From positions 1 to 64,000 of the forward strand of contig JIBA01000016.1 of assembly GCA_000620545.1 (NCBI GenBank): 64,000 bases of DNA, given 5' to 3'. A program made the position numbers and the translations under genes. Origin of the DNA: Intrasporangiaceae bacterium URHB0013 (lineage in GTDB: Bacteria > Actinomycetota > Actinomycetes > Actinomycetales > Dermatophilaceae). Below the pieces are notes generated by a model, which worked only from the letters and a program-made list of their open reading frames with translations, did not search any database and had not been told where the DNA came from. This document shows positions 1 to 64,000 of the stretch, one piece after another (position 1 is the first letter of the stretch; each line of letters starts with the position of its first letter).

Positions 1-126
1 TACTCACGTGTTACTCACCCGTTCGCCACTGATCAGACCAAGCAAGCTTGATCGTCACCGTTCGACTTGCATGTGTTAAGCACGCCGCCAGCGTTCGTCC
101 TGAGCCAGGATCAAACTCTCCGTTGA
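1..126 (-). rRNA. rrs: 16S ribosomal RNA, 5' end (partial)
   Basis: Read on the minus strand this is the start of a 16S gene: the universal 27F region (AGAGTTTGATCCTGGCTCAG, about 119-100) is followed by GACGAACGCTGGCGGCGTGC, the ACACATGCAAGTCGAACGG helix and GAACGGGTGAGTAACACGTG. Only about the first 126 nt lie in the window; the rest continues past position 1. The 5' boundary was set by alignment to E. coli numbering (G9 at position 118), so it may be off by a few bases. The short V1 loop and neighbouring bases fit Intrasporangiaceae, but the fragment is too short for a firm placement. Confidence 0.97.
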
Positions 127-360
127 TGTTCAAACACCCACACCCACACAACCCCAGAAGGGCCACGCGAAAGCGAGCAAACTTTGAACCCACAAAAGGG
201 CTCGAAAACCTGACTGAAGTCGAACAACCAGCTCAAAAAGAGTTGATCATTCAGTTTCAACCAAAGGATAATTCGCCCAGAACCGAACCGTCACCCCCAC
301 CCACACAGGAGCAGAAGATCAACCGGCCAGGCCCCAGAACGAGGTAATTGGCATCGATTT

Positions 361-390
361 TTGACACGCTGTTGAGTTCTCAAGAATCGG
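361..390 (-). promoter_or_regulatory. rRNA leader boxA-like / processing element
   Basis: On the minus strand this reads CCGATTCTTGAGAACTCAAC followed by AGCGTGTCAA. TTGAGAACTCAA with the downstream CAGCGTGT is a conserved element of actinobacterial rrn leaders and 16S-23S spacers, linked to Nus-type antitermination and RNase III processing. It sits about 235 nt upstream of the 16S 5' end, as expected. The rest of 127-900 holds no credible gene; it is the long untranslated rrn leader and upstream promoter region. Confidence 0.7.
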
Positions 391-773
391 ACACACCATC
401 AACCAGCCACACAAGCCAGCCTCCGGGGCAACCCTTCAAACTTACCCGCCCCAGCCAGACGAGTCAAACCCGCCGCCCAACCAGACGACCAAGCCCAACC
501 CACCCAACACACAGGCAGCCACACACCCAAACCACCCCGAACAACCAGGGCGCTTCGGACCGCTCCGGACCCTACCCGATGACTCGGGCCGGTCCAGAAC
601 CCCCGACTCGGGCTCCCGACTCGCGGGAACCACCTCCGGGGCCGTCCCAACCTTACCGGATCAACCGGAGGGCCTGGAACCATGTTTCTCAGCCCCGGGA
701 CCGGCCAACTTCGCTGGGTGATCTCTCACCGCCACGGTGGCGTCCGTTCCTCCCTGTCGGGCTGACGAAGAGA

Positions 774-803
774 ACATTACATGGGGCCTCGGGGATCTCA
801 TAA
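774..803 (-). promoter_or_regulatory. Putative rrn promoter
   Basis: Minus strand: TTATGA (803-798), 18-nt spacer, TAATGT (779-774) followed by TCTCTTCG. A TAATGTTCT-type -10 box is familiar from actinobacterial rRNA promoters; the -35 match is weak. It lies about 650 nt upstream of 16S, so further promoters may exist in the leader. Confidence 0.4.
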
Positions 804-900
804 TCCGCCTGCCGCGAGCCGGTCCGAGTCACCGGCCCGGCCCGCTGTACCTGCGCAGGAACGTGCAGCTCCGCCCGGTCGAGATGGCGGAGGCACGGGC

Positions 901-2190
901 TCAGGAGACGCGGTCGATGACGATCGGGGGCAGGTCAGGCCGTGACCCCTCGGGGGCGATGGTGAAACCGCCCTCCAGGGCTTCCAGGGCCCGCTCGAAC
1001 CGCGCCGGCTCATCCGTGTGCAGGGTCAGGAGCGGCTCGCCACCGCGGACCGTCGCGCCCGGCTTGTGGTGCAGCTCGACGCCGGCCCCCGCCTGGACCG
1101 GGTCCTCCTTGCGGGCTCGTCCGGCGCCCAGGCGCCACGCTGCGACCCCGACCGCGAGGGCGTCCAGCTGCACGAGCACCCCGTCGGCGGGTGCGAGGAC
1201 GTGGTGGGTCTCCCTGGCCGTGGGCAGGTCTGCCTCGGGGTCTCCCCCCTGGGCGCGGATCATCCGGCGCCAGACATCCATGGCCCGACCGTCTGCGAGC
1301 ACGTCAGCCGGGTCGATGTCGGAGCGACCAGCACCGGCGACCATCTCGCGGGCCAGGGCGAGGGTGAGCTCGACGACGTCGCCCGGCCCCCCGCCGGCCA
1401 GCACCTCGACGGACTCGCGAACCTCCAGGGCGTTTCCCGCCGTGAGGCCCAGGGGCGTCTCCATGTTGGTCAGCAGCGCCACCGTGTGCACGCCGGCATC
1501 GCCACCGAGGCGGACCATCGTCTCGGCGAGCTCGCGCGCCTGGCCCAGGTCCTTCATGAAGGCTCCGGACCCGACCTTGACGTCGAGCACCAGAGACCCT
1601 GTGCCCTCGGCGATCTTCTTGCTCATGATCGAGGTGGCGATGAGGGGCACGCAGGAGACGGTCCCCGTGACGTCACGCAACGCGTACAGCTTCTTGTCGG
1701 CGGGGGCGAGCCCGGAACCGGCGGCGCAGATCACGGCGCCGACGTCCTCAAGCTGGTGCAGCATCTGCTCGTTCGTCAGGTCGGCCCGCCACCCGGGGAT
1801 CGACTCGAGCTTGTCGAGCGTGCCACCCGTGTGCCCGAGGCCGCGGCCGGACAGCTGGGGGACGGCGACGCCACAGGCCGCGACGATCGGCGCGAGGGGC
1901 AAGGTGATCTTGTCGCCCACTCCCCCGGTCGAGTGCTTGTCGCTCGTCGGCCGAGACAGGCCCGAGAAGTCGAGCCGTTCGCCGGAGCGGATCATCGCGT
2001 CGGCCCACCGGGCGATCTCGCGAGGGTTCATCCCGTTGAGGTAGATCGCCATGGCCAGCGCCGACATCTGCTCCTCGGCGACGGCGCCCCTCGTGTACGC
2101 GTCGATGACCCAGTCGATCTGGGCGTCGGACAGCTCGGCCCGGTCGCGCTTGGCGGAAATGACGTCGACGGCATCGAAGGCTTCGCTCAC
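901..2190 (-). CDS. deoA: Thymidine phosphorylase
   Basis: Pyrimidine-nucleoside phosphorylase that splits thymidine/deoxyuridine to base and deoxyribose-1-phosphate, cytoplasmic. The family signature SGRGLGHTGGTLDKLESIPG is present, with the KHSTGGVGDK phosphate-binding loop and the C-terminal domain with GVLVQLDALAVG. I start at GTG 2190 (MSEAFDAVDVI), giving 429 aa, the usual length; the open frame continues about 100 codons upstream but that part overlaps cdd antiparallel-frame sequence and has no family similarity. It is the last gene of the nucleoside operon, 62 nt after cdd, so imported thymidine and deoxyuridine made by cdd can be degraded at once. Confidence 0.95.
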   Translation of the reverse strand: MSEAFDAVDVISAKRDRAELSDAQIDWVIDAYTRGAVAEEQMSALAMAIYLNGMNPREIARWADAMIRSGERLDFSGLSRPTSDKHSTGGVGDKITLPLAPIVAACGVAVPQLSGRGLGHTGGTLDKLESIPGWRADLTNEQMLHQLEDVGAVICAAGSGLAPADKKLYALRDVTGTVSCVPLIATSIMSKKIAEGTGSLVLDVKVGSGAFMKDLGQARELAETMVRLGGDAGVHTVALLTNMETPLGLTAGNALEVRESVEVLAGGGPGDVVELTLALAREMVAGAGRSDIDPADVLADGRAMDVWRRMIRAQGGDPEADLPTARETHHVLAPADGVLVQLDALAVGVAAWRLGAGRARKEDPVQAGAGVELHHKPGATVRGGEPLLTLHTDEPARFERALEALEGGFTIAPEGSRPDLPPIVIDRVS

Positions 2191-2252
2191 GGGACCATCA
2201 TGTCCCAGCGTCGCCGGCGCGCAGGTCCGGCCCCGCCCGGCGCCACGTCGTC

Positions 2253-2687
2253 TCAGCCGTCGGCGTGACGGAGGTCCTCGGCCCCGAACGCCTGGGGCAG
2301 GACCGCCGACATCGGAAGCACGCCCTCCGGAGTCATGAGCAGGCACCCGGGCCCGCCGTTCTCCCAGAGGAGCTGACGGCAGCGACCGCACGGCATGAGT
2401 GCCTGGCCGTCGCCGCCCACGCAGAAGACGGCCGTCAGGCGCCCACCGCCGGAGGCGTGCAGCTCGGAGACCATGCCGCACTCGGCGCACAGGGCCACGC
2501 CGTAGGCGGCGTTCTCGACGTTGCAGCCGGCCACGACGCGGCCGTCGTCGACGAGCCCGGCCACACCGACCCGGAAGCGGGAGTACGGCGCGTACGCCCG
2601 CTCCATCAGCTCGACCGCGCGCAGCCGCAGCCGCTCCCAGTCCACCTCGTCAGCGGCGCCGCGTGGCGCGCCGGCCGTGGCGGCCAC
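2253..2687 (-). CDS. cdd: Cytidine deaminase
   Basis: Zinc enzyme that deaminates cytidine and deoxycytidine to uridine/deoxyuridine. At 144 aa it has the size of the homotetrameric class. The zinc and catalytic motifs are clear: CAECGMVSEL and MPCGRCRQLL, plus the substrate motif FRVGVAGL and NVENAAYG. In this protein the canonical CAE proton shuttle is intact. The GTG start overlaps the stop of the upstream permease by one base (TAGTG), so translation is coupled to the transporter genes. Confidence 0.95.
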   Translation of the reverse strand: MAATAGAPRGAADEVDWERLRLRAVELMERAYAPYSRFRVGVAGLVDDGRVVAGCNVENAAYGVALCAECGMVSELHASGGGRLTAVFCVGGDGQALMPCGRCRQLLWENGGPGCLLMTPEGVLPMSAVLPQAFGAEDLRHADG

Positions 2688-3955
2688 TAGTGCCCCTCAC
2701 CCTTGCGGTAGATCTGCCCGTCGGCGGCCGGCATTCGCAGGCGTTGCGACGCGAAGGCCAGCACCAGGAGCGTCGTCACGTACGGCAGCGTGCTGGACAG
2801 CTCCGGCGGAACGATGTCGGTCAGTGCATACCAGGCGCCGACGAACGCCCCGACGAAGAGGGCGATGATGCCCTGCACCATGCGACCCTTGCGGACGATC
2901 TGCCAGATGCCGATGCCGACGAGCAGCACCGCGAACAGCAGGAGGAAGGCGTGGACCGTCGTCCCGCCACCGCGCAGCTGTGCGGCGTCGGTGTAGCCGA
3001 AGAGGACCGATCCGGCCATCAGCCCGCCGGGACGCCAGTTGCCGAAGATCATCGCGGCCAGACCGATGTAGCCGCGGCCACCGGTCTGCCCGTCGCGGAA
3101 GACGTTGGCCGCCACGAGAGCGAGGAAGCCGCCGCCGAGGCCGGCCAGGCCGCCGGAGACGAGCACGGCCGCGAACTTGTAGCGAAGCACGTTGACTCCG
3201 AGCGACTCGGCCGCGACCGGGGACTCGCCGACCGACCGCAGGCGCAGGCCGAAGGCGGACCGCCAGAGGATCCAGGCCGTCGCGATGAAGAGCAGGACGG
3301 CGATGATCGTGACGACCGAGACGTTGGTGCAGAAGGCACGGAGCACGCCGGCGAGGTCGGAGATGAAGAAGATGTGCTGCTGCTCGAGCTCTCCGAGGGC
3401 GTCGGAGAGTCCCGGGATGCTGAAGGTCGGCAGCTCCTGGAGCGGCGGCGACTGGGTCGGACCGCCACCGGGCAGCGTGCTGAAGAAGCGCACCGAGAGG
3501 TACTTCGCGAAGCCGAGCGCGATGATGTTGAGGGCGACACCCGAGACGATGTGGTCGACGCCGAACGTCACCGTGGCGATCGCGTGGATGAGGCCGCCCA
3601 CCGCGCCCCCGATGACCGCCCCGACGAGGCCCCACCACGGGCCGAGATGGTAGCCGAGGAAGCCGGCCCCCCACGTGCCGAGGATCATCATCCCCTCGAG
3701 GCCGATGTTGACGACGCCCGCCCGCTCGGACCAGAGGCCGCCGAGACCGGCGAGCGCGATGGGCACGGCCAGGCCGAAGGCCGCGATGAGCAGCCCTGAC
3801 GAGTCGACGTCGTTGGCCCCCGTGACGACCCGGAGCACCGAGAGGACGAGGACGCCGCCGAGGGCGACGCCGACCCACTGGAGAGGACTCAGGCGGAGCC
3901 GACGACGGTTGGTGGTGACCTTCTCGGTGCTGGCGTCGAGTCCGGTGACACTCAT
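2687..3955 (-). CDS. Nucleoside ABC transporter permease (NupC/RbsC-like)
   Basis: Inner-membrane permease (422 aa) of the branched BPD_transp_2 family. Residues from about 25 on form eight or more hydrophobic segments (VGVALGGVLVLSVL, LIAAFGLAVPIALAGLGGLW, and so on), with the family block ERAGVVNIGLEGMMILGTWG. It contains the typical second half GGRGYIGLAAMIFGNWRPGG. Start ATG 3955 overlaps the preceding permease by ATGA. It pairs with the upstream permease, the double ATPase and the BMP lipoprotein to make a nucleoside importer of the YufNOPQ/NupABC type; substrate is inferred from the downstream cdd and deoA. Confidence 0.9.
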   Translation of the reverse strand: MSVTGLDASTEKVTTNRRRLRLSPLQWVGVALGGVLVLSVLRVVTGANDVDSSGLLIAAFGLAVPIALAGLGGLWSERAGVVNIGLEGMMILGTWGAGFLGYHLGPWWGLVGAVIGGAVGGLIHAIATVTFGVDHIVSGVALNIIALGFAKYLSVRFFSTLPGGGPTQSPPLQELPTFSIPGLSDALGELEQQHIFFISDLAGVLRAFCTNVSVVTIIAVLLFIATAWILWRSAFGLRLRSVGESPVAAESLGVNVLRYKFAAVLVSGGLAGLGGGFLALVAANVFRDGQTGGRGYIGLAAMIFGNWRPGGLMAGSVLFGYTDAAQLRGGGTTVHAFLLLFAVLLVGIGIWQIVRKGRMVQGIIALFVGAFVGAWYALTDIVPPELSSTLPYVTTLLVLAFASQRLRMPAADGQIYRKGEGH

Positions 3956-5070
3956 GCCGTCGCTCCTTCCGGGGTGGGGGCGTCGGATCTCGTCGCGGCC
4001 AGCTCCCTCGCCACCCGCTGCTGCTCCAGGCGCACGTCGGCGCGACGGATCAGCTCGTAGGCGATGACGACGGCGAAGAGGATCACGCCCTGGATGATGA
4101 AGACGACCTCGGAGGCGACCCCGGCCCGGATCTGGAGCGCGTTGCTCTGCACGTCGAGGAACGACCACAGCAGCGCTGCGGCCGCGATGCCCAGCGGGTG
4201 GTTGCGACCGAGCAGCGCGATGCCGATGCCGGCGAAGCCGAGCCCGGCCTGGAACGTCGTGCCGTAGCTGTGGTCCTGGCCGAAGAGCAGGGGCATGCCG
4301 ACGAGGCCGGCGAGCGCGCCCGAGGCGATCATCGTCGTGACGACCATCCGGGGCACCTTGACGCCGCTGGCGACGGCCGCGCTCTCCGAGCGGCCGGTCG
4401 CCCGCAGGTCGAAGCCGAACCGGGTCTTGTTGATGACGAACCAGTAGAGGACGCCGACGAGCACCGCGAGCAGGATGAGCGTGTAGACCTTGTTCGTCGC
4501 GCCCGGGATGAGGCTGAGGCCCGAGAGCTGCGACGACTCGGGGATGGGCTTGGTCGAGATGGTGTTGCTGCCGGGCTGCTTGACCGCGATCTTGAGCAGG
4601 AGCCACTGCACGACTCCGGTCGCGATGGCGTTGAGCATGATCGTGCTGATCACCTCGGAGATGCCGCGCCGGACCTTGAGGTAGGCGGCGATGCTCGCCC
4701 ACAGGCCTCCGGCGACCATCGCGACGACGATCGTCAGGAGGACGTTGAGCGGGCCGGGGAACCACGCCTGCCCGGCGAACGCCGCCCCGGCGAAGACCGC
4801 GATGCGGTACTGCCCGTCGACTCCGATGTTGAACAGGTTCATCCGGAAGCCGACGGCGACCGCGACGGCTGAGATGTAGTAGACCGTGGCGCCGTTGACG
4901 ATCTGGACGAGCTGACGCGGCTTGGGCCAGCTGAGGAGGGTCTGCCAGACCTCGACCACCGGGTCGCCGAGGACCAGCAGGATCCCCGAGGTCACGATGA
5001 ACGCGACCACGAGTGCGAGCACCGGAGCGGCAACGGCCAGCAGGAGCTTGCGGGCGCTGAACGTGCTCAT
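3952..5070 (-). CDS. Nucleoside ABC transporter permease (NupB-like)
   Basis: First permease of the importer, 372 aa, BPD_transp_2 family. Hydrophobic segments begin at residue 8 (LLLAVAAPVLALVVAFIVTS); the family block FRMNLFNIGVDGQYRIAVFA is near residue 75 and GFAGIGIALLGRNHPLGIAA near 270. The C-terminal tail is charged and cytoplasmic. Start ATG 5070 overlaps the ATPase stop (ATGA) and its own stop overlaps the next permease start, so these three genes are translated as a block. Confidence 0.9.
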   Translation of the reverse strand: MSTFSARKLLLAVAAPVLALVVAFIVTSGILLVLGDPVVEVWQTLLSWPKPRQLVQIVNGATVYYISAVAVAVGFRMNLFNIGVDGQYRIAVFAGAAFAGQAWFPGPLNVLLTIVVAMVAGGLWASIAAYLKVRRGISEVISTIMLNAIATGVVQWLLLKIAVKQPGSNTISTKPIPESSQLSGLSLIPGATNKVYTLILLAVLVGVLYWFVINKTRFGFDLRATGRSESAAVASGVKVPRMVVTTMIASGALAGLVGMPLLFGQDHSYGTTFQAGLGFAGIGIALLGRNHPLGIAAAALLWSFLDVQSNALQIRAGVASEVVFIIQGVILFAVVIAYELIRRADVRLEQQRVARELAATRSDAPTPEGATA

Positions 5071-6704
5071 CGGGTCTCCTCCGCGCCGCCAGCTGCTCCG
5101 GTCATGGCCGCTCCGAGGTCCTCCGCGGTGACCGTGTCGGGGTCGAACGTGCCGGTGAGCCGTCCCCGGAGGATGACCTGGATGGTGTCGGAGAGGCCGA
5201 TCAGCTCCTCCAGGTCGGCCGAGATGAGCAGCACTGCGAGGCCCTCGCGGCGGGCTTGGCGGATGATGTCCCAGATGCTCGCCTGGGCACCGACGTCGAC
5301 GCCGCGAGTCGGGTGCGCGGCGACGAGCACCTTGGGCCGGTGGCTCATCTCGCGGCCGACGATGAGCTTCTGCTGGTTGCCGCCGGAGAGCGAGCCGGCC
5401 TTGACGTTAATGGACGGCGTCCGGACGTCGTACTCCTTGACGATCCGCTCGGTGTCGGCCTTCGCGCCGGCGGCGTTGATGATGAGTCCCCGGACGTTCG
5501 GCTCCTCGGTCTGGTGGCCGAGGATGCGGTTCTCCCAGAGCGGGGCCTCGAGCAGCAGGGCGTGCCGCTGGCGGTCCTCGGGGATGTAGGCGACGCCGGC
5601 CTCGCGGATCTCGCGCGTGCGCCACTCGGAGATGTCCGTGTCACCGAGGAAGACGAGGCCCGACGTGGGCTCACGCATCCCCATGATGACCTCGACGAGC
5701 TCAGCCTGGCCGTTGCCCTCGACGCCGGCGATGCCGAGCACCTCGCCCGCGTGGATCGTCAGCGAGATGCCGTCGAGCACGTTGCGGCTGGCACCAGCGG
5801 CGCCGAGCACGATGCCCTCGGTGCGCAGGACGACCCGGTCCGTGACCGTGGACTCCTCGGTCCCGGGGGTCGGCAGCTCCGCGCCGACCATGAGCTCGGC
5901 GAGCTGGCGCGCGTTGACCGAGGACGGCTCGACCGTCTTGACGGTCGTGCCGCGCCGGATGACCGTGATTGTGTCGGCGACCGAGAGCACCTCGTCGAGC
6001 TTGTGCGAGATGAACAGGACGGTGAGACCCTCGGACTTGAGCTCGCGCAGGTTGTCGAAGAGCTCGTCGACCTCCTGCGGCACGAGCACGGCGGTGGGCT
6101 CGTCGAGGATGATGATCTTGGCGCCGCGGTAGAGGACCTTGAGGATCTCGATGCGCTGGCGCGCGCCGACGCCGAGGTCCTCCACGAGGGCGTCGGGGTC
6201 GATGTCGAGGCCGTAGTCGTCGGAGATGCGGCGGATCTCGGCCCGGGCACCCTCGCCGATCCCGTGCAGCTTCTCGGCACCGAGGACGACGTTCTCGAGC
6301 ACCGTGAAGTTGTCGGCCAGCTGGAAGTGCTGGAACACCATGCCGATGCCCTCGTCGATGGCGTCGGCGGGCGAGTGCAGGTGCACCTCCCGGCCGTCGA
6401 TGCGGATGGTTCCCTCGTCCGGACGCTGGACGCCGTAGAGGATCTTCATCAGCGTCGACTTGCCCGCGCCGTTCTCACCGACGATCGCGTGGACCGTGCC
6501 CTTGCGGACCGTGAAGCCGATGTCCTTGTTGGCCACGACTCCGGGGAAGCGCTTGGTGATGCCTTCCAGCTCGACTGCGTGGTCGGCCCCAGCGGGGGTG
6601 GCCGGTCGCTCGGGTGCGGATGCAGTGATGGCGACAACTCCTCGTCCGGGCCCGGAGTTCGGGCTCCGGGCAGCAGTGGTCAGGGCACCGGGGCCGCTCG
6701 TCAC
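5067..6704 (-). CDS. Nucleoside ABC transporter, double ATP-binding protein (NupA-like)
   Basis: Cytoplasmic ATPase with two fused ABC domains, as in ribose- and nucleoside-type importers. Domain 1 has Walker A GENGAGKST and LGVGARQRIEILK with Walker B IIILDEPTAVL; domain 2 has the degenerate P-loop GVEGNGQAELV and the signature LSGGNQQKLIVGR. Homology starts at about VELEGITKRFPGVV. The start is uncertain: I use GTG 6704 (545 aa). An in-frame ATG at 6800 lies inside a strong inverted repeat and is less likely. A good Shine-Dalgarno plus TTG at 6637 is in the wrong frame. Position is between the BMP lipoprotein gene and the permeases. Confidence 0.88.
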   Translation of the reverse strand: MTSGPGALTTAARSPNSGPGRGVVAITASAPERPATPAGADHAVELEGITKRFPGVVANKDIGFTVRKGTVHAIVGENGAGKSTLMKILYGVQRPDEGTIRIDGREVHLHSPADAIDEGIGMVFQHFQLADNFTVLENVVLGAEKLHGIGEGARAEIRRISDDYGLDIDPDALVEDLGVGARQRIEILKVLYRGAKIIILDEPTAVLVPQEVDELFDNLRELKSEGLTVLFISHKLDEVLSVADTITVIRRGTTVKTVEPSSVNARQLAELMVGAELPTPGTEESTVTDRVVLRTEGIVLGAAGASRNVLDGISLTIHAGEVLGIAGVEGNGQAELVEVIMGMREPTSGLVFLGDTDISEWRTREIREAGVAYIPEDRQRHALLLEAPLWENRILGHQTEEPNVRGLIINAAGAKADTERIVKEYDVRTPSINVKAGSLSGGNQQKLIVGREMSHRPKVLVAAHPTRGVDVGAQASIWDIIRQARREGLAVLLISADLEELIGLSDTIQVILRGRLTGTFDPDTVTAEDLGAAMTGAAGGAEETR

Positions 6705-6750
6705 GAGACCGACCCGACACCGGTCCGACCGACCGGCGGTGCTGGGGACG

Positions 6751-6793
6751 GACACGGCCCGCGACGACGCTACCGCGCCGCACGGGCCGTGTC
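6751..6793 (-). terminator. Intercistronic stem-loop between lipoprotein and ATPase genes
   Basis: A perfect 11-bp inverted repeat, GACACGGCCCG (6751-6761) and CGGGCCGTGTC (6783-6793), separated by 21 nt, lies in the 144-nt gap between the BMP lipoprotein stop and the ATPase start. No T tract follows. A stem here commonly acts as a partial terminator or 3' stabiliser that leaves the binding protein in excess over the membrane complex; that role is inferred. Confidence 0.55.
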
Positions 6794-6848
6794 TCCCCAT
6801 CAGGGTGTGATGCTGATGCTGTGCAGATGGTGGTACTGGTGTGCCTGA

Positions 6849-7919
6849 CTACGGCTTGGTCGGAACGGTGATCTCGCCGGAGACGATCTTCGTCTTGAAC
6901 TCGTCGATCTGGCTCTTGATGTCGTCGACCTTGCCACCGGTGGTCGCGTAGTCGACACCGTTGGCCTTGAGGTCGTAGACCTTGTTGCCCGTGATGTCCG
7001 TGCCCGCGGACGCCGACTTGAGGAAGTCGTACACCGCGACGTCGACCTTCTTGATCATCGAGGTGAGGATGACGTCACGCACGTCGGGCGTGGCCGTGAG
7101 CGCCTGGTCGGAGTCGACACCGATGGCGAGCTTGTTGGCCGCCTTGGCGGCCGTGAAGACACCGCTGCCCGAGCCACCCGCAGCGTGGTAGACCACGTCC
7201 GCGCCGCCCTGGTAGAGGCCCTCGGCGGCCGTCTTGCCCTTGGCCGGGTCGTTGAAGCCCGAGAAGTCCGGGGGCTGCGAGAGGTACTGGCTCTTGACGA
7301 CGATCGACGGCTTGGCCGCCTTCGCGCCCGCGACATAGCCGGCCTCGAACTTCTTGATGAGGTCGACACCGACGCCGCCGACGAAGCCGACCGTGTTGGT
7401 CTTGGACTTGAGGGCGGCGGCCACGCCGGTCAGGAAGGAGCCCTGCTCCTCGGCGAAGGTCAGCTGGGCCACGTTGGCGCCCGCCGAGTCGGGGGACGCG
7501 TCGTCGATGATGGCGAACTTGACGTCGGGGTTGGCCTTGGCGACCGCACCGATGGCCTTGGCGTAGGCGAAGCCGACACCGATGACGTGGGTCGCGCCCG
7601 CGTCGATGAACTGCTGCAGACGCTCCTCGGTGGCAGCCTCGCTCTCACCGTTGACCTGCGTGGCCTCCTTGAACTCGACACCGAGGTCCGCCTTCGCCTT
7701 GTCGAGGCCCACGGCCGCCGACGCGTTGAAGGACTGGTCACCACGACCGCCGACGCCGTAGGCGATGCCGACGACGAGCTTCTTGCCGGCGGCCTGCGTG
7801 CCGGTGCCGCCGGCGGAGGTGTTGCTGCCCGCGGGCGTGTTGTCGCTGCTGCTGCCGCAGGCCGCGAGGCCGAGCGCGGCGGCGGCGACAACGGCCGCGA
7901 CCTTGGTTGCGTGACGCAA
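6849..7919 (-). CDS. BMP/PnrA-family nucleoside-binding lipoprotein
   Basis: Extracellular lipid-anchored binding protein of the BMP family (Bmp/PnrA/Med), the substrate receptor of the downstream ABC importer. With the TTG start at 7919 the protein is 356 aa and begins with a textbook lipoprotein signal: hydrophobic stretch VAAVVAAAALG then lipobox LAAC at about residue 22. The mature part has VGIAYGVGGRGDQSFNASAA and VGFVGGVGVDLIKKFEAGY, typical of the family. AAAGGAG lies six bases upstream of this TTG, whereas the in-frame ATG 39 nt further up would place a polar segment before the signal. First gene of the operon running to deoA. Confidence 0.9.
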   Translation of the reverse strand: MRHATKVAAVVAAAALGLAACGSSSDNTPAGSNTSAGGTGTQAAGKKLVVGIAYGVGGRGDQSFNASAAVGLDKAKADLGVEFKEATQVNGESEAATEERLQQFIDAGATHVIGVGFAYAKAIGAVAKANPDVKFAIIDDASPDSAGANVAQLTFAEEQGSFLTGVAAALKSKTNTVGFVGGVGVDLIKKFEAGYVAGAKAAKPSIVVKSQYLSQPPDFSGFNDPAKGKTAAEGLYQGGADVVYHAAGGSGSGVFTAAKAANKLAIGVDSDQALTATPDVRDVILTSMIKKVDVAVYDFLKSASAGTDITGNKVYDLKANGVDYATTGGKVDDIKSQIDEFKTKIVSGEITVPTKP

Positions 7920-8032
7920 GAGGTGCTCCTTTAGATTCCGCGGGGCCGATGACGACATCGGCCCAGATAGCACGGAACTGTAGACCCCGGCGCGACAAGT
8001 TCTGGACCGGTGGGGGGAAGTCGCAGGAAGTG

Positions 8033-9286
8033 TTACCGATCCGCGACCGTGCTCAGAGGAGCCACCCCTCCGAGGGTCGTCGTGCCCGCCAGCCGGGCCG
8101 CCGCCGCGAAGACGACACCGGCCAGGGTGCGTGCGCCCACCTCGATCGCGGCCTCGTCGACGACGAGGTCGCCGCGGTGCAGGTCGTAGGTCGGGCCGCC
8201 CGGCGTGCGGGTTCCCAGTCGCGCCATGGCGCCGGTCACGTGGGTGAGGTACCACGCGAAGTCCTCGCCCCCGAGCGACTGCGGCGTCTGGGCGACGAAC
8301 GAGCCGGTGCCGGTCACCGCGGCCGTGAGCGCGTCGATCGAGCCGGCCTCGTTGACGACCGGGGGTACGCCCTTGGTGATCGAGACCTCCGCCTGGATGG
8401 CATACGGCTTGACGACGTCGTGGACGACCGCCTCGAGGAGTCGCTCCACGCCCTCCCAGATGCCCGCGTCGAGCATGCGGAGCGTGCCGCCGACCTTGCC
8501 CGACGACGGGATGACGTTGGGCGCGCCGCCGGCGTGGACCGATCCCCACACCAGCGCCGCGCCCGCGCGTGGGTCGAGTCGGCGCGACAGCACGGCCGGC
8601 ACGTCGGTGACGACCTTGGCGAGGGCATACGTCAGGTCCTGGGTCAGGTGCGGGCGCGAGGTGTGGCCGCCGCGCCCGGAGAGCGCGACCTCGACCTGGT
8701 CGGCAGCCGCGGTGAGGGCGCCGACGCGCAGGCCCACCTGGCCGGCGTCGAGGGTGGGGTCGCAGTGCAGCGCGAAGATCCGGTCGACGCCGACGAGACC
8801 GTCCTGGGCCACGACGTCCTGGGCGCCACCCGGCATGAGCTCCTCCGCCGGCTGGAAGATGAGGCGTGCACCCACGCCGGCGGCGACGAGGCGTGTCTCG
8901 ACCTCCTTGAGCGCGAGAGCGGCGCCGATGAGCGCGGTGGTGTGCACGTCGTGGCCGCACGAGTGGCTCACGCCGTCGGTCTGGGACGCGAAGTCGAGAC
9001 CGGTCTGCTCGCGGATGGGCAGCGCGTCGATGTCCGCCCGCAGGGCGATCCGGTGCGAGGGGTTCGCGGCACCGAGCTCGGCGACGAGGCCCGTGCCCCG
9101 CAGCCGGCGGACGCCGATGCCGGCACGCTCCAGACGCTCGGCGACGAGTGCCGTCGTGCGCACCTCGCCCCGGCCGAGCTCCGGATGCGTGTGCAGGTCG
9201 CGGCGGATCTCGACCAGCTCCGGGACGTGCTGCTCGATGGTTCGGGCGATGGCCTCGAAGGGCAGCGAAGCGGAGCGGTCGGTCAC
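8033..9286 (-). CDS. M20-family amidohydrolase (IAA-amino-acid hydrolase/aminoacylase type)
   Basis: Metal-dependent cytoplasmic peptidase/amidase of the M20D group, 417 aa. Visible motifs are RRDLHTHPELG, IALRADIDALPI, SHSCGHDVHTTALIGAA and FQPAEELMPGGAQ, which carry the metal ligands, then the dimerisation/lid region VALSGRGGHTSRPH and the C-terminal metal-binding LGGEDFAWYL. The exact acyl-amino-acid substrate cannot be told. GTG start with a TAGACT box nine bases upstream; lies 113 nt upstream of the BMP lipoprotein gene in the same direction and could be read through, but a separate promoter region for the lipoprotein seems likely. Confidence 0.88.
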   Translation of the reverse strand: MTDRSASLPFEAIARTIEQHVPELVEIRRDLHTHPELGRGEVRTTALVAERLERAGIGVRRLRGTGLVAELGAANPSHRIALRADIDALPIREQTGLDFASQTDGVSHSCGHDVHTTALIGAALALKEVETRLVAAGVGARLIFQPAEELMPGGAQDVVAQDGLVGVDRIFALHCDPTLDAGQVGLRVGALTAAADQVEVALSGRGGHTSRPHLTQDLTYALAKVVTDVPAVLSRRLDPRAGAALVWGSVHAGGAPNVIPSSGKVGGTLRMLDAGIWEGVERLLEAVVHDVVKPYAIQAEVSITKGVPPVVNEAGSIDALTAAVTGTGSFVAQTPQSLGGEDFAWYLTHVTGAMARLGTRTPGGPTYDLHRGDLVVDEAAIEVGARTLAGVVFAAAARLAGTTTLGGVAPLSTVADR

Positions 9287-9295
9287 GAGTACGGG

Positions 9296-9301
9296 AGTCT
9301 A
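9296..9301 (-). promoter_or_regulatory. -10 box TAGACT of the M20 amidohydrolase gene
   Basis: TAGACT on the minus strand ends nine bases before the GTG start at 9286, with no Shine-Dalgarno between; predicted leaderless or near-leaderless transcript. Confidence 0.5.
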
Positions 9302-9401
9302 GCGAGAGGATGGGACCAAAGCCGCCGGCTGGGTCGCGGCGGCCGATCCGACGGACGACGGGTCGCTCGACACACGCCGCTCGACGGAGGGGAGGTCACG
9401 C

Positions 9402-10118
9402 GTGGAGTGGGACGCACCCACCGGCTCGGCCCTGGGACCGGATGCCGTCCGGCACGTGGTCGGCCTCGTCGACCGGGCGCTGCCCTTCACGACCGTGACC
9501 ACCCGCCCCTCCCCCGCGACCGTGTGGAGCGCGGACGTCCTGGCCCACGTGCGCGCAGGCGCCGACCCGCTCGCACCGTGGCGCTCGGCGCTGCAGGCGC
9601 AGCTGGAGCAGCGCAACGCGGCGACGGTGCCACCCCACGTGCCCGCCGCCTTCGTGCTCCAGTGGTGGTGCGAGGTGGCCGCCTCACCGATGGCGTATGC
9701 CGCCGTGCTCGGCCCCTGGCTCCTCGTCCCCTCGGGCGCAGGGCTCGGTTTCGAGCTCGCCCCTGCCCTCAACCCGTTCCGGGTCGTGGTCCACCCCGAG
9801 CGGGCGTCGCTGGAGGTGGACGGCGATGCCGGCCGGCGGCTGGAACGGGCCCGGACGGCATACCTCGCGCTGGTCTCGGAGGTCGTGACGGCATACGCCC
9901 CTGACGTGCGGATGGGCTCGCGGCAACGCTGGGGTGTCGTCGACGACATGTGGGACACGGCGGTGCGGCTCGCGCGTGGCGCGGCCGGTGAGAGCGTCGG
10001 GACCGAGCCGACCCGCGTGTCGTGCTGCTTCATCTATGCGCTGCCGGGGATGCGCGAGTGCGCCGCCTGCCCGCGCAGCGGCCGGGGGCGCCCCCGTCCC
10101 GGGACGCGCCGGAACTAG
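9402..10118 (+). CDS. FhuF-like (2Fe-2S) ferric-siderophore reductase family protein
   Basis: 238 aa protein whose C-terminus carries the exact FhuF cluster motif CC-x10-C-x2-C (CCFIYALPGMRECAAC, residues about 207-222). FhuF proteins bind a [2Fe-2S] cluster and reduce ferric siderophores in the cytoplasm. The N-terminal 200 residues are weakly conserved but have the tryptophan-rich core VLQWWCEVAASPMAY and LGPWLLVP expected of the family. GTG start preceded by GGAGGGGAGG. No siderophore uptake genes are adjacent, so the substrate is unknown. Divergent from the M20 gene; psuG follows at once. Confidence 0.75.
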   Translation: MEWDAPTGSALGPDAVRHVVGLVDRALPFTTVTTRPSPATVWSADVLAHVRAGADPLAPWRSALQAQLEQRNAATVPPHVPAAFVLQWWCEVAASPMAYAAVLGPWLLVPSGAGLGFELAPALNPFRVVVHPERASLEVDGDAGRRLERARTAYLALVSEVVTAYAPDVRMGSRQRWGVVDDMWDTAVRLARGAAGESVGTEPTRVSCCFIYALPGMRECAACPRSGRGRPRPGTRRN

Positions 10119-10121
10119 GGT
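10116..10121 (+). promoter_or_regulatory. -10 box TAGGGT of psuG
   Basis: TAGGGT ends seven bases before the psuG ATG and overlaps the stop region of the FhuF-like gene; no Shine-Dalgarno, so a leaderless transcript is predicted. Confidence 0.55.
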
Positions 10122-10128
10122 GTCGGCC

Positions 10129-11199
10129 ATGCCGCAGCGCCTGCCCGAGCCCGACCTGGTCGTCGTCCACGAGGAGGTGCGCGAGGCCCTCGATGCCGGC
10201 GTCGGCGTCGTCGCCCTCGAGAGCACCATCCTCGCCCACGGACTTCCCCACCCCGACAACATCGAGATCGGCGGGCGGATCGAGGAGGCGGTGCGCGCCG
10301 GCGGGTCCGTGCCCGCGACCATCGCCGTGCTCGACGGTGTCGTGCACATCGGCCTCGGAGCCGCCGAGGTCGAGCGCGTCTGCACCGACCCCGACATGGC
10401 CGAGCTGTCGGTCCGCGACGTGGGCGTCGCTGCGGCACTGCGGTTCTCGGGCGCGACCACGGTGGCCTCGACGTCCGCGCTCGCGCACCTCGCCGGCATC
10501 CGCGTCTTCGCGACCGGTGGACTCGGGGGCGTGCACCGCGGGGCATCCGAGACCTTCGACGTCTCGGCGGACCTCGGAGTCATCGCGTCCACACCGGTCC
10601 TCGTCGTGTGCGCCGGCGTGAAGTCGATCCTCGACGTGGCGGGGACGCTCGAGACTCTCGAGACCCTGTCGGTGCCGGTGCTCGGCTACCGGACCGATGC
10701 CTTCCCCGGTTTCTACCTGTCGGACTCGGGGCAGCCGGTGCCGTGGCGGGTCGAGTCGGCGGCAGAGGCCGCACGGGTGGTCGTCCTGCGCGACCGTCTC
10801 AGGGCCGGTGCGGGCGGGGTCGTGCTCGCCAACCCGCTCCCGGAGGACCGGCAGGTGGAGCGGGGGCTGCACGACCGGCTGGTGAGCGAGGGACTGGCGC
10901 TGCTGGCCCGCGAGGGGGTGCACGGCAAGGACGTGACGCCTCGGCTGCTCGAGTACTTCCACGACAACTCCGGCGGCGAGTCGCTGCGGGCCAACGTCGA
11001 GCTCGTCCTGTCCAACGCGCGCCTCGCAGGCGAGGTGGCCGCAGAGGTCGCCTCGCAGTCGGCCGGCATGGCCGGCGTGGCCGGCGTCTCCGGCATGCCC
11101 GGCGTGTCCGGCGTGTCCGGCATAGGCGGCGTGGCCGGTGATGCCGGCATCGCCGGCTTGGGTGGGGTGGCCGGCGTGCCCGGCGTGGCAGACGCATGA
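10129..11199 (+). CDS. psuG: Pseudouridine-5'-phosphate glycosidase with collagen-like C-terminal tail
   Basis: Splits pseudouridine-5'-phosphate to uracil and ribose-5-phosphate (reversible C-glycosidase). Family blocks: GVVALESTILAHGLPHPDN, SVPATIAVLDGVVHIGL, VASTSALAHLAGIRVFATGG, GGVHRGASETFDVSADL and LLEYFHDNSGGESLRANVEL. Normal PsuG proteins end around NARLAGEVA; here about 45 extra residues follow, built of XYG triplets (GMAGVAGVSGMPGVSG and so on, residues about 310-354). The ATG at 10129 gives 356 aa. psuK follows with an ATGA overlap, so the two form the pseudouridine salvage operon. Confidence 0.92.
   Translation: MPQRLPEPDLVVVHEEVREALDAGVGVVALESTILAHGLPHPDNIEIGGRIEEAVRAGGSVPATIAVLDGVVHIGLGAAEVERVCTDPDMAELSVRDVGVAAALRFSGATTVASTSALAHLAGIRVFATGGLGGVHRGASETFDVSADLGVIASTPVLVVCAGVKSILDVAGTLETLETLSVPVLGYRTDAFPGFYLSDSGQPVPWRVESAAEAARVVVLRDRLRAGAGGVVLANPLPEDRQVERGLHDRLVSEGLALLAREGVHGKDVTPRLLEYFHDNSGGESLRANVELVLSNARLAGEVAAEVASQSAGMAGVAGVSGMPGVSGVSGIGGVAGDAGIAGLGGVAGVPGVADA
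11065..11190 (+). repeat. 9-bp-period Gly-triplet coding repeat in psuG
   Basis: About thirteen degenerate 9-nt units of the type GGCGTGTCC/GGCGTGGCC encode successive X-Y-Gly triplets at the end of psuG. The frame is kept throughout, so the repeat is translated. Confidence 0.8.
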
Positions 11200-12075
11200 C
11201 GACGCGGCCCGTCGTCGTCGTCGGTGACGTCGGCCTCGACGTCATCACCCGGCCCACCGGCGACATCCGGTGGCACTCCGACACCCCGTCGCACCGTCGC
11301 GCTCGTGCAAGGGGGTGCCGGCGGCAACTCCGCCTCCTGGCTTGCCGGCCTGGGGGCGGACGTCACGCTCGTGGCGCGCGTCGGTGACGATGCCGCGGGC
11401 ACCACATGCCGACGCGAGCTCGAGTCCGGCGGCGTCACGTGCGCCTTCGCGGTGGACCCGACGCTGCCGACGTGCATGGTCGTGATCCTGCTCGACGCCC
11501 ACGGCGACCGGACGATGTTCCCGGACCGCGGAGCCAACAAGGCGTTCTCGGTCGACGACGTCGATCTGGCGTCGCTCGGGCTGCCGGCACAGCCGCGGCC
11601 GCACCTGCACCTGTCGGGCTACGTGCTCTTCGATGCCGGGTCACGCGCGGCAGGCCTCGAGTCCCTGCGCCAGGCACGAGCTCTGGGGTGGACCACCTCG
11701 GTGGACCCGCAGTCGCCCGCCCTCATCGAGCGTGAGGGCGTCGACACCTTCCTGTCGTGGGTCTCGGGCGTGGACCTGCTGCTGCCGAATGAGAGCGAGG
11801 TCGCCGCCCTCGGCGGGCTCGCGGCGATCCTCGCCCACACGAACGAGGTGGTCGCGACGTACGGCGCCGCCGGGGCTCGTTGGGTCGGTGACGGGGTCGA
11901 CGAGTCAGCCGAGGCACCGGTCGTCGAGAACGTCGACGCCACCGGCTGCGGCGACGCGTTCAACGCCGGGCTCCTCTCGGCCTGGCTGCGCGGCGAGAGC
12001 CAGTCGACGGCCTTGAGCGCCGGAGTCGCGGCCGGCAGCGCAGCGGCGGCCCGCGTCGGAGCGCGACCCGGCTGA
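11196..12075 (+). pseudogene. psuK: Pseudouridine kinase (PfkB family), frameshifted
   Basis: PfkB-type sugar kinase that would phosphorylate pseudouridine for PsuG. The N-terminus (VVVVGDVGLDVITRPTGDI) reads in one frame from ATG 11196 to about 11291, and the rest (TVALVQGGAGGNSASWLAG through the catalytic DATGCGDAFNAG) reads one frame on, to the stop at 12075. One extra C near 11292 would explain it: removing it joins SDTPS to TVALVQGG exactly where PfkB proteins continue. An internal GTG could give a truncated product lacking the first strand. This is either a true frameshift or a sequence error; all downstream motifs are intact, which suggests a recent event. Confidence 0.82.
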
Positions 12076-12094
12076 GCCGGCATACCGCTCGGCG

Positions 12095-13687
<1,593 letters not shown>

Positions 13688-13694
13688 GCTGCCG

Positions 13695-13700
13695 AGCGTA
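13695..13700 (-). promoter_or_regulatory. -10 box TACGCT of the mutase gene
   Basis: TACGCT on the minus strand ends seven bases before ATG 13687 without a Shine-Dalgarno; leaderless start predicted. Confidence 0.55.
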
Positions 13701-13820
13701 TCGGCGTCGCCCGCCGCTACCGCCGCCCGCGGGAGGGAACGTTGCCGATCTCACGTCACCGAGGGCGTATGCCGTCACGCCGGGTCGGCGCGGGAGGTGG
13801 CCTCTCGCCGGTGCCGGTGC

Positions 13821-13980
13821 CGCGAACTTTGGCCTTTCGACGTCGGGGAGGGCGCGAAGTTTGGCCCTTCGACGTTGAGGAGGCCGCGAACTTTGGCCTT
13901 TCGACGGTGCCGAGGGCGCGAAGTTTGGCCTTTCGACGTTGGGGAGGGCGCGAAGTTTGGCCTTTCGACGTGTGAGGAGG
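13821..13980. repeat. Five tandem copies of a 32-bp repeat
   Basis: Units start at 13821, 13853, 13885, 13917 and 13949, all exactly 32 bp. The core CGCGAAGTTTGGCCTTTCGA is nearly invariant (C or G at one position, one T-to-C change); the remaining 12 bases vary (CGTCGGGGAGGG, CGTTGAGGAGGC and so on). CGAA and TTCG at the core ends are inverted around GGCC, giving each unit a weak dyad. The array fills most of the 303-nt gap between the mutase gene start and the MarR-type gene stop. No gene in this gap; open frames crossing it have no family similarity. Confidence 0.92.
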
Positions 13981-13990
13981 GTGGGAAGGG

Positions 13991-14506
13991 TCAGGCTTCG
14001 GTGGGCCAGCCGCGGGTGATCTGGGCCTTGTGGTCGGCCCACTCCCCCTCGAGTGCGTCGAGCCGGTCGGCGAGGAACTCGAGGAATGCGACCGAGAGCT
14101 GCAGACGACGCCCGGCCTCGGTCTCGAGGCCACCGACGGCGGGCACGCCGGCGCGCAGGCTCGTCTCGATCTGGGAGAGCAGCCGGTCCCGGGAGAGCAT
14201 GGCGCCGTGCCACGCGTCGGCCTGCACGACGTAGACGTCGCGGCGCGACCCACGCTCGCGCTCCTTGCCGATGAGGTACGTCTGGGTCAGGTAGCGCACC
14301 GCACCGGAGACGGCGGCCGGGCTCACGTCGAGCGCCTCGGTCAGCTCCACCGCGGTCATGCGGCCGTCGTCGTCCGCGAGCAGACGGGCGAAGACGCGGG
14401 AGGCCAGGCGCGGCATACCGGCGTCGGTGAGGGTGTCGCCGAGGCGCTCGACATAGGCGGAGACAGCCCGCTCGTCCCGGGCCGTCCGACGTCGCACTGC
14501 CGTCAC
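13991..14506 (-). CDS. MarR/GbsR-type transcriptional regulator
   Basis: 171 aa winged-helix regulator. The helix-turn-helix is MTAVELTEALDVSPAAVSGA followed by VRYLTQTYLIGKERERG and the wing SRRDVYVVQ; a helical C-terminal part (LSRDRLLSQIETSLRAG, LEFLADRLDALEGEW) probably dimerises. The GTG start at 14506 has AGGAGGAG five bases upstream, so the longer open frame is not used. Divergent from the ABC exporter genes by 80 nt, the usual layout for a local repressor of a drug exporter; that role is inferred. Confidence 0.82.
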   Translation of the reverse strand: MTAVRRRTARDERAVSAYVERLGDTLTDAGMPRLASRVFARLLADDDGRMTAVELTEALDVSPAAVSGAVRYLTQTYLIGKERERGSRRDVYVVQADAWHGAMLSRDRLLSQIETSLRAGVPAVGGLETEAGRRLQLSVAFLEFLADRLDALEGEWADHKAQITRGWPTEA

Positions 14507-14551
14507 CGCTCCTCCTGCCTCATGGTCCGACCCTAACCAACTCTCAGAGCA

Positions 14552-14580
14552 TTCAGTAAATCGTGAAAGTTGTGTACCGT
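14552..14580 (+). promoter_or_regulatory. Promoter and possible operator of the ABC exporter
   Basis: TTCAGT (14552-14557), 17-nt spacer, TACCGT (14575-14580), then six bases to the ATG. The AT-rich spacer TTCAGTAAATCGTGAAAGTT (14552-14571) contains TTCA and TGAA arms as an imperfect dyad, a plausible site for the divergent MarR-type protein. Confidence 0.5.
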
Positions 14581-14586
14581 CGATGC

Positions 14587-15501
14587 ATGACCTCCGCCAT
14601 CCAGGTCCACGACCTCCGAAAGACCTTCGGGCGCACGGTCGCCCTCGACGGGCTCGACCTCGAGGTGGCCACGGGTGAGGTCCACGGCTTTCTCGGCCCC
14701 AACGGCGCAGGCAAGTCGACGACCTTGCGCATCCTGCTCGGGCTGGTGCGGGCCGACGGCGGGAGCGCCACGCTGCTCGGCGGGGATCCGTGGCGCGACG
14801 TGGAGTCACTGCACCGGCGCATCGCCTACGTCCCGGGTGACGTGGCGCTCTGGCCCAACCTCACCGGCGGCGAGGTGATCGACCTGCTGGCCAGGCTCCG
14901 CGGTGGCCTCGACGAGAAGCGACGTGCCGACATGCTCGAGCGCTTCGCCCTCGACCCGACGAAGAAGGGCCGCTCCTACTCCAAGGGCAACCGTCAGAAG
15001 GTGGCCCTCGTCGCCGCGCTGAGCACCGACGTCGAGCTGCTCCTCCTCGACGAACCGACGTCGGGCCTCGACCCGCTCATGGAGGCGGTGTTCAAGGACG
15101 CCGTCCGTGAGTTCCGGTCCGGCGGCGGGACGGTCCTGCTGTCGAGCCACATCCTCAGCGAGGTCGAGTCGGTGTGCGACCGGGTCAGCATCATCCGCGA
15201 CGGACGCAACGTCGAGTCGGGGACCCTGACCCAGCTGCGTCACCTCTCACGCACGACGATCGACGCGACCCTGGACCGGCCGGTCGACCCCGGCGCCATC
15301 ACCGTCCTCGCCGGTGTCGTCGACGCCGTCGTCTCCGGTGAGCACGTCACGTGCTCCGTCGAGAGCGGGCACCTCGGGGAGCTGCTCGACGTGCTCGGGC
15401 GACACGGCATACGCAGCCTGACGAGTGCCCCGCCGACGCTGGAGGAGCTCTTCATGGAGCAGTACCGCCCGGTCGAGCCGGAGGCGGCGAGCCACGCATG
15501 A
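14587..15501 (+). CDS. ABC transporter ATP-binding protein (drug/polyketide exporter)
   Basis: Cytoplasmic ATPase, 304 aa, of the DrrA-like export class. Walker [10 protein letters not shown] (about residue 37), signature [15 protein letters not shown], Walker [16 protein letters not shown] and switch His in [12 protein letters not shown]. The signature motif is YSKGN rather than LSGGQ, as in many of the COG3559-linked exporters. ATG 14587 is used; TACCGT precedes it by six bases. It overlaps the permease gene by ATGA and is divergent from the MarR/GbsR gene. Confidence 0.9.
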
Positions 15502-17150
15502 CGGCCGCGACCGCACCCCGCACGGCTGGAGCCCCGGCCGCACGCGCCGGCACGTCCGGACTCACCGGCACCGGGACGCTGGTGCGCCTGGCCGCCCGCC
15601 GCGACCGCGTCCTCATCCCGGTCAGCGTCCTCGCCCTGGCCGGCGTGGTCGCGTCATCGGCCCAGGCCACCATCGCGCTCTACCCGGACCTCGGCCCGGC
15701 CATCGACGCCTTCCGCTCCACGCTCGAGAACCCCGCTCTCGTCGCGCTCTACGGCCCGATCTCGAGCCTCACCATCGGAGCGTTCTCGACCTTCAAGACC
15801 GTGCTCATGGGCGCCGTCTTCCTCTGCCTTCTGGCCTACGTCGTCGTGCGTCGCCATACGCGCACCGAGGAGGAGGAGGGCCGGCTGGAGCTGCTCGGCG
15901 CCGGGGTCGTCGGACGTCGCGCCCCGCTCGCCGCCGCGGTCCTGCTCTCGACGGTCGCCGTCGTCGCCACCTGCGTCCTGACTGCCGCGTCGGCCGTCGC
16001 CGTGGGTCTCGACCCTGCAGGCAGCATCGCCCTCGGCGTCGCCTGGCTCACGGTGGGCCTGACCTGGGTGGGTGTCACGGCGGTCGCCGCACAGCTGACC
16101 GAGACAGCCCGGGGCACAGCAGGTTTCGCGCTCGGGGCCCTGGGCGTGGCCTACCTGCTCCGCGCGGCCGGCGACACGGCGGGCGACGGCTCGCCGCTGC
16201 GGGCGCTGTCGTGGATCAGCCCGCTGGGCTGGGTCGGGAAGGTGTCGGCCTTCGGCCAGAACCGGCTCTGGGTCCTCGTGCTCGGCCTGCTCGCGTATGC
16301 CGCCCTCGTCCTCACGGCGTTCGCCCTCCTCGGACGGCGCGACCTCGGCGCCGGCGTGCTCCCGAGCCGGCCCGGCGCGTCGCGCGGCTCACTGGGCTCG
16401 GTCGGCCGGCTCACCCTCCGCCTCGCTCGCGGCACCATCGTCGGCTGGGTCGTCGCGTTCCTCGTGCTGGGCGGGCTCGTCGGGTCGATCGCCGGCAACG
16501 TCCAGGCCTTCCTCGAGTCGGACGAGACGACGAAGATGCTTCGCAGGCTCGGCGGAGGGGCGGGCTCCATCGTCGACACGTTCTTCGCCACCGAACTCCA
16601 CGTCGCCGCCGTCGCCGCGGCCGCGCTGGGCATCTCGCTCGTCACCCGGATGCGCTCCGAGGAGGCCTCCGGTCGGCTCGAGGCGCTCCTCGGCGCGCCG
16701 GTCCATCGCGACCGGTGGGCCCTGGCCCACCTCGGGCTCGCGGTCGCGGCGACGACGCTCGTCATGACGATCATCGGGCTCGTGGCCGGGGCGGTCGACG
16801 GGAGCCGGACCGGCGACGTCCCCGGGTCGATCGGCTCGCTGACCGGCGCGGCGCTCGCCACCCTCCCGGCGGTCTGGGTGTGCGTGGCCGTCGCCCTCCT
16901 GCTCGTCGGCGCGGCGCCCCGCCTCACGGGCCTGGCCTGGGCGGCGCTCATCGTCTTCCTCGTCCTCGGCGAGCTCGGCGCCCTCATGGACCTGCCCGGC
17001 TGGCTCATCGCAATCTCGCCCTTCGACCACGTGCCGATGCTGCCGGGCGGGTCTCTCGAGCCCCTTCCGCTCGCGGCGCTCCTCGCCGTCTTCGCGGTCG
17101 TGGCGGTCCTGGGGCTCACTGCGCTCCGTCGTCGGGACATCCCGGCCTGA
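15498..17150 (+). CDS. ABC transporter permease, polyketide-antibiotic-exporter type
   Basis: Large membrane protein (550 aa) with about twelve hydrophobic segments in two similar halves, the arrangement of the exporter of polyketide antibiotics (TnrB3-like). Examples: [20 protein letters not shown] near residue 40, [20 protein letters not shown] near 100, [20 protein letters not shown] near 320 and [16 protein letters not shown] near 465. Each half has an RxxEExGRLE-like motif after the second helix ([32 protein letters not shown]). It works with the upstream ATPase; substrate unknown. Confidence 0.88.
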
Positions 17151-17233
17151 CGCCCGGCCGGGAGGTCACCACAGCACCCGCACGGGACCCCGCAGGCTCG
17201 CCGCGCCGGTCAGGGGCACCGCCGTGATGTCGG

Positions 17234-17239
17234 TACGGT
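17234..17239 (+). promoter_or_regulatory. -10 box TACGGT of manC
   Basis: TACGGT ends seven bases before ATG 17247 and no Shine-Dalgarno follows; leaderless start predicted. Supports ATG 17247 over the GTG at 17238. Confidence 0.55.
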
Positions 17240-17246
17240 GTGGCGC

Positions 17247-18335
17247 ATGACAGGCATCCCCGGCTTCTGGGCCGTGATCCCCGCCGGCGGCTCCGGCACC
17301 AGGCTGTGGCCGATCTCGCGCCGTCAGTCCCCGAAGTTCCTGCACGACCTCACCGGCTCCGGACAGTCGCTGCTGCGGGCCACGTGGGACCGGCTCGAAC
17401 CCCTCGTCGAGGACCGGATCCTCGTCGTCACCGGTGTCGCCCACGAGGAGTCGGTCCGTCGTCAGCTGCCGATGCTCGGCTACGACGCCGTCATCGGCGA
17501 GCCGTCGCCGCGCGACTCGATGCCGGCCATCGGGCTCGCGGCGGCCATTCTCGAGCGCCGTGATCCGGAGGCCGTGCTCGGCTCCTTCGCGGCAGACCAC
17601 GTCATCACCGAGCCGGACAACTTCCACCGCGCCGTCGCCGAGGCCGTCGTGCTCGCCCGGGCCGGTGAGCTGGTGACGATCGGCATCGAGCCGACCGAGC
17701 CGGCCACTGGTTACGGATACATCCGGCTCGGCGCGCCGCTGGATGTCGAAGGCGCCCCGAGTGCCCACCGCGTCGACGAGTTCGTCGAGAAGCCAGATCT
17801 CGAGACCGCGACGCGCTACCTCGAGAGCGGCGAGTACCGCTGGAACGCGGGCATGTTCGTCGTCGGCGCCACCACCCTGCTCGAGCTGCTGGCGCTGAAC
17901 CATGCCGAGATGGTCGACCACCTGCGCACCATCGCCGCCGACCCCCGCCGGATGCGCGACCTCTGGCCGTCGCTGCACAAGATCGCCATCGACCACGCCG
18001 TCGCCGAGCCCGCCGCCGCCGCAGGCCGCGTCGCCGTCGTGCCCGCTGCCCTCGGCTGGGACGACGTGGGCGACTTCGCCTCGCTCACCAGGCTCGTCGC
18101 GGAGTCGACCCAGCTGCCCGGCATCACCGCCATCGGCCCACTCGACGACATCATCAGCATCGACTCGACGGCCACCGTGGCCGCGGGCGGGCGCCTCGTC
18201 GCCCTCATCGGCGTCGACGACCTCGTCGTGATCGACACGCAGGACGCCCTGCTCATCACCCGACCCGACCGCGCCCAGGAGGTCAAGAAGGTCGTCGAGA
18301 CGCTCACAGCCCGCGGCCGCAGCGAGCTGACGTGA
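17247..18335 (+). CDS. manC: Mannose-1-phosphate guanylyltransferase
   Basis: Makes GDP-mannose from mannose-1-phosphate and GTP, supplying mannosyl residues for glycans. 362 aa; nucleotide-binding motif VIPAGGSGTRLWPISRR with SPK at about residue 33, then LGSFAADHVI, TGYGYIRLG, VDEFVEKPD and WNAGMFVV, and the C-terminal LGWDDVGDFASL. It lacks the fused phosphomannose isomerase domain of long ManC proteins, which is normal for actinobacterial ManB/ManC. It probably serves the glycosyltransferases further right and the lipoglycan pathway. Confidence 0.94.
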   Translation: MTGIPGFWAVIPAGGSGTRLWPISRRQSPKFLHDLTGSGQSLLRATWDRLEPLVEDRILVVTGVAHEESVRRQLPMLGYDAVIGEPSPRDSMPAIGLAAAILERRDPEAVLGSFAADHVITEPDNFHRAVAEAVVLARAGELVTIGIEPTEPATGYGYIRLGAPLDVEGAPSAHRVDEFVEKPDLETATRYLESGEYRWNAGMFVVGATTLLELLALNHAEMVDHLRTIAADPRRMRDLWPSLHKIAIDHAVAEPAAAAGRVAVVPAALGWDDVGDFASLTRLVAESTQLPGITAIGPLDDIISIDSTATVAAGGRLVALIGVDDLVVIDTQDALLITRPDRAQEVKKVVETLTARGRSELT

Positions 18336-18400
18336 CCGGCCATCCGGTGGTCGCCTCCGTGACCGGCCACCCGGTGGTCGGCCCCGTGACCACCCCGTGA
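18332..18400 (+). repeat. 27-bp direct repeat after manC
   Basis: GTGACCGGCCATCCGGTGGT plus CGCCTCC (18332-18358) is followed by a second 27-bp unit with three changes (18359-18385) and a partial third beginning GTGACCACC that leads into the GTG start of the next gene. The repeat fills the whole gap between manC and the membrane protein gene. Confidence 0.75.
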
Positions 18401-19935
18401 GGACGCCCGGCGCAGCCTCCGAGGCGCCACGCACCAGGCGTGTCCGGAGACACGCGCCGGTCATCGCCACCGTGATCGTCGCCGTGGCCCTCACGGCTCC
18501 TCGACTGGCGCCGAGCCCACGCGTGGACGATCACGGCACGTACGTCAGCGTCGCCGAGCGACTGCTCGCCGGGGACCGGCTCTACGTCGACGTCTGGGAC
18601 AACAAGGATCCCTTCTTCTACTACGTCCTCGCGCTGGGCCGCCTGGTGTCCCCGCTGTCCGACTACGCCGTCGAGGTCCTCTGGGTGCTCATCGCCTGCG
18701 CGTCGACCTGGTTCCTGTCGCGCGCGACCGGGGCCGGGCGTCGGCGAGCACTGCTCCTGAGCGGTCTGGTCCCGTTGGTGCTCACGGGGACCGCCTACGT
18801 CCCCGGCATGACCCACCTCCCGGGGGTCGCCCTGTCCCTGGCCGCCATCGCCGCGGGGGCACGACGACGTTGGGTGCTCGGCGGCGCGCTCATCGGCCTC
18901 CTCGTCCTCACCAAGCTCGTCATGACGCCGATCGCAGTGGTCGGCATGGTCGTGTGTCTCTGGCACCACCGGTCCCGATCGGGGGCGCTGCGGGTGGTGG
19001 TCGCGATGTCGGTGGCCGTCGGCGCAGGAGCCGTGCTGCTGGCGTCCCGCGGAGAGCTCTCGGGGTGGATCGACAACTTCCGAGCCAACGTCGTCTACTC
19101 GGACGGCGAGATCTTCTCCTCGCGCTACGGCGGACCGGTCGGACACCTGCTGCGGGCCTTTCCCGAAGGACTTCCGCGAACCGCCCTCGTCACCGTGGTG
19201 GCGCTCGTCGCCGTGCTCCTGGCGACGTGGCCCGTCGTCCGTGACGACCGGGCCGGACGGCGCACGGTCGAGAGCAGGACGGACCTGCCGGCCTCGGTGT
19301 CGTGGACGTTGGTCGTGTCCACTCTCGTCGCAGCCGGACTCGTCCTCGCGGTCACGGCGACCTGGCCGCATCACGGTGAGGCCCTCGGCGTACCAGCCGT
19401 TCTCGCGCTCGTGCTCGTCGGCGCCACGTCGCAGCAGGTGACCCCACCGACCCGGGCGGTGACGAGTCCCAGGTCGGGTCCGGTGCGCGGTCTCGCACTC
19501 CTCGCCGTGACGGCATACGCCCTGGGCGGTGCCCTCCACCCGACCTTCTACCTGCAGTCCGCCCGCGGCCTGCCCGACACCGTGCGCGCGCTCGAGGAGG
19601 TCCCACCGACGACAGCACTGGTCGCCGGGTCGCCGATCACCACGTATGCGCGAGCCGGGTCGAACGACACGACCGCCCACGCCGTCGGTCTGGGCGACGT
19701 TCGGCTCGCGTGCCCGCGCTTCCACCAGTACCCCATCGAACCGGCCACCATCCTGGACCTGACCGCGGCCTGCCTTCCCCGGGCCGACGCGATCATCGTC
19801 GACGAGAGCGTCCGTCCCGAAGCCGGCGAGCCCGCGTGGAACGCCTACGTCGCGCGGGTCCGCACCCTGGTTGCGACCGGCTACGACTGCGTGCCCACGA
19901 CGGGCTCCGAGGTCTGCTTCCGCCGCGCCGGCTGA
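18397..19935 (+). CDS. GT-C-like polytopic membrane protein (ArnT/PMT-like)
   Basis: 512 aa protein with about nine or ten hydrophobic segments followed by a C-terminal extracytoplasmic domain (about residues 395-512). Near the N-terminus, after the first helix, it has the GT39/ArnT-like block DDHGTYVSVAERLLAGD and YVDVWDNKDPFFYYVLALG; the acidic pair and the K-D/P motif are typical of lipid-phosphate-sugar dependent glycosyltransferases. Function beyond a likely glycosyltransferase cannot be assigned. GTG start without a clear Shine-Dalgarno, directly after the 27-bp repeat; it follows manC by 61 nt, so a mannosyl donor is a reasonable guess. Confidence 0.7.
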   Translation: MRTPGAASEAPRTRRVRRHAPVIATVIVAVALTAPRLAPSPRVDDHGTYVSVAERLLAGDRLYVDVWDNKDPFFYYVLALGRLVSPLSDYAVEVLWVLIACASTWFLSRATGAGRRRALLLSGLVPLVLTGTAYVPGMTHLPGVALSLAAIAAGARRRWVLGGALIGLLVLTKLVMTPIAVVGMVVCLWHHRSRSGALRVVVAMSVAVGAGAVLLASRGELSGWIDNFRANVVYSDGEIFSSRYGGPVGHLLRAFPEGLPRTALVTVVALVAVLLATWPVVRDDRAGRRTVESRTDLPASVSWTLVVSTLVAAGLVLAVTATWPHHGEALGVPAVLALVLVGATSQQVTPPTRAVTSPRSGPVRGLALLAVTAYALGGALHPTFYLQSARGLPDTVRALEEVPPTTALVAGSPITTYARAGSNDTTAHAVGLGDVRLACPRFHQYPIEPATILDLTAACLPRADAIIVDESVRPEAGEPAWNAYVARVRTLVATGYDCVPTTGSEVCFRRAG

Positions 19936-19939
19936 GGAC

Positions 19940-19966
19940 CCGAGCGGACGTGTGCCGTCCGCCCGG
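19940..19966. terminator. Bidirectional terminator-like hairpin
   Basis: GCGGACG (19944-19950), loop TGTGC, CGTCCGC (19956-19962), extended by CCG/CGG past one mismatch. It fills the 32-nt gap between two convergent genes. No T run. Confidence 0.5.
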
Positions 19967-19967
19967 C

Positions 19968-20936
19968 TCAGGCGCCGGGCGTCGGCACTCCGGTCGCACC
20001 ACGGACGAACTCCCAGAACCTGCCCACCTGCTCGGGCGTCTCCACCCGGACCGGGGCGTAGTGCGTGGACCTTCGTCGCCGGTCGTGCCAGAAACCGCCG
20101 GTGCCGATGGCGTCGGTCGTGGCCGTGAGCCACACCGCGGTGTCGGCACCCGACTCGGCGTCACGCAGCAGCGGCCCGGTGACCGCGGCGAAGCGCGGGA
20201 GCGAGTCGGTGACGCCCGGGGTGTCGGCCCAGCCGGGATGCATGGAGTGGACCCCGATGCCCGCCGCCGCGAAGTCTCGCGCCCACAGCTCGGTCAGGAC
20301 GAGCTGCATCCGCTTGGTCCGGGCATAGGCGGTCACGCCGGCGTACTCGCCGGCGGCGTACTCCGGGTCGTCGACGTCGAGACGCTGCCCGTAGGCGCCC
20401 CCCGACGTCACGAGGACGACTCTCCCGCCGGCGAGCGCCTCGCGAAGACCATAGGTGAGCACGTGTGGGCCGAGCACGTGCGTGGCGAGGGCCAGCTCGT
20501 GCCCCTCCGGCGTCGTCGTCCGCTTCGGCGGCATGACCCCGGCGTTGTGCACGACCGCGTGCAGGCGCGGCACCTCGAGCGAGAGCCGCCGTGCGAAGTC
20601 CGCGGTGGCGGCGAGGTCGCTGACGTCCGCGACGTGCACCTCGACCCGGGCTGAAGGCACCTCCCCCAGCAGGGACGCCCGCGCCTCGTCCAGTCGGGCG
20701 GCGTCACGGCCGGTCAGGTGGACCACGGCCCCGAGCCGGGCGACCCCGCGAGCCGTGGCGAGGCCGAGACCCCCGCTCGAGCCCGTCACGAGGACGTGGC
20801 GGCCGGCCAGGGCTCCCGGTGCCGGGTCGTCGGGCCACCACCTGCGCCGCAGGGCCGGACCGATCTTCGTGTAGCCGAGCACGAGTGACTTGTCCATCAC
20901 CCAGTCGAGGGCCGCGGCCGCTTCAGGGAGCACCAT
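19968..20936 (-). CDS. Short-chain dehydrogenase/reductase family protein (DHRS12-like)
   Basis: NAD(P)-dependent oxidoreductase of the classical SDR fold, 322 aa. Cofactor motif TGSSGGLG follows an N-terminal extension of about 45 residues; then HNAGVMP (NAG motif), catalytic Ser in LVTSGGAYG and Y-x3-K in AYARTKRMQ. The extension (LVLGYTKIGPALRRRWWP) is typical of the DHRS12-like subgroup. Substrate unknown. TAGGGT ends six bases before ATG 20936, so it is probably leaderless, and it is divergent from the first sdh operon. Confidence 0.82.
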   Translation of the reverse strand: MVLPEAAAALDWVMDKSLVLGYTKIGPALRRRWWPDDPAPGALAGRHVLVTGSSGGLGLATARGVARLGAVVHLTGRDAARLDEARASLLGEVPSARVEVHVADVSDLAATADFARRLSLEVPRLHAVVHNAGVMPPKRTTTPEGHELALATHVLGPHVLTYGLREALAGGRVVLVTSGGAYGQRLDVDDPEYAAGEYAGVTAYARTKRMQLVLTELWARDFAAAGIGVHSMHPGWADTPGVTDSLPRFAAVTGPLLRDAESGADTAVWLTATTDAIGTGGFWHDRRRRSTHYAPVRVETPEQVGRFWEFVRGATGVPTPGA

Positions 20937-20942
20937 GTCGCC

Positions 20943-20948
20943 ACCCTA
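20943..20948 (-). promoter_or_regulatory. -10 box TAGGGT of the SDR gene
   Basis: TAGGGT on the minus strand ends six bases before ATG 20936; leaderless start predicted. Confidence 0.55.
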
Positions 20949-21004
20949 GGTGCGGGCGGCACGCGGGCCCGGCGTGATCACCCTGATGTCACGCACGGTG
21001 ACAC

Positions 21005-21010
21005 TAGAGT
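21005..21010 (+). promoter_or_regulatory. -10 box TAGAGT of the first sdh operon
   Basis: TAGAGT lies 40 nt upstream of the membrane-anchor ATG. Unlike the leaderless genes here, a leader with GGAGG (before CTTCGCACG-type spacing) precedes the start. Confidence 0.4.
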
Positions 21011-21050
21011 GTGCGACGGCGCCCAACCAACGACGGTGGAGGTTCGCACG

Positions 21051-21896
21051 ATGAGTGGAACGACACTCGACCCGGGATCCCGGTCAGGTGGATCCGTGTC
21101 CGGAGGCGTCGGTTCGCCCGGTCGTGCACAGGTCCCGGGACGCACCCTCCGGGCCGACCGCTGGTGGGTCCAGCCGGTCACCACCTTCACCCTGCTCGTC
21201 ATCTGGCTGCTCTACGCGCTCGTGCGCACGGCGTCCCAGCGGGCCTACTTCGTCGAGGAGTTCCACTACCTCTCGCCGTTCTCGTCACCGTGCGTCTCGG
21301 CGTCGTGCAACCCGGCGGCGCGTGACTTCGGCACGTGGTTCGGCGAATTCCCACCCTTCGTGCCGTTCGCGCTGCTGGTCCTGCCCTTCCTGCTGGGCTT
21401 CCGCCTCACCTGCTACTACTACCGCAAGGCCTACTACCGGTCGTTCTGGCTCTCGCCACCTGCGTGCGCCGTGGCCGAACCGCACGCGCGCTACACGGGC
21501 GAGACGCGCTTCCCGCTCATCCTGCAGAACATCCACCGCTACTTCTTCTACGCGGCGCTCGTCGTGTCGTCGATCAACACCTACGACGCGATCCGGGCGT
21601 TCCACGGCAAGGACGGCGGCTTCGGGATCGGCCTCGGCACGGTGATCATGGTCGTCAACGTCGCCTTCCTCTGGCTCTACACCGCGTCCTGCCACTCGTG
21701 CCGCCACCTCATCGGCGGCCGCCTCAAGCACTTCTCCAAGCACCCGATGCGCTACCGCGCCTGGACCGTCGTGTCGCGGCTCAACACCCGGCACATGGAG
21801 CTGGCCTGGATCACCCTCGGCACGCTCATGCTCACCGACGCCTACATCGCCCTGGTCGCGTCCGGGGCCATCACGGATCTGAGGCTGATCAACTGA
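21051..21896 (+). CDS. sdhC: Succinate dehydrogenase membrane anchor, mycobacterial Sdh1-like
   Basis: Membrane subunit (281 aa) of the first complex II. About five hydrophobic helices (near residues 42-62, 102-120, 160-180, 192-212, 250-270). It is unlike classical SdhC/SdhD: it matches the Rv0249c-type anchor, with TCYYYRKAYYRSFW, SPPAC, and the cysteine-histidine motif ASCHSCRHLIGGRL at residues 213-226. As I recall, the mycobacterial Sdh1 anchor holds a membrane-embedded Rieske-type Fe-S cluster in place of heme; the Cys/His residues here (C214, H215, C217, H219) are candidates for equivalent ligands. ATG has GGAGG eight bases upstream; its stop overlaps sdhA (TGATG). Confidence 0.82.
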   Translation: MSGTTLDPGSRSGGSVSGGVGSPGRAQVPGRTLRADRWWVQPVTTFTLLVIWLLYALVRTASQRAYFVEEFHYLSPFSSPCVSASCNPAARDFGTWFGEFPPFVPFALLVLPFLLGFRLTCYYYRKAYYRSFWLSPPACAVAEPHARYTGETRFPLILQNIHRYFFYAALVVSSINTYDAIRAFHGKDGGFGIGLGTVIMVVNVAFLWLYTASCHSCRHLIGGRLKHFSKHPMRYRAWTVVSRLNTRHMELAWITLGTLMLTDAYIALVASGAITDLRLIN

Positions 21897-23818
21897 TGAC
21901 CGCCGAGCTGGAGCAGTTCGACTACGACGTCCTCATCGTCGGGGCCGGCGGGGCAGGTCTACGGGCCGCGATCGCTGCGCGTGAGGCCGGACTCCGCACG
22001 GCCATCATCTGCAAGTCCCTCTTCGGCAAGGCGCACACCGTCATGGCCGAGGGTGGCATCGCCGCGAGCATGGGCAACGTCAACAGCAAGGACAGCTGGC
22101 AGGTGCACTTCCGCGACACGATGCGCGGTGGCAAGTTCCTCAACTCGTGGCGGATGGCCGAGCTGCACGCCAAGGAGGCCCCCGAGCGCGTGTGGGAGCT
22201 CGAGACGTACGGCGCGCTCTTCGACCGCACCCCGGACGGGCGGATCAGCCAGCGCAACTTCGGTGGCCACGAGTACCCCCGCCTGGCCCACGTCGGCGAC
22301 CGCACCGGGCTCGAGCTCATCCGCACCATGCAGCAGAAGATCGTCTCCCTCCAGCAGGACGACGAGCGCGAGTCCGGCGACCCCGAGAGCCGGCTCAAGG
22401 TCTTCGCCGAGGTGACGATCACCGACCTGCTCCAGGACCCGAGCGGGGCCGTCGCCGGCGCCTTCGGCTACTGGCGCGAGTCGGGTCGGTTCGTGCGGTT
22501 CGACGCCCCCGCCGTCGTCCTCGCCACCGGCGGCATCGGCAAGTCGTTCAAGGTGACCTCGAACTCGTGGGAGTACACCGGCGACGGCCACGCGCTGGCA
22601 CTGCGCGCCGGGTCGAACCTCGTCAACATGGAGTTCGTCCAGTTCCACCCGACCGGCATGGTCTGGCCGCCTTCGGTCAAAGGCATCCTCGTCACCGAGT
22701 CGGTCCGCGGCGACGGCGGCGTGCTGAAGAACTCCGAGGGCAAGCGCTTCATGTTCGACTACGTGCCGGACGTCTTCCGGGGCCAGTACGCCCAGACGGA
22801 GGAGGAGGGCGACCGCTGGTACACCGACCCGGACACCAACAAGCGGCCACCCGAGCTGCTCCCCCGTGACGAGGTGGCGCGCGCCATCAACTCCGAGGTC
22901 AAGGCGGGGCGCGGGTCGCCGCACGGCGGCGTCTTCCTCGACATCGCGTCGCGGCGCGCTCCGGAGGAGATCCTCAAGAAGCTGCCGTCGATGCACCACC
23001 AGTTCAAGGAGCTGGCCGACGTCGACATCACGAAGGAGCCGATGGAGGTCGGGCCGACGTGCCACTACGTCATGGGCGGCGTGGAGGTCGACCCCGACAC
23101 GGCGGCGGCGGCGCGCGTGCCCGGGCTCTTCGCGGCCGGAGAGGTCTCCGGCGGCATGCACGGCTCGAACCGCCTCGGCGGCAACTCCCTCTCGGACCTC
23201 CTGGTCTTCGGGGCACGCGCGGGCACCGGCGCCGCGGCATACGTGCAGGGTCTGGGGGGACGTCGACCGCAGGTCGACCAGGCCGTCATCGACGCCGCCG
23301 CGGCCGCGGCCCTCGCGCCCTTCGAGGAGGAGGGCGGCGAGAACCCCTACACCCTGCACCAGGAGATGCAGCAGACGATGAACGACCTCGTCGGCATCAT
23401 CCGCACGGCCGAGGAGATCGAGCGCGCGCTCGAACGGCTCGAGGACCTCAAGGCCAGGGCCGAACACCTGACCGTCGAGGGCCACCGGCAGTTCAACCCG
23501 GGGTGGCACCTCGCCCTCGACCTGCGCAACATGCTGGCGGTCAGCGAGTGCGTCGCCCGGGCGGCCTTGCTGCGGCAGGAGAGTCGCGGCGGCCACACTC
23601 GTGACGACTTCCCGGCGATGGACCCCCGTTGGCGGGGGCGCAACCTCATCTGCTCGGCCGACGGTGACGGCATCGCCGTCCGGGAGCAACCGATGCCGGC
23701 GATGCGCGAGGACCTGCTCGCCCTGTTCGAGACGGACGAGCTGGCCAAGTACCTCACACCGGAGGAGCTGGCCGCGGTGCCCACCGCGGCGACGCACACG
23801 GACGGGAGCGGATCATGA
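21896..23818 (+). CDS. sdhA: Succinate dehydrogenase flavoprotein subunit (first complex)
   Basis: Catalytic FAD subunit, 640 aa, oxidises succinate to fumarate on the cytoplasmic face. FAD-binding VLIVGAGGAGLRAAIAAREA; covalent-FAD histidine region KAHTVMAEGGIAAS; substrate/active-site segments QFHPTGMVWP, TESVRGDGGVL, ELLPRDEVARA (catalytic Arg) and HYVMGGVEVD, then AGEVSGGMHGSNRLGGNS. The sequence is closer to the fumarate-reductase-like branch of Sdh1 than to the second SdhA in this window. It overlaps the anchor gene by one base and sdhB by ATGA. Confidence 0.93.
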   Translation: MTAELEQFDYDVLIVGAGGAGLRAAIAAREAGLRTAIICKSLFGKAHTVMAEGGIAASMGNVNSKDSWQVHFRDTMRGGKFLNSWRMAELHAKEAPERVWELETYGALFDRTPDGRISQRNFGGHEYPRLAHVGDRTGLELIRTMQQKIVSLQQDDERESGDPESRLKVFAEVTITDLLQDPSGAVAGAFGYWRESGRFVRFDAPAVVLATGGIGKSFKVTSNSWEYTGDGHALALRAGSNLVNMEFVQFHPTGMVWPPSVKGILVTESVRGDGGVLKNSEGKRFMFDYVPDVFRGQYAQTEEEGDRWYTDPDTNKRPPELLPRDEVARAINSEVKAGRGSPHGGVFLDIASRRAPEEILKKLPSMHHQFKELADVDITKEPMEVGPTCHYVMGGVEVDPDTAAAARVPGLFAAGEVSGGMHGSNRLGGNSLSDLLVFGARAGTGAAAYVQGLGGRRPQVDQAVIDAAAAAALAPFEEEGGENPYTLHQEMQQTMNDLVGIIRTAEEIERALERLEDLKARAEHLTVEGHRQFNPGWHLALDLRNMLAVSECVARAALLRQESRGGHTRDDFPAMDPRWRGRNLICSADGDGIAVREQPMPAMREDLLALFETDELAKYLTPEELAAVPTAATHTDGSGS

Positions 23819-24567
23819 GCTACGACGCGAGGTTCCGGGTGTGGCGCGGCGACGCGGACGGCGGCGAGCTCGTCGACTACACGGTCGAGGTCAACGACGG
23901 CGAGGTCGTGCTCGACATCATCCACCGCCTGCAGGCCACCCAGTCCGGAGACCTCGCGGTGCGTTGGAACTGCAAGGCCGGCAAGTGCGGCTCGTGCAGC
24001 GCGGAGATCAACGGGATGCCGAGGTTGCTCTGCATGACCCGGATGTCGACCTTCACCGAGGCCGAGACGATCACGGTGACGCCGCTGCGCGCCTTCCCGG
24101 TGATCCGCGACCTCGTCACCGACGTCTCCTTCAACTACGCCAAGGCCCGCCAGATCCCCGCCTTCGCCCCGCCGGACCTGGCGCCCGGCGAGTACCGGAT
24201 GCAGCAGGTCGACGTCGAGCGCTCGCAGGAGTTCCGCAAGTGCATCGAGTGCTTCCTCTGCCAGGACACCTGCCACGTCGTGCGTGACCACGAGGACAAC
24301 AAGGAGGCCTTCGCGGGCCCACGCTTCCTCATCCGCGCCGCCGAGCTCGACATGCACCCGCTCGACGCGCGCGACGACCGTGCGGACTTCGCCCGGGAGG
24401 AGCAGGGCATCGGGATGTGCAACATCACGAAGTGCTGCACGGAGGTCTGCCCCGAGCACATCAAGATCACGGACAACGCGATCATCCCCATGAAGGAGCG
24501 TGTCGCCGGGCGACGGTACGACCCGCTCGTCTGGCTCGGCACGAAGATCGGTCTGCGCAGGGGCTGA
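23815..24567 (+). CDS. sdhB: Succinate dehydrogenase iron-sulfur subunit (first complex)
   Basis: Electron-transfer subunit, 250 aa. N-terminal ferredoxin domain with [2Fe-2S] ligands NCKAGKCGSCSAEIN and LLC at about residue 70; C-terminal domain with CIECFLCQDTCHV and MCNITKCCTEVCPEHI for the [4Fe-4S] and [3Fe-4S] clusters. Passes electrons from SdhA to the membrane anchor. Last gene of the first operon; the next operon starts 145 nt later with its own promoter. Confidence 0.93.
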   Translation: MSYDARFRVWRGDADGGELVDYTVEVNDGEVVLDIIHRLQATQSGDLAVRWNCKAGKCGSCSAEINGMPRLLCMTRMSTFTEAETITVTPLRAFPVIRDLVTDVSFNYAKARQIPAFAPPDLAPGEYRMQQVDVERSQEFRKCIECFLCQDTCHVVRDHEDNKEAFAGPRFLIRAAELDMHPLDARDDRADFAREEQGIGMCNITKCCTEVCPEHIKITDNAIIPMKERVAGRRYDPLVWLGTKIGLRRG

Positions 24568-24698
24568 GTCCCCCGACGGCGCGGCCCCGCTGAGTGCGCC
24601 GACCGCGCTCCACCGCGTGCACCGGGGCGCGACAGTGGAAATGGTCACACTGGGCGTCTACCGGGCGGTAGCCGTCGGACCTCGGGAACCCTCGGGGA

Positions 24699-24704
24699 TA
24701 GGGT
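24699..24704 (+). promoter_or_regulatory. -10 box TAGGGT of the second sdh operon
   Basis: TAGGGT ends seven bases before GTG 24712; no Shine-Dalgarno, leaderless start predicted. Upstream 24568-24698 has no gene. Confidence 0.55.
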
Positions 24705-24711
24705 TTCGACC

Positions 24712-25434
24712 GTGGCCACCAAAACTCTCCCGGTGACGGGAACGAATCGCCCTGCATCGGCCCGCCGGAGCACCGTGTTCATGAAGATGCTCATGGCCGT
24801 CTCGGGCGCGTTGTTCGTGTTCTACGTCCTCGTGCACATGTACGGCAACCTCAAGATCTTCGCCGGCGTCGAGGCTTTCAACGAGTACGCCGAGCACCTC
24901 CGGACGCTGTTCACGCCGTTCCTGCCCGACGGTGGCTTCCTCTGGCTCTTCCGCGTCGTGCTCATCGCGGCGCTCGTGGTCCACGCCTGGGCTGCCTTCT
25001 ACCTGTGGAGCCGTGCCCGGGGCGCCCGGACGACGCGCTACGTCGCCAAGGCCGCGGCGCGCGCCACGTTGAAGAGCACGATGATGCGGTGGGGCGGCGT
25101 CGCGATCCTCCTCTTCCTCGTGTGGCACCTGCTCCAGTTCACCATCGTCAAGTTTAACGTCGGCTCGCTCCAGGCCGAAGGCAACCCGGGCCTGCTTGTC
25201 ATCAGCACCTTCCAGGTGTGGTGGGTCGTCCTGCTCTACCTGCTGGCCCTCGTGGCCCTGGGCCTGCACCTCTACCACGGCGTCTGGAGCGCGACCCAGA
25301 CGCTGGGCTGGGCCGGCAGTGCCGCCGCACGTCGGCGCGCCAAGACGCTCGGGCTGATCATCGCGCTCGTCACGAGCGTGGGGTTCGCCCTCCCGCCGCT
25401 CGCCATCCTCTTCGGACTCGTCAAGGGAATCTGA
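24712..25434 (+). CDS. sdhC: Succinate dehydrogenase cytochrome b subunit (type B, diheme)
   Basis: Single-chain membrane anchor, 240 aa, five hydrophobic helices, of the cytochrome b558 family found in Firmicutes and Actinobacteria. Candidate heme ligands are His42 (VLVHMYGN), His91 (VVHAWAAF), His139 (VWHLLQFT) and His186/His189 (LHLYHGVW), consistent with two hemes. It would link succinate oxidation to menaquinone. GTG start with TAGGGT seven bases upstream; sdhA follows after 3 nt. Confidence 0.92.
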   Translation: MATKTLPVTGTNRPASARRSTVFMKMLMAVSGALFVFYVLVHMYGNLKIFAGVEAFNEYAEHLRTLFTPFLPDGGFLWLFRVVLIAALVVHAWAAFYLWSRARGARTTRYVAKAAARATLKSTMMRWGGVAILLFLVWHLLQFTIVKFNVGSLQAEGNPGLLVISTFQVWWVVLLYLLALVALGLHLYHGVWSATQTLGWAGSAAARRRAKTLGLIIALVTSVGFALPPLAILFGLVKGI

Positions 25435-25437
25435 CCT

Positions 25438-27453
25438 GTGACCACGACCTCCACGACGCCCTCCTCACCGATGCCGTCTTCGCCGACGACTGGCCTCGTC
25501 CACGGCCTGTACGCCGAGGGTGCGCCGATCCGCGACACGAAGGCACCGACCGGTCCCATCGACCGCCGCTGGAACACCCGCAAGTTCGAGGCCTCGCTCG
25601 TCAACCCGGCCAACCGCCGCAAGCTGTCCGTCATCATCGTGGGCACCGGCCTGGCCGGTGGTGCGGCCGCCGCGACGCTTGGCGAGGCCGGGTACCAGGT
25701 CAAGTCCTTCTGCTACCAGGACTCCCCGCGCCGCGCGCACTCGATCGCCGCGCAGGGTGGCATCAACGCCGCCAAGAACTACAAGGAGGACGGCGACTCC
25801 GTCTACCGCCTCTTCTACGACACCGTGAAGGGTGGCGACTACCGCTCGCGCGAGTCGAACGTCTACCGCCTCGCCGAGGTCAGCACCAACATCATCGACC
25901 AGTGCGTCGCGCAGGGCGTGCCCTTCGCCCGTGAGTACGGCGGCCTGCTCGACAACCGCTCGTTCGGTGGTGTCCAGGTCTCGCGCACCTTCTACGCCCG
26001 CGGCCAGACCGGCCAGCAGCTGCTCATCGGCGCCTACCAGGCTCTCGAGCGCCAGGTCGCCGCCGGCACGGTGGAGATGTTCACCCGTCACGAGATGCTC
26101 GAGATCGTCGTCGTCGACGGCAAGGCTCGCGGCATCATCGCCCGAGACCTCGTCACCGGTGAGATCGAGACCCACCTCGCGGATGCCGTCGTGCTCGCGT
26201 CCGGGGGCTACGGCAACGTCTTCTACCTCTCCACCAACGCGGTGGGCAGCAACGTCACCGCGACGTGGCGCGCGCACCGCAAGGGCGCGCACTTCGCGAA
26301 CCCCTGCTACACGCAGATCCACCCGACATGCATCCCCGTCGCCGGTGAGCACCAGAGCAAGCTCACGCTCATGTCGGAGTCGCTGCGCAACGACGGTCGC
26401 ATCTGGGTGCCGAAGAACGCGGCCGACTGCGAGAAGGACCCGCGCCTGATCCCGGAGGAGGACCGCGACTACTACCTCGAGCGGATCTACCCCTCCTTCG
26501 GCAACCTCGTCCCCCGTGACATCGCGAGCCGCCAGGCCAAGAACGTCTGCGACGAGGGCCGCGGCGTCGGCCCCAAGGTCGGCGACTTCCGCCGCGGCGT
26601 CTACCTCGACTTCACCGACGCCCTGAAGCGCATGAGCGCCGACGCCGTCGCCGAGAAGTACGGCAACCTGCTCGACATGTACCAGCGGATCACGGGTGAG
26701 AACCCGTACGAGGTGCCGATGCGCATCTACCCCGCGGTGCACTACACGATGGGCGGCCTCTGGGTCGACTACGACCTCCAGTCGACCATCCCCGGTCTCT
26801 TCGTCACGGGCGAGGCGAACTTCTCCGACCACGGCGCCAACCGCCTCGGTGCCAGTGCCCTCATGCAGGGTCTCGCCGACGGCTACTTCGTGCTCCCGCA
26901 CACGATCCGCGACTACCTCGCGAAGGGACCCTTCGACAAGCTCGACGAGTCCCACGAGGCGGTCGCCGAGGCACGCGCCTCGGTGGATGCCCGCGTGCAG
27001 AAGCTCCTGACGATCAACGGTGACCGCTCCGTCGACTCCTTCCACAAGGAGCTCGGGTCGATCATGTGGGAGTACTGCGGCATGGAGCGCTCCGAGGAGG
27101 GGCTGCTCAAGGCCATCGACCTGATCCGGGGTCTGCGCGACGAGTTCTGGCGCAACGTCAAGGTGCTCGGTGCGGGTGACACGCTCAACCAGAGCCTCGA
27201 GAAGGCCGGCCGGGTCGCCGACTTCCTCGAGCTCAGCGAGCTCATGTGCATCGACGCCCTGCACCGCCGCGAGTCGTGCGGTGGCCACTTCCGCGCCGAG
27301 TCGCAGACCGAGGACGGCGAGGCCCTGCGTCACGACGACGAGTTCGCCTACGTCGCCGCGTGGGAGTGGGGCGGGCAGGACGGCGCGCCGGTCCTGCACA
27401 AGGAAGACCTGGTCTACGAGTTCGTCGAGCTGAAGCAGCGGAGCTACAAGTGA
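25438..27453 (+). CDS. sdhA: Succinate dehydrogenase/fumarate reductase flavoprotein (second complex)
   Basis: FAD catalytic subunit, 671 aa. Begins with a Ser/Thr/Pro-rich stretch, then the FAD fold [20 protein letters not shown]; covalent-FAD motif [17 protein letters not shown]; active-site parts [30 protein letters not shown] and [12 protein letters not shown], and [18 protein letters not shown]. This is the type-B (Bacillus/Corynebacterium-like) form. GTG start three bases after sdhC; an iron-sulfur gene follows after 58 nt. Confidence 0.94.
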
Positions 27454-27511
27454 CCTTCACCCCACCGAGCTCCGTGCTCGTTCCTCCATCCGACACTTCC
27501 CAAGGGCCCCG

Positions 27512-28255
27512 ATGAACTTCACCCTCAAGATCTGGCGCCAGGCCGGCTCGACCACCAAGGGCGAGATGGTCACCTACCCGGTCGCCGACATCTCCGAGGA
27601 CATGTCCTTCCTCGAGATGCTCGACGTGCTCAACGAGCAGCTCAACGCCCGGGGCGAGGAGCCGATCGCCTTCGACTCCGACTGCCGCGAGGGCATCTGC
27701 GGCATGTGCGGCCTCATGATCTCCGGCAAGGCCCACGGCCCCGAGGTCACGACGACGTGCCAGCTGCACATGCGCAGCTTCTCCGACGGCGACGAGATCA
27801 CCGTCGAGCCGTGGCGCGCCGACGCCTTCCCGGTCATCAAGGACCTCGTCGTCGACCGGTCGTCCCTGGACCGGATCATCCAGGCCGGTGGCTTCATCAG
27901 CGCCAACACCGGCTCGGCCCCCGAGGCCCACTCGGTGCCGGTGCCCAAGGCCAAGGCCGACCGTTCCTTCATGGCGGCCGCGTGCATCGGGTGCGGCGCC
28001 TGCGTCGCGGCGTGCCCCAACGCGTCCGGGATGCTCTTCATGGGCGCGAAGATCACCCACCTCGGCGAGCTCCCCCAGGGCCAGCCGGAGCGCGACGCCC
28101 GCGTCGTCAGCATGGTGAACCAGCACGACGACGAGGGCTTCGGTGGCTGCACGAACATCGGCGAGTGCTCCTCGGCGTGCCCCAAGGAGATCCCGCTCGA
28201 CGTCATCAACCAGCTCAACCGGGACCTGCGCGGCGCGCTGATGCGCGGCGAGTGA
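27512..28255 (+). CDS. sdhB: Succinate dehydrogenase iron-sulfur subunit (second complex)
   Basis: Electron-transfer subunit, 247 aa. [2Fe-2S] motif [16 protein letters not shown] with the fourth Cys in TTTCQLHM; C-terminal clusters in [15 protein letters not shown] and [18 protein letters not shown]. It completes the second complex and differs clearly from the first SdhB. A GC hairpin follows 33 nt after the stop. Confidence 0.94.
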
Positions 28256-28287
28256 GGCGCGACGCGCCCACCCAGGACCACCGACGA

Positions 28288-28312
28288 CCCGCCCCGGACC
28301 TTCCGGGGCGGG
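28288..28312 (+). terminator. Terminator hairpin after the second sdh operon
   Basis: Perfect 10-bp stem CCCGCCCCGG / CCGGGGCGGG around ACCTT, followed by TTAGT. It ends two bases before the TAGTCT -10 box of the next gene, so it occupies that promoter's -35 region. Confidence 0.7.
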
Positions 28313-28313
28313 T

Positions 28314-28319
28314 TAGTCT
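28314..28319 (+). promoter_or_regulatory. -10 box TAGTCT of the carboxypeptidase gene
   Basis: TAGTCT ends nine bases before ATG 28329, directly behind the sdh terminator; no Shine-Dalgarno. Confidence 0.5.
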
Positions 28320-28328
28320 GTCCCGGCG

Positions 28329-29852
28329 ATGACGCTCCGAGACCCTGCCCGCCGTCGCCCGTGGTCGGTCCCCGCCGCGGGCGCGACGCTCAGTGCGATC
28401 GCCCTGGGTCTCGCGATGACGACGGCGTATGCCGTCCCGTCGGCCGGCAGCACGCCCCTCCCCCGGGCGGTGACCGCGGCAGCACCCGTGGCGGCTCCCA
28501 CCTGTGCGCCGTGGCAGACCCCGCAGGCCGTTCCGTCCGGCGTGACCCTGACGCCACGGGTCTTCCCCACCGACGAGCCCGCCGCACGGGCGGTGACCTC
28601 GGGGCCCAGCGCGACGACGCACACGGCCCCGGCGGTGCCCGCCGTCCCCCCGCCGACGACAGCGACGACGCCGCCGAAGATCCGAGTCGTGTGCCGCAAC
28701 ACCCCGCCGAGGCCTTTCACCCACCCCGCGTGGGAGCCCGAGACGGTCGTCGGCGGCTCGCGTCTGGGTGAGGCCGGCGTGCTCGTCGACCGACCGGCCG
28801 CCGTGCCGGCGCCGCCCGAGGTGTACGACGTCTCCTACGTCGTGGCCGACCTCGAGACGGGTGACATCCTCGCCGCGAAGTCACCCCACGCGTGGCTACG
28901 CCCGGCCAGCACGCTCAAGACCCTCACGGCCCTGACCCTGATGCCGCGCCTCGACCCACGTCGGGTCGTCGTGGCCGGTCAGGACGCCCAGGACGCGGCC
29001 GGGTCGCGGGTCGGCGTCCTCGCCGGCAACCGCTATCCCGTCTCGAGCCTCTTCGACGCCATGATGATGTTCTCGGCAAACGACGCCGTCTACGCCCTTG
29101 CCGACGCCGCCGGTGGCTATGACGAGACCGTGGCGCTGATGAACGACAAGGCCGAGGAGCTCGGGGCCCACGACACCCTCACGGTCGACCCGAGCGGCCT
29201 CGACGACGGCGCACAGCGCTCGAGCGCCTACGACCTGGCACTCATCGGACGCGAGGCGATGCAGCTGCCGGCCTTCCGCACGACCGTCACCAAGCGGGAC
29301 GCCGTCTTCCCCGGCGGCAAGGACAAGCAGGGGAAGGTGTGGCCGGCCTTCCACGTGTACAACATCAACGAGCTGCTGCGGCACTACCCCGGCGCGGTCG
29401 GCATCAAGCCGGGCCGCACCGACCGCGCGCAGCACACCTTCATCGGGGCCGCGACCCGCGGCGGCCGGACGCTCCTCGTCACCCAGATGGGCAGCGTGAC
29501 CGGTTCGTGGAAGCCGACGGCCGCCCTGCTCGACTGGGGCTTCGCGAACGCCGACCGGGTGGGTCCCGTCGGGCGGCTCGTGGAGCCGGGCGAGGCTGCT
29601 GCACCCGCCGCCGCACCGGCCCTGCCCCAGTTGCCTCCCGGCGGAGCGACCAGCACCGTCCCGGGTACGGGTGGCTCGGACACCGCCGGGGTCACGGGCT
29701 CGTCGTCCGGCACCCCGGCACCGGTGGCCGGACCGATGACCGGGGCGACGGCATACGACCGGACGATGTCGCTGGTCGTGCTGGCCGGGGTGGGGCTCGT
29801 CGTCGTCACCGGCGTCGTGGTCCTCGCCCTGCGCCGACGCCGCGCAGCGTGA
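28329..29852 (+). CDS. D-alanyl-D-alanine carboxypeptidase-like penicillin-binding protein (S11)
   Basis: Secreted, membrane-anchored S11 peptidase that trims peptidoglycan pentapeptides. 507 aa: signal/anchor helix at about residues 15-36, a Pro/Thr/Ala-rich spacer to about 160, the catalytic domain, a second low-complexity linker and a C-terminal helix MSLVVLAGVGLVVVTGVVV with RRRR tail. Active-site motifs are SxxK = S194-T-L-K197 (RPASTLKTL) and SxN = S249-A-N251; the third motif reads K360-P-G (GIKPGRTD) in place of KTG. Two transmembrane ends leave the enzyme facing the wall. Confidence 0.85.
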   Translation: MTLRDPARRRPWSVPAAGATLSAIALGLAMTTAYAVPSAGSTPLPRAVTAAAPVAAPTCAPWQTPQAVPSGVTLTPRVFPTDEPAARAVTSGPSATTHTAPAVPAVPPPTTATTPPKIRVVCRNTPPRPFTHPAWEPETVVGGSRLGEAGVLVDRPAAVPAPPEVYDVSYVVADLETGDILAAKSPHAWLRPASTLKTLTALTLMPRLDPRRVVVAGQDAQDAAGSRVGVLAGNRYPVSSLFDAMMMFSANDAVYALADAAGGYDETVALMNDKAEELGAHDTLTVDPSGLDDGAQRSSAYDLALIGREAMQLPAFRTTVTKRDAVFPGGKDKQGKVWPAFHVYNINELLRHYPGAVGIKPGRTDRAQHTFIGAATRGGRTLLVTQMGSVTGSWKPTAALLDWGFANADRVGPVGRLVEPGEAAAPAAAPALPQLPPGGATSTVPGTGGSDTAGVTGSSSGTPAPVAGPMTGATAYDRTMSLVVLAGVGLVVVTGVVVLALRRRRAA

Positions 29853-29872
29853 GCCCGGTTCCTCGGTGACGG

Positions 29873-30991
29873 TCAGCGGCGCAGGCGCCGGGCTCCGGCC
29901 AGGGCAGCAGCGGCCGCAGCCCCGACCACCACTCCAGCAGTGACACTGATCCGGTCGACCGCTCGCGACGCGGCCGGGCGGGCCGGCTTGCCTGCGTCGC
30001 TCCACCCCGCGTGGACGACCGCGACGGGCGCCACGGCATCCGGCACGCGGCTGTTGTCGCCACCGCCGGCGAGCGGCGCGACGAACACGGGACGTACCGC
30101 CCTGGACAGGGGCGAGCGCTGGGTGTCGTTGCCCAGCCGGTCGAGGTCGACGTCGTTCGCGGCCCACGCGGCCGAGAGGAGGATGACCTTCGACATGAGG
30201 TCGAGCCAGAAGAGCAGCCCGACCGAGAGCGCGACGGCGCCCAGCAGCGGATTGGCGGTGGCGTGGCCGACGAGGTAGCCGCCGAACAGCTTGAGCAGTG
30301 TGAGGACCACCGCACCCAGGACAGCCCCCTGACGGATGTCGCGCACCGGCAGCGGCGCGCCCGAGAGGATCCGCATGAGGACGAGGAGGATGACGGTGTC
30401 GAAGGCGACGCCGACGAGGAGGCCCAGCAGACCCACGAGCAGACCGTTGCCGTCGAGACCGACCCACGCGGAGACGCGCTCAGCCAGACCCCCGATGCTG
30501 CTCGTGAGGATCGCCGAGACCGCGACGGCCAGGCCGACGGTCATGAGGACGACGAGGTCACGGGCGGTCGTGCGCACCACGGCATGGGTGAGGGGATTGA
30601 GCCCGAAGACACCACGGATGCCGGTGCGCAGGGCCCTGACCCAGCCCATGCCGGCGAAGAGCAGCGTGACGAACGCGATGATGCCGGTCAGCGTCAGCGT
30701 CAGGCTGGCCGGCGCTTCGATGCTGATGATGCCGTCGGGGTTGCTCGGCGTCTCGACCATCCCGGGGAAGGCGTCGTTGAGCGAGTCGGCGATGGCGGTG
30801 ACGAGGTCGGGTCGGTCCTGCAGGACGAAACCGAAGATCGCGAACGCCAGCGCCAGCGCCGGGAAGATGGAGAAGAACGCGTAGTAGCTGACCCCCGCAG
30901 CGAGCAGGTTGCCGCTCGACTCGCGGTACCGGGTCCATGCCCGGTGGGCGCGGGTGGCCTCGAGCCGGCTCACGAGGGGCACGGCCGGCAC
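29873..30991 (-). CDS. YihY/BrkB-family membrane protein
   Basis: 372 aa integral membrane protein of the YihY/virulence-factor BrkB family, function unsettled (formerly called RNase BN). Six hydrophobic segments, beginning with the family block GNLLAAGVSYYAFFSIFPAL; the conserved loop VFGLNPLTHAVV and the C-terminal LLFWLDLMSKVILLSAAWAA are present. An extra tail ends in a hydrophobic ITAGVVVG-like helix and RRLRR. GTG start lies three bases after the stop of the 2H phosphoesterase gene, so the two are an operon. Confidence 0.82.
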   Translation of the reverse strand: MPAVPLVSRLEATRAHRAWTRYRESSGNLLAAGVSYYAFFSIFPALALAFAIFGFVLQDRPDLVTAIADSLNDAFPGMVETPSNPDGIISIEAPASLTLTLTGIIAFVTLLFAGMGWVRALRTGIRGVFGLNPLTHAVVRTTARDLVVLMTVGLAVAVSAILTSSIGGLAERVSAWVGLDGNGLLVGLLGLLVGVAFDTVILLVLMRILSGAPLPVRDIRQGAVLGAVVLTLLKLFGGYLVGHATANPLLGAVALSVGLLFWLDLMSKVILLSAAWAANDVDLDRLGNDTQRSPLSRAVRPVFVAPLAGGGDNSRVPDAVAPVAVVHAGWSDAGKPARPAASRAVDRISVTAGVVVGAAAAAALAGARRLRR

Positions 30992-30994
30992 CCG

Positions 30995-31525
30995 TCAGCC
31001 GCCGCCGAGGGTGAACTCATGCACGGGACGCCACACGTCGTCCTCGCCCTGTTCGTAGAGGTGGTAGGCGCCGACCTCGAAGGTGACGGAGTAGTCAGCG
31101 AGGTCGTCGAAGGCGAGGTCCAGGGACTCGGCCGGCACGTTGTGCGCCACGGTGACGTGCGGGTGGTAGTAGAACTCGAGCTCGCGGCTCACCGGTCCGG
31201 AGCGCAGCGCCACCTCGAGCGCCTCGCAGTTCGAGACCCCCTGGGCGACCTGGATGAACACGACGTCGGACAGCGGGCGGAACGTGCCCGTGCCGCGCAG
31301 GACGACGTCGAAGGGTGCCCGCACCGCGGCTACGTCGGCGCAGTGCCTGCGGAAGGCGGCATACGCCTGGGCGTCCACCTCCGTCGGCGGCAGGAGGGTG
31401 ATGTGCGCGGGGATCTGCCAGGCCTGGGGGTCACCGAACTCGGCCCGGCGGCGCTGGAGGTAGTCACCGTGCGGGGCCGGGATCGGGATCGAGACGCCGA
31501 TCGTCGTGGGGCGCGCAACACTCAC
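30995..31525 (-). CDS. 2'-5' RNA ligase / 2H phosphoesterase superfamily protein
   Basis: 176 aa with the two H-x-T motifs that define the 2H fold: PAHITLLPP (about residue 38) and HPHVTVAHN (about residue 120). Such proteins cleave or form 2',5' or 2',3'-cyclic phosphodiesters in RNA or nucleotides. The GTG at 31525 is chosen because TACGGT lies seven bases upstream (leaderless pattern); the longer ATG start at 31621 would overlap that promoter. First gene of a two-gene operon with the BrkB-like protein. Confidence 0.8.
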   Translation of the reverse strand: MSVARPTTIGVSIPIPAPHGDYLQRRRAEFGDPQAWQIPAHITLLPPTEVDAQAYAAFRRHCADVAAVRAPFDVVLRGTGTFRPLSDVVFIQVAQGVSNCEALEVALRSGPVSRELEFYYHPHVTVAHNVPAESLDLAFDDLADYSVTFEVGAYHLYEQGEDDVWRPVHEFTLGGG

Positions 31526-31532
31526 GCACCCG

Positions 31533-31538
31533 ACCGTA
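31533..31538 (-). promoter_or_regulatory. -10 box TACGGT of the 2H phosphoesterase gene
   Basis: TACGGT on the minus strand ends seven bases before GTG 31525; leaderless start predicted and decides the start codon. Confidence 0.5.
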
Positions 31539-31634
31539 CCCAACTCGGCCCGTGCACGAGGGGCATGGCTCGCTCGACGGAGTTCCAGGTGGTCGGGCAG
31601 CGCCGAATCCGCTGTGTCCATCCGGACGCGAGGC

Positions 31635-31640
31635 TACGCT
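31635..31640 (+). promoter_or_regulatory. -10 box TACGCT of the first glycosyltransferase pair
   Basis: TACGCT ends seven bases before ATG 31648; no Shine-Dalgarno, leaderless start predicted. Confidence 0.55.
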
Positions 31641-31647
31641 GACGCCG

Positions 31648-32882
31648 ATGTCCTCGCCCCCGCACCTCGCGCACGTCCCGATGCCGCTCGCGGGGGACGG
31701 CAGCTCCGTCGCGCACGTCGTCCGCGCCCTGACGCGGGAGCACTCACGCGCCGGGGGGCGCTCGACCGTCATCACCTCGGACAACCGCGATGCCACCTTC
31801 CCCGATGCCGGGGTCGTGCCCGTCGACTACACACGCCACTGCCCACGCACGTGGTTCACGCCCGCCGAGTACCGGCAGGACTGGGCGCTCGGCGCCCTCC
31901 TGCGCGAGCGACCCCACGCCGCGCGGCTCTTCGAGCCGGCCGCCGAGGCTCTCGCCCGGGTGGCCCCGGACTGGGTGCTGCTGCACGAAGGGCACTACGC
32001 CGTCACCGCGCTGCCGCTGTTCCGGCAGGCGCTGCCGTCCTCGACGCGCATCGCCCTGCACGTCCACAACGCCATCTCCGCCTCGGTGCGACGCCACGAG
32101 CTCAGCCACCTGCTCCGGCACGCCGATGCCGTCATCGGCGTCAGCGCGTTCATGGCCGATGGCGTACGCCGCCGGGCCTGGGTCGACCACGCCAAGGTGA
32201 CGTGGGTGCACAACGGCGCCGACACGACGCGCTTCCATCCCGCCGAGACCGACGGCTCGCCGAGCTCGCCCAGCTCGCAGAGCTCGCCCAGCGCCCCCGG
32301 CTACGCGGCCTGCCCGAGGCGGCTACGGCTGCTCTACGTCGGTCAGGTCGCGCAGCACAAGGGTGTCGACCTGCTCCTGCAGGCGCTCGCCGCGATGGGC
32401 CGCCACGCCGACCGCTTCGAGGTGCGCATCGTCGGCAGCTCGGAGCTGCGCGACACCGGCGTCACGAACGACTTCGAGAACCACCTGCGACACCTCGCCG
32501 GCCGGGTCACCGGACCCGTGACGTTCGAGCCGTACCAGCCGCAGGACCTGGTGGCCGACGTCTACCGGTGGGCCGACGTCGTCGCCGTCCCCTCACGCGC
32601 CGAACCCTTCGGCATGGTCCCGCTCGAGGCCATGGCCTCGGGTGCCCTCGTCCTCGCCAACGATGCCGGCGCCCTCCCGGAGGTGCTCGGCCCCGTCGGA
32701 CGGCTCGTGCCGCCCACCGTGGCCGGCTGGGTGGATGCCCTGACGCGCGTGACGCGTCACGACGTCGTGGCCGAGCGAGACGCGGCCGTTCGCCGGGCAC
32801 GCCGGTTCACGTGGGCCGCGAGCCACGAGGCCCTGATGCACGTCCTCTCCCGGGCCGTCCCACGACCCGGCGGACGGATACC

Positions 32883-32886
<4 letters not shown>
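31648..32886 (+). CDS. Glycosyltransferase family 4 protein
   Basis: 412 aa GT-B enzyme. The N-terminal acceptor domain has MPLAGDGSSVAHVVRALTRE, and the C-terminal nucleotide-sugar domain (from about 225) has LLYVGQVAQHKGVDLLLQAL and VVAVPSRAEPFGMVPLEAMA with the E-x7-E motif. The two halves are joined by a Ser/Pro linker (about residues 204-220) coded by imperfect 9-bp repeats. ATG start in a leaderless context; the stop overlaps the next gene by GTGA. Donor and acceptor unknown. Confidence 0.85.
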
Positions 32887-35302
<2,416 letters not shown>

Positions 35303-36109
35303 TCAGTCCGTCTCGACGGCGTAGTCGGCGACGACAGGCGCGTGGTCGCTCCAGCGTTGGGCATACGTCGTGGCGCGTCCCACGAAGGTGCCGGTGACGG
35401 TGGCTGCGAGCCGACGCGTCGCGAGCTGGTAGTCGATGCGCCATCCGGCGTCGTTGTCGAAGGCCTTGCCACGCCACGACCACCACGAGTAGGGCCCAGT
35501 CACGTCACCGGCATGCCGGCGCTGGACATCGACCCAGTCCCCACCGGCCAGCCAGCCGTCGAGGACCGCACGCTCCTCGGGCAGGAAGCCGGCCTTGGCA
35601 AGGTTGCCCTTCCAGTTCTTGAGGTCGGCCTCACGGTGGGCGACGTTGAGGTCGCCCGCGACGATGACGAGCTCGTCGGCCGCGGCCGCGCGGCGCATCC
35701 GCGTCGTCATGGCCGCGAGGAACGCCATCTTGACGTCCTGGCGCCCGGTCCCCGCCTCGCCGGTGTGGACGTATGCCGAGACGACCGTCAGCGGGCCCGC
35801 GTCGGTGACGATGTCGGCCTCCACCCAGCGGCCCTCGTCGGAGAACGCCCCGTCGATGCCGATCCGGACCGCGGTGTGCGGGGCGCGGGTCACGACCGCG
35901 ACCCCAGCGCGTCCCTTGGCCGTGCCCTCGGTGTGCGCCACCGACCAGTGCGCCAGACCCGCCTCGGCCAGGACCTTGGCGAGCTCGGCGTCCTCGGCAC
36001 GGACCTCCTGCAGGCACAGCACGTCGGGGGCGGCCTGCCGAAGCCACGGGATCATGCCTCGCCTCCCGGCTGCCCGGATCCCGTTGACGTTGGCAGTGAC
36101 GACGCGCAT
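35303..36109 (-). CDS. xthA: Exodeoxyribonuclease III (AP endonuclease)
   Basis: Mg-dependent DNA repair nuclease of the ExoIII/EEP family, 268 aa, acts at abasic sites and 3' blocked ends. Motifs: ATANVNGIRAAGR-like start (VVTANVNGIRAAG), LCLQEVRA (metal Glu), SAYVHTGEAG, IVAGDLNVAHREADLKN (catalytic Asp/Asn), WRIDYQLATRRL and WSDHAPVVADY (catalytic His). ATG 36109 follows CAGAAT by seven bases. Divergent from the MauE-thioredoxin gene; 72 nt upstream of trpS in the same direction. Confidence 0.93.
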   Translation of the reverse strand: MRVVTANVNGIRAAGRRGMIPWLRQAAPDVLCLQEVRAEDAELAKVLAEAGLAHWSVAHTEGTAKGRAGVAVVTRAPHTAVRIGIDGAFSDEGRWVEADIVTDAGPLTVVSAYVHTGEAGTGRQDVKMAFLAAMTTRMRRAAAADELVIVAGDLNVAHREADLKNWKGNLAKAGFLPEERAVLDGWLAGGDWVDVQRRHAGDVTGPYSWWSWRGKAFDNDAGWRIDYQLATRRLAATVTGTFVGRATTYAQRWSDHAPVVADYAVETD

Positions 36110-36197
36110 GGGCCCGATTCTGCAGGACCCTGTGGACCGCACGTGGACGGGCCCGTGGGATCGCTCGATCACCCCCAGTGGTAGGCCCTCCCCTGCC

Positions 36198-36203
36198 TAG
36201 AAT
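36198..36203 (+). promoter_or_regulatory. -10 box TAGAAT of the MauE-thioredoxin gene
   Basis: TAGAAT ends five bases before GTG 36209; leaderless start predicted. Confidence 0.5.
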
Positions 36204-36208
36204 GCGAC

Positions 36209-37246
36209 GTGCCCACCGACGCCCTCGCCATCGCTCCCGTGATCCTCGCGGTCGTCCTCGTCGTCAGCGCGGTCGGCAAGCTGCGGTCACCGAGCGCGTC
36301 GGCCGACGCCTTCCGCGACCTTCGGGTCCCGGCGCCGTTGTCCGGGACATTCGCCGTCGAGGCGCTGCCGTGGGGCGAGCTGCTGCTCGCCGTCGCGCTG
36401 GTCCTCTTCGGTGGACTCGCCGGCACCCTGGCCGGCGTGGCCGCCGTTCTGCTCTTCACGGCATACCTCGTGCTCGTCGTCCGGGCGACCGGATTCGATG
36501 AGGAGGTCGACTGCGCCTGCTTCGGGGAGTTCGCTCCCGGACGCATCTCGCGCCGCACCGTCGTGCGGAACACCTGGCTGGTCGCCCTCGCACTCGTCGC
36601 TCTCGGCGTCTCGACGCAGGGGTCGTCGGTCGCCTCGCGAGTGGCGGAGGGGCAGCTGCCCTGGTGGTGGCTCCTGGGCGCGGCGGCGGCCTCCCTGACG
36701 GTCCTCCTCGTCGTCCGGCGCCCGGTCGCCGCAGACGTGCGCGACACGACGGCGCCGCTCGCCCACGAGGACGGGGACTACCTCAGGTCACGCACGCCGG
36801 CCCTTCCCGTCACGCTCGGCGACGGCAGCGAGACCGACCTGCGCCAGCTCAGCGCGGCGCGTGCGCAGCTGCTTCTCTTCGTGTCCGAGGGCTGCGGCAG
36901 CTGCGCGGACGTCATTGCTGCCACCCCGGGGTGGCGCGAGGAGCTCCCCGAGCTCGACGTCCGCCACGTCGTGGAGGTCCTGCCCGGTGTCGGCGTGCTG
37001 ACGAGATCCGACTCTCCGCAAAGCGTGCACGACCCGGCCCACCGGCTCTGGGAGAGCTTCGGTGTGCGCGGGACGCCGTCCGCGATCCTGCTGGGCGCCG
37101 ACGGCCTGCTCGCGGGTGGACCCGTCACCGGCGGCGAGCTCGTGCCCGGCTTCGTCGCCGACATCGCGGCCGAGCTGCGCGAGCACCGGCCCTCAGCAGC
37201 CTCCCTCGACGAACGGTCGCCCGTCGACCACGCACCCCGTTCATAG
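36209..37246 (+). CDS. MauE/DoxX-like membrane domain fused to thioredoxin-like domain
   Basis: 345 aa membrane redox protein. Residues 1-170 form four to five hydrophobic helices of the MauE family (PVILAVVLVVSAVGKL; VDCACFGEFAPG with paired Cys 102/104). After a short linker, residues about 195-330 form a thioredoxin-like fold with CxxC at C229-G-S-C232 (FVSEGCGSCADV) and the cis-Pro region RGTPSAILLGADG. MauE was described for disulfide-rich methylamine dehydrogenase assembly. Here the fusion could pass electrons across the membrane for thiol-disulfide exchange. It converges with a Tat-exported eight-cysteine protein, a plausible client; this link is inference. Confidence 0.8.
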   Translation: MPTDALAIAPVILAVVLVVSAVGKLRSPSASADAFRDLRVPAPLSGTFAVEALPWGELLLAVALVLFGGLAGTLAGVAAVLLFTAYLVLVVRATGFDEEVDCACFGEFAPGRISRRTVVRNTWLVALALVALGVSTQGSSVASRVAEGQLPWWWLLGAAAASLTVLLVVRRPVAADVRDTTAPLAHEDGDYLRSRTPALPVTLGDGSETDLRQLSAARAQLLLFVSEGCGSCADVIAATPGWREELPELDVRHVVEVLPGVGVLTRSDSPQSVHDPAHRLWESFGVRGTPSAILLGADGLLAGGPVTGGELVPGFVADIAAELREHRPSAASLDERSPVDHAPRS

Positions 37247-37271
37247 AGGGCGCCGGCCGGGAGACGCGAGA

Positions 37272-37301
37272 GCGGCGGCAACCGGACCCGGTTGCCGCCG
37301 C
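37272..37301. terminator. Bidirectional terminator hairpin
   Basis: GCGGCGGCAACCGG (37272-37285), two bases, CCGGTTGCCGCCGC (37288-37301): a perfect inverted repeat, with TTC on one side and a mixed sequence on the other. It sits between two convergent genes and can end both transcripts. Confidence 0.75.
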
Positions 37302-37316
37302 TTCGACCATTCCCGG

Positions 37317-37934
37317 TCAGGCTGGGAGCGGGAAGATGTTCTGCAGCTTGCAGCTGCCCTGGTTGGGCCCAGGAGCAGACGGCGTGCTGCGCAGCCCGCT
37401 GGAGATGGGGGTCGGCCCGCCCACGGGCGCGCAGACACCGCCGGCCAGGCAGTCGTAACGCTGGTAGGTCAGGGACATCTCGGCGTTCTGGCTGTTGCCC
37501 GTGGGCTCGTCGCCCGTGTAGACCATGATCTGCTGGACCGAGTTGTCCGGCGTGCAGAAGGCGTGTGCGGCCGTGGCCCCGCACGTCGTGGTGGCACACG
37601 TGCCGGAGCACGTGGGGCTGGCGCCACGGATCGACACGACGAAGGTCGTGACGGGGACTCCGTTGATCTGGACGTTGGAGATGACCGTGATGCCCGTCCC
37701 GGGCAGCGGGCCGATGGTGTTGACGGCCGTCAGCTCGAAGACGTAGCCCTTGAGCGTGTCCGTGGAGTTGCCCGGGAGCTTGCACGCCCCCCCGGTGAAC
37801 GACAGCGGCCCTGCTGATGCTGCGACCGTGGGCGCCGCCCCCGCGACCACGACTGCGGGCACCGCCCAGGCGGCACCCTTGACGACCGAGCGTCGGCTCG
37901 GAGGCGCCGGAACGGCGCCGTGACTGTGTGACAT
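37317..37934 (-). CDS. Tat-exported cysteine-rich protein of unknown function
   Basis: 205 aa. The N-terminus is a twin-arginine signal: SRRSVVKGAAWAVPAVVVAG then AAPTVAASAG, with likely cleavage near residue 42. The mature part of about 160 residues is Gly/Thr/Pro-rich, has no hydrophobic segment, and contains eight cysteines (ACKLPG, TCSGTCATTTCG, AFCTPD, YDCLAGGVCAP, SCKLQN), enough for four disulfides. I recognise no domain. It is the last gene of the minus-strand EPS operon, 77 nt after a PqqD-like gene, and converges with the MauE-thioredoxin gene. Export by Tat implies folding, possibly with modification, before transport. Confidence 0.7.
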   Translation of the reverse strand: MSHSHGAVPAPPSRRSVVKGAAWAVPAVVVAGAAPTVAASAGPLSFTGGACKLPGNSTDTLKGYVFELTAVNTIGPLPGTGITVISNVQINGVPVTTFVVSIRGASPTCSGTCATTTCGATAAHAFCTPDNSVQQIMVYTGDEPTGNSQNAEMSLTYQRYDCLAGGVCAPVGGPTPISSGLRSTPSAPGPNQGSCKLQNIFPLPA

Positions 37935-38011
37935 ACGAATCCCCCACTCGATGACTGAACCCCCAAGTTCTCCGTCAACATACCTGAGCGTGCGCTGCTC
38001 GATGCCGGAAA

Positions 38012-38386
38012 TCAGGCACCTTGGGGCGATGCACGATCATCTGCACCCGATGGCGCCCAGATTGCCCCGTTATGGCCCTGACCTGCGACGATGACGCTGT
38101 GGTGCCGCAGCTCCACGACCGCCGCCAGGACCAGGTCCGGCAGCTCACCGACGGCCGGGTCACCCAGCAGCCGCCGCAGGTCCTGCTCCAGCCTGGCCAG
38201 GGTCGTGCCGGGCCCGACCAGGCGCAGGATCTCCACCCCGAGCGGCGAGAGCCGAAGGACCTCGAAGGTGGGCGCGAGACCCACCATCACCACGGTCCCC
38301 TCGTCCGTGGAGAACTCGTCCACGACGTAGCCCCGGCGAAGCGCGACGTCGGCGTGGAGGTCGGAGTCGGGGTCGGGACTGCTCAT
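38012..38386 (-). CDS. PqqD-like (RiPP recognition element) protein
   Basis: 124 aa. Matches the winged-helix PqqD/RRE pattern: VALRRGYVVDEFSTDEGTVV strands, LSPLGVEILRLVGPGTTLAR helices and LRRLLGDPAVGELPDLVLA with a C-terminal HSVIVAG strand. Such proteins bind leader peptides and hand them to modifying enzymes. ATG overlaps the stop of the HPr-kinase-like gene (ATGA). It lies between that ATPase and the Tat-exported Cys-rich protein, so the latter may be its client; this is inference. The tail after residue 105 is polar and probably disordered. Confidence 0.68.
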   Translation of the reverse strand: MSSPDPDSDLHADVALRRGYVVDEFSTDEGTVVMVGLAPTFEVLRLSPLGVEILRLVGPGTTLARLEQDLRRLLGDPAVGELPDLVLAAVVELRHHSVIVAGQGHNGAIWAPSGADDRASPQGA

Positions 38387-39156
38387 CGCGTCCTCCCGAG
38401 CACGTCGCTCACGACCGGCTCCAGGTCAGCGGCGTCGTGGTAGCGGACCCGGCGCAGCCCGCCGACCGAGTCCAGCAGGTCGGCCAGGTGGTGCAGTGGG
38501 CGCTCGAAGAGGGAGAGCGACGACGTCTCGGGTGCGAGCAGGGCAAGCGCGTCGAGGACGTCGACCGGCTCGATGACCACGTCGGCCCCACGCGGCAGGT
38601 CGCGGCGGAGGAGGACCATCCCCGCGAGCCAGGGCCGCACCGTGGGGGCGCTGAGGCCCAGCTCCTCGGGCGCCAGCTCGTCCTTGAGCTCCGGTGTGTC
38701 CGGTCGACGCACGGAGAGCGGCTTGCAGTAGGTCGCGATGGTGAGGTCGGCCGCAACCCCTACCGTCTCGTCGGAGACGTAGCCCCGGCCGGGGCCCAGG
38801 GTCCGGACGACGGTGGTCTTTCCGGTGCCCCCGGGCGCGACCATGGCGATCGCGGCCCCACTGGACCGGTCACAGAGTGCGCCCGCGTGGAACATGGTCA
38901 GCTGCCCCGCGCGCGCCGTGATGGCCTCGCGCGTCACGAGCTGGGTGAGCTCCTGCAGGGCCGCGGCGATCTCCCGTGGCTCCGCATCGGCACGCACGGA
39001 CGGCGCGCGGACCACCACCGCGTTCTCGACGGGGGACGTCTGGCACGCCGACCAGGCGCGCTGCGCCAGTGCGCGGAGGCGGGGGTCCTCCACCTCGATC
39101 ACGAGCGAGGCACCCAGGGCCTCGACGTGCAACCTGTCATCCGCGAGCCCTGTCAT
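38383..39156 (-). CDS. HPr kinase-like ATPase
   Basis: 257 aa. It resembles the HprK-related kinases that sit beside PqqD-like proteins: LTMFHAGALCD (the HAG motif), P-loop MVAPGGTGKTT (residues 105-115) and YVSDETVGV (acidic pair). Lacks the PTS-specific regions of true HPr kinase. May phosphorylate a peptide or protein serine, as seen for lasso-peptide kinases; substrate unknown. Start ATG 39156 overlaps the upstream GT stop and its own stop overlaps the PqqD-like start, so it is the seventh of eight genes read from 45862. Confidence 0.75.
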   Translation of the reverse strand: MTGLADDRLHVEALGASLVIEVEDPRLRALAQRAWSACQTSPVENAVVVRAPSVRADAEPREIAAALQELTQLVTREAITARAGQLTMFHAGALCDRSSGAAIAMVAPGGTGKTTVVRTLGPGRGYVSDETVGVAADLTIATYCKPLSVRRPDTPELKDELAPEELGLSAPTVRPWLAGMVLLRRDLPRGADVVIEPVDVLDALALLAPETSSLSLFERPLHHLADLLDSVGGLRRVRYHDAADLEPVVSDVLGRTR

Positions 39157-40313
39157 GCGTTCGACCCGCCCTGGTCCAGTCGTCCGAGCACCTCGACGAG
39201 CTGGTCCACCCGGCGCGCCCAGTCGGCGCCGGCCGCACGCTCCGGGTCCGCCTCTGCCGCGACGGCCTCGTCGGGCCTCCCGGCCGCGCCGACGACGTCG
39301 GCGACGGCGGCGGCGAAGGTGTCGGACGCCGCGAGCGTGACGAGGTCGTCCACCACGTCGCGGAAGCCGGCCACCGGCGTGGAGACGACCGGTCGACCAG
39401 ACGCCTGGTACTCGTACAGCTTGATCGGGTCGAGGCTGTCGGTGAACGGCGTGACGACGTGGGGCACGACGAGCACGTCGGCGTGCTGAACGTAGGCGGG
39501 CACATCGGTGCTCGCGCGGGCTCCCAGCATGAGGACCCCTGCGGCCTCCAGACGCGAACGCTGCCCTGATCCGAGTGCATCTGGTCCGACGAGCACGAGG
39601 TGACCGCTTCCGTGGAGCGCGCGGGCCGTGGCCGCGCAGAGCTCGACGTCGAGCCGGTCGCCGTGGAGGGTGCCGACGTAGACGGCAACGGGACCTGTCG
39701 GCAGGTCGGAGGGACGGTCGTACGCCACGCCATAGGCAGCGGTGTCGACGCCGTTGGGCACGAGGGTCACGTCGCGGAGAGCTCCCTTGCTCGCCGCGAG
39801 CGCCGGCGAGCAGACGATCACCTCGTCGCACCGGGCGAGCAGGATCTGCTCCTGCGCGATGATGCGCTCCGTCGCGGCGGTCGAGCGCTCGGCGAGCGTC
39901 CAGTCGTCGGTCACGTCGTAGAGCGAACGCCAGTGCGTCGCCTCGACCAGGAGCGAGCCGGTCGGGTCGTTGACCCAGAGGACCGGGTCGCCCATGTCGA
40001 GCGACCTGGCCGTCCGGAGCACCTGTCGGGCCCAGCGCTCGTCCATCCGGCGGTCGACCCGGCGAGGAAGCCACTTGGTGGGCTCGAGCAGCCACAAGGC
40101 CCCGGGCGCGATGCCGTCGAGCTCGGGGCCGGCACGCAGTCCCCTGCCGAGTCGTGGTTGGCCGGCGCCGAGAGCCGCGTGGAGCGGGTCGGTGGCCGGC
40201 TCCACGAAGAGCACGCGCAGATCGGCACGGCGGCGCAGCAGGCCTGCGACGAGGTGCTGGTTGCGCCGCCACACGCCGTCCCAGGCCTCGAGCGAGGTCA
40301 CGACGATGTCCAT
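39153..40313 (-). CDS. Glycosyltransferase (GT-B, TuaH-like)
   Basis: 386 aa. N-terminal VVTSLEAWDGVWRRNQHLVA (the W-x-x-V-x-R-R-x-Q motif of this subgroup) and YDVTDDWTLAERS; C-terminal VAVYVGTLHGDRLDVELCAA, LDPIKLYEYQASGRPVVSTP. Such enzymes extend teichuronic-acid or EPS repeat units. Start overlaps the next upstream GT by 16 nt. Ends in an Ala/Asp-rich tail. Fifth gene of the operon starting at 45862. Confidence 0.83.
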   Translation of the reverse strand: MDIVVTSLEAWDGVWRRNQHLVAGLLRRRADLRVLFVEPATDPLHAALGAGQPRLGRGLRAGPELDGIAPGALWLLEPTKWLPRRVDRRMDERWARQVLRTARSLDMGDPVLWVNDPTGSLLVEATHWRSLYDVTDDWTLAERSTAATERIIAQEQILLARCDEVIVCSPALAASKGALRDVTLVPNGVDTAAYGVAYDRPSDLPTGPVAVYVGTLHGDRLDVELCAATARALHGSGHLVLVGPDALGSGQRSRLEAAGVLMLGARASTDVPAYVQHADVLVVPHVVTPFTDSLDPIKLYEYQASGRPVVSTPVAGFRDVVDDLVTLAASDTFAAAVADVVGAAGRPDEAVAAEADPERAAGADWARRVDQLVEVLGRLDQGGSNA

Positions 40314-41332
40314 CGGACCACCCCTCGATAGACCGCTGCGGTCTCCCGCGCCTGGTGCGCGGCAGTGAAGAGCTCGCGCTGGGTGGACTGGAGAGCGGCG
40401 GCATACGCGTCGCGACGCTTAGGGTCAGCCGCGAGCGCGGCGAGGAGCTCGCCGGCGCTGGTGGGGTCCCCGGCCGGGTGCAGGGCTGCCCCGGGGACTG
40501 CACCGACGGTCTCGAGGTGGCCGCCGGCGCCGACTGCGAGGACGGGGAGCGCGGCGGCCATCGCCTCGACGACCGTGAGCCCGAGGCCTTCGATGCGACA
40601 GGGCGCGAGCAGCAGTCCGGCATGTTCCATGAGCTCGGGAACGTCGCTGCGGTGGCCGAGGAAGCGCGTCGTGTCGGCGATGCCCAGCTGCCGCGCGAGC
40701 GCGGTGAGGACCGGGAGCTCCGCGCCGTCACCCGCGAGCTCGAGGCTCCACCCCTGCTCGGCGATGCCCGACGCCGCAAAGGCTCGGAGGGCGAGGTCGG
40801 TCTCCTTCTCCCGCTCGAGACGCTGGGCGACGAGAACCACGCGGCGCCGGTCCGCGGCGGTCCGCGTGGACGTCGTCGACTCGACCCCGGGATGGATGAC
40901 GACACTCGTGCCGTCGACGGCGTCGGCGACGTAGTGGCTGATCGCTATCTGGGCATCGATGCGACGCGCAGCGGCGGCCGCGGTGACGGTCGAGATCGGG
41001 TTGCTGCCACGGTCCCGCGCGAAGTGACGCGTCACGACAAGACGTGTCTGAACTCCGACCAGGCCTGCGGCGCAGGCGATCTCTGCAGCGGTCATGTGCG
41101 CGTGGACGACGTCGGCATGACGGCCCCATCGACGCACGGCCATCAGCACGTCGGTCACCGTGACGGCAGGCAGGGTGCGCACACTCGTGCCCGCGGCCGC
41201 CGCCATCCGCGTCGGATCTCCGCCGACGACGAGGACCTCGTCGCCGGCGGCGAGCTGTGCCCGAGCCAGTCGGGCGACGTGGCTCTCGACGCCGGCGAAC
41301 GCGTCCGAGCGCACGGCGTGGAGGATCCTCAC
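40298..41332 (-). CDS. Glycosyltransferase family 4 protein
   Basis: 344 aa GT-B protein. N-terminal ILHAVRSDAFAGVESHVARL with VVHAHMTAAEIACA; C-terminal VLVAQRLEREKETDLALRAF, FLGHRSDVPELMEHAGLLLA and CRIEGLGLTVVEAMAAALPV carrying the E-x7-E motif. GTG start overlaps the upstream gene stop (GTGA); its 3' end overlaps the next GT by 16 nt. Sugar unknown. Confidence 0.85.
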   Translation of the reverse strand: MRILHAVRSDAFAGVESHVARLARAQLAAGDEVLVVGGDPTRMAAAAGTSVRTLPAVTVTDVLMAVRRWGRHADVVHAHMTAAEIACAAGLVGVQTRLVVTRHFARDRGSNPISTVTAAAAARRIDAQIAISHYVADAVDGTSVVIHPGVESTTSTRTAADRRRVVLVAQRLEREKETDLALRAFAASGIAEQGWSLELAGDGAELPVLTALARQLGIADTTRFLGHRSDVPELMEHAGLLLAPCRIEGLGLTVVEAMAAALPVLAVGAGGHLETVGAVPGAALHPAGDPTSAGELLAALAADPKRRDAYAAALQSTQRELFTAAHQARETAAVYRGVVRWTSS

Positions 41333-42486
41333 GAGACATCCCCGCGCACGCCCGCCGACGGCCCGGGTTCCGCGCGCAGCCCCGTCAGCACGTCGAGGTA
41401 GCGGCGCGCCACCGCCGCCCACGAGTGCCGCTCGGCGCTCTCGCGAGCTGCCGCCCGGGCGGCAACCGGGTCGAGTGCGAAGACCCTCGAGAGACCTGCG
41501 GCGAGGTCCGCCGCCGTCGCCTCGACGACCGCACCGTTGACGCCGTCGGTGACCACGTCGGGCACGCATCCGGTGGGCGTCGCGACGACGGGGACGCCGC
41601 ACGCCAGCGCCTCGAGGACGACGAGACCGTAGGACTCGTAGGCGCTCGGCATCGCCAGGGCGTCGGCAGCGTGGAGCCACGGTCGCGGGTCCGGGTGGGC
41701 ACCGGCGAACCGGAGTCGGCGGCCCAGCGAGACGGCGGCCTGGCCGGCGGACTCGGAGGCGACCATGTCGGGGGTGCCACCGATCACCACCAGACGGACC
41801 TCCGGCCCCAGCCGCGCCACGGCTTGGACGAGCAGGGGCAGCCCCTTGCGCCCGAACTCGTTGCCGATGAAGAGCACCATGCGGTCGTCGGTGCCGAGCC
41901 CGAGCTCGCCACGGGCAGCGTCGCGTTCGGTCGCTGTCGGCGGTCGGAAGCTCTCGATGTCGACCCCGTTCCCGATGACCACGGTCGGGATCGCGAGGCG
42001 GGGGTAGGACTCGCGCAGCAGCCGCTCCTCGTCCGTGACGAGGTTGACGACGAGTCGGTGGCTGCCGGTCGAGGAGTAGCGGAACCGGTCACGCGTGGTC
42101 GTGAAGAGGTGGAGGGGGTTGCGTGCCATCCGGACCCGGTAGTGGCCCCGTGCCCGCATGGCCGCCTGGACGATCCCGTGGTTGACGTAGACGTCGCCGG
42201 CGACCGCGTCGTTGTGGCAGATCGAGAGCAGCTCGGGGTGTCGGCGCAGATGGCTCCGGGCCCGGCGCGTCCCCACCGTCGAGAACCACATGACCCGGCC
42301 GATCAGAGCCAGTCGTCCGCCGAGGCCGCCACCCGGTGTGGGCAGCCACGACCCACCGGCCTCGGCCAGCGTGAAGCGCCGGACGTCGACGCCGAGACGC
42401 TGCCACTCCCGCTCGAGGTGGAAGGCCACCGCGCCCACCCCCGTGCCCGGACCGATCTCAGGGGTGATCTGGACGATCGCCGTCAT
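41329..42486 (-). CDS. Glycosyltransferase family 4 protein
   Basis: 385 aa GT-B protein. N-terminal IVQITPEIGPGTGVGAVAFH; middle VYVNHGIVQAAMRARG; C-terminal MVLFIGNEFGRKGLPLLVQA, WLHAADALAMPSAYESYGLV with VLEALACGVPVVATP (E-x7-E region). ATG 42486 overlaps the polymerase gene stop. Third gene of the EPS operon. Confidence 0.86.
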   Translation of the reverse strand: MTAIVQITPEIGPGTGVGAVAFHLEREWQRLGVDVRRFTLAEAGGSWLPTPGGGLGGRLALIGRVMWFSTVGTRRARSHLRRHPELLSICHNDAVAGDVYVNHGIVQAAMRARGHYRVRMARNPLHLFTTTRDRFRYSSTGSHRLVVNLVTDEERLLRESYPRLAIPTVVIGNGVDIESFRPPTATERDAARGELGLGTDDRMVLFIGNEFGRKGLPLLVQAVARLGPEVRLVVIGGTPDMVASESAGQAAVSLGRRLRFAGAHPDPRPWLHAADALAMPSAYESYGLVVLEALACGVPVVATPTGCVPDVVTDGVNGAVVEATAADLAAGLSRVFALDPVAARAAARESAERHSWAAVARRYLDVLTGLRAEPGPSAGVRGDVS

Positions 42487-43841
42487 CGCGCCGCCACCGG
42501 CGCCTCTGTCGTCGACGGCACGGGCGCCGGCGGCGCTGCCCGGCGTTCCGCGTGCCAGCTGGCGCCGAGGCACAGACCGAGCACGACAAAGGGAACCGAC
42601 CCCTGGACCGCAGCCCAGAAGAGGTCGAACTGGCCCTGGACCAGACGCGAGACGAGCACGGCGACGGCGAGCGAGCCGTAGACCGGGTCGAGCCGCCAGG
42701 CGACGCGCAGGGCCACGACCATGAGCAGGACGAAGGCCGCGAGCCCGACGATGCCGGCGGACGTCAGCACCTCCACCTCGGCGTTGGGCGGCTGGAACTG
42801 GAACGGGAACCGGTCGGTGTACCACCACCGCAGCCCGACACCGAACCACGGGTCGGACGACCACACCGTCATCGAGTCCTGGAACCACGTCAGCCGCTGG
42901 AACACGGAGTTGAACTGGTTGTCGGACTGCACCTGGTCCTGCACGAGGTTGGTCACGAAGAGCACGAGCGGAACGACGAGGAGCAGCACGAGCTTGGAGC
43001 GCCGCCGCTCGGTGTCGGACCGGAGGACGAGGACGAAGATGGCAGCGGCGAGACCCACGAGCGCCTGTCGCGACTGCGTGAAGAGGACCGCGACGAGCAT
43101 GAGGGACATGAGGATGACGGACCACCGTCGGTTGATGCCCGCCCAGACGGGTCGGACGTAGACCATGACGGCCCCGAGCGCACACACCGTGCCGGCGAAG
43201 TTCTTGTGCATCGCGTACGGGAAGCTGGGGTAGACCGGGGCGAGGCTGCCCTGAGCAAGGTGGAGCAGACCCTCCACGACGGTGACGACGGCCAGCAGCG
43301 CGATGGTGCCCACGAGCAGGCGCACTCCGGCGCGCCCGTGCCCGTTCGCCCCGACCGCCCAGCCGACGACGAGCGAGCCCGCGACCATCATCCCGGCGTG
43401 CGCCCACTCGACGGCATTGGCGGCATACGGGTTGTTGAGGACGGTGACGAGCGTGGCGAACTGGTACACGACCGAGGCCCAGAGCACCGCACGCAGGCCC
43501 GGAGAGAACGGTCGCTTGGCCAGGAGGAGCGCCGGGACGACCGCTGCCGCGAGGGCGAAGTCGGACAGGGACAGGTCGATGCCGCCGCTGCCGACACGCA
43601 CGACGACGAGCAGGAGCGGGAGGACTGCGAGCGGGATGAGCCCGGGCTGGACCGCGGTGATGCCCATGGCAAGCACCGCAAGGGAGATGATGACGGCGGC
43701 CTCGGGCATCGTGACGGCGAGGCGGCCGACGACGGCGACCAGCATGACGCCGCCGAGCACGAGCCCCACCCGGGCGAGCAGGTCGCCCAGACGGTGACCC
43801 CCTAGTCGTTCCGGGAGGATGCCGGTCACGAGGCCTCCCAT
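42483..43841 (-). CDS. Wzy/O-antigen-ligase-like polysaccharide polymerase
   Basis: 452 aa integral membrane protein with about twelve hydrophobic segments and a large periplasmic-side loop of about 70 residues between VLFVTNLVQDQVQSDNQFNS and GIVGLAAFVLLMVVA. The loop contains WSSDPWFGVGLRWWYTDRFP and PPNAEVEVLTSAGIVG, the Wzy_C/PF04932 pattern, and TQSRQALVGLAAA precedes it. It would polymerise lipid-linked repeat units outside the membrane. ATG overlaps the upstream fused GT by 16 nt and its stop overlaps the next GT. Confidence 0.85.
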   Translation of the reverse strand: MGGLVTGILPERLGGHRLGDLLARVGLVLGGVMLVAVVGRLAVTMPEAAVIISLAVLAMGITAVQPGLIPLAVLPLLLVVVRVGSGGIDLSLSDFALAAAVVPALLLAKRPFSPGLRAVLWASVVYQFATLVTVLNNPYAANAVEWAHAGMMVAGSLVVGWAVGANGHGRAGVRLLVGTIALLAVVTVVEGLLHLAQGSLAPVYPSFPYAMHKNFAGTVCALGAVMVYVRPVWAGINRRWSVILMSLMLVAVLFTQSRQALVGLAAAIFVLVLRSDTERRRSKLVLLLVVPLVLFVTNLVQDQVQSDNQFNSVFQRLTWFQDSMTVWSSDPWFGVGLRWWYTDRFPFQFQPPNAEVEVLTSAGIVGLAAFVLLMVVALRVAWRLDPVYGSLAVAVLVSRLVQGQFDLFWAAVQGSVPFVVLGLCLGASWHAERRAAPPAPVPSTTEAPVAAR

Positions 43842-45862
43842 CCAGCCGCCGAGAACGCGACCGACGACGGGGCCTCGAGTGGCCCCGCTTCGTCGCTCTG
43901 GGGTCGCACGGAGTCAGCGGGGCGGACCTCCGACCTCAGGGGGCCGGAGAGGTAGAGGCGCAGACGCGAGCGGGCAGCAAGGGCGGGTTCGCCGCGGAAC
44001 ACCACGCCACGGAGGGCCGAACCGGCGACCTGCCCGGCGCGGCCCACCTGCCATCCCACGGTCCCGAAGTGCTTGCGGAGGTAGAGCTCCTGCGCGGCGT
44101 GGAAGTGTCCCTCGCGCCGTGTCGGGTCGGTGCTCGTCGCAGCTCCCACGTGGGTGGCCCGCGCCGCGGGCACGAGCGCGTGTCGCCAGCCGAGCAGGCT
44201 GGCGCGGTGGGCCCAGTCGGTCTCCTCGGCGTAGAGGAAGAAGCGTCCGTCGTCGAAGGGACCGACGTGGTCGATGGCCTCGCGACGCAGCAGCAGCACC
44301 GAACCGATGACGTAGCGGTTGCGTCTCAGGCGTCCCAGGCCCACGGCCTCGGCCCACGTCGCGAGGGGCGACGGGAAGGGCCACTCGACGCGGGACGGCG
44401 TGCCGGTGGCATCGACCTGGGACGGGCCGACGCTCGCGAGGTCCGGCTCCGCCAGGGCCGCCCGGAGGGCCTCCACGTCGCCCGGCTGCACCACCGCGTC
44501 AGGGTTGACGAGCAGGATGTCGGCACGTGGGTCGACCCGACGGAGCGCCTCGTTGACGCCGGCAGCGAAGCCCCCGTTGCGGCCCGGGTCGACGTAGCGG
44601 GCCCCGGCGGCCTCCACCACGGCGCGCACCGCGGGTGAGCTGGAGTTGTCGACGACCGTGACCGACAGCCCACCGAGCGGAGCCAGCGCCTCGGCGAGCA
44701 GGTCGGGCTGGCCGTACGCGACGACGACGACCTCCAGTGGCCTGTCCGCCGCGTCAGGTCCGGTCGCCCACTGCTTCGTGGCGGCGCGGTACATCACGTC
44801 GTGCTCGGCCGCGACGCGGTCCCACGAGGTCGCAGCCGCGCGGGCCAGCCCGGCCGCTCGGAGCCGGCGGGCAACGTCGCCGTCGCGCACCACCTCGCCG
44901 ATCGCCTTGGCGAGCTCGGCGTCGTTGCCCTCGGCGACGATGAGTGCCGCCTCGCCGACCACCTCGGGCAGGGCCCCGCTGTCGCTGACGACGACCGGTG
45001 TGCCGCAGGCCATGGCCTCGAGGACGACCCGGCCGAACTGCTCCACCCATGACGTCGTCGTCAGGGACGGCACGGCCAGCACGTCGAGCGAGCGGTAGAA
45101 GTCCGGCAGGTCCTCGGGCGCCAGGGCTCCGAGGAACTCGACCCGGTCGGCGATGCCCAGCGAACGTGCGAGGGACACCAGCTCGTGGCGCTGGGGGCCG
45201 TCGCCGGCAAGGCGGACGCGCACCGCGGGCTCCAGCGCCGCCGCGTGGAGCAGCACGTCGGCACCCTTGGCCGGGTCGAGGCGCCCGGCGAACCCGACGA
45301 CGGGCACCTCACCGGGGGTGGCGGCATACGCGGCCGGCGTGAAGACCGTGAGGTCGGTGCCCAGGTCGATGGTGCGGGCGCGTCCCGGGAAGCCCTTGCG
45401 CTCGGCGATGCGTCCGGCGGCGGCGTTGCAGACGTTGACACCGCCTGCGTGGCGCAGCGCCGCCCGCTCCAACCAGCGGAAGGGGACGGGATGACGCTTG
45501 TCGATGTTCTGGGCGGAGTAGAGCAGGTAGGGAGCGCGCTGCCGGCGCAGCCACCGGAGCAGGAGCACCTCGGCCGTCGCGAGGGCGAAGGGCTCCTCGT
45601 GGATGTCGATGACGTCGAGGGGACGGCCGAGGGCCCGCCACAGCGGACGCGGGTCGTAGAGGAAGAGGGCAGGGTGGCGGCCGACGGTGCGGGCGGGCAC
45701 CACCTGCTCGTCGGGGCGCGGGCTCAGGGCGACTGGACGCCCACCCTCGGACCAGGAGGCAGCCGAGACGAGGTCGACGCGGTGGCCCAGGCGGCGCAGC
45801 GCCCGCTCCCTCTCACGCCACGCGTCGACGACGGCGCTGTGGGACACGCGCAGTGCCCACAT
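43826..45862 (-). CDS. Bifunctional glycosyltransferase, GT4 domain fused to GT2 domain
   Basis: 678 aa cytoplasmic fusion. Residues about 1-365 are a GT-B (GT4) enzyme: VIDIHEEPFALATAEVLLLR, VVGFAGRLDPAKGADVLLHA, SLTTTSWVEQFGRVVLEAMA and GTPVVVSDSGALPEV. Residues about 375-640 are a GT-A (GT2, rhamnosyltransferase-like) enzyme: LEVVVVAYGQPDLLAEAL, VVDNSSSPAVRAVVEAAGAR, NGGFAAGVNEALR, DILLVNPDAVVQPGDVEAL (DxD-type) and GPFDDGRFFLYAEETDWAHR. Two consecutive sugars may be added by one protein. First gene of the eight-gene minus-strand operon; divergent from wzc. Confidence 0.85.
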   Translation of the reverse strand: MWALRVSHSAVVDAWRERERALRRLGHRVDLVSAASWSEGGRPVALSPRPDEQVVPARTVGRHPALFLYDPRPLWRALGRPLDVIDIHEEPFALATAEVLLLRWLRRQRAPYLLYSAQNIDKRHPVPFRWLERAALRHAGGVNVCNAAAGRIAERKGFPGRARTIDLGTDLTVFTPAAYAATPGEVPVVGFAGRLDPAKGADVLLHAAALEPAVRVRLAGDGPQRHELVSLARSLGIADRVEFLGALAPEDLPDFYRSLDVLAVPSLTTTSWVEQFGRVVLEAMACGTPVVVSDSGALPEVVGEAALIVAEGNDAELAKAIGEVVRDGDVARRLRAAGLARAAATSWDRVAAEHDVMYRAATKQWATGPDAADRPLEVVVVAYGQPDLLAEALAPLGGLSVTVVDNSSSPAVRAVVEAAGARYVDPGRNGGFAAGVNEALRRVDPRADILLVNPDAVVQPGDVEALRAALAEPDLASVGPSQVDATGTPSRVEWPFPSPLATWAEAVGLGRLRRNRYVIGSVLLLRREAIDHVGPFDDGRFFLYAEETDWAHRASLLGWRHALVPAARATHVGAATSTDPTRREGHFHAAQELYLRKHFGTVGWQVGRAGQVAGSALRGVVFRGEPALAARSRLRLYLSGPLRSEVRPADSVRPQSDEAGPLEAPSSVAFSAAGWEAS

Positions 45863-45949
45863 GACCCATTCACCCCTCTCCCCGTACCGGTCCGCGGATG
45901 TCTCGGACTCGGCACAACCCCTTGGATGATATGGGAGGATGCCCGCACG

Positions 45950-45955
45950 TACTGT
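45950..45955 (+). promoter_or_regulatory. Putative -10 box TACTGT of wzc
   Basis: TACTGT lies 23 nt before the GTG start; a GGGGGG tract follows as ribosome site. No good -35 box. The 116-nt gap must also hold the promoter of the divergent operon. Confidence 0.35.
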
Positions 45956-45978
45956 CGAGTTGGGGCCAGGGGGGCAAA

Positions 45979-47385
45979 GTGACGTTCCGGGAGTTCCTGG
46001 GCGTTCTGGGGGGACGGTGGCGGATCGTCGCGGTGAGCCTGCTCGCCGTGGTCGCCGCGACGGCGGTCCAGACGATGCTGACCCCTGCGGTCTACACGTC
46101 CACGGCCAAGATCTTCCTGTCGGCGACGCAGCCTCCCGGGGCGGGCACCAGCCAGGTCGCGACGTATGCCGTCAGCGCCGATGACCTCGCGCGGTACCTC
46201 GACGTGCTCAACGCACCGTCGGTCATCGAGCCCCTGCGGGAGCGGCTCGGGCTCGCGCCCGGCACGCCCCTCTCGGTGTCCGGTGAGGTGTCGCAGACAT
46301 CCAACATCATGACGATCACCGCCACCGGCGGCGACCCGGTGCTGCTCGCCCGCATCGCCAACGAGGCGGGGCCGGTCCTTGCAGAGGTCGCGACGAGGAA
46401 GTTCTCCCCGCTGCTCGCCGCGAACGGCCAGTCGGTCGAGGCGACGCCGATCGCGCCGGCGACCGTGCCCACCGAGCCGGTCTCGCCGAACGCCAAGCGC
46501 AACCTCATGATCGGTGGGCTGCTGGGTCTCGCCCTGGGTGTCGGCCTAGCCCTCCTGCGGCACACCCTCGACACGAAGGTGCGCACCGAGGACGACATCA
46601 AGGCCCTCTCCAACCGCCCGATCCTCGGCGACATCCCGATGGTGAAGTCGGTCAAGAACGGCCTGCTCTCGCTCGAGACCGACCCACACGGGCGGCACGC
46701 AGAGTCCATCCGGCGCCTGCGCACCAACATCCTCTTCGTCGACGTCACGACGGCCGGCCACTCGTTCGTCGTGACCTCCTCGGTCCCGGGCGAGGGCAAG
46801 ACGACGACGACGATCAACCTCGCGCTCGCGATGGCCCACGCCGGCTCGAAGGTGCTGCTCATCGATGGAGACCTGCGCAACCCCTCGGTCGCCAGCACGA
46901 TGGGCCTCGACGGCTCCTTCGGCCTCACGACCCTCCTGCTCGGCCAGGCGGACATCGAGGACGTCGTCCAGCGCTGGCGCGAGACGACGCTCCACGTGCT
47001 CCCCGCCGGGCCCGTGCCGCCCAACCCCAGCGAGCTGCTCGGCTCGGAGCCGATGGAGGTGCTCTTCGGCAAGCTCTCGCACGACTACGACTTCATCCTC
47101 GTCGACAGCCCGCCGGTCGTGCCTGTCATCGACGCCGTGCTCATCAACAAGCTGACGCACGGCCTCATCATGGTCGTCGGCGCCGAGCGCACGAAGAAGC
47201 GCGACCTCGCCAGTGCCGTCCAGTCGCTCGAGACCGTGGATGCCCCCGTGGCCGGTTTCGCGCTCAACATGGTGTCGGCCGGTTCGTCGACGGCTCACCG
47301 CTACGGCTACTACGGCGTCAACCGTGACGTCCCGGCCAAGCCCAACCGTCGCAAGGAGCGCGCGCAGGCCACCCCGGGCTCCTGA
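45979..47385 (+). CDS. Polysaccharide chain-length regulator / tyrosine autokinase (Wzc-like)
   Basis: 468 aa. Wzz domain (residues 1-195) with two membrane helices (about 16-32 and 176-193) around an extracellular part; then a BY-kinase: Walker A SSVPGEGKTTTT (267-278), Walker A' VLLIDGDLRNPS (292-303), Walker B FILVDSPPV (372-380) and a short C-terminal Tyr cluster RYGYYG (441-446). Actinobacterial type with both parts in one chain. Controls polymer length and export, and is expected to be dephosphorylated by the Wzb-like phosphatase at 62063. GTG 45979 is used because GGGGGG precedes it by four bases and the protein then starts with MTFREFLGVLGGRW. Confidence 0.9.
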   Translation: MTFREFLGVLGGRWRIVAVSLLAVVAATAVQTMLTPAVYTSTAKIFLSATQPPGAGTSQVATYAVSADDLARYLDVLNAPSVIEPLRERLGLAPGTPLSVSGEVSQTSNIMTITATGGDPVLLARIANEAGPVLAEVATRKFSPLLAANGQSVEATPIAPATVPTEPVSPNAKRNLMIGGLLGLALGVGLALLRHTLDTKVRTEDDIKALSNRPILGDIPMVKSVKNGLLSLETDPHGRHAESIRRLRTNILFVDVTTAGHSFVVTSSVPGEGKTTTTINLALAMAHAGSKVLLIDGDLRNPSVASTMGLDGSFGLTTLLLGQADIEDVVQRWRETTLHVLPAGPVPPNPSELLGSEPMEVLFGKLSHDYDFILVDSPPVVPVIDAVLINKLTHGLIMVVGAERTKKRDLASAVQSLETVDAPVAGFALNMVSAGSSTAHRYGYYGVNRDVPAKPNRRKERAQATPGS

Positions 47386-47394
47386 GGCTCGACC

Positions 47395-47688
47395 TCAGTC
47401 CTCCGGGCCCGGCTCGAGGGCTGCAGCCACGAGGAGCCCCCGCGCCCCGAGCTCGGCGACGAAGGCCTTGACGTCGTCCTCGATGGCGTCCTCGGGCTGC
47501 TCGAAGAGCTCGGCGACGCGAGCGACCCAGCCGGTGGCCGGGGCCGACGTCGCCTCGCCCCAGATGAGGGCAGCGACACCCTCGAGGACGACGAGCGGCC
47601 CGCCGGGCAGGCGCGCGACGTAGACCGACCGTCCGTCGTCACTGCGGGTGACGCCGGCGTCGGGACCGGGCCGGTAGGCCGCCGTCAC
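47395..47688 (-). CDS. PqqD-like (RRE) protein, second copy
   Basis: 97 aa. PqqD pattern: VTRSDDGRSVYVARLPGGPL, VVLEGVAALIWGEAT, then helices VARVAELFEQPEDAIEDDVK and AFVAELGARGLLV. Distinct from the copy at 38012. GTG start overlaps the nucleotidyltransferase stop (GTGA), so the two are coupled. Convergent with wzc, 9 nt apart. Likely binds a peptide or works as a partner of the nucleotidyltransferase; function inferred only. Confidence 0.65.
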   Translation of the reverse strand: MTAAYRPGPDAGVTRSDDGRSVYVARLPGGPLVVLEGVAALIWGEATSAPATGWVARVAELFEQPEDAIEDDVKAFVAELGARGLLVAAALEPGPED

Positions 47689-48587
47689 GGGTCTCCCCGA
47701 TGGATGCCACGGGCGCGACGAGCAACCTGCTCGCGAACGCCACGCACCGGCCGGCCGAAGAACTCCGCGGCAACCTCCCGGCGGGACACGGGACGGCCCC
47801 GCACGATCGTCAGGTGCTCCACGTTGACCAGCATCGACCGTGACGCCACGGCGAGCTTCGCGCGCAGGCCCTGCGCCGCCCGGACCCGGGCGCGCCATTC
47901 GTCCACGCGCGTACCGCCCCGGGCTGCCACCCTCCACAGGTCGTACGCGGGGTCGTCCCGGTGGTCGTCCAGCGTGCCGGTGATGACGGAGAAGGCCAGG
48001 CCGGCGTCGAGGCGGTCGACCCACTCCAGGATGCGGATCCGCTGGGCGTCGTCCACCGTGGTCCACACCCACTCGACGTCGTTGGCCGCCTTCGGGTCGC
48101 TCCCCGCGCGGGCGGCGTGCAACAGCAGGAGGAGCGCCTGGGCGTCGCGCGAGGGCACCGTGCAGTCGACGCCACCCAGCACCGTCGTGGTGCGCTCGGC
48201 CCATAGGGCCTCGAAGGCCCGGTCTGGCGTGGGCCCGGTTCCCGGGTAGATGCGGTGGAGGTCGAGTAGGCCGAAGTCACTGTGGCGCAAGGTCGCCGAG
48301 TGCTCGAAGGAGGAGCCGTAGGCGAACGAGTTGATGAGCTCCCAGCCGTGGTGGCGCAGCTCGTCGAGCAGCATCCGCACGTGTTCCGGCCGGGCGAGCA
48401 CGTCCGCGTCGGAGAAGCCGCGCCCGGGTACCAGGGTCGGGTCCAGGGCTGCGCCCTTGATGTGCAGCAGGTCGGCACCGCACCGGTCGGCGATCCACTG
48501 GAGGCAGGCGTGCGCGAAGCCGATCCGGACCTCGAGGGGCACCGTGGCCCCCGCTCCGCGGGTCTCCGTCGCCTCGTGGGCTGCCAT
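47685..48587 (-). CDS. Nucleotidyltransferase family protein (NTP_transf_5-like)
   Basis: 300 aa. The N-terminal part has LLHIKGAALDPTLVPGRGFS and DADVLARPEHVRMLLDELR, which is the KG...R...SDxD signature of the minimal nucleotidyltransferase group (PF14907-like); a second acidic run is HSDFGLLDLHRIYPG. Members occur beside PqqD-like and HPr-kinase-like genes in RiPP and EPS loci and may modify a peptide or carry a nucleotidyl group. ATG 48587 is chosen, with GGGGG eight bases upstream; ATG 48602 would add five residues. Coupled to the downstream PqqD-like gene and divergent from the PAP2 gene. Confidence 0.72.
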   Translation of the reverse strand: MAAHEATETRGAGATVPLEVRIGFAHACLQWIADRCGADLLHIKGAALDPTLVPGRGFSDADVLARPEHVRMLLDELRHHGWELINSFAYGSSFEHSATLRHSDFGLLDLHRIYPGTGPTPDRAFEALWAERTTTVLGGVDCTVPSRDAQALLLLLHAARAGSDPKAANDVEWVWTTVDDAQRIRILEWVDRLDAGLAFSVITGTLDDHRDDPAYDLWRVAARGGTRVDEWRARVRAAQGLRAKLAVASRSMLVNVEHLTIVRGRPVSRREVAAEFFGRPVRGVREQVARRARGIHRGDP

Positions 48588-48654
48588 CGCGCGAACCCCC
48601 ATAGACTGCAAGCGGACTGGTCGATCGCACCATAACAGCCAGTAGGAGGCCCAC

Positions 48655-49344
48655 GTGCCGCATCGCGATCGCCTCCGCTGGGCCGGCATCGCGCTCGCGG
48701 CCGCGACGGCCTTCGTGGTCACGGCAGTCCTCGCGACGCGCACCGGCGTCGGGGTGTCCGTCGACGAGGCCGTGCGCAACGGGGTCCTCAACGTGCTGCC
48801 GGGCCCCCTGCGCCAGGGGCTGGACCGTGTCGCACGTCCACTGGTCATCCTCGTCCTGGCTCCGGCGGTCCTCGCCCTCGCCCTGCTCGCCCTCGCCCGT
48901 CGGCGCTGGCGGCGCGCCGTGGCGGGCCTCGCCATCCCAGCCGCAGCCACGCTGATCGCCCTCGAGGTACGCCGTCGCGACCTCTTCGGCACGGGCGGGG
49001 ACGCCTTCCCCTCCAACCACGCAGCCGTCGGCCTCGGCCTCCTCGTCGGCGTCGCCGTGGTCTGGCCCCGGCCAGTCACCCGACACGGGCTTGTGGGTCT
49101 GACGGTGGCCGGCTTCTGCATCGGGCTCGGCAACGTCACCTGGTATGCCCACCAGCCGGCCGACGTCCTCGGGAGCGCGCTGCTCGTCGTGGCGGTGTCC
49201 GCGGCCACCTTCGCCGTCGTCGGCGGGGACTCCCCCAACCTCGCGCCGCAGGTGTGGGCCGGGACACCGCGCACCCGCGACTCGGTCAGTGGGCGACCGA
49301 GCGCCAGACCCGGGCGTGACCCTCGGCGCTCGCCTCCCACGTGA
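48655..49344 (+). CDS. PAP2-family phosphatase
   Basis: 229 aa membrane phosphatase with five or six hydrophobic segments. Motif 2 reads DAFPSNHAAVGLG (PSxH with Asn before His) and motif 3 WYAHQPADVLGSALL (H...D); the first K-x6-RP motif is reduced to LEVRRRDLF. Such enzymes dephosphorylate lipid phosphates, for example undecaprenyl pyrophosphate released during EPS polymerisation. GTG start with AGGAGG seven bases upstream. The last 20 codons overlap the 3' end of the convergent GT gene by 59 nt, so the Arg/Pro-rich tail is probably unconstrained. Confidence 0.85.
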   Translation: MPHRDRLRWAGIALAAATAFVVTAVLATRTGVGVSVDEAVRNGVLNVLPGPLRQGLDRVARPLVILVLAPAVLALALLALARRRWRRAVAGLAIPAAATLIALEVRRRDLFGTGGDAFPSNHAAVGLGLLVGVAVVWPRPVTRHGLVGLTVAGFCIGLGNVTWYAHQPADVLGSALLVVAVSAATFAVVGGDSPNLAPQVWAGTPRTRDSVSGRPSARPGRDPRRSPPT

Positions 49345-50347
49345 ACCGACGCGACCGCTCGAGGCCGCGGCACGCCATCGCCTCGACGTCGCGACCGCCA
49401 GCGAGGACGTCGATCACCGCTTCGGCGAGCGCCGCGCCGGTCGGCTCCACGAGCAGCCCGCCGTCACCGACCACCTCGGGCAGCGAGGACCGGTTGGAGG
49501 CGACGACGGGCACGCCCGAGGCCATGCCCTCGAGCGCCGGCAGGCCGAAACCCTCCACGAGGGAGGGCACGACGACGGCGGACGCGGCGGCATACAGCCT
49601 CGGCAGCACGTCGTCGGCGACACGACCGACGAGCCGCACGCCGGGCAGCGCGCCGAAGAGCTCGGTGCGGCGCGAGTGCGGCGGTCCGGCGAGCACGAGG
49701 CTCACGTCGGGGCGGGCGGCGTGCACCCGGGGCCAGGCGTCGGCCAGGGCGGCGAGGTTCTTGCGTTGGGACGCTCCACCCGCGGTCAGGACGAACGCCC
49801 CCTCGACACCCAGCCCGGCCAGCGCCTCGTGATCGAGCGGCTCGGCGCCGAAGTAGCGCTCCTCGACCCCGTTCGGCACGACGACGGGGTCGACCAGCCC
49901 GAGCAGGTCGACCGCCTCAGCTGCGGTGAACGCCGAGACGCAGACGACGGCGGCGGCGCGGCGCAGCTCCTCGGCGGCGGCCGCCACCGGCGGGGACTCG
50001 TCGGCGTAGCGCCAGGCGACGACGTCGTGCAGCGTGACGACCTCGCGCGGCGCCGGTGGCAGCTCGAGGTTCATCCGGTGCACGACGCCGGCCCGGGCGT
50101 ACGCGAGACGGCCGGCGGCCGCGCGGGCGCGCGGTGGCGCGCCGCCGAGCCAGCGCATCGGCAGGCGCAGCGTGCCCTGGAGGGGTGACCGGATCGAGCG
50201 CGCGACGACGTGCGCCACCTGCCACTCCTCGCCCGGCCCGGCGAGCGCGGCGAGGGCGGCAGGGGCACGCGAGACGACGTGCCGCTCGTACGCCTGTGCA
50301 CCCATGGGCACCGCCGTCGCGGTCGTGGCGATCGTGAGCCGGGGCAC
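49286..50347 (-). CDS. Glycosyltransferase family 4 protein
   Basis: 353 aa GT-B protein. N-terminal AVPMGAQAYERHVVSRAP, VVTLHDVVAWRYADESPP, VVPNGVEERYF; C-terminal FVLTAGGASQRKNLAALADA, VVVPSLVEGFGLPALEGMAS (E-x7-E) and VPVVASNRSSLPEVVGD. GTG 50347 is used; it is followed by MPRLTIATTATAVPMG and preceded by AGGATC. Divergent from the next GT. Confidence 0.84.
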   Translation of the reverse strand: MPRLTIATTATAVPMGAQAYERHVVSRAPAALAALAGPGEEWQVAHVVARSIRSPLQGTLRLPMRWLGGAPPRARAAAGRLAYARAGVVHRMNLELPPAPREVVTLHDVVAWRYADESPPVAAAAEELRRAAAVVCVSAFTAAEAVDLLGLVDPVVVPNGVEERYFGAEPLDHEALAGLGVEGAFVLTAGGASQRKNLAALADAWPRVHAARPDVSLVLAGPPHSRRTELFGALPGVRLVGRVADDVLPRLYAAASAVVVPSLVEGFGLPALEGMASGVPVVASNRSSLPEVVGDGGLLVEPTGAALAEAVIDVLAGGRDVEAMACRGLERSRRFTWEASAEGHARVWRSVAH

Positions 50348-50395
50348 GCGGGATCCTGCCTGGTCGAGGTGCGGGTCGGGTCTGCCCTCGCATCG

Positions 50396-50401
50396 TAGGG
50401 T
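50396..50401 (+). promoter_or_regulatory. Putative -10 box TAGGGT of the GT at 50451
   Basis: TAGGGT lies 49 nt before the ATG; here a leader with GAGGAG follows, unlike the leaderless genes. Confidence 0.35.
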
Positions 50402-50450
50402 GAGACCGCCCGCGAGCCGATGACCTCGCGGCCCGACGAGAGGAGCCGCG

Positions 50451-51689
50451 ATGGGTCGTCTCGGCCAGCCACGCGTCGCGCTGGTCACGTCGTCCTACCA
50501 CCCACACCTCGGTGGGGTGGAGTCGCACGTGCGCCACGTCGCGCGGGAGCTGCGCGGTCAGGGCACTGCGGTGGAGGTGTGGAGCGTCGACCGTGGCGAA
50601 CACCTCGGTGTCACCGAGCTCGACGGCACCGTCGTGCGCCACCTGCCGACTCCGCTGCCTGCCCGGTCCGGCCGCGCGCTTGCCAGCTTCGGGCTGTCCG
50701 CACCGCGCGCCTGGCACGCGTGGCGATCGGCGTTCCGCGCCTTCCGCCCCGAGCTGCTCCATGTCCAGTGCTTCGGACCCAACGGGGTGTATGCCGCAGC
50801 GCTGGCTAGACGGACCGGCACCCCTCTCGTGCTGTCGTCCCACGGCGAGACGTTCATGGACGACCACGATGCCTTCGGCACCTCGGCGCTGATGCGCGAG
50901 GGCCTGCGGCGGACCATAGCGGCCGCCGCGGTGACGACCGGGTGCTCGGAGCAGGTGCTCGACGACCTGCGTGAGAGGTTCGGCCTCGTCGGGGGGTCGG
51001 TCGTGCCCAACGGGGTCGGGCCCGTGCCGACGACGCCTCCCTCGGGAACGCTGCCCGACGAGCTCGGCCTACCGGACGCTCCCATCGTGCTGGGGGTGGG
51101 ACGGCTCGAGATGACGAAGGGCTTCGACCTGCTCGTGGAGGCGGTCGCCGGCGTCGATCCCGACCTCGCACCCACGCTCGTCCTCGGTGGCGACGGCTCG
51201 CAGCGCGAGGCGTTGCGGGCCATGGGCGAGCGGGTCGGGCTCGGCGACCGCCTTCGGCTCGTCGGGCCGCTCGACGAGGCCGGGGTCGACACCTGGATGC
51301 GCCGCGCCGACGTCGTCGTGATGCCGAGCCGCCGCGAGGCCTTCGGCATCGTCGCCCTGGAGGCGTGGCGGTCCGGGACGCCGCTCGTAGCCACCAATCT
51401 CGGCGGACCGGCGTCCTTCGTCACCGACGGCGTCGACGGCCTCCTCGTCGACCCCGTCAACACCGGGGCCCTGGCCCGCGCCGTCGAGTCGCTGCTCCGG
51501 GATCCCGAGCGTCGTGCTGCTCTCGGCGCGGCCGGTGAGGCCTCGGCCCGCCGCTACACGTGGCGGGCCGTGGCCGACGCCTACGCGACGATCCATGCGC
51601 AGGTGGTGGGACCGGCTCGAGAGCAGGCGCGCGAGCAGGCCGACGAGCACCCCGCCGAGAGCTCGCACGAGGGCCCTGCCACGCGCTGA
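50451..51689 (+). CDS. Glycosyltransferase family 4 protein
   Basis: 412 aa GT-B protein. N-terminal VALVTSSYHPHLGGVESHVR and LLHVQCFGPNGVYAAAL; C-terminal IVLGVGRLEMTKGFDLLVEA, VVMPSRREAFGIVALEAWRS and TPLVATNLGGPASFV. The E-x7-E motif is EAFGIVALE. ATG start with GAGGAG eight bases upstream. The stop codon lies within a 53-bp tandem duplication shared with the convergent flippase gene. Confidence 0.86.
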   Translation: MGRLGQPRVALVTSSYHPHLGGVESHVRHVARELRGQGTAVEVWSVDRGEHLGVTELDGTVVRHLPTPLPARSGRALASFGLSAPRAWHAWRSAFRAFRPELLHVQCFGPNGVYAAALARRTGTPLVLSSHGETFMDDHDAFGTSALMREGLRRTIAAAAVTTGCSEQVLDDLRERFGLVGGSVVPNGVGPVPTTPPSGTLPDELGLPDAPIVLGVGRLEMTKGFDLLVEAVAGVDPDLAPTLVLGGDGSQREALRAMGERVGLGDRLRLVGPLDEAGVDTWMRRADVVVMPSRREAFGIVALEAWRSGTPLVATNLGGPASFVTDGVDGLLVDPVNTGALARAVESLLRDPERRAALGAAGEASARRYTWRAVADAYATIHAQVVGPAREQAREQADEHPAESSHEGPATR

Positions 51690-51774
51690 GCGTCCGCGCC
51701 TCAGGGCGTACCGGGTTCGTCGAGGGCCCGGCCACGCGCTGAGCGTCCGCGCGTCAGGGCGTACCGGGTTCGTC
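51669..51774. repeat. 53-bp tandem duplication at convergent gene ends
   Basis: Two copies (51669-51721 and 51722-51774) differ at two bases. Both start GAGGGCCC and end GGGTTCGTC. Each copy holds the stop region of the plus-strand GT (CACGCGCTGA) and, on the other strand, the last codons and stop of the flippase gene (DEPGTP then TGA), so the event duplicated both gene ends. Confidence 0.88.
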
Positions 51775-53544
51775 GAGGGCGCGGGCGGTGAGCAGTCCCA
51801 GCACCCACGGTCCGACTCGTCGCGCCGGGCGAGGCAGGGCCCGGATGATGGCGTCAGCGTCCGGGCCCGTCAGTCCCGAGCGGGTCACCCTGAGCACGGC
51901 GACGTAGAGCAGGCCTCCCATGAGCGCGACGCCGACCGCACGCGCCCACTCGCCACCCGGAGCCGCGTCACCGGCGAGCATGAGGCCACCCGCCAGCGCT
52001 GCGCCGACGAAGCAGGGCAGGGCGTCCCGCGCCGCCAGGGACACGGTGATCCCGAGCCCCCGCAGCTCGGACCGCGTCAGCAGCAGCAGGCTCGTCATCG
52101 ACCCGCCCACGTTGGCGATCACGGCACCCCAGACCCCGAGCGGCGGGATGAGGGCGAGGGCGAGGACGACGTCGACCACGAGGGCCACCGACGTGGCCCT
52201 GAGCATCTCGCCGGCCGACAGCCGGGCAGAGACGAAGGCCACGACCGGGCTCGCCACGGTGACGAACCCCGCTGAGACGCCGAGCGCGACCACCACCGGG
52301 CCGGCCTCGGCGAACTCCGGACCGTAGAGCACCGGCACGAGCACGGCGAGCGGCACGACGGCCACCGCCATGACGAGCCCGACGACGGTGGCTCCGGCCC
52401 GCAGCACGCGTCGGAACGCTGGTCGCACGGCGGGCGCGTCGATCTCCATGAGACCGGAGATGGCCGGCACGAGCGGGCCGACGAAGGCCTGGGCCGGCGC
52501 GAAGACGTGGCCCGCGAGACCGAAGGCGAGGGCGAAGACACCCACCGCCGCAGGGGCCGCGAGCCAGTTCATGAAGAAGATCTCGCTGCGCGACATGACG
52601 AGCCCGCCGATGACGCTGGCCAGGCCGACGGGCAGGGCATAGGGCCAGAAACCGATCGGCATCCCCTTGGGCAGCACGGGCCGCAGGACTGCCCGGCGAT
52701 AGACGGCCGAGATGGGGACGAGACAGAGCGCGACGGCCACCCCGCTGACGATGAGCCGCGTGGTCCAGACGGCGTCCGGCGTCCGAGCGGCCAGCACGAC
52801 GGCGACGACCGCGACCTGCGTGGCCAGTGAGGTCACGAGGGCGATCTTCGCGCCCTCGGCGGTCTTGCTCTCGATCGTCAGGCAGGCGACCGCACCGTCG
52901 AGCGCCGCAGGGACGACGATGCCGAAGACGATGGCGATGACCACGGCACTGGTCGGCACGTCGGCGAAGAGCAGGACGACGACCGACAGGACCGGCATGA
53001 CGACGAGAAGTCGGAAGCCCTGCGACTGCGAGAGCAGCCTCGACACGGCCTCGGTGCGCCCCGCGGCGTGGGCCTTGGCGCCGAACTGGATCACGGCAGA
53101 GCCGAACCCGGCCGTCAGCATCCGCGAGACGACCTCCATGAGTGCCGTGAGGAAGGCGAGCCGGCCGTAGTCGGCAGCGCCGAGCACGCGGGCCATGAGC
53201 AGGTTGACGAGGAAGGCGACGGGGATGGCGATGAAGGTGTGGATGACGGTCCAGACGGCGCCGCGCACGGCGCTCTGCTGCAGACCTTCACGGCTCATCT
53301 GGCCGGCGGGCTGAGCCTCGAGGTCGTCGACCTGGCGCTCGGGCAGGAGCAGGTCGGCCTCGACCTCGTTGGCCGCGGCCGTGCCGCTCCGGAGTGCGTC
53401 AGCGGCCGGGCGGGAGCGCGACTCCAGCGACCCGAGCGACTCGGGCGACTCGGGCGACTCGAGCGACTCGGGCGAGTCGAGCGACTCAGCGCGCGACTCC
53501 GAACGGGGGTCGGCGCCGCCCGCGTCGGGTCGGTCACTCGCCAC
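51754..53544 (-). CDS. Wzx-like polysaccharide flippase (MOP/PST superfamily)
   Basis: 596 aa with about fourteen hydrophobic segments from residue 95 on: AVRGAVWTVIHTFIAIPVAF, GAADYGRLAFLTALMEVV, SRSEIFFMNWLAAPAAVG and others, the polysaccharide-transport (PST) layout. It would flip undecaprenyl-linked repeat units outward. A hydrophilic N-terminal extension of about 90 residues carries a Ser-Glu-Pro repeat (SLDSPESLESPESPESLG). GTG start overlaps the preceding GT14-like gene by 11 nt; its stop is inside the 53-bp duplication. Confidence 0.85.
   Translation of the reverse strand: MASDRPDAGGADPRSESRAESLDSPESLESPESPESLGSLESRSRPAADALRSGTAAANEVEADLLLPERQVDDLEAQPAGQMSREGLQQSAVRGAVWTVIHTFIAIPVAFLVNLLMARVLGAADYGRLAFLTALMEVVSRMLTAGFGSAVIQFGAKAHAAGRTEAVSRLLSQSQGFRLLVVMPVLSVVVLLFADVPTSAVVIAIVFGIVVPAALDGAVACLTIESKTAEGAKIALVTSLATQVAVVAVVLAARTPDAVWTTRLIVSGVAVALCLVPISAVYRRAVLRPVLPKGMPIGFWPYALPVGLASVIGGLVMSRSEIFFMNWLAAPAAVGVFALAFGLAGHVFAPAQAFVGPLVPAISGLMEIDAPAVRPAFRRVLRAGATVVGLVMAVAVVPLAVLVPVLYGPEFAEAGPVVVALGVSAGFVTVASPVVAFVSARLSAGEMLRATSVALVVDVVLALALIPPLGVWGAVIANVGGSMTSLLLLTRSELRGLGITVSLAARDALPCFVGAALAGGLMLAGDAAPGGEWARAVGVALMGGLLYVAVLRVTRSGLTGPDADAIIRALPRPARRVGPWVLGLLTARALDEPGTP
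53419..53500 (-). repeat. 9-bp-period repeat coding the flippase Ser-Glu tail
   Basis: Degenerate 9-nt units of the type GCGACTCGG/GCGAGTCGA on the plus strand translate on the minus strand into repeated S-x-E/S-P-E residues at flippase positions about 15-42. Confidence 0.7.
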
Positions 53545-54481
53545 GTCCGACCCCGTTCACTCGGTCGAGGGCGTCCATCAGCTCCGCGCTGCGCACCGGA
53601 TGGACCTTACGGCAGAAGGGTGAGCCGGAGGCCCGAATCTCGGGGAGGTCGTCGAGAACGAAGGTCCGCGTCGAGTCGTCGCCCGCCACCCACACGGAGT
53701 ACGACACGGCCCGTGCGACCGTCGGCGGCTGCTGGCGTGCCAGCACCGTCTGGAGGGCCGACTCGTCGGCGATGACCGACCGCTCGTAGACCTGCCGCAT
53801 CGGCGACCCCGCTCCGAGCTCGCGCAGCACCAGGTCGAGCCGTTTCCGGTCGACGGCCAGCCACTGGGAGCCGAGGTGGATGGCGGAGGGAGCTGACGGC
53901 ATACGCCGGCGGAGGCCGACGTGCGCTCCGCGACCCCGGGCGACGAGGCGGAGCGAGATGAGGGGCTCCGTCCGGTGGGCCAGGGCCGAGAGCGCGCGCC
54001 CGGGGAGGCGTCCGGAGCGCAGCACCCCGTCGAGCGCACGCACCGCGTACCACCGGTAGGCGTAGCGGGTCAGCTCGTCGTCGCCGGTGCCGTGGCGGCT
54101 TCCCCAGGCCGGCGCGTACGCGAGCTCGCGCGCCGTGCCCTGCCAGCCGCCGGCGCCGAGTAGCTCACGCTCCCAGCCCGCCAACGGCTGCACCGGGTAG
54201 CACTGGCCGGACACGAGCACGAGGAGATCGGGGTCGACGGCGTCCCGGGCGGCCCGCATGGCCTCGAGAGTGACCTCGACCAGCTCCCACGACCCCCAGT
54301 CGGTGGCCTTCCCGTGGCTGCGGATGTGCACGCGCTCGTCGTCGACGACAGGCGCCGGGTGGCGCCGCGCGTCGTGCGTGACGAAGACCGTCGCCTGCGG
54401 GCTCGACCGCAGGATGGCGCGCACGAGGCGGGTGACCTGGTCGGCCTCCGTGTGGCTGAGGACGACGTATGCCGTGGGCAC
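53534..54481 (-). CDS. Core-2/I-branching-type glycosyltransferase (GT14-like)
   Basis: 315 aa. Matches the beta-1,6-N-acetylglucosaminyltransferase-like family: YVVLSHTEADQVTRLVRAIL, TDWGSWELVEVTLEAMRAA, LVLVSGQCYPVQPLAGW and IHLGSQWLAVDRKRLDLVL. Bacterial members make side-chain branches in capsule or EPS. Overlaps the flippase start by 11 nt and follows the GT2 gene after 3 nt, so the three are one operon from 55459. Confidence 0.78.
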   Translation of the reverse strand: MPTAYVVLSHTEADQVTRLVRAILRSSPQATVFVTHDARRHPAPVVDDERVHIRSHGKATDWGSWELVEVTLEAMRAARDAVDPDLLVLVSGQCYPVQPLAGWERELLGAGGWQGTARELAYAPAWGSRHGTGDDELTRYAYRWYAVRALDGVLRSGRLPGRALSALAHRTEPLISLRLVARGRGAHVGLRRRMPSAPSAIHLGSQWLAVDRKRLDLVLRELGAGSPMRQVYERSVIADESALQTVLARQQPPTVARAVSYSVWVAGDDSTRTFVLDDLPEIRASGSPFCRKVHPVRSAELMDALDRVNGVGRGE

Positions 54482-54484
54482 CGA

Positions 54485-55459
54485 TCAGGCCCGCGCCGGA
54501 CGCCGGTCCCCGAGCCGGGTACGGGCGGCCGCGGTGGTGCCGGCAGCGAGGCCACCGAGTGCGGCCGAGGCGTGCAGGACGCGACCGCCGATGGTGCGGA
54601 CCCGCTGGCGGGGGGTGCGCTCGCCGTTGACGGCGGCCTTCGCGGCGTCGACGGCGTTGCCGCCCACCTCGCGCAGGGCCGTGCCGTAGAAGCGCCTCAG
54701 GATCGGGGCGCCCATGCCGAAGGTGTGCGACAGGAGCACGACGTGGTTGCGGTGGCCGTAGAAGGTGTAGCGCACGTCGAAGCGGCGCCCTCGGGTGTAG
54801 GGCGCCGCGACGTGCTCGACCAGGGCGGTCGGCGTGTAGACGACGCGATGACCGGCGCGGCCGAGGCGCAGCATGATGTCGCTCTCCTCGCGCAGGCACG
54901 TGCCCGGGAAGAGGTCGACGATGCCGCCGATCTGCTCGAGCGCCGAGCGGCGCACCGACATGTTGGCGCCGAGCACGTGGTCGACGTCGAGGTCGCGACC
55001 GGTGTCGGCGGCGAAGTTGCCGGTCAGCGTGCCATCGGGCAGCAGGCGTCCGACGGCGTCGAGCCCCTCGTGCTCCTCGCCGGGTCGGCCGTTGCTGGCG
55101 CGACCGCCCACGGCCCCGACGGCCGGGTCGGCGTAGCGGGCGACGATGTTCTCGAGCCAGTCGGGCTCGGCGTACGCGTCGTCGTCGACGAAGGCGATGA
55201 TGTCTGACCGGGTCTCGGCGACCCCGATGGCGCGGGACGTCGCGAGCGTGCCCGGGCCGGCGTCGTTGCGGATGTAGCGCACGCCGGGGAACTCGGCGAC
55301 GACGTCGGCGGTCAGTCGGTGCGGCGACGAGTCGACGACGACGATCTCGTCGGGCGTGAGCGTCTGGCGACCGAGGTGCTCGAGGCAGATCCGCACGTTG
55401 TCCGGGCGGTTGAAGGTCGCGACGACGACGTCGACCGACGGGGACGGGGCGTCTGGCAT
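54485..55459 (-). CDS. Glycosyltransferase family 2 protein
   Basis: 324 aa GT-A enzyme. VDVVVATFNRPDNVRICLEH, IVVVDSSPHRLT, DIIAFVDDDAYAEPDWLEN (DDD motif for the nucleotide sugar), GANMSVRRSALEQIGG and LREESDIMLRLGRAGHR (acidic active-site region). ATG 55459 has GATACT six bases upstream and no strong Shine-Dalgarno. Together with the GT14-like gene and the flippase it forms an operon. Confidence 0.86.
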   Translation of the reverse strand: MPDAPSPSVDVVVATFNRPDNVRICLEHLGRQTLTPDEIVVVDSSPHRLTADVVAEFPGVRYIRNDAGPGTLATSRAIGVAETRSDIIAFVDDDAYAEPDWLENIVARYADPAVGAVGGRASNGRPGEEHEGLDAVGRLLPDGTLTGNFAADTGRDLDVDHVLGANMSVRRSALEQIGGIVDLFPGTCLREESDIMLRLGRAGHRVVYTPTALVEHVAAPYTRGRRFDVRYTFYGHRNHVVLLSHTFGMGAPILRRFYGTALREVGGNAVDAAKAAVNGERTPRQRVRTIGGRVLHASAALGGLAAGTTAAARTRLGDRRPARA

Positions 55460-55465
55460 GGCAGG

Positions 55466-55471
55466 AGTATC
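55466..55471 (-). promoter_or_regulatory. -10-like box GATACT of the GT2 operon
   Basis: GATACT on the minus strand ends six bases before ATG 55459; fits the leaderless pattern with a changed first base. Confidence 0.4.
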
Positions 55472-55535
55472 GCACCGGATCGAGGACGCCGCGGGAGACC
55501 CGGAAATCCCGTTTCCCACACGTTTGACCCGCTGG

Positions 55536-56609
55536 TCAGCCCGTCCAGCCGGCCTCGGCGAGCGCCTTCTCGAGCAGGTCGGCGGAGGCGTCCCACGTGT
55601 AGCGCTCGGCGTTGCGGTGGCCGGCCTCGACGAGGGCGGCGCGGCGCCGGGGATCGGACGCCAGGGCCCGGACGGCGTCGACGAGCTCGTCGGGGCGGCC
55701 CGGTTCGCACAGCACGGCGCCGTCACCGGCCACCTCGGGCACGGGTCCGGTCCGCAGCGCGACGACCGGGCAGCCGAGCCGTTGCGCCTCGACGACGGGG
55801 ATGCCGAAGCCCTCGTAGGAGGACGGGAAGACGAGCGCTGTCGCACGCCCGTAGAGCCAGGCGAGCTCGTCGTCGGTGAGGCGGCCCGCGAACGTCGCCT
55901 GCGGCCAGCGGGCCGTGCCCGCATCGGCGAAGACGCGACTGTTCCCGCGGGCGCCGACGACGACGGCCCGGATGCCGGCTGCCCCGAGCGCGTCGAGGGC
56001 CGGGGCGAGGTTCTTGTGTCGGGCGAAGGTGCCGACGCAGAGCACCCAGGGCGCATCAGCCGGGAGGGGACGGTCGAGCGCCGGGCGCGTCGGCGTGAAC
56101 GCGTCGACGTGGTCGCAGCCGTTCGGCACGACGCGGAGGCGGCCCGCGTCGACCCCGAGCACGTCGCGCAGCTCCCCGGCGCTGAAGCAGGACACCGTGA
56201 GCACCCGCGTCGCACGCCGGCCGAGCACCCGGTACATCGCGCGGTACCACGAGCAGAAAGCACGACTGTAGGTGTCCGGGTGCCGGAAGACCGACACGTC
56301 GTGGAGCGTCGCCACCTGTCGCAGTGCCGCGACCGGGGCCGGCCCGCCGAGGCTCAGGAGCAGGTCGCGCCGGGCCACCCACGGCAGGACGAGCTGCTCG
56401 AAGACCTGGCCGCTCGCGCGGGACTCCCGCACGCGAGCAGCACCTGCGATCGCGTCGGGGACCGCGGTCCCCCTCGGCACCTGGACGACGACCCGACCGG
56501 GGTGCCGGGCGGCGAGGCGGGCCGTGTGCTCCAGGGCGTAGCGCTGCGTACCCGTGGTGGCCTGGGAGAGGAACCGGCCGTTGACGACGAGACCGCGGAC
56601 CGGGCTCAC
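55536..56609 (-). CDS. Glycosyltransferase family 4 protein
   Basis: 357 aa GT-B protein. N-terminal LVVNGRFLSQATTGTQRYAL (the NGRF...TG.QRYA pattern of mannosyltransferases), VATLHDVSVFRHPDTYSRAF; C-terminal WVLCVGTFARHKNLAPALDA, ALVFPSSYEGFGIPVVEAQR with E-x7-E, and GPVPEVAGDGAVL. Its start at ATG 56609 is divergent from the GT at 56737; 76 nt separate its stop from the GT2 operon start. Confidence 0.85.
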   Translation of the reverse strand: MSPVRGLVVNGRFLSQATTGTQRYALEHTARLAARHPGRVVVQVPRGTAVPDAIAGAARVRESRASGQVFEQLVLPWVARRDLLLSLGGPAPVAALRQVATLHDVSVFRHPDTYSRAFCSWYRAMYRVLGRRATRVLTVSCFSAGELRDVLGVDAGRLRVVPNGCDHVDAFTPTRPALDRPLPADAPWVLCVGTFARHKNLAPALDALGAAGIRAVVVGARGNSRVFADAGTARWPQATFAGRLTDDELAWLYGRATALVFPSSYEGFGIPVVEAQRLGCPVVALRTGPVPEVAGDGAVLCEPGRPDELVDAVRALASDPRRRAALVEAGHRNAERYTWDASADLLEKALAEAGWTG

Positions 56610-56736
56610 CGGCCCGCCCCGTCGGGTCCCGCTCCCCCGGCGTCCCCCACTTCCCCACGGCGGCAGGAGCGATGGCCCACACTGACTCTCGGCACCTGCC
56701 CGAATCTAGCGGCCCAGCGTCAACTGATCGGACACC

Positions 56737-57846
56737 ATGACGGATCGACCGCGCGTCGCGATCGCGCACGACTACCTGACCCAACGCGGCGGCGCCGAGC
56801 GGGTCGTCCTCGCGCTGCACCGTGCCTTCCCCGACGCGACGATCCACACGACCCTCTACGACCCGGACGGCACCTACCCCGAGTTCCGCGACGCGAAGGT
56901 GGTCGTCTCCCCCATCAACCGCATCGCGCCCCTGCGCCGCGAGCACCGCGCCGCGCTGCCCTTGCTTCCGTATGCCGTGTCCCGGCTCCCGGTGGACGCG
57001 GACGTCGTCGTGACGTCGAGCTCGGGCTGGGCACACGGCGTGCCGACGACGGGACGCAAGCTCGTCTACTGCCACGCCCCGGCACGCTGGCTCTACCAGG
57101 CGGACGCCTACCTCGGCGGGCCGGCAAACAGCTCGATGCGGGGCCGCGCCCTGTCGGTGCTGAGCGGACGGCTGCGTCGCTGGGACCGCCGGGCGGCGGC
57201 GTCCGCGGACCGCTACCTCGCCAACTCGACGGTGGTCCGCGACCGCGTCGCGGCGGCATACGGCATCGAGGCGCACGTGCTTCACCCGCCCCACGGCATC
57301 GACCCAGTTGGCCCTCAGCAGCCGGTGACGGCGCTCGCGGACTGGGCAGAAGGCGGCTACCTCCTCGTCGTCTCCCGCCTGCTGCCCTACAAGAACGTCG
57401 ACGTCGCGATCGAGGCGGTGCGCGGGCTGCCCGAGCGACTCGTCGTCGTGGGCTCCGGGCCGCTCGAGGCACGGTTGCGCGCCGGGGCACCGGACAACGT
57501 CCGCATCGTCACCGGGCTGAGCGACGCCGAGCTGCGCTGGACCTACGCCCACGCCCGCACGCTGCTCGCTCCGAGCCTCGAGGACTTCGGGCTCACTCCG
57601 CTCGAGGCCGCGGCCTTCGGGACGCCGACCCTGGCCCTGCACGCCGGTGGCTACCTCGACACGATCGACGAGCGCGTCAACGGGACCTTCTTCGAGCAGC
57701 CGACCGTAGAGGAGGTGCGGGCTGCCATCGTGACCGGACGCGACCGAGCGTGGGACGCGGCGGCGATCCGGGCCCATGCCGAACGGTTCTCCGAGGCGCA
57801 TTTTCGCGAACGCATCCGCGCGGAGGTCGACCGCTTCCTAGAATGA
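56737..57846 (+). CDS. Glycosyltransferase family 4 protein (WbaZ-like)
   Basis: 369 aa GT-B protein. N-terminal VAIAHDYLTQRGGAERVVLA, AFPDATIHTTLYDPDGTYPE, YCHAPARWLYQAD and YLANSTVVRDRVAAAYGIEA; C-terminal YLLVVSRLLPYKNVDVAIEA and LLAPSLEDFGLTPLEAAAFG. This pattern is typical of mannosyl/GDP-sugar transferases in O-antigen and EPS clusters, which would fit manC. Its stop overlaps the acyltransferase start (ATGA). Confidence 0.87.
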   Translation: MTDRPRVAIAHDYLTQRGGAERVVLALHRAFPDATIHTTLYDPDGTYPEFRDAKVVVSPINRIAPLRREHRAALPLLPYAVSRLPVDADVVVTSSSGWAHGVPTTGRKLVYCHAPARWLYQADAYLGGPANSSMRGRALSVLSGRLRRWDRRAAASADRYLANSTVVRDRVAAAYGIEAHVLHPPHGIDPVGPQQPVTALADWAEGGYLLVVSRLLPYKNVDVAIEAVRGLPERLVVVGSGPLEARLRAGAPDNVRIVTGLSDAELRWTYAHARTLLAPSLEDFGLTPLEAAAFGTPTLALHAGGYLDTIDERVNGTFFEQPTVEEVRAAIVTGRDRAWDAAAIRAHAERFSEAHFRERIRAEVDRFLE

Positions 57847-59213
57847 CGCCGGGAGAGGGCGCGGGGGCGTGGCCTGAGCCCGCGCACCCGAGGGGGACCA
57901 TGGAGGGCACGAGCGGACCGACGCCACCGACGCCCGTCGCGTCGCCGGGGTCCTCGCCGACGCGGGCAGCGACGGCGACACCGATCCCCGGACCCGGGAC
58001 GACCGCACCCGCCGCTTTGAGCGCTCCGGCGCCGCCAGCCGCTCCGACCGCTCCGGTCGCGACGCGGCGACTCGCCTACGTCGACACGCTGCGCGGCTTC
58101 GCGGCCCTCTGGGTCTTCCTGCTGCACGTCCACGGCTACTGGCTCGACAACGTGCGCCCGCCCAAGCTCTCGGGCGACGGCGTGCTGGTGCGCGCCATGG
58201 GCTTCGGGGGTGCGGGCGTCGACATCTTCATCGTGCTGTCCGGCTTCTGCCTCACCCTGCCGCTCATTCGCGCCGGCCGCATCGCGCAGCTCCAGCCGCG
58301 CCGCTTCTTCCGCCGCCGCGCCTACCGGCTGCTCCCCGCCTACTACGCCGCCGTCCTCCTCGTCATGGCGCTGGAGCTCGCGCCGGCCCTGCGTGAGCGG
58401 CTCGTGAGCCGCGACCTGACGCCCCTCGACGGGGTGACGCACCTCACCCTGACGTTTCCGCTCTTCGGAGACACGTTGGGGGCCGTCAACGGGTCCTTGT
58501 GGTCCATCTCGCTCGAGGCGACGCTCTACCTCGGGTTCCCGCTGCTGCTGCTCGTCCACCATCGGTGGGGCATGCGGGGCGTCATGGTCACGACCCTGGG
58601 CGTCGCCCTCGTCTGGGCGGTGTTCGGGATGTGGTGGGCCGGGCAGCCGCATCCGGGAGGCGTGCTCCCGCAGACCGACAAGCTCTTCCCGGCCCGGTGG
58701 TTCCAGTTCGCCCTCGGCATGTGGGCGGCGACCCTCGTGCGCTCACCGCGGCCGCGCCACCCGATGCGTGCGTGGCTCGCTCTGCCGGTTGCGCTCGCCG
58801 TCGGGTTGACGGGGTATGCCGCGGGCTGGGCTCCGGTCAGCGCACTCGGTTTCGCTGTCGTGGCCGTGTGCCTGCTGATCGTCCTGGCGCGCGTACCCGG
58901 CCGGGTGTTCGAGGTGGGGCCGCTGCGCTGGCTCACGGCGCTCGGCGTCATCTCGTACAGCTTCTACCTGCTGCACCAGCCCGTGCTGCTCCTCGCGTCG
59001 GGGCTCGCCCGCCCGGCAGAGTGGGGCATCGGCCTGACGACGCTCGTCGCTCTCGCTGTCGCGGGCACCGCGACGGTGCTCGTGGCGACGGTCTTCTACC
59101 ACCTCGTCGAGAAGCCGTTCCTCGTGCGGGGCAGCATGCGCAGCGTCGTGCGCGACACCCCGGCCAGCAGCCCGGCGGCCCCCGGGAGCGCCGCGGCAGG
59201 GCCGGTCAGCTGA
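57843..59213 (+). CDS. Acyltransferase 3 family membrane protein (OafA/YrhL-like)
   Basis: 456 aa with ten or more hydrophobic segments after a Pro/Ala/Thr-rich N-terminus of about 75 residues. Family motifs: VDTLRGFAALWVFLLHVHGY (R and H active-site pair), FGGAGVDIFIVLSGFCLTLP, FRRRAYRLLPAYYAAVLL and GSLWSISLEATLYLGFPLLL, plus SYSFYLLHQPVLL. Such proteins O-acetylate sugars during EPS assembly. ATG 57843 is coupled to the GT; a second in-frame ATG at 57900 is possible. Confidence 0.88.
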   Translation: MTPGEGAGAWPEPAHPRGTMEGTSGPTPPTPVASPGSSPTRAATATPIPGPGTTAPAALSAPAPPAAPTAPVATRRLAYVDTLRGFAALWVFLLHVHGYWLDNVRPPKLSGDGVLVRAMGFGGAGVDIFIVLSGFCLTLPLIRAGRIAQLQPRRFFRRRAYRLLPAYYAAVLLVMALELAPALRERLVSRDLTPLDGVTHLTLTFPLFGDTLGAVNGSLWSISLEATLYLGFPLLLLVHHRWGMRGVMVTTLGVALVWAVFGMWWAGQPHPGGVLPQTDKLFPARWFQFALGMWAATLVRSPRPRHPMRAWLALPVALAVGLTGYAAGWAPVSALGFAVVAVCLLIVLARVPGRVFEVGPLRWLTALGVISYSFYLLHQPVLLLASGLARPAEWGIGLTTLVALAVAGTATVLVATVFYHLVEKPFLVRGSMRSVVRDTPASSPAAPGSAAAGPVS

Positions 59214-59793
59214 CCGCGCGCACCACGAGGAACCACCCGACGACCGGGGCCCCGACGACGAGGATGATCGCGAGGACCCGCAGGGCCGCGGCGTGGCCGT
59301 AGACCTTGGCGATGACCGCTCCGACGATGCCGACGGCGAAGATGCCGACCGAGTAGTTGGCGAACTTCGCGCTCAGCTCGACGATCTCGGGCGACTTCGT
59401 GATGTTGGCGACCGTCGCCGCCTTGCCGGCCGGTCCCCACGGCGCCGGCAGCGGCACCTGAGCGAGCAGCAGGGCGGCGACGCCGAGCACGTCCGTGCGC
59501 AGGTGCGAGCGGCGCAGCGAGGACACCTGGCGCCGGCTGCGCACCGAGGGCTGGACCGCGGCCGCGGGCGGAGTGAGGGCGCGGGGAAGGGTGAGGAGCA
59601 GCCCGGGCAGGCCCGCGAGGGCGGCGAGGAAGGCCGCGTAGAGCTTCGGTCGACCGTCTGACGCGAACGCGAAGAGGGTCACCAGCGGGACGGTCGCGTG
59701 CATGAGCACCCAGACGTAGGCCGCGAAGGCCACCGACGCCCCGATCGCGAGGGGGACGTCGGCGCTCACACGTCGTGTCAGTCCGTCGGGCAT
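59206..59793 (-). CDS. Conserved membrane protein of unknown function
   Basis: 195 aa, five predicted helices (about residues 14-40, 48-70, 102-118, 145-165 and 168-192), with a basic loop RSRRQVSSLRRSHLR in the middle. No domain recognised. ATG 59793 with TACACT seven bases upstream (leaderless pattern). Its last codons overlap the convergent acyltransferase gene by 8 nt. Confidence 0.65.
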   Translation of the reverse strand: MPDGLTRRVSADVPLAIGASVAFAAYVWVLMHATVPLVTLFAFASDGRPKLYAAFLAALAGLPGLLLTLPRALTPPAAAVQPSVRSRRQVSSLRRSHLRTDVLGVAALLLAQVPLPAPWGPAGKAATVANITKSPEIVELSAKFANYSVGIFAVGIVGAVIAKVYGHAAALRVLAIILVVGAPVVGWFLVVRAVS

Positions 59794-59800
59794 GGCGGAC

Positions 59801-59806
59801 AGTGTA
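59801..59806 (-). promoter_or_regulatory. -10 box TACACT of the membrane protein gene
   Basis: TACACT on the minus strand ends seven bases before ATG 59793; leaderless start predicted. Divergent from the LCP promoter 29 bases away. Confidence 0.5.
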
Positions 59807-59834
59807 AGCAGGCTTGCGGATCGCTTCCGACACC

Positions 59835-59840
59835 TACACT
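59835..59840 (+). promoter_or_regulatory. -10 box TACACT of the LCP gene
   Basis: TACACT ends six bases before GTG 59847; leaderless start predicted and favours GTG over the upstream in-frame start. Confidence 0.5.
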
Positions 59841-59846
59841 GGCGCC

Positions 59847-60944
59847 GTGGATGGCACCCGTGAGCGCGACACCGACCTGTTCGAGTCCGAGCAGGTCCCT
59901 GCCGGCGACGGCGCCTCCGGGGGTTCCGGCCGCGACGGGTGGGACGACACTCCCTCAGTGGGCGGCTCCGGCCGCCGGGAGAAGAGGCGCAACCGCAAGG
60001 TGCTCGTCGCAGCGCTCGTGCTCCTCCTCGTGCCGGTGCTGGCGGTGGGCGGCTACCTCGCCTGGCTCAACCACATCGTCACCAACAACGTCAAGCAGGA
60101 GCTGCTCCTGCCCGACGACGCCGGCGGCGCGGGCAGCCAGCCGACCGACAAGAACGGCAACGTGGTCGTGCAGCCCGCGGGCAACGGCACCAACTACCTC
60201 ATCGTGGGCAGTGACGCCGGGCCGGGTCGGGTCGGCGGCCGCTCCGACGTCATGGTCCTCGCCCATGTCCCGGCGGACCACTCCACCGTGACCCTCATCC
60301 ACTTCCCCCGCGACCTCTACGTGTCGATCCCCGGCAACGGCAAGAACAAGCTCAACGCGGCGTATGCCTTCGGTGGCCCTCCGCTCCTCGTCAAGACGAT
60401 GCAGAACCTCCTGGGCGTCAGTGTCGACCACGTGGCCCTCATCGACTTCGAGGGCTTCAAGTCGATGACCGACGCCGTCGGCGGGGTCGACGTCAACGTC
60501 GAGGAGGCCTCCACCGGCGACGGCAAGGTCTTCACCGAGGGCGTGCAGCACATGGACGGCGAGACGGCCCTCGTCTTCGTCCGCCAGCGCAAGCAGCTGA
60601 GCGAGGGCGACATCTCGCGTGGCCAGCGCCAGCTCGCCTTCATCAAGGCCCTCATGCTCAAGACCCTGAGCAAGGACGTCCTGACCAACCCGCTCCGGCT
60701 CAAGGACTTCCTCGAGGCGGCCACGACCAACCTCACGGTCGACCAGAAGCTCGACGTGGGCACGATGCGCTCCGAGGCTCTCGCGATGCGCGACCTCCGC
60801 GGCGGGGACATCCGCTTCATCACGGCGCCCTTCACCGGTTTCGGCACGAGCCCCGCGGGCGCGTCGATCGACATCGTCGACGAGGTGAAGATGGCCGATC
60901 TCGGTGAGGCCATCCGCAACGACGAGCTCAACGCCTACAAGTAG
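59847..60944 (+). CDS. LytR-CpsA-Psr (LCP) family glycan ligase
   Basis: 365 aa, single helix near residues 52-72 (VLVAALVLLLVPVLAVGGYL) and a large extracellular LCP domain. Motifs: NYLIVGSDAGPGRVGGRSDV, TLIHFPRDLYVSIPG (phosphate-binding Arg), VDHVALIDFEGFKSMTDAVG, MDGETALVFVRQRKQ and GDISRGQRQLAFIKALM. LCP enzymes transfer undecaprenyl-linked glycans onto peptidoglycan or another wall polymer, so this is likely the step that anchors the EPS. A charged N-terminal cytoplasmic part of about 50 residues precedes the helix. Confidence 0.92.
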   Translation: MDGTRERDTDLFESEQVPAGDGASGGSGRDGWDDTPSVGGSGRREKRRNRKVLVAALVLLLVPVLAVGGYLAWLNHIVTNNVKQELLLPDDAGGAGSQPTDKNGNVVVQPAGNGTNYLIVGSDAGPGRVGGRSDVMVLAHVPADHSTVTLIHFPRDLYVSIPGNGKNKLNAAYAFGGPPLLVKTMQNLLGVSVDHVALIDFEGFKSMTDAVGGVDVNVEEASTGDGKVFTEGVQHMDGETALVFVRQRKQLSEGDISRGQRQLAFIKALMLKTLSKDVLTNPLRLKDFLEAATTNLTVDQKLDVGTMRSEALAMRDLRGGDIRFITAPFTGFGTSPAGASIDIVDEVKMADLGEAIRNDELNAYK

Positions 60945-60994
60945 CCCGCCGACCGGCCGGGTTACGGCTGGGCTGCGGCCGGGCTGCGACCGGG

Positions 60995-61957
60995 TCAGAC
61001 CCGGTTCCACGACGTCAGGTCGTCCTGGGAGTGCCAGGTCTGGTCGCCCGAGACGATCCAGCCGGCTCGTTGCGTCACCGACAGGCCCACGCTGCCGCGC
61101 TGAGGGTCGGCGACCGGGACGCACGCGACCGCAGCAGCCGCGCGGCCCTTGCCGACCTCGACGAGCTGGACTCCCTTGCACGCACCCACGATGCGGACGG
61201 CATACGTCGTCAGCTGGTTGCCGACGAGCACGTTGCTCAGAGCCACCGCGCCCCGTGCGTCGCCGAAGTCCGACCACGTCGTCCCACCGTCGTCGGTGCC
61301 CACGACCGAGCCGTCGGCGCAGAGCGACTGCGCCTGGGCCGCGGACGTGCGTGACAGGTCGACGACGACGGCGTCACCGCACGGCATCGCAGCGCTCTGC
61401 CGGGGCGCGAGCACCTGGGTCGGCTCGTCGAGCCGCCGCGCCCAGCCCCCGCTGACCGTCGTGGGTGCCTGCCAGGTCTCACCGAGGTCACCGGACGTGT
61501 ACTGCTTGAGCGCACAGGCCGCACCAGCCCCGATGACGAAGGCACTGGACTCGTCGAGCGGCTGGACGCGAGCGATGGCGCGAGCAGGAGGGCGCCGCTT
61601 CGTCCACGTCCTGCCGCCGTCGGTCGTCACCTCGAGCGTGGCGCCACCGGCGTCGCAGGCCCCCGAGGTCGCGCGCCAGGCCGTTGCGGCGTCGAGCGCG
61701 GAGACGAGCCGGGTGACCGGGACGCCCGTGGCCGCCGCGGGTGACGACGTGGAAGAGGTGGGCGACGTCGCGGCGGGCGTGGGCGTCGAGGCGCTCGGCC
61801 GGAGCGGCGCGCTGGTGGTCAGGGTCTCGGTTCGCGCGACCGCGGCCGGAGGCAGTGTCTCGGACGTCGGGTTGCCGGAACGCAGGGCGAGCGCGACGAG
61901 CCCGACGTCGACAGCGAGGAACGCCACGAGGCCTGCCGTCGCCACTCTGTTGTTCAT
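60995..61957 (-). CDS. Secreted/anchored Asp-box (BNR) repeat protein of unknown function
   Basis: 320 aa. N-terminal helix GLVAFLAVDVGLVALALRSG acts as anchor or signal; a Ser/Thr/Pro-rich stretch to about residue 75 follows. The rest contains at least three S/T-x-D-x-G-x-T-W boxes (TTDGGRTWTK, SGDLGETWQA, TDDGGTTWSD) and a variant SQDDLTSW, at roughly 50-residue spacing, as in sialidase-type beta-propellers. Six Cys in the folded part. No catalytic residues recognised. ATG with GGGGAG upstream. Confidence 0.75.
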   Translation of the reverse strand: MNNRVATAGLVAFLAVDVGLVALALRSGNPTSETLPPAAVARTETLTTSAPLRPSASTPTPAATSPTSSTSSPAAATGVPVTRLVSALDAATAWRATSGACDAGGATLEVTTDGGRTWTKRRPPARAIARVQPLDESSAFVIGAGAACALKQYTSGDLGETWQAPTTVSGGWARRLDEPTQVLAPRQSAAMPCGDAVVVDLSRTSAAQAQSLCADGSVVGTDDGGTTWSDFGDARGAVALSNVLVGNQLTTYAVRIVGACKGVQLVEVGKGRAAAAVACVPVADPQRGSVGLSVTQRAGWIVSGDQTWHSQDDLTSWNRV

Positions 61958-62019
61958 TGCTGCAACTCCCCATCGCCACGCCTGACGGCCCTTCCCCCGG
62001 GGACATGCTAGGGGCGAAT

Positions 62020-62036
62020 CCGCCTGTCGCAGGCGG
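62020..62036 (-). terminator. Terminator-like hairpin after the Wzb-like gene
   Basis: Perfect CCGCCTG/CAGGCGG stem around a TCG loop, 27 nt past the phosphatase stop; no T tract. Confidence 0.45.
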
Positions 62037-62062
62037 CAATCCGCGTGCGGGTGGCGCTCGGG

Positions 62063-62647
62063 TCAGGGAGCGGGCGGCGTGAGGGCGGCGACGACGACGG
62101 GCAGCTGCGACTCGATCTCGGTCGACATCAGGGCATATGCCGCAGAACCGCGTCCGTATGGGTCGGATATGTCCGATTCGGCCGCGGTGCGCGCCGGGTT
62201 GAGTCCTCGGCGACCGCGGGCGACCTCCGCCACGATCGCGGCCCAGGGCGTCTCGGGCTCGGCTGCCGACACCTCGGGAGCGTGGGCGAGGTCGGCGTCC
62301 CGGACGAGGTCGGCGAGCTCGCCGAGGGTGAAGGTCTTGCGCAGGGCCCGTGGGTGCAGGGCCACCGCGTCGGCCCGGTGCTTTTGCGTCACCGTGATGA
62401 CGATGTCGGCGCCGTCGAGCATGGTGGCGGCCAGCTGGCGCGAGGCGAAACCCGTGATGTCGGCGCCCACGGCCTCGAGCGACACGGTCGAGCCGGGCTC
62501 GATGTCGGCGCCGACGAGGGCGCGGGTCCCGGCGCTCTCGACGTGCACGTCCTGTCCGCCGAGCAGCTGCCGGAGCCGCCGCTCGAGGTAGGGCGAGCGG
62601 CACACGTTGCCCGTGCAGATGACGAGGACCCGGCCGATGCGCCTCAT
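62063..62647 (-). CDS. Low-molecular-weight protein tyrosine phosphatase (Wzb-like)
   Basis: 194 aa cytoplasmic phosphatase. Active-site loop C11-T-G-N-V-C-R17-S in VICTGNVCRSPYLERRL; SAGTRALVG follows; the general acid Asp in DISDPYGRG (about residue 163). It is expected to dephosphorylate the Wzc-like kinase at 45979 and so control polymer export. ATG overlaps the rmlC stop (ATGA); last gene of the rml operon segment in this window. Slightly longer than the usual 150 aa because of a 20-residue insert before the acid loop. Confidence 0.9.
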   Translation of the reverse strand: MRRIGRVLVICTGNVCRSPYLERRLRQLLGGQDVHVESAGTRALVGADIEPGSTVSLEAVGADITGFASRQLAATMLDGADIVITVTQKHRADAVALHPRALRKTFTLGELADLVRDADLAHAPEVSAAEPETPWAAIVAEVARGRRGLNPARTAAESDISDPYGRGSAAYALMSTEIESQLPVVVAALTPPAP

Positions 62648-63246
62648 TCGCGCCCCATGAGGGAGGCCGTGTGCGCCAGGCAGTCCTCGAGGGTCGGCAG
62701 GAGGCCCGCGGCGGCGGCCTCCTCGAGCGTCGGCGCCGCGGCGTCCTTCGGCGAGAGCACCGGTTCGAAGCCGGGAGGCATGGCCAGCCCGACCTGCGCG
62801 TCGAGGGGGTGGATGCCCCGCTCGATGGAGGGGGTGTACACCTCGGAGCAGAGGTAGACGGCGGTCCCGTCCTCGATGCAGGCGAGCGCGTGGCCGAGCC
62901 CCTCGGCGAGGTAGACGGCGCGGCGCTCGACGGTGTCGAGCACGACGGAGTCCCACTGCCCGAAGGTCGGAGACCCGACCCTGACGTCGACGACGAAGTC
63001 GATGAAGCGACCGCTCGTGGCGGTGACGTACTTGGCCTGCGAGGGCGGCACGTCGGCGAAGTGGATGCCGCGCAGGGCGCCGGCCGAGCTCACCGAGATG
63101 TTCGTCTGGCGGACCTGCATCTCGTGGCCGATGGCCTCGGCCAGCCGGTCGACGCGGAAGCCCTCCGCGAAGACTCCTCGCGCATCCGGGAACTGGCGTG
63201 GCGTGATCTCGAAGGCTCCGTCGATGCGGAGCGGGCGGATGTCCAT
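62644..63246 (-). CDS. rmlC: dTDP-4-dehydrorhamnose 3,5-epimerase
   Basis: Cupin enzyme making dTDP-4-keto-L-rhamnose, 200 aa. Catalytic base His62 in ALRGIHFADVPPSQAKYV with Lys72 and Tyr in AVYLCSEVYTP (about residue 131). Also FIDFVVDVRVGSPTFGQW and GLGHALACIEDG. Belongs to the dTDP-L-rhamnose pathway with rmlA next door. ATG overlaps the stop of a 27-codon open frame (TGATG); stop overlaps the phosphatase start. Confidence 0.93.
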   Translation of the reverse strand: MDIRPLRIDGAFEITPRQFPDARGVFAEGFRVDRLAEAIGHEMQVRQTNISVSSAGALRGIHFADVPPSQAKYVTATSGRFIDFVVDVRVGSPTFGQWDSVVLDTVERRAVYLAEGLGHALACIEDGTAVYLCSEVYTPSIERGIHPLDAQVGLAMPPGFEPVLSPKDAAAPTLEEAAAAGLLPTLEDCLAHTASLMGRE

Positions 63247-63329
63247 CAGGTCCTTGCCTTCGCGGGGTGTGCCTTCGCGGGCTGTGCCTTCGGCGGCTGT
63301 GCGTGCACGGGCTCGGGGGTGCTCGTCAC
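63246..63329 (-). CDS. Possible 27-aa small ORF between rmlA and rmlC
   Basis: GTG at 63329 overlaps the rmlA stop (GTGA) and the TGA at 63248-63246 overlaps the rmlC start (TGATG), so the frame fills the spacer exactly with coupled ends. The peptide is Pro/Lys/Ala-rich with a PAKA repeat ([14 protein letters not shown]), coded by 15-bp repeats. It could be a translated relay or a chance frame across a repeat. Confidence 0.35.
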
Positions 63330-64000
63330 GGGGCGCCCTTGCCCTCGGCGAGGAGGGCGTGCAGGTAGAGCCCGTAGCCGCTCTTGGCCTGGTCGTCGGC
63401 GTGCCGGCGCACGCCCTCGTCGTCGAGCCAACCGTTGCGCCAGGCGATCTCCTCGACGCAGCCGATCTTCTGGCCCTGCCGGGCCTCGACGACGTGGACG
63501 TACTGGCTGGCCTCGATGAGGCCCTCGAACGTGCCGGTGTCGAACCAGGCCGTGCCGCGGGGCAGGACGCTCACCGAGAGGGTGCCGCGACGGAGGTACT
63601 CGTCGTTGACCGCGGTGATCTCGAGCTCTCCGCGCGCGCTGGGCGTCAGGCCGCGGGCGATCGCGACGACGTCGTTGTCGTAGAAGTAGAGCCCGGGCAC
63701 CGCGTAGCTGGACTTGGGGTGCTCCGGCTTCTCTTCGATGGAGATGACCTGGCCGTCGGGGTCGAACTCGACGACGCCGTAGGCCGTCGGGTCGGCGACC
63801 CGGTACGCGAAGACGTGTCCGCCCTCGACGTCGGCGTGGTCGGCGAGCCGCGTGCCCAGTCCGGGCCCGAAGAAGATGTTGTCGCCGAGCACGAGCGCCA
63901 CCCGGTCGTCGCCGATGAAGTCGGCGCCCAGCACGAACGCCTGGGCGAGGCCCTCGGGGCGCGGCTGGACGGCATACGCGATCGACATGCCCCACTGGGA
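63326..64000 (-). CDS. rmlA: Glucose-1-phosphate thymidylyltransferase (5' end outside window)
   Basis: First step of dTDP-L-rhamnose synthesis: dTTP plus glucose-1-phosphate. About 224 residues of the usual 290 are present; reading enters at the right edge with [20 protein letters not shown]. Visible: [62 protein letters not shown] and [17 protein letters not shown]. The N-terminal GGxGTRL motif lies outside. The stop overlaps the small GTG frame before rmlC. Confidence 0.94.

Follow-up and report, generated by a model that had tools for sequence, protein, structure and literature searches.

The described system closest to the locus presented here is that of the linear polyphosphorylated peptides (LPP; Popov et al. 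2026, Nat Commun 17:6633, PMC13381572). According to that report, LPP loci encode a discrete PqqD-like RRE, an HprK-like kinase and an NTP transferase, besides a SipW-like signal peptidase and an MsbA-like exporter, and they are called restricted to Bacillota. The precursors are 35–200 aa long with a conserved N-terminus and variable C termini, and are also found in capsule loci. LppK, the kinase, acts on Ser3 of the core, which follows a YxxP leader, and LppN, the NTP transferase, was inactive in the published heterologous system. In the phosphorylated lasso peptides paeninodin, pseudomycoidin and Bsf (PMC8498205, PMC10368454), an HprK homologue likewise accompanies a PqqD-like B1 protein, with a nucleotidyltransferase (NTase) in some; BsfK acts on core Ser3, and the pseudomycoidin NTase adds a hexose to the phosphate. 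In both lasso and LPP systems (PMC13381572; PMC8498205, PMC10368454), RRE-accompanied HprK homologues have been proven to phosphorylate peptides, the motif bound by their RREs is [Y/W]xxPx[LVIFA] (YxxPxL or WxxP in phosphorylated lasso peptides), and the phosphorylated Ser follows the Tyr by 18 residues in LPP and by 19 in Bsf. The RRE-Finder paper (PMC7470986) holds no passage on kinases or HPr.

Here, we analysed a 64,000-nucleotide stretch of Intrasporangiaceae bacterium URHB0013 (the window), which encodes an HprK-like kinase and an NTase, each with a small RRE of its own. Together they look like one tagging module for client proteins with predicted Tat export, and this module probably reads a modified Tat signal peptide via the motif WxxPx[VI].

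Layout of the locus

Gene calls place eight minus-strand genes in one run (45862 to 37317; Table 1), with four of the six overlaps being 4 bases long (ATGA/GTGA type) and two 16 bases, and with a gap of 77 nt before the last gene, that of the Tat protein. The MauE-thioredoxin gene converges on the Tat gene, RRE2 overlaps the NTase gene by 4 bases, and 9 nt separate RRE2 from the end of wzc. The calls thereby confirm the layout described in the sequence-only reading, including the second RRE and NTase beside wzc. Additionally, a perfect inverted repeat with 14-base arms (37272–37301) separates the two convergent genes. The twelve genes from MauE-thioredoxin to NTase are in identical order in 5/5 intact sister loci (tblastn), and the arrangement is thus more than chance. 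The MauE-thioredoxin protein, which adjoins Cys-rich clients in Terrabacter, Humibacillus and genome G023, is presumed to be an extracytoplasmic thiol oxidoreductase for such clients and accessory to the module.

Table 1 Features of the locus, in coordinates of the window
Feature	Position	Strand	Remark
MauE-thioredoxin fusion (CGSC)	36209-37246	+	MauE 68.1 bits (cut-off 27)
Protein with predicted Tat export (very probable client), 205 aa, 8 Cys, signal SRRSVVKGAAWAVPAVVVAGAAPTVAAS	37317-37934	-	homologue in the same place in 5/5 intact sister loci
Ser40 codon of client, 17 residues past Trp23	37815-37817	-	presumed phospho-acceptor
Trp23 codon of client, first residue of WxxPx[VI]	37866-37868	-	presumed RRE-docking motif
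RRE1, PqqD-like, partner of HprK-like kinase	38012-38386	-	named via relatives
HprK-like kinase, 257 aa	38383-39156	-	named via relatives
EPS genes overlapping HprK-RRE1 (three GTs, Wzy-like, GT4-GT2)	39153-45862	-	outside core module
GT	39153-40313	-	EPS, host operon
GT	40298-41332	-	EPS, host operon
GT	41329-42486	-	EPS, host operon
Wzy-like polymerase	42483-43841	-	EPS, host operon; Wzy_C 48.8 bits (cut-off 31.7)
GT4-GT2	43826-45862	-	EPS, host operon
Wzz-Wzc-like chain-length regulator / tyrosine autokinase	45898-47385	+	host operon; TIGR01007 178 bits (cut-off 108)
RRE2, PqqD-like, partner of NTase	47395-47688	-	PF05402 29.9 bits (cut-off 23.4)
NTase, 300 aa	47685-48587	-	PF14907 42.7 bits (cut-off 31.2)

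Kinase, nucleotidyltransferase and their RREs

The kinase keeps its presumed catalytic residues: H90, G110, G112-K113 and D129-E130 are invariant in 12 sequences, and H, GxGK[ST] and DE are common to the HprK members, a motif like that of BsfK. In Pfam the window HprK matches nothing significantly, and its weak TIGR04352 (HPr-rel-A) score (E 0.006; 15.7 bits, where the cut-off is 200) leaves it outside that family, while 11/12 HprK members match the model at E 0.1 or better (best E 5.6e-9). The window RRE1 found no match in Pfam or NCBIfam at E 1. The names of these two proteins therefore rest on their relatives. Of five AF2 models made from three sequences, one reached a pLDDT of 84 against 51 or less; its best match is PEPCK (E 3e-5), with HprK/P at 7e-3, and a PEPCK/HprK-type fold is predicted from this one model. 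In PDB sequence searches, the best 60 of 237 matches to HprK were all P-loop proteins, and the NTase retrieved no more than two chains, both weak and from lincosamide-resistance proteins. In the NTase, D60-x-D62 and D109 are invariant (10 sequences), and PF14907 is matched by 10/10 NTases.

Each enzyme is accompanied by its RRE across genomes. An RRE lies directly downstream of HprK in 42/44 HprK matches, in one open frame with it at 24 of those 42 loci, and directly downstream of the NTase in 19/26 NTase matches. PF05402 is matched by 13/16 RREs, and the RRE profile retrieves PbaB1 (E 2e-6), TbiB1 (E 3e-6) and LppB (E 3e-5) from the PDB. A discrete PqqD-like RRE, an HprK-like kinase and an NTP transferase are all found here, as in the LPP family. 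The present system differs in having one RRE per enzyme, with RRE1 often fused to HprK, and in its occurrence in Actinobacteria.

Probable client proteins and their Tat signal

The Tat protein of the window is very probably a client of the module. It shares with the other clients the signal SRRxhhKGAAWxxPx[VI]...PxxAxS, in which the Trp and Pro of WxxPx[VI] are invariant (82-row client alignment). The traits of a Tat substrate, namely the SRRxhhK motif, a hydrophobic stretch and AxA near the end, are found among 76 representative signals, the extraction of which required RR and W; Ser precedes RR in 46 of them, Lys stands four before Trp in 35, and Ala is at +15 in 67. Conservation among the clients reaches through the signal to the first mature residues and no further, and the clients measure 140–484 residues from the signal onward (median 187). 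Searches of 82 clients against Pfam and NCBIfam gave five families each with one member per family, and the clients are thus without a shared domain; individual clients hit Ig-like, fimbrial-like or choice-of-anchor surface-protein families. The sequence-only reading had proposed the Cys-rich Tat protein as the modified client. Its eight Cys are confirmed and its role as client stands, but the common trait is the signal and not the cysteines: Cys counts range from 0 to 10 across 93 distinct client ORFs, which rules out Cys richness as the defining trait.

A hydroxyl residue follows the motif at a nearly fixed distance. Ser/Thr is found 17 residues past the Trp in 88/93 distinct clients and at +18 or +19 in the remainder, and three clients whose hydrophobic stretch is shorter, with Pro at +10 or +11, still have Ser at +17. 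With a Ser-independent search pattern, Ser/Thr is at +17 in 29/32 and at +17 to +19 in 32/32. The taste of the signal peptidase might be a partial cause of this spacing; among 40 pattern matches, roughly ten were true ordinary Tat signals as judged by eye. LPP precursors have a similar Ser just past the leader cleavage site (Tyr+18, against Trp+17 here) and a like [Y/W]xxPx[V] leader motif, which in the present clients lies inside the Tat signal. The LPP leader consensus, YxxPxVLxHQxIxFETxxS, is not found in full, the shared part being aromatic-xxPx[VI] and the approximate Ser distance only.

Co-occurrence of module and signal

The association of the signal with the module is strong. In an order sample of 297 genomes, the NTase was found in 52, HprK in 58 and the signal in 57. 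NTase and signal occurred together in 52 genomes, NTase without signal in 0, signal without NTase in 5 (of 245 lacking the NTase) and neither in 240 (Fisher p about 1e-52, kinship ignored). HprK was present in all 52 NTase genomes, and four of the five genomes with signal only also lacked HprK of this type. At genus level, the 21 genera with NTase, of 95, are the same 21 that have the signal. Without the 10 sample genomes from which rows of the signal profile came, the figures became 42/42, with 5 exceptions and 240 with neither. In a phylum sample of 326 genomes, the signal occurred in 3, all with NTase and all also in the order sample; weak NTase matches without signal were seen in three genomes outside the order. 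Among these soil-dwelling bacteria, a kinase and an NTase, each with a small docking protein, are therefore almost confined to genomes with this signal, and on this ground the signal probably doubles as a tagging handle. Co-occurrence had been set beforehand as the test of the idea that RRE, HprK and NTase form a peptide- or protein-modification module, and the presence of this Tat-signal type in 52/52 NTase genomes supports that idea.

Proposed mechanism and alternatives

In the preferred reading, a protein-tagging module, each enzyme would work with its own PqqD-like RRE (HprK with the often fused RRE1, NTase with RRE2). The RREs would bind WxxPx[VI] inside the client Tat signal, much as [Y/W]xxP leaders are recognised by the RREs of lasso and LPP systems. 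The kinase may phosphorylate, perhaps polyphosphorylate, the conserved Ser/Thr 17–19 residues past the Trp, at the mature N-terminus, and the NTase may add a further group to the phosphate, perhaps a sugar or a nucleotidyl/phospho-sugar unit. The folded, tagged client would then exit by Tat, the signal peptidase cutting off the leader. A wider version, to which we give a little less than even credence, holds that the bifunctional signal is both Tat signal and RiPP leader, that phospho-linked tagging near mature N-termini is genome-wide, and that the system is EPS-wired in some lineages, where it may join clients to surface glycan. If such tagging is borne out, LPP-type phospho-RiPP enzymes would be known from Actinobacteria as well and would act on exported proteins in addition to small peptides, and both RRE and Tat would read a single signal peptide. 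Moreover, the mostly uncharacterised proteins with this signal would gain a common predicted fate, and the role of the LPP NTP transferase could be tested where the set of clients is clear. No paper on a Tat signal read by an RRE was among the matches listed from open-access titles and abstract starts.

The RREs could instead be proofreading chaperones like the REMPs (e.g. DmsD), holding the signal until the client is folded, with kinase and NTase regulating release and leaving no lasting tag. REMPs are small proteins that bind twin-arginine signals before export, and the end of client conservation soon after the signal would suit such a role. The present RREs differ, however, in belonging to the PqqD family and in being paired with modifying enzymes. 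The retained presumed catalytic residues of both enzymes, the proven peptide-kinase activity of RRE-accompanied HprK homologues from lasso and LPP systems, and a conserved Ser just past the cleavage site, needless for a pure chaperone, make this explanation unlikely.

Alternatively, the clients could be conventional RiPP precursors trimmed to small secreted peptides, the cassette being an LPP cluster in Actinobacteria. The enzyme set, leader motif, Ser spacing, conserved N-terminus with a variable rest, and occurrence in capsule or EPS loci all resemble LPP, whose precursors measure 35–200 aa. Against this, the clients are diverse proteins, often larger than LPP precursors and than the short peptides of lasso systems, with single members in surface-protein families; their leader is a Tat signal, with 1–10 matches per genome that are often unlinked to the module. 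Furthermore, neither the SipW-like peptidase nor the MsbA-like exporter known from LPP loci was called in the gene calls and translations of the L047 cassette of Intrasporangium or of the Terrabacter EPS loci. Trimming to small peptides is thus improbable. A lasso peptide or other cyclised RiPP was rejected, as the gene calls of the L047 cassette include neither a lasso cyclase nor a B2 peptidase; radical SAM, lasso-cyclase and B2-peptidase families are likewise absent among the 25 of 45 Pfam families listed for the 49 window proteins.

Relation to EPS loci

The module lies within EPS loci in Terrabacter, Humibacillus and G023, and in Kribbia the NTase-RRE2 pair alone does. Outside Terrabacter, window-like EPS genes stand within 8 kb of 23/47 module loci, ten of these by a Wzc-like match alone, and 2/8 relatives within the genus Terrabacter have neither Wzy, module nor signal. 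These facts would suit a device in which the polysaccharide or its regulators are the targets of kinase and NTase, the Tat protein being an unrelated passenger. However, Intrasporangium has an EPS-free cassette of client, HprK-RRE fusion, NTase and RRE2 (L047) and a homologous EPS locus without module genes (L240), and client-HprK pairs occur at L068 and L241. EPS is thus a frequent host of the module and not its essence, and the EPS operon, which the sequence-only reading took as the setting, is not required. An EPS-only function, weakened by these four loci, would also leave two peptide-binding RREs without a role and a phylogenetic profile that tracks the signal to be explained, and is very unlikely. 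The further suggestion that the Tat protein carries or caps the polysaccharide finds no direct support.

In two Terrabacter genomes (G004, G007), neither the signal nor an HprK of this type is present, and the copy of an unlinked client is decayed, while the same client is intact in all 5 module genomes having it. Both also lack the Wzy gene, and the decay could therefore reflect loss of the EPS locus.

Genomic linkage and other HprK loci

In at least 26 of the 52 genomes, 1.5 kb or less separates a signal from HprK or NTase, where about 1 would be expected by chance; in 26 of the 52, no signal is near the module among the matches listed. Although adjacency in about half of the genomes might suggest that signal type and module merely travel on one island without a functional tie, this is hardly credible, since clients frequently lie apart from the module (the G032 kinase, NTase and all ten signals are >30 kb from each other's module genes) and presence and absence of signal and module agree within several genera (g1, g18, g33, g50, g59).

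HprK without NTase and signal was found in 5/297 genomes. At L135, L140 and L145, a separate HprK-RRE pair adjoins a protein of 512–528 aa, and at L154 and L168 an HprK-RRE fusion lies near apparent Fpg and GAF genes (named by eye); the HprK of these five loci probably belong to other HprK systems.

Organization of the window locus

The HprK-like kinase and the PF14907 nucleotidyltransferase (NTase), each accompanied by a PqqD-like peptide-recognition domain (RRE1 and RRE2, respectively), constitute a real and recurrent module. The gene layout given by the sequence-only reading is correct: in a run of eight genes on the minus strand, neighbours share 4 or 16 bases, except that the last, encoding a Tat-signal protein with eight cysteines, follows after 77 nt, and a second unit of NTase and RRE adjoins wzc. 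In family searches, RRE2 (PF05402), the NTase (PF14907), MauE, and Wzy of the window scored above the family cut-offs. Owing to their divergence, the HprK-like protein and RRE1 of the window could not be named from the libraries searched and were named via relatives. TIGR04352, a family with a cut-off of 200 bits, was matched by 11/12 HprK relatives (best E 5.6e-9), and PF05402 by 13 of the 16 RREs.

Coordinates of module genes and of side observations
Feature	Location	Strand	Remark
Client	window 37317-37934	-	Tat-signal protein
HprK-like kinase + RRE1	window 38012-39156	-
NTase + RRE2	window 47395-48587	-
Perfect inverted repeat	window 37272-37301		arms of 14 bases; lies where the client and MauE-thioredoxin genes converge; possibly a two-way terminator
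tRNA-Leu(gag)	window 44284-44364	-	ARAGORN call inside the gene encoding GT4-GT2; probably spurious
Succinate dehydrogenase/fumarate reductase operons	window 21096-28255		apparent neighbouring pair; names by eye, SDH/Fer2 families among window matches
Strong PF14907 protein, another subtype	G004:C16:14792-15508		E 1e-37; genome without the signal
Strong PF14907 protein, another subtype	G025:C11:56787-57503		E 2e-31; genome without the signal

Client proteins and their signal

The sequence-only reading proposed the Cys-rich Tat protein as the modified client. It is very probably a client, but the feature common to clients next to modules is the signal SRRxhhKGAAWxxPx[VI]...PxxAxS, not the cysteines. 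Altogether, 96 client ORFs were gathered (93 distinct), and 76 less similar representatives were used for conservation counts. Conservation ends abruptly at a Ser 17 residues after the signal Trp (W+17; 68/76 representatives, plus three with Thr), and from W+18 onwards no residue exceeds 18/76. Ser or Thr occupies W+17 in 88 of the 93 distinct clients and +18 or +19 in the remaining five. Ser stays at +17 even in three clients whose hydrophobic stretch is shorter (Pro at +10 or +11). A Ser-independent search pattern applied to module loci placed Ser or Thr at +17 in 29/32 and at +17 to +19 in 32/32. Client arrays were also observed: at L144, L220, L221, and L224, five to seven GAAW-signal clients with 0-2 cysteines each lie in tandem next to HprK.

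Co-occurrence across genomes

Among 297 genomes of the order, the NTase was found in 52, HprK in 58, and the signal in 57. All 52 NTase genomes possess both HprK and the signal; five genomes (G046, G115, G141, G257, G320) have the signal without NTase, none has NTase without the signal, and 240 have neither. Genera with NTase and genera with the signal are identical sets of 21 among 95. With kinship ignored, Fisher's test by genome gives p = 1e-52, and identical genus sets would arise by chance with a probability of 1.6e-21. Rows of the signal profile came from 10 of the 297 genomes; without these, the counts are 42/42, five signal-only, and 240 with neither. For each genome, up to 27 (order) or 24 (phylum) candidates were scored in the signal search. 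Three of the 326 genomes sampled across the phylum carry the signal, all NTase-positive and shared with the order sample; three further genomes show weak NTase matches (E 7e-17 to 7e-14) and lack the signal.

Among the matches listed, at least 26/52 genomes have a signal no more than 1.5 kb away from HprK or NTase, with about one expected. Since up to nine of these 26 supplied profile rows, at least 17 cases among the other 42 genomes are profile-independent.

G046, G115, G141, and G257 carry the signal and lack both HprK and NTase of the module type, which may mean orphan clients, recent loss, or another enzyme. The signal is absent from five of the six HprK-only genomes, which hints at other HprK-RRE systems. 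HprK-RRE pairs or fusions away from any NTase were also seen (L135, L140, and L145; L154, L168, L138, and L070), with two recurring places, next to a 512-528 aa protein and near Fpg-like genes.

Genomic context of the module

An RRE lies directly downstream of HprK in 42/44 HprK matches (in 24 of those 42 loci as one open frame with it) and of the NTase in 19/26 NTase matches; thus, RRE1 belongs to the kinase and RRE2 to the NTase. In Intrasporangium oryzae (L047, same contig as L055), client, HprK-RRE fusion, NTase, and RRE2 form a four-gene cassette, and 0/18 genes within 8 kb match the window EPS genes. The same genome has a homologous EPS locus (L240) with trpS, xth, GTs, Wzy, GT4-GT2, Wzc, and PAP2, where HprK, both RREs, NTase, client, MauE-thioredoxin, and GTc were not found. 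Additionally, a client and an HprK-RRE fusion lie near proteasome-like genes in Humibacillus (L068) and Terrabacter tumescens (L241), and HprK-RRE-NTase-RRE lies alongside apparent rhamnose genes in Cutibacterium avidum (L071). Outside Terrabacter, 23/47 module loci have window-like EPS genes within 8 kb. A low-molecular-weight tyrosine phosphatase-like protein (name by eye) adjoins the module in L067, L071, and L137, which may merely reflect EPS context.

In Terrabacter, the order MauE-thioredoxin, client, RRE1, HprK, three GTs, Wzy, GT4-GT2, Wzc, RRE2, and NTase is retained in 5/5 intact sister loci (L031-L035); in the incomplete G002, NTase through RRE1 are present up to the contig end. Terrabacter genomes G004 and G007 lack module-type HprK and the signal. 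No PF14907 protein was found in G007, and the sole one in G004 is a different, strong protein. As both also lack the Wzy gene, loss of EPS and loss of the module are inseparable here. A second client, unlinked to the module, is intact in five module genomes (L036-L040); its neighbour is a helicase gene at L036, L038, and L039, whereas at L037 some 8 kb separate the two, and at L040 the client is elsewhere. In a sixth module genome, G006, the EPS-locus client alone was seen. In G004 and G007, the copy next to the helicase gene is decayed, and RR and Trp of its signal are gone.

Enzyme features and relation to phospho-RiPP systems

The module kinase, whose fold class comes from one good AF2 model of five, keeps H90, G110, G112-K113, and D129-E130, resembling the published H...GxGKS...DD motif. 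RREs of lasso/LPP systems lead the PDB matches of the RRE profile (PbaB1 and TbiB1, then LppB), followed by arginine methyltransferase chains (E 3e-4). In the RRE alignment, 8/8 RRE2 rows and 0/8 RRE1 rows have Asp at the position that our own alignment equates with LppB D70, which holds the Tyr of the leader. The NTase model (pLDDT 80) resembles LnuA, MenT1, and ANT(2'')-Ia, and FKRP more weakly (E 1e-2), so nucleotidyl and phospho-sugar transfer are both possible.

Linear polyphosphorylated peptide (LPP) systems combine an RRE, the HprK-like LppK, and an NTP transferase within capsule loci; their leaders are of the [Y/W]xxPx[LVIFA] type, core Ser3 is polyphosphorylated, and a SipW-like peptidase cleaves (PMC13381572). 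BsfK phosphorylates Ser3, a reaction that its RRE accelerates, and the YxxPxL motif there spans positions -17 to -12 (PMC10368454); pseudomycoidin, once phosphorylated, receives a hexose from a nucleotidyltransferase (PMC8498205). By our own count, the acceptor lies at +18 from the aromatic residue in LPP, +19 in Bsf, and, as presumed acceptor, +17 in module clients. The LPP leader consensus was not found in module clients, and neither SipW-like peptidase nor LPP exporter was called in the L047 cassette or the Terrabacter EPS loci; hence, the module is classed here as a variation on LPP-like phospho-RiPP logic, outside LPP proper.

Beyond the observed module, signal, co-occurrence, Ser spacing, and fold classes, the RREs would bind the Tat signal of clients, the kinase would phosphorylate the client Ser, and the NTase would act on the phosphorylated Ser. 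The client would leave via Tat, and the tag may have a role in EPS. Placement of MauE-thioredoxin next to Cys-rich clients suggests that disulfides form once the client has been exported, specifically in those lineages.
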